Below, piece after piece: positions 1-28,517 of a stretch of 28,517 nt of DNA (positions are counted from its first letter, which is position 1; each line of letters opens with the position of its first letter). The notes beneath the pieces are model-generated. The model saw only the letters and a list, made by a program, of their open reading frames with translations, ran no database searches and was not told the DNA's origin. Location: the IMG/VR virus record IMGVR_UViG_3300025012_000249, positions 1 to 28,517 of that record; one strand, 5' to 3'. A program made the position numbers and the translations under genes. Source of the stretch: a virus.

Positions 1-1146
1 CTGGAGCCACACATTCACCGCATCCGCCGTAACCGCGTAGGCACCCTGCCACACCTGACGAGACTGCGCGGCTGCATATCCAGTCGTCGTTGCGCCGCTG
101 CGCAGGATTGCACCCGGAACGGCAACGGTTGTGGAAAGGGCGAGATTGGCACCGCCCGTGATGACCTTGCCTATGATCGACACGCCCGCGCTGGTGGCAT
201 CGGACAGCGGCCAATCGGTGCCGTCCACGCTGCGGCCCGCGTCCACATTCAAGACGGCGGTGAAGCGAGCCATCGCCACGTCCGGAGCCCACGGCCCGGC
301 GCCACCCGGATCGACATCGGTTGCGCCACCCGGGGCGGCGGTGAAGGTGTAGACACGAGCGTTGATGGTTATCGTGTCGCCAGCGGTGACGTTGCCCACG
401 GCGCGGAAGTAGCCCGAGGTGGCGTGACCCACGTCGCGCTGAAGGCCACGACCGAACTTGGCGAGGATCGTTGCGTCGTCGTCCCAGAAGTTGTCGGCGA
501 ACTTGGCACGAGAGACCGCGGCGGCCTCGAAAAAGTCCGCAGACATCTTGAGTCGCCCGGCCCCGTCAGCCGAGAACAGGCCGTCCACGACGCCCGCCGT
601 CGGAACCTGTCCGCCGCGCGAAGCGTCCTGGTGTGTGTGGACCGGCAGCGCGGACTCGGGAAGCGAGATGCGGATCGCGCCGACCGCTGCGTCCACCACG
701 GCGACGAAGCCGATGATCTGCTGAAGACTTGTTGCACCCGTGGGCGGCGTCAGTGTCCATCCGCCAGCGGTGCCGGAAAGGTAGACGGCCTGCCCCTCGG
801 CGCCGGCCGCGGTGTTCTGATTGAGCAGCCACCGCGCGTTGGTCGCTTCTCCGGTCGCCCCGAGCAGTGCGGCGCCCACGGCGACGAGTACTGCCTCGTG
901 CGCGGTCCCGGCGGTGGCGTCGGCCAGCTTGACCTCGGCGTAGTATTCGGTGCCGACCAACTGGAAGCCCGACACGTAGAGCAACTGCCCGTCCGTGTAC
1001 GCTTCCTCACTGATCGTCTTGATGCGCATGAGGTCCCCGAGTGCGGCGGTGGATATCCGCAGCCGGCCCTGATCGTCAGCGGACAGGTTTCCGCCATCGA
1101 GCAGTACCAGGAAGCCACCCGCGAGATTGATTCTACCGTCAGCCAT
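1..1146 (-). CDS. Fibre-like virion protein, 3' end cut by window
   Basis: An uninterrupted minus-strand frame runs from ATG at 1146-1144 to the window edge: 382 codons and no stop, so the C-terminus is missing. The start has a GGAGG Shine-Dalgarno six bases upstream. The protein begins MADGRINLAGGFLVLLDGGN and is rich in Ala, Gly and Thr with alternating beta-strand-like segments. It contains the pattern GQAVYLSGTAGGWTLTPPTG (about residues 131-150), a type seen in phage fibre and other surface proteins, and later AGDTITINARVYTFTAA (about residues 256-272), a small beta-domain motif common in phage structural proteins. It is the last gene visible in the minus-strand morphogenesis operon. Fibre or decoration role is inferred from composition and context; no enzymatic motif is seen. 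The open plus-strand frame over this stretch is its shadow. Confidence 0.75.
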   Translation of the reverse strand, partial: MADGRINLAGGFLVLLDGGNLSADDQGRLRISTAALGDLMRIKTISEEAYTDGQLLYVSGFQLVGTEYYAEVKLADATAGTAHEAVLVAVGAALLGATGEATNARWLLNQNTAAGAEGQAVYLSGTAGGWTLTPPTGATSLQQIIGFVAVVDAAVGAIRISLPESALPVHTHQDASRGGQVPTAGVVDGLFSADGAGRLKMSADFFEAAAVSRAKFADNFWDDDATILAKFGRGLQRDVGHATSGYFRAVGNVTAGDTITINARVYTFTAAPGGATDVDPGGAGPWAPDVAMARFTAVLNVDAGRSVDGTDWPLSDATSAGVSIIGKVITGGANLALSTTVAVPGAILRSGATTTGYAAAQSRQVWQGAYAVTADAVNVWLQ

Positions 1147-1158
1147 GTTGACCCTCCG

Positions 1159-1533
1159 TTAGGTGCCCCAAACTATTACGCGCACATTTGTCACCGTAGC
1201 CGCCACGCCCGAGAGCGTGTACGTCTCCGCTCCCGGCGCGGGCATGATGTCCGCCGGCGACCCCGACGCGAGCAGGAAGACACGGCCCTGGAACGGACTG
1301 GACAGGTTCGTCGGTTTGATGAGGATGTCGGCCGGAGCTACGATCAGAATCCCGTAACTGGTTCCGATGCCGAGCGCCACAGGATCGATCACGACCGACC
1401 CGCCGCCGGTTGCCGGTACGTCTACCGAGATGTTCACCCACTCGTCTACGTCCACGGGCATGTCGAGCGCACCGCCGTTGACGTACGCGCTGTCGAGCGT
1501 GAGGGAGAGAACGGTGCGGAGGCTCTGCGCCAC
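1159..1533 (-). CDS. Small beta-rich structural protein (GTG start)
   Basis: 124 aa protein starting at GTG 1533-1531, which shares one base with the TAG stop of the upstream gene (1533-1535), so translation is probably coupled. AAGAGGAA lies seven bases upstream as the ribosome site. The protein (start AQSLRTVLSLTLDSAYVNGG after the initiator, end NVRVIVWGT) is a run of short hydrophobic strands with Gly/Pro/Ala turns, no cysteine and few charges, which fits a small all-beta virion protein. A longer reading of the same frame up to 2226 is excluded because it would overlap two better-supported genes. No family recognised; a structural role is inferred from its place between other virion genes. 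Confidence 0.7.
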   Translation of the reverse strand: MAQSLRTVLSLTLDSAYVNGGALDMPVDVDEWVNISVDVPATGGGSVVIDPVALGIGTSYGILIVAPADILIKPTNLSSPFQGRVFLLASGSPADIMPAPGAETYTLSGVAATVTNVRVIVWGT

Positions 1534-1751
1534 TATGTATTCCTCTTGCGTCCGGCGGCGGACCACTTGGCCATTTTCCCCACGCCGTACTTTTCTCGAC
1601 CCCTCGCGGCTGCAATCTTGCGCGCATGCTCCATCGACATGTCGGGGTCTTCCGCCATCATGTCGTCGATCATCATCGACATGCGCCCGCCCATGCCTGG
1701 TTTTGTGGACTTCCCGGCGTACTCTTTCGGCATGTGCTTCGACGCGAACAT
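1533..1751 (-). CDS. Small basic, methionine-rich protein
   Basis: 72 aa, ATG at 1751-1749 with GGGAG five bases upstream; its stop overlaps the next gene by one base. The N-terminal half contains a methionine-rich acidic stretch (MSMMIDDMMAEDPDMSMEHA) and the C-terminal third is strongly basic with KYGVGKMAKWSAAGRKRNT. Small proteins ending in a K/R-Y-G-x-x-x-M-x-x-x-x-x-x-G-R-K-R pattern occur in virion operons of environmental short-tailed phages; that resemblance is from memory and the role is unknown. The charge split (acidic helix, then basic tail) would suit a small DNA- or head-associated protein, but this is inference. Confidence 0.65.
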   Translation of the reverse strand: MFASKHMPKEYAGKSTKPGMGGRMSMMIDDMMAEDPDMSMEHARKIAAARGREKYGVGKMAKWSAAGRKRNT

Positions 1752-1760
1752 GGCTGCTCC

Positions 1761-2129
1761 CTACGTTGCGATCCTGTCGGCTTGGTACGCGCTCGTCGTC
1801 TCGGTCAGACCCGGATCGCAGTCGCCCTCGTTGTAGCACTTGACCGTTACTACGATCTGCACGCCCGGCCCCGGCGCCATGCCGGCCACGGTGAAGCGAA
1901 TCGCGTAGACGTGGTTCGTCCAAGCAGCCACGCCATCGGCGGCATTCGGACTGCCCGCGACGGTCCACCACAACCCGCCCTGAAAGTGCTGTTGCTCGTA
2001 GGCCACGTTGCCCACGGCGCCACCCTGCCGGTCGAACTCGACGAAGTTGTTTGCCTTCTGTCCCTTGGGCGAGACGGTCTGCGCGCTGTCGGCAAGGAAC
2101 GTGAGTTGCCGAAGATGGGTCGTTCTCAC
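1761..2129 (-). CDS. Small structural protein, paralogue of the 2126-2506 gene
   Basis: 122 aa, GTG start at 2129-2127 overlapping the TGA of the upstream gene (GTGA), with AGGA seven bases before it. The C-terminus (CYNEGDCDPGLTETTSAYQADRIAT, in two parts: CYNEGDCDPGLTETTS then AYQADRIAT) closely matches that of its upstream neighbour, and the middle shares the WTV-x-GSPN, Y-x-x-RFT and short-strand pattern. The two genes are therefore a tandem duplication. The predicted fold is a small beta-sandwich: alternating strands, W/Y-rich, no membrane segment. Its place among virion genes suggests a minor fibre, appendage or decoration subunit. No catalytic motif seen. Confidence 0.75.
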   Translation of the reverse strand: MRTTHLRQLTFLADSAQTVSPKGQKANNFVEFDRQGGAVGNVAYEQQHFQGGLWWTVAGSPNAADGVAAWTNHVYAIRFTVAGMAPGPGVQIVVTVKCYNEGDCDPGLTETTSAYQADRIAT

Positions 2130-2506
2130 GTCGCAATCCTGTCTGCCTGATAGCTGCTTGTGGACGGCGTGAGCGGCGGATCAACGTCGCCCTCGTTCCA
2201 GAGCTTGAGCGTTGCCTTGATCCCAACGGTCGGCGGCACGCCCTGCGTCAACGTGAAGCGGTACGCCCATGCGTTGTAGGCAGACCAAGTGTAGACCTCG
2301 TTGCCGTCGCCGAGCACGTTGGGGCTGCCGGGAAGCACGGTCCACGGCCCGTCCGCGACGTACTGCACTTCGTAGGCAAGAGACGCGGGGTTGCCGTCTA
2401 GGCGCTCCATTTCCAGTGTGGCGCGAGTCTTGTTGCCGTGTGGCCCCATCGTCACGACTTGGCCGTCGGTGGTGAGTGTCGATTGCTGGAGGAATGAACT
2501 GTTCAA
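2126..2506 (-). CDS. Small structural protein, paralogue of the 1761-2129 gene (TTG start)
   Basis: 126 aa. The best start is TTG at 2506-2504, preceded by GAGG with a six-base spacer; there is no ATG in this frame near the start. The protein is beta-rich (ATLEMERLDGNP, WTVLPGSPNVLGDG, WAYRFTLTQGV) and ends SSYQADRIAT, nearly identical to the end of the following gene. It is the first gene after the 1647 aa virion protein, separated from it by a 106-base gap, the largest gap in the minus-strand operon, so expression may be adjusted here. A small virion subunit is likely by context; which one cannot be told. Confidence 0.75.
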   Translation of the reverse strand: MNSSFLQQSTLTTDGQVVTMGPHGNKTRATLEMERLDGNPASLAYEVQYVADGPWTVLPGSPNVLGDGNEVYTWSAYNAWAYRFTLTQGVPPTVGIKATLKLWNEGDVDPPLTPSTSSYQADRIAT

Positions 2507-2515
2507 TCCAAACCT

Positions 2516-2544
2516 CGCGCATCACATGAAGTATTGCTTGTCAA
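2516..2544 (-). promoter_or_regulatory. Possible weak promoter upstream of the paralogue pair
   Basis: A perfect TTGACA hexamer lies on the minus strand (2544-2539) in the 106-base gap after the 1647 aa gene. The hexamer expected 17 bases later (2521-2516) reads TGCGCG, which is a poor -10 box. A 14-base inverted repeat, AAGTCC-AC-GGACTT, lies at 2543-2556 and overlaps the end of the hexamer. An internal late promoter or processing site is possible, but the missing -10 keeps this weak. Confidence 0.22.
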
Positions 2545-2612
2545 GTCCACGGACTTCCATGCCCTTTCACGGGCCGCTGGTATCGTACCACGGAAGTTGC
2601 GAGGGTCAAGGT

Positions 2613-5600
2613 TCATTTTTCACCCCGGATGCGTTCGATGTACTCGAATTGAAGCGACTGCTTCTGGCGCATCATCGCGGGGATCTGGCCGATGCTGTCT
2701 GCGTCGCCGGCCATTGTCAGGCGGGTGATCTCTCCTGTGAGTTCCGCAAGCCGTCGTTTGAGATCCGCAGCCAGCACCGCCTTTCGCTTCGGAACGTCAA
2801 CGGACGCGAGCTTCGTGCCGGACAACGCGCCCGCAACGGCGGCAGGCACCGACTGCACCGTCGTCTGGTGTGGCGCGGACTCGCCCCTCCATGCCGCTGC
2901 GATGGCCGGTGCCGTCCAGGAGATCGCCGGCGGCATGAGGAGTTGGCCCGCTCGTTCCGCTGCCCGTTCTCGCTTGATCTCCCCCGGCGCGGAAGCGGGC
3001 ACAAAGGGCTTGCCGGTGAACCAATCCGCGGACGGAGCCGGGCCAAGGCTGGTGCCAAGCATGAACGTTTGCGCCACGGGACCGCCGTAGACCATTTCCG
3101 ACAACGCCTGCGTGGCGCCACCCTCCCCGCCTTCCCGTTGCGGCGACCACAGCGAGCCGGCGGACACCATGTACTGCGATTGAACAAACATGGGTTTCCC
3201 GGTCGAGTCGCGGCCAACGAACACCTGCGAGCCACGGTACGCCGGGGATACCCGTTCCGCTTCCTCGACCTGCTCGGGCGTGTAGCCGCTCGCGTAGGAC
3301 AGGAATCGCTCGGACACGTCGCCCAGCGCACGCAGCGCCAGTGAGTGCAGCGGCCGGCGGCGGAAGTAGTTCGTGATCTGCTCCGCCGTCAGGGCCGTGA
3401 ACTTGTAGAACGGCGCGACGCCATAGCGGGATACAGCAGAAACCCAACCCGGCACGTCGGAGTAGTCAAGGAACGACTCGTAGGCGTGGCGTAGCGCGGC
3501 ACGCGGGCCGCCTGCGAGCATGGCCTGTGCGTCGTCACCCCAGAAGCCCGCGGCGCGCTTGAGGGCCTGTTTCGCGCCCGCTCCGCCGCCCTCGAAAGCT
3601 CGCTGCATCTCTCGGACGATGGTGTACGCGACGGCCTTGAAGTATTCGTCGGACGCCGCATACAGTTCTGCCGGCTTGTCGAGTCCCCACTTCTTCGCCA
3701 GTTTGAGCCAGTCCACGTCCTGCTTGACGCCGTTGCGTAGAGCAGCCCGCGCCTTCTCCCACGTCATGCCACCGACCGCATCCATGACAGCGGAACGCAT
3801 CCGAGAGTCGTCAAGCAAAGAGCGACCGCCTGACGCAGCACTCGCCGCCCGCCATTCGTCGAGGTCCGCACCGCCCTTGCGAAGTTGGCCCGCGACACGC
3901 GCGTAGACTTTCGCGTTGTCCACATGCCACGGCGCGAGATTGCCCATGACCGCCTGATTGAAAGTCGCGTTGATGAAGTTACGGGGCAAGGCGCCGACGT
4001 TGTAGGGCCAGAGAACATGGACTTGCTTCCACGCCTTGACGCCGGCCTCTCCCTTGGCTAGCCACCCCACGGACCGCGTTGCACCCTCGTTCAAGTCCTC
4101 AAGCAGTTGGAGCGCGTCCCAGACTTCGGGCGACACGGCCTTGCCGGCGAGCGGGCCGTAAGACGGTCTGCCGCTGGCGAGCTTCGTGACGGGCACGCGC
4201 TTCCATCCCGACGGCAACTTCGCTTCGGAAGTCACGGCGCCGGGCAGTTCCGACACGCCCTTCATGAACTCTCCGCGAGACACCGCGTTGGCAAGCCGGA
4301 ACGTGGTATCGCGGACCACGTTGGGGCCGTCCGCCATGAGTTCATATGCTTCCTTGAGCGTTTGCATCGGAAGGTCGCCGATGATGCGACGCGCGGCCAT
4401 GTCCTGCCCGTCGCTCTTGAAGCGCAGGAACTCGCCGTACCGGGCCGCAGCCGCTTCAACGGCCGAATCCGTCCCGAGTGCTTCCTGTACGACTTTCATC
4501 TTGAGCGCGAGTTCGGGATTCTTCTTGAGAAGCGCATCCCAATCATAGCGCCGAGACAGGTACGATCCAAACCGCTTAATCAGGTCTTCGCCTTCGATGA
4601 TGCCGAGTTCGGCCGCACGGGCACCGAGGTTGTCGATGACCTGGCGGACGGGCTGCACGATATCGCGGACAAGGCTCCGGTTTTCATCGGACATCTTCGG
4701 CAACTTCGGGGTGCGCATCTTGGGCGGCTCTGTAGGCTTTGCCGCAACCATCCTCCCGCCCGGTCCCTCTGACACCACGAGTGGCGGCTGGCCCTCCGGG
4801 GCGAGCGTGATCGGCTTGAACGGCGTCGGCAGTCCGCCGCGTGGCGGAGGTATCAGCGGCAGTTCTCCCTGGACCGCCGCGCCATCGGGCAGTCCGCGCG
4901 GCGGGCCGGGGTACGCCTCTCCGGGTCGCAAGAATGGCACCTCCGGCGCGTCGCGCTTGCCAAGCACGCCCGTCGGCCCGGAAGGCGGCAGCGGTCGCGG
5001 TCCCTCCGGTGGTGCCCCAACGGCGAACCGGGATTCTTGCTCGGGAAGCGGCGCTGTTGGCGGTCCAACTTTGGGGCGCGGCCGGCGGAGAACGGACGGC
5101 GGGCCGCGCTGCTCGGTTGCCTCAAAGAGACGCGGTTCCGGGGGCGGTGGCGTGACCTCGACTGGCCCCATGCGAAGCTCGCCCGTGGCTTTCTCGGGCG
5201 GCGGCGTGAATTCTCGCGCAAGTTGAATGTCAGATTCGCCAGTCGCCGCGACGTCCGGGTACTCGGCCAGCACTCCGGGGGCAATCGGATGCCCTTTCTC
5301 GCGGAGCTTTGTGACGATCTCCCGGTGCGCTTCCCGTAACGCCACGGCGCGGTTGTAGGGGTGCATGTTCTGGATCTCGGGGCGCCCCTGAAAGCGAGCA
5401 ACGAACTGGTCTGCGGTCACGTCGAACGCGCGCAGTGGAGCAGCGCTCTGGTTCTTGAGTACTTCGTAAACGATCTGCGGCGCGGCGATGGTTGGCTTTG
5501 GTAGCGGTTTTCCGGCCACTCTCTCGGCCGTCTTGGCCGCCGTCGAGAACCCCGGCGGAGGCATGATCGGGAAATCCACCCGCTCTGCCCCCACGATGTC

Positions 5601-7556
5601 CGGCGGCAGCTTCTCCCAATCCACGGGCCGGGACCAGGGAGCGCCCGCAGAGAAATCGACGCCCTCACGCACGGGGGTGGGTAGCCCCCCGATGGTCTGG
5701 CCCGGCTTCGGCGCAGGCCCCTTCTCCGGTAGTGGAAACTCAATCTCCCGCTGGTTTATCGCGGCGACGGGCTCGCCGAGTTCGGGCGGGCCGGTGCGTT
5801 CCGGCGCGGGTCGAATCGGCACGCCGGTCTGCTCCTGCTTTTCTTGGAAGGACAGTCGCCACGGCGCTTCCTGTGGTGGCGCCCTGCCGGAGTCCACAGG
5901 CACGTACTCGACGGTAAGCCCCTTGAGCTTCGCCGCGTCAGGGGGCAGATCCTTGGGCTTGTAGACCTTGCCCGCCGCATCTCGCCACTGGACCGTGACG
6001 CCGTACTCTTCCAGCGTCGGCGGCAGTTCCTTGTCGCCCGCGAACTGCCGTGCGAGCAGCTTCTTGCGCATGAACTCGCTGCCGTCCAGCCCCTCCGGCT
6101 CGTCTACCATCTTGAGGCGAGCGAGCGTCACTTCGTCGTCGGGAAGCGCGACCTTGCCGCCGTAGCGCGCCTGCGTCTTCGGGTCAACCCACTGCGTCGA
6201 GCGACCCTCCAGCGCGACTTGCTTGCGCCAGTGTTCCGGCTGCGCGTGGACGATCTCGGTGAACAGGTCGCGGGTCTTCGTTACTTCACCGGAAATGGGA
6301 TGTACCGTGTCCTCTGCCATTCCATACAGTTTCGACAGAGCGGCCTCGGCAGCGATCCGATCTTCGACGCCCGGCATCGTCTGCGTTCGGGCCAACGCCC
6401 GAAGTTCCGGCGAAAGCGTCTCGATTGCCGCCGTGGGTTTCAAGACGACACGACGCGCGGCAGAACGCAGCGACGGCGGCATGATGTCTGAGCCCGCAAT
6501 GAACTTGCTTGCGTCGTAGACGTACGACCCGGGGAGCGGCAGGCCCGTGGCTGTCAACCCGAGTTTGACGGGCGCCGCAGCGGCTTGACCGCCCGCGGCC
6601 TTCATCACCCTGCCTACTTTGCCGACGGTCTTCAGCACGCCCGCGAGCTTGGGAATCCGCGTGGACAGCCGTTCAAGCGCGGTGAGGATCGACCCGCCGC
6701 CACTGAGCGGAATGGCGAGAATCTGCCCGACCATCACCGGATCTTCTTCCCACATTTTCGAGAGGACGCCCACGGGATCGGCGGCGAGCACCTTGCCGAA
6801 CTCGCCCAGTTGCTCCGCCGTGTCGATGGCGGTCTCCGCGATTGCGCGCTGTGTCACCGGGTCTCGAAGGACGATACCCGGCGCGGCCTTACCGAGAGCC
6901 ACGGCAGCAGCCAGGGTGCCCTCCCCCACCGCAACGACGCCGCGACGCACTTTCTCAGGGAACGACGGTCTCCAGTCAATGGGCTCCTTCTCGCCAGATA
7001 CGCCCGTCTCCACTTCGGACGGTCGGATGCCAGTCATCTCTTCGCGGATCTCCGAGAGGTTCACTAGTCGGCGTTCGTTCGCGGCCTTGCGCCACGCGGC
7101 CTTGCGTTCGACTTCCTCCCCCTGTATCTCACTGAATGGGCCCTTGATCTCGGCGATACGTCCGAGTTTCCGAGCCGCTTCCGGCGACCATCCATAGACA
7201 CGGCGGGGCTCGGCGCCGGGTTCATCCACACTCGGCCCCGGAAGTTGAAACCCCGGAGTGCGCCCGATGCCCATTCCGGGCTCCTTTACGGTCACGGGTT
7301 GGATGCCGGGCGGCAGAGGATGCGGCGTCTCTAGTTCTATCTCTCGCGCGGCTACGGCTTGGCTCTGTCGCCGTTCGTCTGCCGCGCGTGCCACCGTCTC
7401 AGGGGACTGGATGAGCGATGCGGGCTCCTCGGGCAGCATGGACGTGCCGAGTTTGACCAGGAACGAGTCCGCGGGCGGAGTGATGGCGTTGCGGGTCGCG
7501 AGTTTCCTGAGATCCTCGATGTCCTTGAGCGCATCTTGTGTGACAGGAAGAGCCAT
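2613..7556 (-). CDS. Giant internal virion protein (1647 aa)
   Basis: 1647 aa, ATG at 7556-7554, starting five bases after the stop of the 468 aa gene. Regions in order: charged N-terminus; hydrophobic Ala/Gly-rich segments at about residues 200-230 and 268-345 that could be membrane-active; a disordered Pro/Gly-rich linker at about 800-935; and a helical C-terminal region from about 985. The last contains LWPYNVGALPRNFINATFNQ (about 1180-1200), YAASDEYFKAVAYTIVREMQ (about 1297-1316) and FLDYSDVPGWVSAVSRYGVA (about 1358-1377) followed by PFYKFTAL. This ordered set (Asn/Arg-rich helix, E/F-K helix, DYSD followed by FPFY-like) is characteristic of very large phage virion-associated or polyvalent proteins. 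Position after the nozzle-like and beta-helix genes matches genes for proteins ejected with DNA. No lytic transglycosylase motif (catalytic ES with GxxQ) or peptidase motif was spotted. Role in ejection is inference. Confidence 0.85.
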   Translation of the reverse strand: MALPVTQDALKDIEDLRKLATRNAITPPADSFLVKLGTSMLPEEPASLIQSPETVARAADERRQSQAVAAREIELETPHPLPPGIQPVTVKEPGMGIGRTPGFQLPGPSVDEPGAEPRRVYGWSPEAARKLGRIAEIKGPFSEIQGEEVERKAAWRKAANERRLVNLSEIREEMTGIRPSEVETGVSGEKEPIDWRPSFPEKVRRGVVAVGEGTLAAAVALGKAAPGIVLRDPVTQRAIAETAIDTAEQLGEFGKVLAADPVGVLSKMWEEDPVMVGQILAIPLSGGGSILTALERLSTRIPKLAGVLKTVGKVGRVMKAAGGQAAAAPVKLGLTATGLPLPGSYVYDASKFIAGSDIMPPSLRSAARRVVLKPTAAIETLSPELRALARTQTMPGVEDRIAAEAALSKLYGMAEDTVHPISGEVTKTRDLFTEIVHAQPEHWRKQVALEGRSTQWVDPKTQARYGGKVALPDDEVTLARLKMVDEPEGLDGSEFMRKKLLARQFAGDKELPPTLEEYGVTVQWRDAAGKVYKPKDLPPDAAKLKGLTVEYVPVDSGRAPPQEAPWRLSFQEKQEQTGVPIRPAPERTGPPELGEPVAAINQREIEFPLPEKGPAPKPGQTIGGLPTPVREGVDFSAGAPWSRPVDWEKLPPDIVGAERVDFPIMPPPGFSTAAKTAERVAGKPLPKPTIAAPQIVYEVLKNQSAAPLRAFDVTADQFVARFQGRPEIQNMHPYNRAVALREAHREIVTKLREKGHPIAPGVLAEYPDVAATGESDIQLAREFTPPPEKATGELRMGPVEVTPPPPEPRLFEATEQRGPPSVLRRPRPKVGPPTAPLPEQESRFAVGAPPEGPRPLPPSGPTGVLGKRDAPEVPFLRPGEAYPGPPRGLPDGAAVQGELPLIPPPRGGLPTPFKPITLAPEGQPPLVVSEGPGGRMVAAKPTEPPKMRTPKLPKMSDENRSLVRDIVQPVRQVIDNLGARAAELGIIEGEDLIKRFGSYLSRRYDWDALLKKNPELALKMKVVQEALGTDSAVEAAAARYGEFLRFKSDGQDMAARRIIGDLPMQTLKEAYELMADGPNVVRDTTFRLANAVSRGEFMKGVSELPGAVTSEAKLPSGWKRVPVTKLASGRPSYGPLAGKAVSPEVWDALQLLEDLNEGATRSVGWLAKGEAGVKAWKQVHVLWPYNVGALPRNFINATFNQAVMGNLAPWHVDNAKVYARVAGQLRKGGADLDEWRAASAASGGRSLLDDSRMRSAVMDAVGGMTWEKARAALRNGVKQDVDWLKLAKKWGLDKPAELYAASDEYFKAVAYTIVREMQRAFEGGGAGAKQALKRAAGFWGDDAQAMLAGGPRAALRHAYESFLDYSDVPGWVSAVSRYGVAPFYKFTALTAEQITNYFRRRPLHSLALRALGDVSERFLSYASGYTPEQVEEAERVSPAYRGSQVFVGRDSTGKPMFVQSQYMVSAGSLWSPQREGGEGGATQALSEMVYGGPVAQTFMLGTSLGPAPSADWFTGKPFVPASAPGEIKRERAAERAGQLLMPPAISWTAPAIAAAWRGESAPHQTTVQSVPAAVAGALSGTKLASVDVPKRKAVLAADLKRRLAELTGEITRLTMAGDADSIGQIPAMMRQKQSLQFEYIERIRGEK

Positions 7557-7561
7557 GCCTA

Positions 7562-8968
7562 TTACATCCCCTGTCGCTTCTTTTCGGCATCAAACCATGT
7601 CCGTTCGGCTGGGCTCAACTTGCCGCCGCCCTCCAGTTTCTGTATGAGAACATCCAGATCGTAGGTCTTTCCTTGCGGCGGTGACACGGTTCCGCTCATG
7701 GCGCCACGCAGGATTTCGTCCTTCATGTCCAGCAATTCGGGATCGCTGAAAATGTCCACCTTGCCGGCGGCCTGGACCCGCAGGGCGGCACGACGCGCCG
7801 CTTCACCCCGATCCAGCCGGCCTTCGCGGACTGCGGCTGCGTCGGAAATCCGTTCTTCCTTGAGTTCGGCAAGTTTCTGTCGGGAGTCCGCTCGCTCGTC
7901 GGCCCGTGCGCGTGTTTCGGCGGGAGTCAGCTTGGTAGGTTGGCCAGCCGGCGGGGGGGCACCGCCCGTCATGCCGCCAGCAAAGGCTCGTTGCGACTTC
8001 AGAAGCTCGGCCCACTTTCTGGCCCCAGCCCCGGCCTGCACCGCACCCGCCGCCGCACGGTATTCAGGGCTGTCGAGACCGTACTGGTCGCCAATTCTCC
8101 CCATGTCAACCGTCGTCCAGGGCTTCTCGCGTGCCCCGCCCCTTCCCGTTCCCTGTCGGAGCGCCTTCGCGGCCAGAGCCCTTTCCTTCTCGGTTCGTGC
8201 CTGCTGCAACATGATGTCGAACTCGCTCTGCACCGAACCCGGCAGGACGATTTCCTCTTCCCCCGCACCCGGTTCTCCCGAAATGTAGCCGCGAGCGAGA
8301 TGTCTCCCCGTTTCGGGCTCCACCCGATAGGACGGCGCACGGCCGGGCTCTGCACGGAGTTGTCGAGCACCGAATGATTCCACCGCGCGAGGCATGGGCG
8401 ATTTCGGGCCGGCGATGGGAGCGAACCCCTGCGTTTGCTCGCGTTGCTCGGCAGCCTGTCTGCCAGTGCGGATCGTGTCCAGCAACCCCTGTGCGCCAGC
8501 CGGAAGCACCCGCGACGGCGGCGGCGGCACGACCGGGCCGATTTCGGGCAACGGCACCTCTTCGCTTCGCGGGCCAGCGCCAGGCGCCCTCGGCACCTCA
8601 GGACTGACGAGGAAGGCCCCTGCCTGCCTGCGGCTTTGCTCCTCGCGCTGCTGGCGATCCTTCGTGGCCTTATCAAACAGCGCCTTGGCCGTCGCTGTCG
8701 CACGCTCGCCCCTGGCTTTGTTTTCCGCCGTTGTCTCCGCAAGCACACCAGCCGCCTGCTTCTCCACGGCCCCCATGTGCTCCCGCTCGCGTTGCCGCGT
8801 CGGGGACACGTAATCCACCGCGATCTCGGTGCCGAAGCGAATGGGAGCCTCGACAATGGCCTTGCCGAAGCCCTCAGCGGCGCCCTCTTTGAACAGAGTC
8901 CACGGAGATGGACGCCACCGCTGCGCCTTGACGGTTTCTACTGGGTCGTAGCCTTTCCAGAAAGCCAT
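7562..8968 (-). CDS. Internal virion-type protein, coiled-coil and Pro/Gln-rich (468 aa)
   Basis: 468 aa, ATG 8968-8966 with GGAGA six bases upstream. N-terminus MAFWKGYDPVETVKAQRWRP, then a short amphipathic Ala/Gly region (about 25-55), a long charged helix (about 55-115: HMGAVEKQAAGVLAETTAEN, KARGERATATAKALFDKATK), a Pro-rich low-complexity middle (about 118-225) and a charged helical C-terminus (about 330-468). The layout, position between the 424 aa and 1647 aa genes, and absence of enzyme motifs fit an internal virion or ejection protein of a short-tailed phage. No family recognised. An alternative is a chaperone for the giant protein encoded next. Confidence 0.7.
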   Translation of the reverse strand: MAFWKGYDPVETVKAQRWRPSPWTLFKEGAAEGFGKAIVEAPIRFGTEIAVDYVSPTRQREREHMGAVEKQAAGVLAETTAENKARGERATATAKALFDKATKDRQQREEQSRRQAGAFLVSPEVPRAPGAGPRSEEVPLPEIGPVVPPPPSRVLPAGAQGLLDTIRTGRQAAEQREQTQGFAPIAGPKSPMPRAVESFGARQLRAEPGRAPSYRVEPETGRHLARGYISGEPGAGEEEIVLPGSVQSEFDIMLQQARTEKERALAAKALRQGTGRGGAREKPWTTVDMGRIGDQYGLDSPEYRAAAGAVQAGAGARKWAELLKSQRAFAGGMTGGAPPPAGQPTKLTPAETRARADERADSRQKLAELKEERISDAAAVREGRLDRGEAARRAALRVQAAGKVDIFSDPELLDMKDEILRGAMSGTVSPPQGKTYDLDVLIQKLEGGGKLSPAERTWFDAEKKRQGM

Positions 8969-8977
8969 TGTCGTCTC

Positions 8978-10252
8978 CTATACGCCAAAGCCCTCAAACA
9001 GCGCCTTGTTCCGTGCCGCGCCCGAGGCAACCTCTTCGTCCGTGGGCGGCACTTCGCCCAACTGGGTGCCGTATTTTTCGTCTATCTTCTTCTTCCACGC
9101 CTCTACGGAAGCATAGAAGCCCTCGGCGTCGACTTTCCCGCCCATGTATTCGGAAGTCTGCATCAACGACACGTACTCGGCGAACAGGGCCTCAGCTTCC
9201 TGGTAGGTCAACTTGCCGTCTTGAACGGCTTGCAGTAGTTCTCCCTGTGCCTTGTAGGCGTCATTTTTCACGCCCGCGGGCAGATCGGGACCGTCGGACT
9301 TGTCATAGTCGGCGATGGCATTGGCAAGCGTCGTCTGCATTACGTCGCTGGCCGACTCGTAGGTGGCCTGTTTCTCCAGATCGGTGCCCTCCTTCTTGAG
9401 CTTGTTGATCTCGTCCTGTATTGCCTTCTTGTTTTCCTCGGTCATCGTCGTGCCCCAGACCGAGAGTTGCGTTTCGAGCTTCTTGACCTTCCAGTCGATT
9501 TCCATCTGCGCCTTCTGGACATCCATGTCTGCGGCATACGACTGCTGCGCAAGGTTGGCGGCAGTGGTGTAGCCCTCCTTGCCCGCGCCGAACGCGCCGG
9601 ACACGCCGATGCCGGATTCGTTCATAGACTGGGCGAGATCCTGGACGCCCTGCGCCTCTTCGGCTTCGAGGTTCCCGAGCCCGGCCTGCTTCTGCGCTTC
9701 CAGGGCGGCGAGTTGATCATCAACGCCTTCTCCCTGTAGTGCGCCGAGGATTTCTCGCTCCCCCTTGGCCTTTCCCCATTTCGGAGCCCATTGTGAGTCT
9801 GTCCCTCCCACTTCTCCAGTCGCAGAAATCTCCTTGCCGCCCTTCCACTTGTGGACTTCTCCGTCAGGGCCAAATGTCGTTGTCTCGCTATCTTCGGGAA
9901 TATTCCCTTTCACAAAGCGGGCCATGTTTTCGCTGTCGTCGAGAGCTGATGGACCTCCCATGCCACCCCCGCTGTCTTCCGCTGGGTGCTTTTCACTGCC
10001 AGGCGTCGGGGTCTCCTTGCCCCCAGGGATGTACTTCAGTTTCGGCCCGGCTTCGGGCGCAGCCATCTCCTGCTTGCCGACGTTCGCCTCCCCGACGCCA
10101 GGGCCGGGTTGTGCCGCCGACATGTCCGTGTCTTCGGCCGCGTACTTCGACGCGAATCCGCCGCCCTTGCTGGCACCCGCCGCCGTGGCGTCCACGCCGA
10201 ACGGACCAGCCTTCGCCTTCTTCTTCTGGTTGGGATCAATGCCGAAGCCCAT
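8978..10252 (-). CDS. Internal virion-type protein, helical (424 aa)
   Basis: 424 aa, ATG 10252-10250 with GGTGA close upstream. The first 150 residues are Gly/Pro/Ala/acid-rich and probably disordered (GFGIDPNQKKKAKAGPFGVD at the start). From about residue 155 it becomes a long alpha-helical region: DDQLAALEAQKQAGLGNLEA, a Gly-rich hinge (GIGVSGAFGAGKEGYT), a coiled coil (MDVQKAQMEIDWKVKKLETQ; NKLKKEGTDLEKQATYESAS) and a C-terminal charged helix ending NKALFEGFGV. Virion proteins with an LA-x-Q-x-Y-AADM-type helix after a Gly hinge are common in the internal or ejection protein position of podovirus-like phages. It is the first of three consecutive large non-enzymatic proteins, so an ejection or core complex is inferred. 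Confidence 0.7.
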   Translation of the reverse strand: MGFGIDPNQKKKAKAGPFGVDATAAGASKGGGFASKYAAEDTDMSAAQPGPGVGEANVGKQEMAAPEAGPKLKYIPGGKETPTPGSEKHPAEDSGGGMGGPSALDDSENMARFVKGNIPEDSETTTFGPDGEVHKWKGGKEISATGEVGGTDSQWAPKWGKAKGEREILGALQGEGVDDQLAALEAQKQAGLGNLEAEEAQGVQDLAQSMNESGIGVSGAFGAGKEGYTTAANLAQQSYAADMDVQKAQMEIDWKVKKLETQLSVWGTTMTEENKKAIQDEINKLKKEGTDLEKQATYESASDVMQTTLANAIADYDKSDGPDLPAGVKNDAYKAQGELLQAVQDGKLTYQEAEALFAEYVSLMQTSEYMGGKVDAEGFYASVEAWKKKIDEKYGTQLGEVPPTDEEVASGAARNKALFEGFGV

Positions 10253-10260
10253 GTGTCACC

Positions 10261-10776
10261 TCACGCCGGGTTGCTATTGTACTGCACGGCATACCGCTTT
10301 GTCCGCACCAGCACGGTAAGGTCAACCGGAGCGCCACCGCCGACCACTAGGTTGATCCGCATCTGCGCGTTGGCGGGGATGCTCTGGTTTGCGAGTTGGG
10401 CGCCGGAATAGACCGATGCCGTCGGCCCGCCCGTGAGAAGCACTGTGCCCGGCGCAGCGAACAGGTTGTTGACCGTTGCGAAACCATCAATGGACCACTC
10501 GATGTCAAGGTTGATCGTGTCGCCGCCGGCCGCCCCGATGCGAGCGGAGACAAACGTCGCGTAGCACGCGGACGGAACCGCCACCACACACCTGCCCGTG
10601 GCCGCGCCGAGCGCGCCAACGACCACGAACGGGATGGAGTCCACGGCGCTCGGATACTTCGTGTCCGTTTCGTCGATGAGTGCGTTGAACTTCGCGGTGA
10701 TTGCATCCGCGAACGCCTGCATCTTGATCGCATCGATGGTCTCGCCGATGGCAAAGGCTGGAAGTATGATTGCCAT
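10261..10776 (-). CDS. Small structural protein (171 aa)
   Basis: 171 aa, ATG 10776-10774 with GAGG six bases upstream; the stop falls nine bases before the next gene. The N-terminal 45 residues are helical (MAIILPAFAIGETIDAIKMQ, then AFADAITAKFNALIDETDTK), the rest is beta-rich with a strand-turn pattern (TINLDIEWSIDG, GTVLLTGGPTASVYSG, MRINLVVGGGAPVDLTVLV). A helical N-terminus joined to a beta-sandwich is a usual plan for trimeric phage tail or fibre subunits. The gene sits between the beta-helix protein and the internal virion proteins. Family not recognised; a tail-associated role is inferred. Confidence 0.7.
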   Translation of the reverse strand: MAIILPAFAIGETIDAIKMQAFADAITAKFNALIDETDTKYPSAVDSIPFVVVGALGAATGRCVVAVPSACYATFVSARIGAAGGDTINLDIEWSIDGFATVNNLFAAPGTVLLTGGPTASVYSGAQLANQSIPANAQMRINLVVGGGAPVDLTVLVRTKRYAVQYNSNPA

Positions 10777-10779
10777 GTT

Positions 10780-11451
10780 CTACCTCACCGTGACGGCCGG
10801 GATGTTGGCCCCATTGTTGACGTGCAGATCGATTCCCCGATAGCTGATGACCGCCCCCGCTGCCGGAGCGCAAGATGAGCACACGCGACACTTCATCGTC
10901 CCATCCGGAATCCAGATTTCGGCTTCGCTGCGGGCCAGTGCGTCGGTGAACACGTAGCAGTTGTGCAGCAGGGTGAATCCTGCCTCACACCAGATCCCGG
11001 CGGCCATCTGCACGCCCACTTCGGCAGCGCAGATCACGTCTGAGAGCACGTGGTCACGACCCTTGAGTTCGATCTGTCTGCCCGTCCCGTACTTGCACGT
11101 AAGCGTGAGTCCAGCGATGGTACAGCGTTCGGTCAGGTTCCCTCCGGTGCTGGCGGGAATCGACAGCATGGGTTCCGTAAAGGCCCGGAGTTTCCGCAGA
11201 ATCGTAGCCCCACGTTGGCCGAACAGGGCGGCACCGTCGCCGCGTAGTACCAAGGGTTCGTAGACGGGATGCTCGCCCGGCAGCAGGTAGATGCTCTGCC
11301 CCGCGAGAGAGGCGTTGATGATCGGCTGGATCGCGGTGCCTGGCTTCACGACGATGTGCTGCTTCAGGCTGAGATCGGCCAGCGCGCGTTGTCCCTGTCT
11401 CTTCGTTGGGACGGCGGGGCGGGCGTGCGGACTGATGCGGCGCTGCAACAT
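10780..11451 (-). CDS. Right-handed beta-helix (pectate-lyase-fold) tail protein
   Basis: 223 aa, ATG 11451-11449 placed directly after the TAG of the nozzle-like gene; SD weak (GGGATGG), so translation is probably coupled. After a basic N-terminus, residues about 35-160 show the coil signature of right-handed parallel beta-helices: QPIINASLAGQSIYLLPGEH, then YEPLVLRGDGAALFGQRGAT, TIAGLTLTCKYG, ELKGRDHVLSDVICAA and FTLLHNCYVF. The first pattern (start of helix, I-x-L-x-PG-x-Y) is typical of pectate-lyase-like tailspikes and fibres. The protein is short for a spike with depolymerase activity (usually over 500 aa) and no catalytic acids can be assigned, so a small spike or a beta-helical hub is more likely. 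C-terminal part has a CRVCSSC cysteine cluster. Confidence 0.7.
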   Translation of the reverse strand: MLQRRISPHARPAVPTKRQGQRALADLSLKQHIVVKPGTAIQPIINASLAGQSIYLLPGEHPVYEPLVLRGDGAALFGQRGATILRKLRAFTEPMLSIPASTGGNLTERCTIAGLTLTCKYGTGRQIELKGRDHVLSDVICAAEVGVQMAAGIWCEAGFTLLHNCYVFTDALARSEAEIWIPDGTMKCRVCSSCAPAAGAVISYRGIDLHVNNGANIPAVTVR

Positions 11452-13248
11452 CTATGGCGCCATCCCGAGTATCATGTTTTCGCACGTGATACCCTGTAGT
11501 TCCAGTCGAATCCCGACCGATGACGCTTCACTCACGCCTATCTGGATGCGGCGGCCCACGACGTTGAACTCTTGCTCCACTGTCACGTCGGTCTGCGGTG
11601 TGTACTTCGTGCCGTCGTTGAACTTGCACGAGTTGTAGAAGTACGTGTCGGGCGGAGTGAGCCCGGCACCGGGGTGCATCTCGAATGTGCCGGAATGCTC
11701 CACGCCAATGGTGTACGACGCCTCTTCCGAGGAAATAACCCACGTCGGGTAGCCGTCGGTCGTGGACTTGCCCGTGCCCTTCAGGTGGAACAGCACTTTG
11801 TAGGCCGCCCGGTGTTCCGCCGCCGCAACGGGAGTAAGCGGCGTTGCCCAGTACATCGGGATTCTGGCCGCAGCGCCCGTCGTCTTGTCCCGGTCGAATG
11901 TGCGCGACCCGAACGGGTTGAGGCGGCACAGGTCGCCGTTCTCGTTCACGAAGTACACCGTTTCGAGGTCGGTACGGAAACGGGTCCACGCCGAGGGCTC
12001 GAAACCAGACGCCGCCCGGCCCGCGGCCTGGTATGGCAGCCACGGGCTCCATGTGTCGTCTTGGTAGTTCCACGCCAGAGTCAAGCCAAAGTCACCGCCG
12101 CGTGCCGTGGGGATCGTCACGAGGTAGTACCCCTGACGAGGAACCGTGACCGCAGAAGCGCGAGACATCGCGCCGTGCGACACGCGCCAGGGGTACCCAA
12201 TATCGAGAAGGAGCGGCCACCATGCACGAGGAATCGTCGGCTGCCACGTGTTCGACATCAAGCAGTCGAGCGGTGGCGACACCTTGGCAAGCCCCTCCGG
12301 CCCAATGGCGTAGACGCCATCCTCCGCGAGAAAAACGAGGCGGCTGCCGACCTGCTGGATGGTGCGATGGGCCACGCACCCCACGTGCTCCGCGATCTTG
12401 TGCGTCTGGTAGCTCTGGTCGGCGCCGACATTCAAGCCCGTCGTGATGTAGATCGCGGTGCGGGTGAACACGTACACGGTGCCGTCGAGGGATGCGAGGC
12501 CCGTGATGGGTTCCCCGTCGAAGACGCCGAACCAGGAACTCAGCGCGATCTTGTTGGGGCCACCCCAGTCCGAGAACACCACCATGCGGTCGGTGTAGAT
12601 CACGAAAGACGCCTTCTCGGGTTGCGCGGTTTTCAGCATGGCGCCCATGAGAATGTCTTGCGGAAACTGGACCTCGTTCGTCACGGGGACATCGACGAAT
12701 GCGGCGAGTCCACCGTAGAGCGCCTGGCCCTCGTGTGCCGCGATGATGGACGGTCGCGGCATCCGCGCCAGATAGTTGTTTTGCCCCGAGCTTTCGCCCG
12801 GAATCGCGGCAACCTCGGCCACAGAGAACACCAGCGGGTCAAAGGCGTAGACGGGCGACGAACCGTTCGAGAAATAGGCGATGTCGCCGACCTCTCCGAA
12901 TACCCACGGGGCCTTCGTCGCCGAGGCGTTGGTTAGTCGCACGCTGAGAACGACCACCCCTGACGTGTTGTAGAGGAAGAAGTCCACGCTGCCCTGTGCG
13001 GTGGGCGTGTCGTGGACGACTCGGATCGTGAGCAGGTACCGCTGGCCGTCCACGGTTTCCATGCCGTAGAGTCCCCGCCCGGGACCGCCGATGGCGGCGA
13101 GTCGTGTGTAGCCGGGCCGCGTGCGGATCGTGCCCCCACTCGAATCCGTGTTGGCCTCGAATGCCGAGAAGCCGGCGGCGTACCGCGACGGCACGGTCTG
13201 CAAGCCCTTGTGTGGCGCCACGACCTTGTGTGTTTCCTTTGTCGCCAT
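11452..13248 (-). CDS. Tail nozzle-like protein (gp10/gp12-type stabilisation protein)
   Basis: 598 aa, ATG 13248-13246, two bases after the preceding stop. The N-terminal region has RTRPGYTRLAAIGGPGRGLY followed by GMETVDGQRYLLTIR, the opening typical of packaged-DNA stabilisation or tail nozzle proteins of short-tailed phages (T7 gp12-like tail tubular B, P22 gp10-like). The repeated four-strand blade texture continues: MVVFSDWGGPNKIALSS (about 225), GVFDGEPITGLASLDGTVYVFT (in two pieces, about 242-263), GSRLVFLAEDGVYAIGPEGL (about 304-323), and WNYQDDTWSPWLPY (about 391). This is a beta-propeller-like core with a C-terminal beta domain. It lies directly after the adaptor gene, as in podoviruses. 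Exact family is not proven from sequence reading alone. Confidence 0.7.
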   Translation of the reverse strand: MATKETHKVVAPHKGLQTVPSRYAAGFSAFEANTDSSGGTIRTRPGYTRLAAIGGPGRGLYGMETVDGQRYLLTIRVVHDTPTAQGSVDFFLYNTSGVVVLSVRLTNASATKAPWVFGEVGDIAYFSNGSSPVYAFDPLVFSVAEVAAIPGESSGQNNYLARMPRPSIIAAHEGQALYGGLAAFVDVPVTNEVQFPQDILMGAMLKTAQPEKASFVIYTDRMVVFSDWGGPNKIALSSWFGVFDGEPITGLASLDGTVYVFTRTAIYITTGLNVGADQSYQTHKIAEHVGCVAHRTIQQVGSRLVFLAEDGVYAIGPEGLAKVSPPLDCLMSNTWQPTIPRAWWPLLLDIGYPWRVSHGAMSRASAVTVPRQGYYLVTIPTARGGDFGLTLAWNYQDDTWSPWLPYQAAGRAASGFEPSAWTRFRTDLETVYFVNENGDLCRLNPFGSRTFDRDKTTGAAARIPMYWATPLTPVAAAEHRAAYKVLFHLKGTGKSTTDGYPTWVISSEEASYTIGVEHSGTFEMHPGAGLTPPDTYFYNSCKFNDGTKYTPQTDVTVEQEFNVVGRRIQIGVSEASSVGIRLELQGITCENMILGMAP

Positions 13249-13249
13249 G

Positions 13250-13972
13250 TCACGGCCCGTAGGGCATACGCACGGAGCGTGGCCGGTGTGCGGTGCGTGG
13301 GGTCGCGAGGTACGAGTCGCGCATCTCCCTCTCCTGCTTCAGCTTCGTCGCCAGTCCCTCGGGAATCGCCTCTTCCGACTTCGAGAACGCGGTCAGTGCG
13401 GCCTCGAGCACGACGAGTTGATGGAGCCGCAGGAGTTGGCCGCCGAGCAGGACGTTGTTGTCGGGCGTCGCCCCGTCGGACAGATTCGGCGCAACTGGAA
13501 CGTACTCCACGGTCAGGTTTTGCTGTGTGCCCCCGGGCACCACGTAGAGGTAGTTGCCCTGAATGGCGTACCGCCACGTGCCCACATTCCACGGGTAGCT
13601 GGTGCTAGCGATGGAATACCCGAGCGGGTACGCGATGCCTCCAGATGACGGGAAGTCAACGGGCTCCAGGTCAGACGGGACATTGCCCGGCCCCGGTGCG
13701 CCGCTGTTTGGTGTGGACACGACACGGATCACGCGGTCCCACTGGCTGCCGATGTAGCCCTCGGCCGAAAGATCCACGCGATCCGCCGTGGCTGGAAACG
13801 TGAACGACACGCGCGCCAGAAGGTGCGACACGCCCTTCTTCGCTACGTGATACCAGACCTCATTGTTGCCCTGCTGGAGACAGAGATTGAGTTCGTCAAG
13901 GCCCCACCGGGTGGAGTTCGAGGCCCTGTTGATGACCAGGGAGAGAAGCGTTCTCGCTTCGGAGCGGATCAC
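13250..13972 (-). CDS. Head-tail adaptor (gp4/gp11-like)
   Basis: 240 aa, GTG start at 13972-13970, seven bases after GGTGAG, which lies across the end of the previous gene; two bases separate it from that gene's stop. The helical N-terminus (RTLLSLVINRASNSTRWGLD, ELNLCLQQGNNEVWYHVAKK) is followed by a beta-rich part with WDRVIRVVST, then YLYVVPGGTQQNLTVEYVPV (about 146-165) and a helix with LHQLVVLEAALTAFSKSEEA. The N-terminal helices, central I-x-V strand and V-P-x-G-x-x-Q-x-L-x-V-x-Y motif are the usual layout of connector proteins that attach to the portal in short-tailed phages. Its place between capsid genes and nozzle supports this. The basic C-terminal tail is typical too. Confidence 0.65.
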   Translation of the reverse strand: MIRSEARTLLSLVINRASNSTRWGLDELNLCLQQGNNEVWYHVAKKGVSHLLARVSFTFPATADRVDLSAEGYIGSQWDRVIRVVSTPNSGAPGPGNVPSDLEPVDFPSSGGIAYPLGYSIASTSYPWNVGTWRYAIQGNYLYVVPGGTQQNLTVEYVPVAPNLSDGATPDNNVLLGGQLLRLHQLVVLEAALTAFSKSEEAIPEGLATKLKQEREMRDSYLATPRTAHRPRSVRMPYGP

Positions 13973-13974
13973 GT

Positions 13975-14463
13975 CTACTCACCATCACCGCGCGCCTCAC
14001 ACTCGCGGTCGAAAGCGGCCATGATCAGGCGCCGGTCTTCCTTTGTCTGGAAATGCGGCGTGCCGACGGATTCCGCGTCACGCACGACGCCGCGGATGTT
14101 GTCCTTGAAGAGAAGCCGGTCCTGCTCCAGGTCCGCCGCTTTCCGTTTGCGTTCGAGGTCGGCCTCTTGTGCCATCTTCGCGCGCACGTAGAGTTGCGGC
14201 GTGGCCGTCCGATCCAGGCGCGCCCGGTGCAAGACCTCGATCATGAGGTGGTCGGGCGCCCGCAGTTCGCCCTCTTCGGTTTCCCATGTCAGCACGGGTA
14301 TCCAGTTGTGCGACACCTTGCCGAGCGTCCAGACCTGCCACCGCTCCATGCCGGTGTTGTAGGCCAGCACGCAGTCGGGGTCGAAGGCGTAGAGCGCCGT
14401 TTCGAGCCCTTCGGCGGCACGGACCCGGAGGAACGGCGGCAGTGGCTTCGCGTACTCTCGCAT
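13975..14463 (-). CDS. Unassigned protein between capsid and adaptor genes (162 aa)
   Basis: The chosen start is ATG 14463-14461 (MREYAKPLPPFLRVRAAEGL), which follows the TAG of the upstream gene by four bases; a longer frame to 14580 would overlap that gene and reads as low-complexity Arg/Thr. The N-terminal two thirds is a W/Y-rich alpha/beta domain (ALYAFDPDCVLAYNTGMERW, QVWTLGKVSHNWIPVLTWET) and the rest is a highly charged helix (YVRAKMAQEADLERKRKAAD) ending in acidic residues. The charged helix and place in the operon suggest a virion assembly or head-completion factor. No family recognised. Confidence 0.7.
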   Translation of the reverse strand: MREYAKPLPPFLRVRAAEGLETALYAFDPDCVLAYNTGMERWQVWTLGKVSHNWIPVLTWETEEGELRAPDHLMIEVLHRARLDRTATPQLYVRAKMAQEADLERKRKAADLEQDRLLFKDNIRGVVRDAESVGTPHFQTKEDRRLIMAAFDRECEARGDGE

Positions 14464-14467
14464 GGTC

Positions 14468-15178
14468 CTACCTGTTCGCCGCAATGGCGATGAGATCGAA
14501 GTCCAGGTGGCGAACCGCCGCGGCAGAACCGTTGAACGCGAAGGGAAGGTGCGTGTCAGCGTCCGTGATTGACCCGCCACCGATCACCGCCGGGGTCGGG
14601 CTGGTCGGGCTGTAGAGCTTGCACGACACCGGGAATCGCTTGGCGCCGCCGGTGCCCGTGGGCGCGCCGACCTCGAGCACGAGGCCGTACCAAGTGGACG
14701 CCACAATCGGAACGCTCGAAGTCTCGGTCGTGGTGGCCGCGCCGGCCGCGTGCAGGAACCGGAACGCCGCGTTGGTGTCCGCGTCGGCCTGGAGAACAGC
14801 GAACTCGTTGCCGTCCTTGTAGATGCCGATCTGCTGCACGGAGTCAGCCAGCGTGGCCGCCGTGCGGAAGAAGTAGATGAACTTCGGCCGCTTGTCGAAG
14901 TCCACCAACTGAAGGCCTGTCATGTTTACGTTGTTGCTGTTCGTCGCCAGCCGCACGATGCCACCGTGGCCCGCAAGTCCGGCGGCGGTGCCGCCCGTGC
15001 CAGCAATCGTCCACGGCGTGCCCGCGCCGTACCATGCGACGCTGGCATTCGCGTAGCAGAAGTCGTCCTTCCAGAAGAAGCCGTTGTACTCGCCGTTGCG
15101 GAACAACGCCATCTTGAGGTTGTCGAGTCCGCAGTCGGTGGAGATGTTCGCGTTCTTGATGCCGCCACTCTTGCCCAT
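14468..15178 (-). CDS. Possible head decoration or head-fibre protein (LamG-like)
   Basis: 236 aa, ATG 15178-15176, GGAGG seven bases upstream. The protein starts MGKSGGIKNANISTDCGLDN and is almost entirely beta strand. It contains a jelly-roll-like run: RPKFIYFFRTAATLADSVQQ (about 97-116), IGIYKDGNEFAVLQADADTN and TWYGLVLEVGAP (about 162-173), the texture of concanavalin A/LamG-type domains in phage decoration and head-fibre proteins. It is the gene immediately after the major capsid, the usual place for a decoration protein, and is separated from it by a GC-rich hairpin. The assignment to decoration rests on position and texture only. Confidence 0.5.
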   Translation of the reverse strand: MGKSGGIKNANISTDCGLDNLKMALFRNGEYNGFFWKDDFCYANASVAWYGAGTPWTIAGTGGTAAGLAGHGGIVRLATNSNNVNMTGLQLVDFDKRPKFIYFFRTAATLADSVQQIGIYKDGNEFAVLQADADTNAAFRFLHAAGAATTTETSSVPIVASTWYGLVLEVGAPTGTGGAKRFPVSCKLYSPTSPTPAVIGGGSITDADTHLPFAFNGSAAAVRHLDFDLIAIAANR

Positions 15179-15216
15179 TGGAAAGCCTCCGTTTTACGCC
15201 CGTTGTCCTTGCGTGC

Positions 15217-15247
15217 GGCGGGGAAGGCCGGCGACGCCCTCCCCGCC
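15217..15247 (-). terminator. Hairpin after the major capsid gene
   Basis: An 8-bp perfect inverted repeat GGCGGGGA / TCCCCGCC with a 15-base loop lies 11 bases after the capsid stop codon. The right arm is within CCCTCCCCGCC on the plus strand. There is no T tract on the minus strand after the stem, so it is unlikely to end transcription fully. A hairpin at this point may attenuate read-through or stabilise the 3' end of capsid mRNA, as is common downstream of abundant capsid genes. Confidence 0.4.
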
Positions 15248-15258
15248 ACGTCAGACCG

Positions 15259-16614
15259 CTAGTAAGAGTCGGCCGTCAGGGTCTCGATGTCCACGAGCTT
15301 CCCGGCGCCGTACGGTTCCTCGAATCCGAGGTTCCCGTAGAACACCATCTTCGCCTCGTAGAGGTCCGTGCCGGGGATCGAGTGCAGGATCGACCCGTCG
15401 ATGTCGTCCCACTGGAGGGCGCGGCCTTCCAGCCACTCCATCTTGTCCACGTTGATGAACTGGGCCTGGTTGTACGCGGCTGCCGGGTCGCGGACGATGG
15501 GCATCTCCTTCTCGTGCGCGAAGCTCGGGTAGCCGGCCAAGAACCCGCCCTTGATCTTCTGTGGCTCGTAGCGCACGTCGCCGGACAGGGCCGAGATGTA
15601 CGACTCGTACACCGACGGCGCCATCAGGACGTGCGTGGGGTACTCGCCGCAACGGTCGTGGATGCGCCGGATGACCTCGTGCATCGGGAGCAGGTCCGGG
15701 GTGAGCGGAGTGAGCACGCCCGAGTTGCCCTTGACGACGCTCGCCCACTCGTCGTAGGTGGTGCGGCTGATCTCCAGGTAGGCGTCGTTCTGGAACGCGG
15801 TCTGCGCGGAGGCGACGCCGCCGCAGAGCGAGGGGTCGCGCTGCGAGATCGCGGCGTTCAGCCCCCAGAGTTCCACGGAGTAGGCGTAGTCGGCCACGGT
15901 CGCGAGCGACGCACGCACCAGGACGTTGACGTTGCCGACACCCGCTGCGGCAATGTTCAGCGCGGCGGAGAACGTGCATGTGTTTGGCGAGGTCGTCGAG
16001 AGAATGGTTCCGATGGCCGCCGGGTTGAATCCCACGTAGGCCCCGGTGGCGATGGTGACTTCGATGCACGCGACCTGCATTCCGGGCCGCAGGTAGTGCG
16101 TGCCGCCCGCGACCGGGGTCTGGGCTGCCGCGCCGGTGCGCTGGTTGCCCGCGCCATCGACGGTGTGTGGTGCGATGTTGCCGGTGGACGTGACGCGGCA
16201 CAGGATGCCCGAGCCGTCGCCTTGGATCTGGCGCGACATTTCGCGGGCCAGTTCGTCCGACATCCACTCCTTCTTCTTCGTGAGATACGAAGCGAAGGCG
16301 TCCTCGTCACTCTCGGAGAGCTTGAGTTCCTGGCCCGAGCACCGGATGACGCCGTAGACGTTCCGGGCGCGGACACGGGCGGACTCCACCACGTCGTTGG
16401 TCGGGACCGGAGTGTTCAGGCCCTCTCCACGGGAGCCGGTACCCGCGTCTCCCCGGAGGTGGACCGGGAACTCCATGTACTTGCCGGAGCCCACGAGCTT
16501 GCGCGGCTTGCCCTTGACGATTTCGAGCAAGGGCTGCTTGCGCCGCATCGACTCCTTCATCTTCCCGAAACCGACCTTGAACAGGGCACTGGTGTTTGTA
16601 AGAAGGTCCGCCAT
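15259..16614 (-). CDS. Major capsid protein (HK97-fold)
   Basis: 451 aa, ATG 16614-16612 with AAGGAGAG ending six bases upstream, the strongest ribosome site of the operon. The N-terminal third follows the phage capsid pattern: GSGKYMEFPVHLRGDAGTGS (about 42-61), a conserved turn RGEGLNTPVPTND, then VYGVIRCSGQELKLSESDED and LAREMSRQIQGDGSGILCRV (about 122-141). The last segment, a helix followed by DGSG, is the usual signature of this capsid class. The middle is beta-rich; the C-terminal part contains TTYDEWASVVKGNSG and ends ADSY. The length is normal for HK97-fold capsids. The scaffold upstream and the downstream hairpin and possible decoration gene complete the usual capsid neighbourhood. 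Confidence 0.88.
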   Translation of the reverse strand: MADLLTNTSALFKVGFGKMKESMRRKQPLLEIVKGKPRKLVGSGKYMEFPVHLRGDAGTGSRGEGLNTPVPTNDVVESARVRARNVYGVIRCSGQELKLSESDEDAFASYLTKKKEWMSDELAREMSRQIQGDGSGILCRVTSTGNIAPHTVDGAGNQRTGAAAQTPVAGGTHYLRPGMQVACIEVTIATGAYVGFNPAAIGTILSTTSPNTCTFSAALNIAAAGVGNVNVLVRASLATVADYAYSVELWGLNAAISQRDPSLCGGVASAQTAFQNDAYLEISRTTYDEWASVVKGNSGVLTPLTPDLLPMHEVIRRIHDRCGEYPTHVLMAPSVYESYISALSGDVRYEPQKIKGGFLAGYPSFAHEKEMPIVRDPAAAYNQAQFINVDKMEWLEGRALQWDDIDGSILHSIPGTDLYEAKMVFYGNLGFEEPYGAGKLVDIETLTADSY

Positions 16615-16683
16615 TTTTTCTCTCCTTTATGGCTTTCCGCCGCCGCCACCAGCACCCAAGCCGTGCGCGGACAGTGGCAATTC

Positions 16684-17430
16684 CTATTTCCTTGCCTTCA
16701 TCGACCGCAGCAGCGCGGCCGTTTGTCCCTCAACGTCACCCCACGACTTCGGCTCCTCGTTCGGGCCGATGGCCGTGGTGGTCGAGCCACCCCGAAGCGG
16801 CTGGTTCGCAGCCACGCTCGGGTCTTTGATGTAACCGTTGTCCTTGACCCAGTCGGCGAAGACCTTTTCGAGCCCGGACTGAATGCCCATCGCGAGCTTC
16901 TGTGCGGTCATGCCCTTTGGCGTCGTTGGATCGACCATGTCGCCGAGAATGAGGGTTTGGATCAACTGGTTGAGCTTCGGGTTGCGGCCGTAGGGTATCG
17001 ATTCGGCGGCGCGGGACACGTCGGCCTGCATCGCTGCGGTGGCCGCCTGCTCTGCCGCCGTCGTTTCTCCCGCCCTCTGGACGCCCTCCAGTTTTTCGAG
17101 CCGGGCCAGCATCGCCTTCTCGCGCGGCGTGAGATCGCTGTCGTCGCCGGTCTCGACGGCTTCGGCGACGGCCTGCTTTTCGGCAATCGTCGCTCCGTGC
17201 AGCGCGGCAAGCTGCGCGAGCGCGGCCTTGCCCTTCGTGGGGTCCGCAAGGTGCTTGCTCCAAGTGGTGTCGCGCGCCGCGTGTGCCTGTCGCACGAAGT
17301 CCGCGACCTGTTCCTCGCTGTAGGTCTTCGCGGCGGGTGCAGTCGCAGCCGGGGTCGGGGTTGCCTCTGTGTCCGCTGCCGCTGGTGTTTCCCCGCCCGC
17401 TCCCTGTCCATCTTCCGGATACAGTTTCAT
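16684..17430 (-). CDS. Scaffold protein
   Basis: 248 aa, ATG 17430-17428 with GGGAGG five bases upstream. Ala/Thr-rich disordered N-terminus (about 1-35), followed by helices: VADFVRQAHAARDTTWSKHL (about 42-61), EKQAVAEAVETGDDSDLTPR and AMLARLEKLEGVQRAGETTA (about 85-125), then a conserved-looking C-terminal part with YGRNPKLNQLIQTLILGDMV, VFADWVKDNGYIKDP and a basic end (LLRSMKARK). A highly helical, charged protein of about 250 residues between portal and major capsid, with a disordered N-terminus and a basic C-terminal tail, is the standard description of a capsid assembly scaffold. No protease domain is seen. Confidence 0.75.
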   Translation of the reverse strand: MKLYPEDGQGAGGETPAAADTEATPTPAATAPAAKTYSEEQVADFVRQAHAARDTTWSKHLADPTKGKAALAQLAALHGATIAEKQAVAEAVETGDDSDLTPREKAMLARLEKLEGVQRAGETTAAEQAATAAMQADVSRAAESIPYGRNPKLNQLIQTLILGDMVDPTTPKGMTAQKLAMGIQSGLEKVFADWVKDNGYIKDPSVAANQPLRGGSTTTAIGPNEEPKSWGDVEGQTAALLRSMKARK

Positions 17431-17466
17431 GTTTTCCTCCCGCCGGTTCCATTCGGCGTCATTGCA

Positions 17467-17495
17467 ATAGTTCCGTCATTCCGTGCCGTTGTCAA
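17467..17495 (-). promoter_or_regulatory. Possible internal promoter before scaffold/capsid genes
   Basis: A perfect TTGACA on the minus strand (17495-17490) lies three bases past the portal stop codon. Seventeen bases later is AACTAT (17472-17467), matching only three of six -10 positions. TTGACA, CGGCA and CGGAATGA occur in this order here and at the main late promoter (20269-20241). An extra promoter for the highly expressed capsid genes is plausible but unproven. Confidence 0.3.
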
Positions 17496-17496
17496 G

Positions 17497-19398
17497 CTAT
17501 ACCTCATGTGACTCTTGAGGTTGTGCCTTCCAACCACCGGATCTCAAAGCACCTTCTTCGCCTCCGGGGCTCAGCTTCAGCATGGACGCAAGGCTGTTTC
17601 CGGGGGCGGCGAGCGGCGGCTTGCCGGGCTGGCTCCCGTTCGATGGAGCGGTCGGGGCCGGTCCCTCCGCGGGCGGCTCTGCCATCTGTTCGTGCTTGCC
17701 ATAGTGCGCAATGAAGAGGTCGCGGGCGGACGGATCGGCCTCGTAGAGTTTGCCGCCCTGAAGCGCGCCCTTGCGGTGCTCTTCGATGTGCAGTTTGTGG
17801 TTTTCGAGGCTGACCACGGGGATGTCCGTCCCCAGGAAAAGCTGCTCCGTCTCCCATCGTGCCCGGTCGCGCTCCGCGTCCGTGGCCGTTGCGGGATCGC
17901 CGCCCTGCGTGTAGCCCAGCACGTCGCGCACTTCTTCGAGCGTGGCGATGCCCTTGTCGAAGTCCTGTCGCGCGTTGTCTTCCTTGACGGCCTGCGACTC
18001 CCACAGTAGCGAATCCTGCTCCACGTACACGTCGTTGCCCTTGAGGTCCATGACCGAGAACGACGCGATCTCGTAGCGGTCGTTCTCTCCGAGATACTGG
18101 ATGGTGCGTGGCTCCGGGATGTGGCGTTTCCATAGCGCGAGCAGGCGCCCGCCGAGCGTGGACAACGCCTCCGCCATCGAGGTCAACGTGTGCGACATGG
18201 CCACATTATCGGCTTCCTGGAGGAAGGCCAAGGCACGACCCGACGTGACGCCCTCGGGACGCAGGCCACGGCTGGCCTCATGCACGCCCGAGATGCGGTC
18301 GATGTCCCGGTACGCCGCGTCCAGCATGTTCTCGATCCACGCGGGCAGCGACGGCGGAGCAATCTCGCGCGGCGATGGCCCGTTGCCGGACCACTCAATG
18401 ACTTCATCGGCGAGGTTGTTGATCGCGGGCTCGTCGAGTTCGGCGGTTCGCGGAGACAGCCACTTCAAGCCGGAGTGCAACGCGAAGTTTTCCAGAATGC
18501 GCGACGTTGCCGCGTTGTATGCCTTTTGTGGGTTGCGCAGTCCGGTGACGAGCGGGCGGCCGAAGTAGCGACCCGGTGCCGGAGCGCGGTGAATCGGGAT
18601 GACGGGGATGCCGAGTTCGTCGAGATCCGCCCGCGACAACACTTCCTGGTCGGTGGCGATGGCGTGGATGCCCTTTTCGTAGGTCGAGTCCGTCGTCTGC
18701 CAGTATTCGATTATTGTGATTCGGTCCTGGCTGCCGCCGCTCTCGTAGCTCTTGAGCAGACGGCCCGTGATGTTGTCTTCCTCGAAGCCGTGGTTCGCCT
18801 GCAACTCGGGACGATTGAAACGAAGTCGCGCTTCTTCGATCTGGAACGAGTGTCGGCGGATTATCCAGTGGCAATCGTGTTGCGACTGCGCGCCGGGCTC
18901 CGGGAACATATCGAAACTGGAGGGAACATCGATATCGAGAAAGTTCTGTTGTGCGTCGAAAAGCGGAATCAGGAACCCGGTGCCGCAGAGGCACGCATTC
19001 TGCACACACGCCTTGAGTTTGCTCTGAAGCGACACGCGGCGGGACACGTACTGGAGTGCGTGGCCGCCGACAACGGCCGCGCTCTGGTCCTGGTCCTCGC
19101 TTGTCGCGGGAATCACGCGGAACGTGGGCCATTGCGAGGTCGCGCGGTTGACGTACACGTCCACGGTCGGCGCGATGATGTTGCGCACCGCTCGCTCGCG
19201 CCACGCAGGCGTCGGTGGCTGCACGATCCGGCCCGTCGCTTCGTCGATTTCAACGTACTGGTGCCCGAGCAGGAACGCGACGTTCATGTACCAGTCGGAG
19301 CGAAGATCCCGGTACGCGGTGCGCGCCAAGGTGTCCCGCGACCTGATGCGGTCGAGGAGTGCGCTGTCGTCGCTTGTTGCTTCGGCAAAGACGCTCAT
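17497..19398 (-). CDS. Portal protein
   Basis: 633 aa, ATG 19398-19396 directly following the TAG of the preceding gene. It has the usual portal pattern: an N-terminal helix with RSDWYMNVAFLLGHQYVEID (about 33-52), a long clip/stem region starting RAVRNIIAPTVDVYVNRATS (about 69-88), a cysteine-containing helix KLKACVQNACLCGTGFLIPL (about 126-145), the LDIDVPSSFDMFPEPGAQSQ strand with the P-x-x-F-x-x-x-PEP motif (about 152-171), ITIIEYWQTTDSTYEKG (about 221-237), a RDIDRISGVHEASRGLRPEG stretch with I-x-G-V-x-E (about 346-365), then the long helix of the stem. The C-terminal 60 residues are Pro/Ala/Gly-rich. The length (about 600-700) is normal for short-tailed portals. Confidence 0.87.
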   Translation of the reverse strand: MSVFAEATSDDSALLDRIRSRDTLARTAYRDLRSDWYMNVAFLLGHQYVEIDEATGRIVQPPTPAWRERAVRNIIAPTVDVYVNRATSQWPTFRVIPATSEDQDQSAAVVGGHALQYVSRRVSLQSKLKACVQNACLCGTGFLIPLFDAQQNFLDIDVPSSFDMFPEPGAQSQHDCHWIIRRHSFQIEEARLRFNRPELQANHGFEEDNITGRLLKSYESGGSQDRITIIEYWQTTDSTYEKGIHAIATDQEVLSRADLDELGIPVIPIHRAPAPGRYFGRPLVTGLRNPQKAYNAATSRILENFALHSGLKWLSPRTAELDEPAINNLADEVIEWSGNGPSPREIAPPSLPAWIENMLDAAYRDIDRISGVHEASRGLRPEGVTSGRALAFLQEADNVAMSHTLTSMAEALSTLGGRLLALWKRHIPEPRTIQYLGENDRYEIASFSVMDLKGNDVYVEQDSLLWESQAVKEDNARQDFDKGIATLEEVRDVLGYTQGGDPATATDAERDRARWETEQLFLGTDIPVVSLENHKLHIEEHRKGALQGGKLYEADPSARDLFIAHYGKHEQMAEPPAEGPAPTAPSNGSQPGKPPLAAPGNSLASMLKLSPGGEEGALRSGGWKAQPQESHEV

Positions 19399-19623
19399 CT
19401 ACTGCGCGACCCCCAAGTACCGCGCCAGCAACTTGTCCATGAGCGCCTTGCGGGCGTCGTAGCCGCCGCGTGGCGTGCGGGTCGGGGCTGCGGGCTTCAC
19501 GACGGTCGGGCTGGCCTGTGTTGGCCCGAGCCCTGTTGGCGAGGCGAGCGTGGCCGCGTAGGGCTCCATTGCCTTGGCCTTCAGTGCGTCGATCTTCTGC
19601 TTTTTCAGCTCTTCCTGCGTCAT
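19399..19623 (-). CDS. Small helical and Ala/Pro-rich protein (74 aa)
   Basis: 74 aa, ATG 19623-19621 overlapping the upstream stop (19620-19622) in an ATGA arrangement. It has a helical, lysine-rich N-terminus (TQEELKKQKIDALKAKAMEP), a Pro/Thr linker and a charged C-terminal helix (ARKALMDKLLARYLGVAQ); its stop is directly followed by the portal start codon. The translation and gene packing are convincing. No family recognised. Coupling to the portal suggests an assembly factor, which is inference. Confidence 0.65.
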   Translation of the reverse strand: MTQEELKKQKIDALKAKAMEPYAATLASPTGLGPTQASPTVVKPAAPTRTPRGGYDARKALMDKLLARYLGVAQ

Positions 19624-19964
19624 ACGGCCCCCTCAAAGTTCGCCCGGTAGCGATTCAGAAGCGAGTTGCGGCGGGAAGCCAGGGCGCGGGCCATCGTCGT
19701 GGGATCGCCCCCGGTCGGCGCTTCCGGTGGGGCCGCGAGCATGGCATCGATGCCAGACGCTACGGGCTCCGCGGCAATGGTGCCTCCTGCACCGGCAGCG
19801 GCGATCCCCACGGGACCAGCCCCGCCGCCGAGCGCGGCGCCCCCGACGGTGCCCCCAGCCCTTGCGACCATGCCGGGCAGTTTGCGGCCGATGGACGTGA
19901 GCCACGATTCTGAGTCGGGCTGCTTGATTGGCGTGCGACTCGCTGCCGGAGAAAGAAACGCCAT
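19620..19964 (-). CDS. Gly/Ala-rich protein with possible membrane segment (114 aa)
   Basis: 114 aa. The start ATG 19964-19962 overlaps the TGA of the upstream gene (TGATG) and has AAGG seven bases before it. An in-frame GTG six bases further upstream (19970) is also possible, adding MV. A central Gly/Ala stretch (AGGTVGGAALGGGAGPVGIA, about 37-56, continuing AAAGAGGTIAAEP) resembles glycine-zipper sequences of membrane-active or assembly proteins. The C-terminal 30 residues (TTMARALASRRNSLLNRYRA) are basic and helical. No catalytic motif. It sits between the small membrane protein and the portal-linked 74 aa gene. Confidence 0.65.
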   Translation of the reverse strand: MAFLSPAASRTPIKQPDSESWLTSIGRKLPGMVARAGGTVGGAALGGGAGPVGIAAAGAGGTIAAEPVASGIDAMLAAPPEAPTGGDPTTMARALASRRNSLLNRYRANFEGAV

Positions 19965-20224
19965 CACCACACCTTCGCTTCTACCATCTTGAGGTCGGCG
20001 GCCCGTTTCGTCTGGCTCACCGCATGGATTCGCTCGCGTTCGTCGCGCACGGCGGCTGCCAGTTCCGCCTCGTGGCGAACCTCAATCATCTTGTCCATTT
20101 TGAGTTGATTGCTCACCAGTTCGCAGGTCCGGGCTGCGTCGCGACGCACCGAGGCCCGCAACACGAGCAGCAGCGGCGCCGCGCCCAAGAGCCAACCGAG
20201 GATGACGAGGAGGACTGAGGTCAT
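19964..20224 (-). CDS. Small membrane protein, first gene of the minus-strand operon
   Basis: 86 aa. Start ATG 20224-20222, with GGAGG five bases upstream, chosen over a longer frame to 20596 that runs across the divergent promoters and contains low-quality Arg/Ser-rich sequence. Residues 4-22 (VLLVILGWLLGAAPLLLVL) form one transmembrane helix, followed by the basic RASVRRDAAR and a charged amphipathic helix (DKMIEVRHEAELAAAVRDER). By the positive-inside rule the C-terminal helix should stay in the cytoplasm, which argues against an Rz-like spanin, whose coil is periplasmic. Leaderless distance to the predicted promoter is about ten bases. Possible roles are membrane anchoring of assembly or a holin-related function; not assigned. 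Confidence 0.65.
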   Translation of the reverse strand: MTSVLLVILGWLLGAAPLLLVLRASVRRDAARTCELVSNQLKMDKMIEVRHEAELAAAVRDERERIHAVSQTKRAADLKMVEAKVW

Positions 20225-20240
20225 GGAACCTCCGACGATC

Positions 20241-20269
20241 ATTCTCATTCCGCGACGTTGCCGTGTCAA
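20241..20269 (-). promoter_or_regulatory. Main promoter of the minus-strand morphogenesis operon
   Basis: Perfect TTGACA at 20269-20264, a 17-base spacer, and GAGAAT (four of six -10 positions) at 20246-20241. It points towards the first minus-strand gene, whose start codon is at 20224; GGAGG lies between. The spacing and position at the divergence point between the two operons make this the best minus-strand promoter in the window. The sequence has the form of a host vegetative sigma factor promoter. Confidence 0.55.
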
Positions 20270-20282
20270 CATGAGATTTCTC

Positions 20283-20311
20283 TTGCATCCCGTTCGGTTC
20301 CGTTCCATACT
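20283..20311 (+). promoter_or_regulatory. Candidate promoter of the terminase operon
   Basis: TTGCAT at 20283-20288 and CATACT (four of six -10 positions) at 20306-20311 are separated by exactly 17 bases, pointing towards the plus-strand terminase operon. The match to the -35 box is limited to its first three bases. It stands back-to-back with the minus-strand promoter; 13 bases separate the two -35 boxes. The predicted transcript would begin near 20318. Confidence 0.35.
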
Positions 20312-20319
20312 TGATGCAA
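20283..20319. repeat. Inverted repeat TTGCATC / GATGCAA over the plus promoter
   Basis: A 7-bp perfect inverted repeat (20283-20289 and 20313-20319) overlaps the -35 box with its left arm and lies one base after the -10 box with its right arm. The 23-base interior contains the direct repeats GTTCC at short distance (CGGTTCCGTTCC). Arms placed at -35 and at the transcription start are what a dimeric repressor or looping operator would have. Confidence 0.4.
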
Positions 20320-20375
20320 CTCGTGAAGTCATGGCGACTACACGGGATACGGTTGTGGACATACGGAGCGGCGAC

Positions 20376-20726
20376 ATGGACATTCCGAACATCGTGCGTG
20401 TCCCGATAGACGTTCGCAAGGGTCCGTGGGTGCCCGCGACCCGCTGGCGACGCAACGGCGACCACCCGCTCGACGGCGTGGCCCGATGCGATCCGGCGAA
20501 CTTCGAGGGAAGCGTGGTGGCCCGTTGGCGCGGTGTGGGAGCCGGAGCGCCCTGCCGGTGCGGAGCGCCATTTAGCGACCACGGCTGGATCGTCAAGGGC
20601 GACGTGATGGTCTGCCCCGGCTCCTACGTCTTGAACCATCCCGACGGCACGTACTCCACGATGAGCGAGGCCACTGTGGCTGCGCTGTACCGGAGCGGCG
20701 ACGGGAAGAAGGAGAGAAGGCAATGA
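20376..20726 (+). CDS. Small phage protein with PGDYI-like C-terminus
   Basis: 116 aa from ATG 20376, chosen because GGAG stands seven bases upstream; an ATG at 20331 would give 131 aa but has no spaced ribosome site. The middle has CRCGAPFSDHGWIVKGDVMV and the end has VCPGSYVLNHPDGTYSTMSE. The C-terminal arrangement (charged strand, G-x-x-V-x-PG-x-Y/W-I/V-x, short loop, x-G-x-Y, then a Phe/Ala-x-x-x-Y helix) resembles a small domain common in phage proteins that carry a PGDxI core; here the Asp is Ser. Cysteines C-x-C and a later C could bind metal. Its TGA overlaps the next ATG (ATGA). Function unknown. Confidence 0.65.
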   Translation: MDIPNIVRVPIDVRKGPWVPATRWRRNGDHPLDGVARCDPANFEGSVVARWRGVGAGAPCRCGAPFSDHGWIVKGDVMVCPGSYVLNHPDGTYSTMSEATVAALYRSGDGKKERRQ

Positions 20727-21283
20727 CCACCCCTGACTACCTCATGGTTCGAGCCGGCGCGCAGACGTGCTCGCACCCGCCGACACTGCGCGCTCTGTTC
20801 GAGGAAGTGGGCCGCATCTTCCCCGACGTGCTCATCGGTAAGAAGCCGGAGACGTGGCTTTCGGGCCGCGTCGTCGCCAACATTGAGACGGAGATCAACG
20901 AGCAGAAGGCTGTCGTGGCCAAGCGTGCGTGTGTGCGCCAGGACTTCGGGCGACGTGGACCGCCGCGCGGATTCGTCAAGCACCCGTTCCACGATTCGCG
21001 CCACTTGCGGGTCAACACGGGCGTCTACATGCTCTTGCGGCGTGCGCCGGGCATGGTTTGGCTGCGGCTTTCCAACTACGTGCGGCCGGGCAGCAAGCCA
21101 CCCGACGGTACGGTCAAGGAAATCATCCTGACCGTGCGCCTTGGGGGGAGCGCGGCGAACCTCGACCACGCCTACGGCATGGAGCCCGTCATCACCATCG
21201 ACTCGACGCACGCCCACTTCACATACAAGCGCAAGCCGCTGTGGACCGAAGGCACGGTCAAGGAAACTCGCACAGTGTCATGA
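20723..21283 (+). CDS. Unassigned protein upstream of the terminase (186 aa)
   Basis: 186 aa, ATG 20723 overlapping the upstream stop, with GGAGAG in AAGGAGAGAAGGCA before it. Its own TGA overlaps the terminase ATG (21280-21283), so the three genes are translationally coupled. N-terminal helix TLRALFEEVGRIFPDVLIGK, helix-rich middle, then strands VNTGVYMLLRRAPGMVWLRL and VKEIILTVRL. No helix-turn-helix, ATPase or nuclease motif could be picked out. The position fits a small terminase or packaging factor by synteny, but the sequence shows no small-terminase signature, so the assignment is left open. Confidence 0.65.
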   Translation: MTTPDYLMVRAGAQTCSHPPTLRALFEEVGRIFPDVLIGKKPETWLSGRVVANIETEINEQKAVVAKRACVRQDFGRRGPPRGFVKHPFHDSRHLRVNTGVYMLLRRAPGMVWLRLSNYVRPGSKPPDGTVKEIILTVRLGGSAANLDHAYGMEPVITIDSTHAHFTYKRKPLWTEGTVKETRTVS

Positions 21284-22851
21284 AGTGGGCCAACGAAGAC
21301 GAGTACATCCGCGACACCCTGACCGACCTGCGCGTCTGGTCTGTCAACGAGTGCAAGATTCGCCCCGAAGAGGGCGGTGTCTTCGTTCCGCTCCACTACA
21401 AGTCGCCGCAGATCGACGCACTCGCCGCCCTGGAGCTTGCACGCAAGCACACCAACCGCGTGCGCATCGTCCACTTGAAGGCCCGTCAGATCATGGCGTC
21501 CACGTTCTGGGCCTCGGTCTTCACGCAGAACACGGTGCGCGACTCACTGAGCATGGGCCTCGTGCTCGCGTACCAGTTGAAGACGACTCGACACGTCATG
21601 CGCATGTACCGCAACGTTTTCGATCACTTGAATCTAATGGCAAGTCACATACATCTCACAAGCAAAGGTATTGAGACACACGTACTCAACACTGGAGCGA
21701 TGATCGAATCGGCATCAGCGAAGAACGCGGCGGGAGGCCACGGACTCACGCACTCCTGGGTCCACGCCACCGAGGTTTCCCGCTGGCAGGACGCCGAAGA
21801 GACGTTGCAGGCCATCGGCCCGGCGGCACAGCACGCGCACACCATCGTCATGGAGTCCACGGCGGCAGGGCGCGGCGGTCTGTTCCACCAGACGTGGAAC
21901 GAAGGGCTCGACGCGGAGGAATGGGTCAAGAAACGGCGTGGCTATTTGCGCGTCTTCACGGGATGGTCGCGCAGACCCGACTATCGCATCCCCGTCGGCG
22001 AACAGCCACTCGTCTACACCGCTGAAGAGGCCAACATCGTTGCCAAGTACGCGCTCGACGCGGAACAGATCGCGTGGCGGCGGCAAACCCTCCAGGACGT
22101 GTGTCGCGGGCGCGTCTCTCGATTCCAGGAGGCATACCCGATCTGCCCCGAAGAGGCGTTCACGTCCAGCGGCGCAGGCGCAATCACCCCGGAGGCCCTG
22201 ACCGCGCTGATTCGGTGCGTCGAAGAGCCGATTCATCGCGACGGGGACACGTGGATCTGGGAAGAGGCCGAGCGCGGTGCAACCTACGTCATCGGCGTGG
22301 ACCCCGCTGGAGGAGGCCCGCGTGGCGACTTCGGCGTGGCCTCCGTGCTGCGCATCGTGCCCGGGGGCGTCCCCGTCATGGTCGCCGAGCACGCGGAACG
22401 ATGCCGCCCCAGCGTCCTTGCCGCCATCGCCGTGCGTCTAGCTTACCGATACGGCCAGGCCCTCGTCGGCGTCGAACGAACCGGCCTCGGATTGGCCTGC
22501 TGCGACGAAATGCGCCGCATCGGCTACCACCACGTCGTCAGCGACATCCACGGCAACGCCGGCATCCCTATGACCGCGGCCCTGAAGCGCACGGTCTGCG
22601 AAATCGGCCGCGATATCGCCGAAAGTGGCGAGGGCGTACGTTCCTCGCGCCTTCTCGACGACCTATCCGATCTGCGCGACGACGGCCGCGTGCTCGAAGC
22701 ATCCACCGGCAGCCACGACGACTGCTACCGCGCGTGGTGTCTCGCGCACTGGATCGCTCGTCAGCGCGTCCAGAAGATTGCGACGCGCCGTGAGCCCGGT
22801 CGCCGCCGACAGTCCCGAAACCGCATGAGCCCACTCGACATGGGCCTGTAG
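21280..22851 (+). CDS. terL: Terminase large subunit (ATPase and nuclease)
   Basis: 523 aa from ATG 21280 (ATGA overlap with the preceding stop); a longer open frame to 20929 overlaps the upstream gene and is not used. ATPase domain: Walker-A-like LKARQIMAST at residues 66-75, Walker-B/catalytic acidic region SWVHATEVSRW at 159-169 (Glu165), coupling motif MESTAAGRG at 191-199, and the family segment CPEEAFTSSG at 289-298. RNase-H-like nuclease: YVIGVDPAGG with Asp341, VGVERTG with Glu399, and SHDDCYRA with Asp480/481. All key acidic residues are present. The Walker-A-like loop has Met where many relatives have Gly (ARQIM rather than ARQIG). Cleaves and pumps phage DNA into the prohead through the portal. 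Codons around 21626-21690 are AT-richer than their surroundings. Confidence 0.9.
   Translation: MKWANEDEYIRDTLTDLRVWSVNECKIRPEEGGVFVPLHYKSPQIDALAALELARKHTNRVRIVHLKARQIMASTFWASVFTQNTVRDSLSMGLVLAYQLKTTRHVMRMYRNVFDHLNLMASHIHLTSKGIETHVLNTGAMIESASAKNAAGGHGLTHSWVHATEVSRWQDAEETLQAIGPAAQHAHTIVMESTAAGRGGLFHQTWNEGLDAEEWVKKRRGYLRVFTGWSRRPDYRIPVGEQPLVYTAEEANIVAKYALDAEQIAWRRQTLQDVCRGRVSRFQEAYPICPEEAFTSSGAGAITPEALTALIRCVEEPIHRDGDTWIWEEAERGATYVIGVDPAGGGPRGDFGVASVLRIVPGGVPVMVAEHAERCRPSVLAAIAVRLAYRYGQALVGVERTGLGLACCDEMRRIGYHHVVSDIHGNAGIPMTAALKRTVCEIGRDIAESGEGVRSSRLLDDLSDLRDDGRVLEASTGSHDDCYRAWCLAHWIARQRVQKIATRREPGRRRQSRNRMSPLDMGL
21653..21677. repeat. Operator-like dyad inside terL
   Basis: ATCTCA (21653-21658) and TGAGAC (21672-21677) form inverted half-sites separated by 13 bases. 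The same half-sites occur in the array at 24356-24507, there separated by three bases, so the spacing differs by ten bases, about one helical turn. The dyad lies in an AT-richer patch of the coding sequence. It may be chance; see findings. Confidence 0.25.
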
Positions 22852-22858
22852 GAGCGAC

Positions 22859-23380
22859 ATGGAAAAGCCCGAACAGTCCCTCATCCCCGCGACGCCGCCC
22901 GAAGCGATCCGGCCGCTGCCGCGCAACATCCCCGAATGGGTCTACGTCGCGGCCCGAGTGCTCGCCACCAAGCACGGCATGAACAACAGCGACCGCGGAC
23001 TCGTCCACTACGAGGAGTGGTTGCGCATCATCTCGAAGTGGAACGAAGGCCTATCCCACGCCAACGTGCCGGAGTGGATGGCAATGTCGCTGGTTCTGGG
23101 CGTGCTCGACGCGCAACTCGGCAAGAGCGTCGAGAACTTGATTAGGGCCACACCCCAACTCATTGCCGCCGCAGGCAAGAACAGCGCACAGAACCGCAAC
23201 TGGCAGAAGATGCTCCATGACCGACAAGACGAACTGCGCGGCGAACTCGACGCAGTGAAGCCCCTCGACGCCGAGAAGCCCAATTCGGTGTGGCGGGCCG
23301 AGTGGGTCCGCAAGAAGGACAAGCCGGGGAGGGAGCGCCAGGGCGCGCCCGTCATCGACGTGCCGGGCGAAGAGGATTGA
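22859..23380 (+). CDS. Unassigned protein downstream of terL (173 aa)
   Basis: 173 aa from ATG 22859, AGGAG four bases upstream, seven bases after the terminase stop, so clearly in the same operon. Pro-rich N-terminus (about 1-22), then helices: IPEWVYVAARVLATKHGMNN (about 24-43), a conserved-looking YEEWLRIISKW, WMAMSLVLGVLDAQLGKSVE (about 73-92), and a basic, charged C-terminus. The W/Y-rich helical core and absence of enzymatic motifs leave the function open. Possible packaging or head-assembly partner from position only. Confidence 0.65.
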   Translation: MEKPEQSLIPATPPEAIRPLPRNIPEWVYVAARVLATKHGMNNSDRGLVHYEEWLRIISKWNEGLSHANVPEWMAMSLVLGVLDAQLGKSVENLIRATPQLIAAAGKNSAQNRNWQKMLHDRQDELRGELDAVKPLDAEKPNSVWRAEWVRKKDKPGRERQGAPVIDVPGEED

Positions 23381-23397
23381 CGCAGAAGGGGAAGGCC

Positions 23398-23466
23398 ATG
23401 ACACCAACCAGGGCCACACGATACGCCCGAAAGATTGCCCGCCATTACGCAGACGTGGTAGAGTAG
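23398..23466 (+). CDS. Possible 22-residue basic peptide
   Basis: An ATG at 23398 preceded by GGGGAAGG (ending two bases before it) opens a 22-codon frame ending in TAG. The peptide begins MTPTRATRYARKIARHY and would form a basic amphipathic helix. It follows the 173 aa gene by 17 bases on the same strand. The ribosome site is good, though close to the start. It may equally be chance; such a short frame gives no coding statistics. Confidence 0.3.
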   Translation: MTPTRATRYARKIARHYADVVE

Positions 23467-23903
23467 ACCTCGCGCCCGGATCCGAATCGCCCCGAGAACG
23501 GAACCTACCGAGCACGACCCTACCGACACAGCCGCAAGAGTGAGAAACACAGGCCGGGCGCATTGACAATCCTCGCACCACGCGCATTTGCCACTAATCG
23601 CTCCCCCCCGCGCGTGGATCTCTCATGTACCCTTCCCCTCTCCTCTCCTCCCCACGCGCGTCGCGTCAAACTGAAGTCTATTATTGCGTGACCCACGCAC
23701 TGCTTTTCGAGACGGCCGATCCAGTCCCACCAGAACGCATTTCCGTGGCCGCAGTGCAGTCCCACCTTGTCGAACCGTACCAGCGCCACTCTGGTCCACC
23801 GCAGCGGGACGCAGAGAAGCAACGCCGGAAGCCACCGCAATATCCCACGGACGGACGGTGGCACGACGGAGCAACGCCGAGCGCCCGAAGTAGGGGCACA
23901 TCC

Positions 23904-23938
23904 GGTGGCCGTGGTCGGACGGGCCACCTCACCCGTCC
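23904..23938. repeat. Two overlapping, mutually exclusive inverted repeats
   Basis: GGTGGCC (23904-23910) can pair with GGCCACC (23922-23928), and GGACGGG (23917-23923) can pair with CCCGTCC (23932-23938). Each is a perfect 7-bp pair, and the two share bases 23922-23923, so both cannot form at once. Confidence 0.4.
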
Positions 23939-24058
23939 CCGGACCACCGAACCAACCCGGAGGGAAGAGGTCGGGGAAACGACGGCAGGGCACGGACACC
24001 ACGAATTGAAAAAAGAAAAAGTGCTCACGGACTGGAGAAGGGCTGAGATAGGTACTGA

Positions 24059-24073
24059 GCGACCCGGGGTCGC
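24059..24073. repeat. Perfect palindrome GCGACCC-G-GGGTCGC
   Basis: A 15-base odd-centred palindrome with two perfect 7-bp arms. It lies six bases before another perfect hairpin. Suitable as a dimer binding site; at RNA level the one-base centre would need to open. Confidence 0.4.
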
Positions 24074-24078
24074 CACCA

Positions 24079-24096
24079 CGCACGACGCTTCGTGCG
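24079..24096. repeat. Perfect hairpin CGCACGA-CGCT-TCGTGCG
   Basis: Two perfect 7-bp arms flank a four-base loop. Together with the adjoining palindrome at 24059-24073 this gives two strong dyads within 38 bases of the gene-free region. Confidence 0.4.
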
Positions 24097-24115
24097 CACG
24101 CAACGCGCGCCCGCG

Positions 24116-24149
24116 TTCCCATCTCTTCTCTGTGGTTCCCGTCTCTTCT
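24116..24149 (+). repeat. Pyrimidine direct repeat TTCCC(A/G)TCTCTTCT, 20-base period
   Basis: TTCCCATCTCTTCT at 24116-24129 and TTCCCGTCTCTTCT at 24136-24149 differ in one base and are 20 bases apart, two helical turns. A related degenerate pyrimidine run (TTCTGTTCTCTTCTCT) follows at 24211-24226. Iteron-like in spacing, but only two good copies. Confidence 0.4.
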
Positions 24150-24355
24150 GAGGGGGCAACTGTACGGGCGCGGTGGCACTCGGACAGCGGCGGCCCTATC
24201 TTCTCCCCTGTTCTGTTCTCTTCTCTATGGGGGATGGTACTCGCGCGGGGATCAACCCAAGGTCGTGGCGGCGGCGGCACGGCTTCCGTTGTTGCGGCGG
24301 ACCTTGGACCGCGCGGGCTCACCCGAGCGGCGCGGGCTGTAGGCGGTCCTAGCCT

Positions 24356-24507
24356 GTCTCACATTGAGACGGTGCTTGTCTCACTTTGAGACGGCGGTCC
24401 GCCCGGTTCCACAGCGTCTCACCTTGCGAATCGTGCCTCATCGTGAGATTGCAATGGTTGCGCGGGGTTGGGTGTTTTTGGGCGGTTTCGGCGTAGCACC
24501 GTGAGAC
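24356..24507. promoter_or_regulatory. Array of operator-like inverted repeats GTCTCA-N3-TGAGAC
   Basis: Two perfect 15-base copies, GTCTCACATTGAGAC (24356-24370) and GTCTCACTTTGAGAC (24378-24392), start 22 bases apart and share flanks as well (TGTCTCAC, TGAGACGG). Three weaker copies follow: GTCTCACCTTGCGAA (24416-24430), GCCTCATCGTGAGAT (24435-24449) and GTAGCACCGTGAGAC (24493-24507), the last with only its right half intact. The array lies 150-300 bases upstream of the first accessory-arm gene. Repeated dyads of this size at this place fit operators of a phage repressor or sites for a replication or partition protein. No matching binding protein is visible in the window. Confidence 0.6.
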
Positions 24508-24626
24508 TGCGCGAGGCGGGATGCATCTGGCTGCGATGCGCGCAATCTCGCGCCGTTGCTAGGGTTACGGGGTATTTGCGGGTTTTCTTCGGCGATGGCA
24601 CTGACGTTGCAAGGGTGGCCAAGTGT
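24508..24626. other. Intergenic region before the accessory arm
   Basis: Between the operator-like array and the first right-arm hairpin. It contains ATGCAT and a few GC-rich stretches; no clear -35/-10 pair was found by eye although a promoter is expected here for the plus-strand arm. Confidence 0.3.
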
Positions 24627-24641
24627 GCCGCGTGATGCGGC
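24627..24641 (+). promoter_or_regulatory. Start-associated hairpin 1: GCCGC-GTGAT-GCGGC
   Basis: Perfect 5-bp stem with loop GTGAT. The stem ends directly at a G-rich ribosome site (24642-24647), 12 bases before the ATG at 24654. First of a family of hairpins in the same position before right-arm genes. Confidence 0.55.
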
Positions 24642-24653
24642 GGGGGGTTCGAG

Positions 24654-25115
24654 ATGATGAACGAACACACTATCCCGACCACGATAAGAGACTACCCATT
24701 CCACCAGAAGAACGACCACCTCAGCGAGGCTGACGCTGCCCGCTATGGACGGCCCACGGCCCACGTCGCATTCTACGCGGCAATCACGACTGCGGCCGAC
24801 GAGCAGAACTGGCCGACTGACTACCACTCCGATCTGTATTTCCACGACCGGCGGCACGACGGCACACCGTGCATCTGGATTCTCCGGGAATACGGGACGG
24901 CAATTGTCCCCATTGAATTCGAGAGCGAAGTGGCCGTCAGATCGTGGATGGGTCGCGACAACTTCCAGTGGATCGAAACGTTCATCGATCTCAGTCCGCA
25001 GCACTATCACTGGAACGGACTGACTCTCCGCCGCATCACGGGAAAACAGGCAGTGGACTTGATGCGGGACGGGCGTGAGCGGTTCAACGAGCGACGGCGG
25101 ACAACGCTGCGGTAG
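24654..25115 (+). CDS. Unassigned accessory protein (153 aa)
   Basis: 153 aa from ATG 24654 (a second ATG follows immediately at 24657; either may be used). Ribosome site GGGGGG is fused to hairpin 1. The protein is alpha/beta with a W/Y/H-rich core: YHSDLYFHDRRHDGTPCIWI (about 58-77), LREYGTAIVPIEFESEVAVR, then WIETFIDLSPQHYHW, and a basic C-terminus. Codon use is less GC-rich than in neighbours, with ATA and AGA present, which may mean recent acquisition. No family recognised; it is the first gene downstream of the operator-like array and so probably the most strongly controlled gene of this arm. Confidence 0.65.
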   Translation: MMNEHTIPTTIRDYPFHQKNDHLSEADAARYGRPTAHVAFYAAITTAADEQNWPTDYHSDLYFHDRRHDGTPCIWILREYGTAIVPIEFESEVAVRSWMGRDNFQWIETFIDLSPQHYHWNGLTLRRITGKQAVDLMRDGRERFNERRRTTLR

Positions 25116-25123
25116 TGCGCTGC

Positions 25124-25139
25124 GCCCGCGTGAGCGGGC
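25124..25139 (+). promoter_or_regulatory. Start-associated hairpin 2: GCCCGC-GTGA-GCGGGC
   Basis: Perfect 6-bp stem, loop GTGA, which as RNA is a GNRA tetraloop. The stem abuts AGGAG (25140-25144), the ribosome site of the gene at 25152. The surrounding bases are nearly the same as around hairpin 3. Confidence 0.65.
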
Positions 25140-25151
25140 AGGAGAGAGACG

Positions 25152-25316
25152 ATGAGAAAGCAGCAGTGCACCGAATGCGAGCGGCCCTCTCTGCCCGGTC
25201 TCAAGCGTGGACATGGCAAGTGTGACTATCACTGGGCTAAGGGGGTGTGGGGGGAAAAACACGCAGATAGAGTAGCCGCTAGTCGGCTACGTACCACGCT
25301 CAAGAACATCCGATAG
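25152..25316 (+). CDS. Small zinc-finger-like protein (54 aa)
   Basis: 54 aa from ATG 25152, AGGAGAGA eight bases or less upstream, ending in TAG at 25314-25316. The N-terminal half contains CTEC and, 19 residues after its last cysteine, CDYH, giving a C-x2-C / C-x2-H arrangement usual for small zinc-binding domains. The C-terminal half is basic (RVAASRLRTTLKNI). The protein is below usual gene-calling length, but ribosome site, start-associated hairpin and ordered cysteines support it. DNA or RNA binding is the natural inference. Confidence 0.6.
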   Translation: MRKQQCTECERPSLPGLKRGHGKCDYHWAKGVWGEKHADRVAASRLRTTLKNIR

Positions 25317-25329
25317 TGGGAGTGCGAGC

Positions 25330-25345
25330 GCCCGCGAGAGCGGGC
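25330..25345 (+). promoter_or_regulatory. Start-associated hairpin 3: GCCCGC-GAGA-GCGGGC
   Basis: Same stem as hairpin 2 with loop GAGA, again a GNRA tetraloop. It abuts AAGGAGAG (25346-25353) before ATG 25357. Confidence 0.65.
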
Positions 25346-25356
25346 AAGGAGAGACC

Positions 25357-25581
25357 ATGCTTGCGGTTTCGGCCGATGCGATCAACGCCCACCTCCGGGC
25401 GGGGGGCCGTGTCGTCGTGGCCACGTATGGCCGCGCCGTGGTCTACGGTCCACGCAATGCGGGCGACTTCACCGAGGGCAAGGTGTCCGGAAACCTGTAC
25501 GTGCGACGCGGGCGTTCGCGGGACTGCCTGACGTTCAAGGGCGGGCGGGAACTGCTCGTGACGATCCGGCTTTCGATCTAG
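25357..25581 (+). CDS. Small beta-rich protein (74 aa)
   Basis: 74 aa from ATG 25357, ribosome site AAGGAGAG directly after hairpin 3. The sequence is Gly/Val/Arg-rich with alternating strands (AGGRVVVATYGRAVVYGPRN, then GNLYVRRGRSRDCLTF), ending in LLVTIRLSI. A basic small beta-barrel is a reasonable guess for the fold. No family recognised. Confidence 0.6.
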   Translation: MLAVSADAINAHLRAGGRVVVATYGRAVVYGPRNAGDFTEGKVSGNLYVRRGRSRDCLTFKGGRELLVTIRLSI

Positions 25582-25591
25582 GTTTCATTTG

Positions 25592-25606
25592 CGGGCGTGG
25601 TGCCCG
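25592..25606 (+). promoter_or_regulatory. Start-associated hairpin 4: CGGGC-GTGGT-GCCCG
   Basis: Perfect 5-bp stem with loop GTGGT, extendable by a G-U pair (25591/25607). GGAGG begins at 25608, before ATG 25620. The stem sequence is reversed in purine/pyrimidine sense relative to hairpins 2 and 3, yet pairing is kept. Confidence 0.6.
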
Positions 25607-25619
25607 TGGAGGTGCTGTC

Positions 25620-26438
25620 ATGCAGGACTACACAAGCGAGGTTACGAGACTGAGGGCGGAGCTGGCTACGGTGGAGCTGGCCGCGCGTGACGCGGCACTG
25701 ACAACCGAAACGGATCGGGTCCGCCGGTTGCTCGCGGTTCCGGCACCGGGCTGGGTTGCGGCGTTGCTCGGCACGGGCGACGATCCTTTGTCCGAACAGG
25801 AAGCGGCGTTGTTGCGCGTGGTGACGGGCGACGTGCTGCCGTCGATGCCGCGCATGACGATGCTGGGGATCGCTTACGACGCAGCCCGGGTGGCGCCCGC
25901 GTTGCCCAAGGATCGGACGGGCTACCCGGCCGCGTGGTTGCGCAAGCTGGCCCGGTGCGGCGATCCCGGCACGATCTTGGGGACCGTCCGGTTCTTGGAC
26001 GCGGCACCCATGGTCAAGACCATGACGAGGGGCGAGCACAAGGGCGAGACCGTCGCCTTGGACAAGCGCAAGTCGTTTCACTTGGACTTGGCGCGGCAGT
26101 GCGTCAAGTGGCTGTCGAGTCCGGCGTTGCCTTCGGGTGACGTCAAGGGCGGGGGTGACTACGCCTCCCCGCTGTCGTTCCGGCAGCGCAAGTACTGCCC
26201 GGCGTTCCGGTCCACCGAGGGCGCCTTGCCGTGGGCTTACGATGCGGTGCGCGACGTGTTCGCCACGGCCAAGACCCCGGCGCCGGTTCTGGTTCCGCCG
26301 GACTCCCCGGACTTGGACGATGAGGTTGACGCGGCGGTTGTGGCTGCGCCGGACCCGCCGGACTGCGATGCGGACGCGGACGACTTCTGCGCGTGGGTGA
26401 TGGCCGGCAACGGCGGGCAGGACGCATTCCAGTTCTGA
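25620..26438 (+). CDS. Unassigned protein with coiled-coil start and acidic tail (272 aa)
   Basis: 272 aa from ATG 25620 with GGAGG seven bases upstream. The N-terminal helix (YTSEVTRLRAELATVELAAR) is coiled-coil-like; the core (about 75-205) contains a basic region YPAAWLRKLARCGDPGTILG and RGEHKGETVALDKRKSFHLD; the C-terminal part (about 220-260) is strongly acidic (DSPDLDDEVDAAVVAAPDPP) and the last residues are DAFQF. An acidic tail with a hydrophobic tip recalls single-strand DNA-binding proteins, but no OB-fold can be recognised by eye, so this is only a suggestion. The long minus-strand frame covering this gene and its neighbours is a shadow. Confidence 0.65.
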   Translation: MQDYTSEVTRLRAELATVELAARDAALTTETDRVRRLLAVPAPGWVAALLGTGDDPLSEQEAALLRVVTGDVLPSMPRMTMLGIAYDAARVAPALPKDRTGYPAAWLRKLARCGDPGTILGTVRFLDAAPMVKTMTRGEHKGETVALDKRKSFHLDLARQCVKWLSSPALPSGDVKGGGDYASPLSFRQRKYCPAFRSTEGALPWAYDAVRDVFATAKTPAPVLVPPDSPDLDDEVDAAVVAAPDPPDCDADADDFCAWVMAGNGGQDAFQF

Positions 26439-26476
26439 TCGTTGCCCGGCGGGGCGATCATGCTCAAACCGCCGGG
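26436..26476 (+). promoter_or_regulatory. Alternative RNA stems after the 272 aa gene
   Basis: TGATCG (26436-26441) pairs with CGATCA (26455-26460), with an inner CCC/GGG pair (26445-26447/26451-26453). Alternatively CCCGGCGG (26445-26452) pairs perfectly with CCGCCGGG (26469-26476). The two foldings compete for 26445-26453. There is no T tract. Confidence 0.4.
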
Positions 26477-26482
26477 ACCATT

Positions 26483-26497
26483 GCCCCGTGGTGGGGC
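26483..26497 (+). promoter_or_regulatory. Start-associated hairpin 5: GCCCC-GTGGT-GGGGC
   Basis: Perfect 5-bp stem with the same loop, GTGGT, as hairpin 4. The ribosome site AGGGG (26504-26508) follows after six bases; ATG at 26514. Confidence 0.6.
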
Positions 26498-26513
26498 GAG
26501 AAAAGGGGATACA

Positions 26514-26861
26514 ATGAAGACAGAGAAACAGATCATCCGCTACGAGTGCAAGGTGAACGGGGTGTTCGGACGCAACCGCAAGGTGAAGCTGGCTCACTTC
26601 ACGATTCTGGACGCGCCGGCAGAGTGCCCGGTTGCGGTGGAAACCCTGCTGCCCGCGTTCCGGGCGAAACTCGCCGAGATCGCGTTCAAGGGTGGAGTGG
26701 CCAAGGTCACGGGGACGCCTATCACGGTCACAACCTACTACGAGGGCGCGGTGCCGGTTTCGACTTCCGAGGCGTTCTACCTCTTTTCGGGCGAGGTGTT
26801 GCACCGGGAACAGATCGAGGGTGCGGGCGTGACATTCCGTGCGGCGGGGGGTGCGGCATGA
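26514..26861 (+). CDS. Unassigned alpha/beta protein (115 aa)
   Basis: 115 aa from ATG 26514, chosen because AAAAGGGG is five bases upstream; an ATG at 26442 in the same frame lies inside the hairpin region and has no ribosome site. Strands KTEKQIIRYECKVNGVFGRN and KVKLAHFTILDAPAECPVAV are followed by a helix (LLPAFRAKLAEIAFKGGV) and strands (KVTGTPITVTTYYEGAVPVS). It ends in a TGA that overlaps an ATG (26858-26861). The same reading frame stays open beyond the stop; see the next gene. No family recognised. Confidence 0.65.
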   Translation: MKTEKQIIRYECKVNGVFGRNRKVKLAHFTILDAPAECPVAVETLLPAFRAKLAEIAFKGGVAKVTGTPITVTTYYEGAVPVSTSEAFYLFSGEVLHREQIEGAGVTFRAAGGAA

Positions 26862-26918
26862 GTTGGCGAAACCGCGGCTGTCCGTCGCGCGCTTGCGGCG
26901 GCTGGCATTGACGCCCAA

Positions 26919-27359
26919 GTGGGGCACGGCCAAGGTACGGCTTGGAGTTGGCTTGAGATCAACATCGGCGCCGGCGAACAATGGGGCGAGCATATCCCGC
27001 CTCGGGGGGACCGGCAGCGATTCTGCGAGGGAGCGGAAGCCGGGTGCGCGCGGTGCATCAACCTGCGGATCATGGGGGAGGAAACGCATCGGATCGTTCG
27101 GGAAGTCACGGGCCGGGACGGGGACCACAACGGAAACATCCTGGTTCTCACGCAGGGGGCGTGGAAGCGCAAGGATTCGCGGATCGTGCATCCTCGCTGG
27201 CGCAACCGGGTTGCGGAACCGGCGGGCGACGCTCTGGCGCGCGACACGGCACACTGCGACGCCTGCGAGCAGGACTGCGAGGGGTGCAAGTTGGCACAGG
27301 GGATCGAATGGCGCGCCGGACAGTACGTGCGGCTGTCGCTGCAAGCCGCCTCGTTGTAG
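26919..27359 (+). CDS. Cysteine-containing accessory protein, N-terminus probably disrupted
   Basis: 146 aa if started at GTG 26919, the first start codon in the frame, but that start has no ribosome site. The frame is open upstream to 26862 and reads VGETAAVRRALAAAGIDAQV, a normal-looking helix that runs into GHGQGTAWSWLEINIG, so the true N-terminus probably lies about 20 residues earlier. An ATG with a good ribosome site exists at 26858, but in another frame (one base out), where it ends after 17 codons. The remainder carries cysteines in CARC and later CDACEQDCEGC (about residues 113-123), a likely metal site. A +1 frameshift, stop read-through or a one-base sequence error would each restore the gene. 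Confidence 0.6.
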   Translation: MGHGQGTAWSWLEINIGAGEQWGEHIPPRGDRQRFCEGAEAGCARCINLRIMGEETHRIVREVTGRDGDHNGNILVLTQGAWKRKDSRIVHPRWRNRVAEPAGDALARDTAHCDACEQDCEGCKLAQGIEWRAGQYVRLSLQAASL

Positions 27360-27369
27360 GCCGAAACCG
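27357..27369 (+). repeat. Intergenic 13-mer TAGGCCGAAACCG, copy 1
   Basis: TAGGCCGAAACCG includes the TAG stop codon of the upstream gene and is found again at 28104-28116, also beginning with a stop codon. Confidence 0.5.
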
Positions 27370-27386
27370 AACACAAGGAGGATACG

Positions 27387-28106
27387 ATGAACACAAGGGA
27401 AAGACTGGAAGCCAAGGTCGAACGGCGGGAAGAGTGGGCGGAGGGAAGGCGGGCAAAGGCGGCGGTCGTGTTCCGCGAGGCGGAGCACTTCCACGGCGAC
27501 TACGCATTCAACACGCAGCCCGGCCACATCCCGGAGCGGGCGAGGCTCATTCGTCGGGAAGAGCACGCATTCGAGGACATGAAGATGGCCGACCACCATG
27601 ACAGCAAGGCCGCCGGACTGGCGCACCAGCTTGACCGCTCCGTGTTCTCCGACGACACGGACGCAATCGAGAAATTGGAAGCACGGATTGCGGAACATGA
27701 GCGCACGCGGGACAGGATGAAGCAGATCAACGCGCTCTACCGCAAGGGCGACGCGACCGGGCTCACGGCGCTGGGGCTGAACCTCGACACGCTCCGCGCC
27801 AAAGTGGCCAGCATCGGCATGTCCTTCGTGAAGGTGCCTTTCGAGGGTTTCCAGTTGACGAACCTGGGCGCGCGCATCCGTTCCGACAAGGAGCGCATCG
27901 AGGAGATCAAGCGACGCACTGCCAGAACGGAAGCAGCGGAGGCCAATGGCGGCGTTACCATCGAGGGCGCCGAGTACGTCCGGGTTACGTTCGCGGAGAA
28001 GCCGGAGCGGGACATCCTGGAAGCACTGCGGGGCGCGGGTTTCTACTGGCAGGGCGGATCGTGGTGCGGCAAGCGGGAAGCGTTGCCGGCAAGCGTGGGG
28101 GCATAG
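27387..28106 (+). CDS. DUF3560-like protein (239 aa)
   Basis: 239 aa from ATG 27387, AAGGAGG five bases upstream. Residues 1-40 form a charged helix, followed by EHFHGDYAFNTQPGHIPERA, the H-x-x-x-x-x-x-x-QPG/PGHIPER type segment, AFEDMKMADHHDSKAAGLAH, and SDDTDAIEKLEARIAEHERT (about 89-108). A long coiled coil and GFQLTNLGARIRSDKERIEE (about 153-172) follow, with a C-terminal small domain ending near WQGGSWCGKR. This order matches DUF3560 proteins of phages and plasmids, which are of unknown function. Among right-arm genes this is the best family match. Its stop codon starts a 13-base sequence repeated between genes. Confidence 0.75.
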   Translation: MNTRERLEAKVERREEWAEGRRAKAAVVFREAEHFHGDYAFNTQPGHIPERARLIRREEHAFEDMKMADHHDSKAAGLAHQLDRSVFSDDTDAIEKLEARIAEHERTRDRMKQINALYRKGDATGLTALGLNLDTLRAKVASIGMSFVKVPFEGFQLTNLGARIRSDKERIEEIKRRTARTEAAEANGGVTIEGAEYVRVTFAEKPERDILEALRGAGFYWQGGSWCGKREALPASVGA

Positions 28107-28116
28107 GCCGAAACCG
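28104..28116 (+). repeat. Intergenic 13-mer TAGGCCGAAACCG, copy 2
   Basis: Second copy of the 13-mer at 27357-27369; its end overlaps the first stem of hairpin 6. Both copies start with the stop codon of the upstream gene. Confidence 0.5.
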
Positions 28117-28148
28117 GGCGTCTGCCCGGTCCGCGGGTAGTGCCCGCG
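28113..28148 (+). promoter_or_regulatory. Start-associated hairpin 6: double stem-loop
   Basis: ACCGGGC-GTCT-GCCCGGT (28113-28130, perfect 7-bp stem) is followed by CGCGGG-TAGTG-CCCGCG (28132-28148, perfect 6-bp stem). GAGGAGG (28151-28157) follows two bases after the second stem, before ATG 28162. The intergenic space is almost entirely filled by these stems. Confidence 0.6.
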
Positions 28149-28161
28149 CTGAGGAGGCCAG

Positions 28162-28362
28162 ATGATGCGAGTAGGACCGCTCTACGTGCCGACCGTCCTT
28201 TATTTCTGCACGTCTGGCCGCTGGTATGCGGCGGCCGGGTATGTGTGTTGGACGCGGGGGATGCTCGCGGCGGGTCGGGCGCAAGTCGAGTGCCCGGCCG
28301 GCTACGTCACCTGGCCAGCAACATGTTCCGGCGGTCCCTGGCCGCTGAAGGAGGCCACGTGA
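28162..28362 (+). CDS. Small Cys/Trp-rich protein (66 aa)
   Basis: 66 aa from ATG 28162; a second ATG at 28165 has a better distance (seven bases) to GGAGG and may be the real start. The sequence is rich in Tyr, Trp, Cys and Gly (VGPLYVPTVLYFCTSGRWYA), with four cysteines in all, and has no clear membrane helix. Its TGA overlaps the GTG start of the next gene. No family recognised. Confidence 0.55.
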   Translation: MMRVGPLYVPTVLYFCTSGRWYAAAGYVCWTRGMLAAGRAQVECPAGYVTWPATCSGGPWPLKEAT

Positions 28363-28517
28363 AGATCCTGCGCATCCTGCGGGTACACGACACGCGGGAA
28401 TACGAGGAAGGCCCGGACGGCAAGTGGCGTCCGATTCCAGGATCGGGCGTGGAGCACGAGTGCGCCCGCTGTGGGCGACTGCACGAGGTTCACGCTGAGG
28501 TCGAGACTGAGGGGGGC
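28359..28517 (+). CDS. Zinc-finger-like protein, 3' end cut by window
   Basis: Starts at GTG 28359, overlapping the upstream TGA (GTGA), with AAGGAGG four bases upstream. The frame is open to the window end (53 codons). It has ILRILRVHDTREYEEGPDGK and then HECARCGRLHEVHAEVET, a C-x2-C-x3-H-x2-H pattern typical of small zinc fingers. Function unknown; nucleic acid binding is a natural guess. Confidence 0.55.
   Translation, partial: MKILRILRVHDTREYEEGPDGKWRPIPGSGVEHECARCGRLHEVHAEVETEGG

Follow-up and report, generated by a model that had tools for sequence, protein, structure and literature searches.

A putative type II hammerhead ribozyme merged with a Shine-Dalgarno sequence, and five plain hairpins, precede gene starts in the right arm of a viral genome

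Introduction

Phages and bacteria carry type II hammerhead ribozymes (RF02276), which in phage genomes are known from intergenic positions, frequently at a stop codon (Perreault et al. 2011, PMC3088659), and the same 2011 survey regarded the biological role of the numerous hammerheads of phage genomes as unproven. About 40% of all hammerheads have a contact between loop I and the 3' tail, and those of an Agrobacterium tumefaciens fragment cleave in E. coli (PMC3088659). In the haloviruses HF1 and HF2, a hammerhead lies 13 nt upstream of the start of the helicase gene, and a transcript 5' end was mapped within three nt of the hammerhead cleavage site (PMC3088659). A Shine-Dalgarno (SD) sequence embedded in a hammerhead is not mentioned in PMC3088659.

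Cluster K mycobacteriophages carry repeated elements directly before gene starts, in the non-structural arm only (PMC3203893). SAS is a fixed 13-mer, GGGATAGGAGCCC, while for ESAS, whose inverted repeats lend no support to pairing as RNA, the authors favour DNA binding (PMC3203893). Here, we describe start-associated hairpins in the right arm of the virus record IMGVR_UViG_3300025012_000249, whose 28,517 nucleotides are the window analysed.

Results

Six hairpins precede start codons in the right arm

Protein searches of IMG/VR returned no relatives of genes 24654 and 25620, and the search with gene 27387 found two near-identical contigs carrying one 47% homologue. The terminase search found only G001, a near-identical contig that lacks this arm, and no terminase was found in genome contigs; a megablast search against phages gave no match. 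In place of the plus-strand genes, the gene caller preferred an ORF antisense to them (25578-27698), which we set aside because these genes have SD sequences and one of them has family matches.

Perfect GC stems had been predicted upstream of six right-arm starts (24654, 25152, 25357, 25620, 26514 and 28162), and all six are present at those coordinates. They occur at six of the eight starts of the arm, the exceptions being 27387 and 28359, with 12, 12, 11, 13, 16 and 13 nt between stem end and start codon (in order from 24627 to 28132), against a background of such hairpins at 3.7% of arm positions. The predicted loops GTGAT, GTGA, GAGA and GTGGT (twice) were found in the first five hairpins, and the loop of the sixth is TAGTG. 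The five, all on the plus strand, were recognised by sequence, start spacing and loop comparison, and the fifth also by its fold:

24627-24641, plus strand: GCCGC-GTGAT-GCGGC, 12 nt before ATG 24654
25124-25139, plus strand: GCCCGC-GTGA-GCGGGC followed directly by AGGAG, 12 nt before ATG 25152
25330-25345, plus strand: GCCCGC-GAGA-GCGGGC followed directly by AAGGAG, 11 nt before ATG 25357
25592-25606, plus strand: CGGGC-GTGGT-GCCCG followed directly by TGGAGG, 13 nt before ATG 25620
26483-26497, plus strand: GCCCC-GTGGT-GGGGC, 16 nt before ATG 26514
26443-26475, plus strand: second stem CCCGGCGG/CCGCCGGG with a 16-nt loop, upstream of 26483-26497 in the same spacer (sequence)

Perfect stems are commonplace in GC-rich DNA, and here the GC content is 64.6% and the stems are only 5-6 bp long. 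Nevertheless, dinucleotide-shuffled upstream regions gave a hairpin at a mean of 0.22 of the eight starts (0.27 when the last 12 nt were kept), with a maximum of three in 2000 rounds compared to the six observed. Chance is thus already refuted for the set as a whole and is scarcely credible as a general explanation, while one single member could be accidental. A comparable hairpin precedes only one other called start of the 35-kb composite (16684, minus strand), about the number expected by chance. The claimed difference from cluster K was borne out. The hairpins resemble SAS and ESAS in being repeated directly before starts in one arm, but the SAS 13-mer is absent from the window's hairpin starts, and at 3 mismatches it had 8 matches versus 8.3 expected, none at these starts.

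Five of the six hairpins also lie 8-44 nt after a stop codon. They could accordingly be 3'-end elements of the preceding gene, acting as stabilisers or RNase processing sites, that lie near the SD merely through the shortness of the spacers. A second hairpin near the stop in two spacers (26443-26475 and 28113-28130) agrees with this explanation, as does the position of hammerheads in other phages, which begin at the stop codon. However, start spacing (11-16 nt) varies less than stop spacing, no gene is called in the roughly 1.2 kb preceding hairpin 24627, and no stem of the six carries a terminator U-tract or coincides with a terminator-like site. We therefore consider an upstream-end origin unlikely. 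Sigma-70-like promoters were not detected before the window's hairpins.

The sixth hairpin is part of a putative hammerhead ribozyme

The six hairpins were originally predicted to be one family. The sequence argues instead for two kinds, five plain hairpins and one, at 28132, that corresponds to stem I of a type II hammerhead, the other five having no hammerhead core. This hammerhead lies between the stop codon of the upstream gene and ATG 28162:

27387-28106, plus strand: gene upstream of the hammerhead (weak primase-family match, phrog_19458; sub-threshold DUF3560 match)
28106-28159, plus strand: complete putative type II hammerhead, GGCC-GAAA-stem III-UC-stem I-CUGAGGA-GGCC (Rfam RF02276, core bases, three helices, isolated fold)
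28106-28109, plus strand: stem II 5' strand GGCC, its first base doubling as the final base of stop codon TAG 28104-28106 (sequence)
28110-28113, plus strand: core GAAA, G12 A13 A14 A15.1 (sequence, Rfam alignment)
28114-28129, plus strand: stem III hairpin CCGGGC-GTCT-GCCCGG (sequence)
28130-28131, plus strand: U16.1 and C17, with predicted cleavage after C28131 (Rfam alignment position)
28132-28148, plus strand: stem I hairpin CGCGGG-TAGTG-CCCGCG, the sixth hairpin (sequence, Rfam alignment)
28149-28155, plus strand: core CUGAGGA, C3 to A9, with G as base 7 (sequence, Rfam alignment)
28152-28157, plus strand: SD AGGAGG, formed by the ribozyme core and the 3' strand of stem II (sequence, association of G7 with nearby starts)
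28162-28362, plus strand: gene of 66 aa without family match, its SD within the hammerhead (ORF call, family search)

The match to RF02276 covers the full model (1-66 of 66) with 30.1 bits, which is below the Rfam gathering score of 37, and an E value of 3.6e-4 in a 501-b search against all Rfam families (0.0041 in a 5.7-kb search). Rfam matches to mir-484, mir-995 and snoU82P were far below the cut-off and were dismissed as chance. The order of elements is that of type II hammerheads, stem II-GAAA-stem III-UH-stem I-CUGANGA-stem II. The core set (C3 U4 G5 A6 N7 G8 A9, G12 A13 A14 A15.1, U16.1 H17) is complete and is supplied by CTGAGGA at 28149-28155, GAAA at 28110-28113 and TC at 28130-28131. 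Stem III has 6 bp, stem I 6-7 bp and stem II 4 bp; hairpin loops close stems I and III, and stem II is open. The pairs adjoining the core (C1.1-G2.1, G10.1-C11.1 and A15.1-U16.1) are intact, and all core bases and core-flanking pairs required by Perreault et al. 2011 (PMC3088659) were found.

The isolated 54 nt have the hammerhead structure as their minimum-energy fold, whereas the predicted minimum-energy fold differs from the hammerhead once about 30-60 nt of upstream coding sequence are added. Most type II hammerheads, though not all, use a loop I-tail pseudoknot. It is not evident here, as inspection showed no 4-bp Watson-Crick match of loop I (UAGUG) to AGAUGAUG, the tail. By its sequence, 28106-28159 is a type II hammerhead in identity, anatomy and recurrence, and its cleavage is predicted.

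Type II hammerheads typically end about 26 nt before the start and are followed by a separate SD. In contrast, AGGAGG here lies within the core and stem II, and ATG 28162 follows the ribozyme 3' end by 2 nt. Ribozyme and ribosome site are thus made of identical bases, since CUGAGGA and stem II supply AGGAGG. As the gene begins with ATGATG, its start is possibly 28165. The position just upstream of a start codon recalls HF1 and HF2, which differ in carrying a core-variant ribozyme in an archaeal virus, and for which PMC3088659 does not mention an SD.

Hammerheads with G at base 7 are associated with nearby starts

A sequence-only scan of IMG/VR yielded at least 139 distinct matches to the hammerhead pattern. 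Among the 139 matches listed, 117 had both hairpins and the cleavage dinucleotide, compared to 0.15 expected when the inner bases were shuffled, a fairer control than shuffled loci, which lose the core pattern as well. In at least 152 distinct hammerheads among the matches listed, the 5' end coincides with a stop codon (median distance 0 nt, quartiles -1 to 3), while the 3' end precedes the next start by a median of 26 nt. The TAGTG loop of stem I recurs in other phage hammerheads.

The layout with the SD in the core was found in nine further phage contigs, with different and compensating stems. In the unselected scan, base 7 was G in 3 of 145 hammerheads among the matches listed. An ATG followed within 0-9 nt in 9 of 24 hammerheads with G7 versus 1 of 122 with another base 7 (Fisher p 2e-7, among the matches listed).

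The window's six stems had been called covariation-like. This reasoning is circular, because the stems were chosen for perfect pairing and homology among them is not established; the only clear paralogues, 25124 and 25330, carry identical stems. In a 12-sequence hammerhead alignment, drawn from hammerheads preselected by a paired-stem descriptor, all 14 counted pairs were kept, nine with changes on both sides, and covariation was 0.60 versus 0.21 in shuffled and 0.05-0.15 in slid alignments. Judged from these sequences, genuine covariation is found among the hammerheads of unrelated phages and not among the six stems.

The five plain hairpins share a loop motif

The five plain hairpins form a coherent group by loop sequence, all carrying C(GWGR[U])G, a motif defined after their inspection that is absent from other same-size hairpins of the 35-kb composite and present in 0.84% of those in other GC-rich phage loci. 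The hammerhead core motif CTGANGAG occurs on the arm's plus strand only at 28149, and no Rfam ribozyme match was obtained at 24560-26560. Hairpin 24627 is not part of the predicted minimum-energy fold of its region. The five may serve as an RNA-binding protein site, protect the 5' end, or act as a standby or insulating helix.

A translational operator, its loop bound by a phage- or host-coded RNA-binding protein, would explain the closing C-G pair and GWGR(U) loop of all five, as well as their location, always just ahead of an SD and all in the same arm. Yet the motif was drawn up after the five had been examined, stability by itself also favours loops of the GNRA type, GUGA and GAGA among them, and no RNA-binding protein was recognised among the arm products. 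An operator is a doubtful, though not negligible, candidate. A pattern scan for GCCCGC-GNRA-GCGGGC with SD and ATG matched 12 contigs, and the largest group was rejected as gene starts because a stop codon mostly stood directly after the matched ATG.

GC hairpins near or fused to an SD also occur at several genes of the uncultured phages L081, L049 and L005, where the stem is particular to each phage. In L081, GCGGCGANGGACGCCGC occurs eight times with AAGGAG or AGAAGGA behind it. Judged by eye, most of the copies in L081, and two of the three in L049, lie behind a sigma-70-like promoter, unlike the window's hairpins. Such plain SD-fused hairpins in GC-rich phages, a hairpin excess in phage loci of GC above 0.55 (49 observed versus 28.6 expected) and the similar start spacing of all six would suit an explanation in which every hairpin is a stable leader or spacer helix aiding initiation and message stability, the hammerhead likeness at 28106 being accidental. 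We consider this very improbable: a full core with dinucleotide and three helices is not expected by accident, given the E value and the 0.15 chance structures among the 139 matches listed, and the 28132 loop, TAGTG closed by G-C, is of the phage hammerhead type, unlike those of the other five.

Discussion

The arm probably carries two kinds of start-associated RNA, a self-cleaving, SD-releasing hammerhead at gene 28162 and five plain leader helices. The polycistronic RNA would fold during synthesis and cut itself between C28131 and C28132, leaving an upstream message that ends in the stem III hairpin and a downstream message that opens with the stem I hairpin and continues as CUG-AGGAGG-CCAG-AUG. 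Before the cut, the folded hammerhead would hold AGGAGG in its core and stem II. Afterwards, the 4-bp stem II would be the sole helix joining the pieces, so that the 5' piece could depart and free the SD. The ribozyme would thereby split the two cistrons apart and set the ribosome site of the downstream one free. Among the possible roles at gene 28162, mRNA 5'-end formation is the best supported.

The plain 5-6 bp GC helices would most likely act as 5'-leader or intercistronic helices, their C(GWGR[U])G loops set directly before the SD, keeping it clear of more extensive folding of a transcript with 65% GC and shielding the message end. They would give the same end layout of hairpin, SD and start as hammerhead cleavage would for gene 28162. 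More tentatively, the merged core and SD may constitute a ribozyme-gated ribosome site, in which cleavage cuts the RNA at the stop and frees the next SD, the plain hairpins being leaders with the same end state.

These observations suggest that an SD-fused hairpin should be checked for a ribozyme before being called an operator. They also point to a subclass of hammerheads in which G stands in place of the usual U or C at base 7 where this G makes the SD of a nearby start. Such a subclass would tie the ribozyme directly to translation initiation, with cleavage that releases the ribosome site as its proposed function.

GC-rich hairpins at right-arm starts

The window (64.6% GC; virus record, 28.5 kb) carries mostly minus-strand genes in its left part, followed by the plus-strand arm. 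Between the terminase and the small genes beginning at 24654 lie about 1.2 kb in which no gene was called.

21280-22851, plus strand, terminase

The six perfect stems of the original prediction were confirmed (24627-24641, 25124-25139, 25330-25345, 25592-25606, 26483-26497 and 28132-28148), with 3' ends 11-16 nt upstream of the start codons. Under a fixed rule (perfect stem, at least five GC pairs, loop of 3-8, 8-18 nt between stem end and start codon), six of the eight right-arm starts passed; 2000 dinucleotide shuffles averaged 0.22-0.27 and peaked at 3, bearing out the view that the hairpins exceed chance. Elsewhere in the composite (35 kb; the window plus the leftward part of the near-identical contig G001), one start passed, approximately the chance expectation. 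The 'covariation' claimed among the stems proved circular, as perfect pairing was the selection criterion. As proposed, the hairpins differ from the SAS/ESAS of cluster K (PMC3203893), whose SAS consensus is absent here.

G001 shares 99.88% identity with window positions 1-23336 and extends 6.7 kb more to the left, and lacks the hairpin-bearing arm. Nucleotide searches, and protein searches with three arm genes, found no close relative carrying the arm; one arm gene was common to two contigs (47% identity). The gene-free stretch preceding the arm contains, at 24356-24507, six of the 10 GTCTCA/TGAGAC half-sites of the entire window, four of them forming two inverted pairs GTCTCAC-N-TTGAGAC; these sites look like repressor operators. 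Frame 26862-27356 continues in the frame of gene 26514 directly after its stop (TGA, 26859-26861), with GTG 26919 as its first normal start, which could mean readthrough, an unusual start or an erroneous base. A 706-aa minus-strand open frame (25578-27698) opposite four plus-strand genes is probably a side effect of GC-rich codon usage.

The sixth hairpin lies within a predicted type II hammerhead

An Rfam scan of the arm matched Hammerhead_II over its full length at 28106-28167 (30.1 bits, below the gathering threshold; E 0.0041, or 3.6e-4 in a 501-base search). Read by hand, the element is TA-GGCC-GAAA-CCGGGC(GUCU)GCCCGG-UC-CGCGGG(UAGUG)CCCGCG-CUGAGGA-GGCC-AG-AUG, with the full set of core bases and core-adjacent pairs demanded by Perreault et al. 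(PMC3088659). In isolation, its 54 nt were predicted to fold into the hammerhead structure; no loop I-tail pseudoknot was evident in it. Judged by sequence, the sixth hairpin is part of a type II hammerhead with predicted ribozyme activity. The proposal of a single family fails for 28132-28148, which is stem I, and holds for the other five, which share a loop. The first 13 nt of spacer 27357-27386 (TAGGCCGAAACCG-AACACAAGGAGG) match 28104-28116 (stop codon and hammerhead 5' part); the spacer lacks the remainder and is perhaps a collapsed hammerhead.

The Shine-Dalgarno sequence (SD) AGGAGG (28152-28157) takes its first four bases from the core (A6-G7-G8-A9) and its last two from the GG that opens the 3' strand of stem II; ATG 28162 lies two bases past the ribozyme 3' end. 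A pattern requiring this layout matched 23 contigs, nine of which have a structurally complete hammerhead, with differing stems, and an ATG 1-7 nt beyond the CUGAGGAGGC string. Core base 7 in an unselected scan was T in 78, C in 57, A in 7 and G in 3 among the matches listed. In a complete scan for G7, an open-frame ATG lay within 9 nt in 9 of 24 structural hammerheads, versus 1 of 122 listed with another base 7 (p 2e-7). G7 therefore goes together with a start codon close by, the pattern predicted for a base that contributes to the SD.

In an alignment of 12 G7 hammerheads selected by a pairing rule, 14 of 14 counted pairs were kept, nine being altered on both sides. Because of that selection, stronger support comes from an inner-base-shuffle control. 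IMG/VR scanned with a sequence-only type II pattern gave at least 139 distinct matches; among the matches listed, 117 of 139 also had the cleavage dinucleotide and the two hairpins, where shuffling of the inner bases gives an expectation of 0.15 complete structures.

The other five hairpins

A pattern search of the arm and Rfam revealed no hammerhead core at these five. All have a C-G closing pair and a loop of the form GWGR(U), a motif defined post hoc from the five themselves and found only in them among the 58 composite hairpins with 4- or 5-base loops; it occurs in 18 of 2138 hairpins (0.84%) in other GC-rich phage loci. We read the five as leader/spacer helices holding the SD accessible and protecting the end of the message; the main rival to this reading is recognition of their loops by a protein. 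The minimum-energy fold predicted for the region around 24627 does not contain that hairpin.

GC hairpins also lie near the SD in other phages, each with its own stems; loci above 0.55 GC hold 49 where 28.6 were expected (~1.7-fold excess). Phage locus L081 (minus strand, 770-6908) has eight copies of GCGGCGANGGACGCCGC immediately upstream of an SD and start, a repeated leader cassette, and L049 has three hairpin copies near the SD. Most copies in both lie downstream of sigma-70-like promoters, judged by eye; TTGACA...TATGAT-like promoters precede most GCGGCGANGGACGCCGC copies. Three hairpins near the SD in L005 lie downstream of a repeated GCGTAGTA-type motif: at 2361-4900 a GCGTAGTA(C)-type motif recurs before genes, and after three of its copies come a GCCGC/GCGGC-type hairpin and CCTGGGAGG. 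L005 also has a gene with a long tandem repeat (6740-7215), the units containing GCGAC.

Proposed mechanism and phage messages

From the observed elements and their recurrence, we infer a likely cleavage route for gene 28162. The hammerhead would fold while the RNA is transcribed, the uncut fold having its SD occupied by the core and stem II. Once self-cleavage had occurred after C28131, four stem II pairs would still hold the 5' piece; its loss would yield an mRNA with stem I at its 5' end, then SD and AUG. The HF1/HF2 hammerhead is a direct precedent for 5'-end formation just before a start: the transcript 5' end lies at most 3 nt from the hammerhead site, itself 13 nt before the start (PMC3088659).

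Phage genomes are already known to carry type II hammerheads between genes. The main text of PMC3088659 does not mention the SD-in-core layout ('Shine' and 'ribosome' are absent). Going by a literature search that covered mainly open papers, this layout may be a new form of type II hammerhead. Across 152 distinct hammerheads (all loci fetched to that point), the 5' end falls at the stop codon (median 0), and the 3' end lies a median of 26 nt from the next start, where one was found. Phage contigs L046, L061, L029 and L049 each carry between four and nine type II hammerheads, usually with a single copy to a junction between genes; L046 has nine within 8.5 kb. This placement at stop codons and the many hammerheads per contig fit a published proposal (PMC3088659) in which phage transcripts may be cleaved to gene-length messages.
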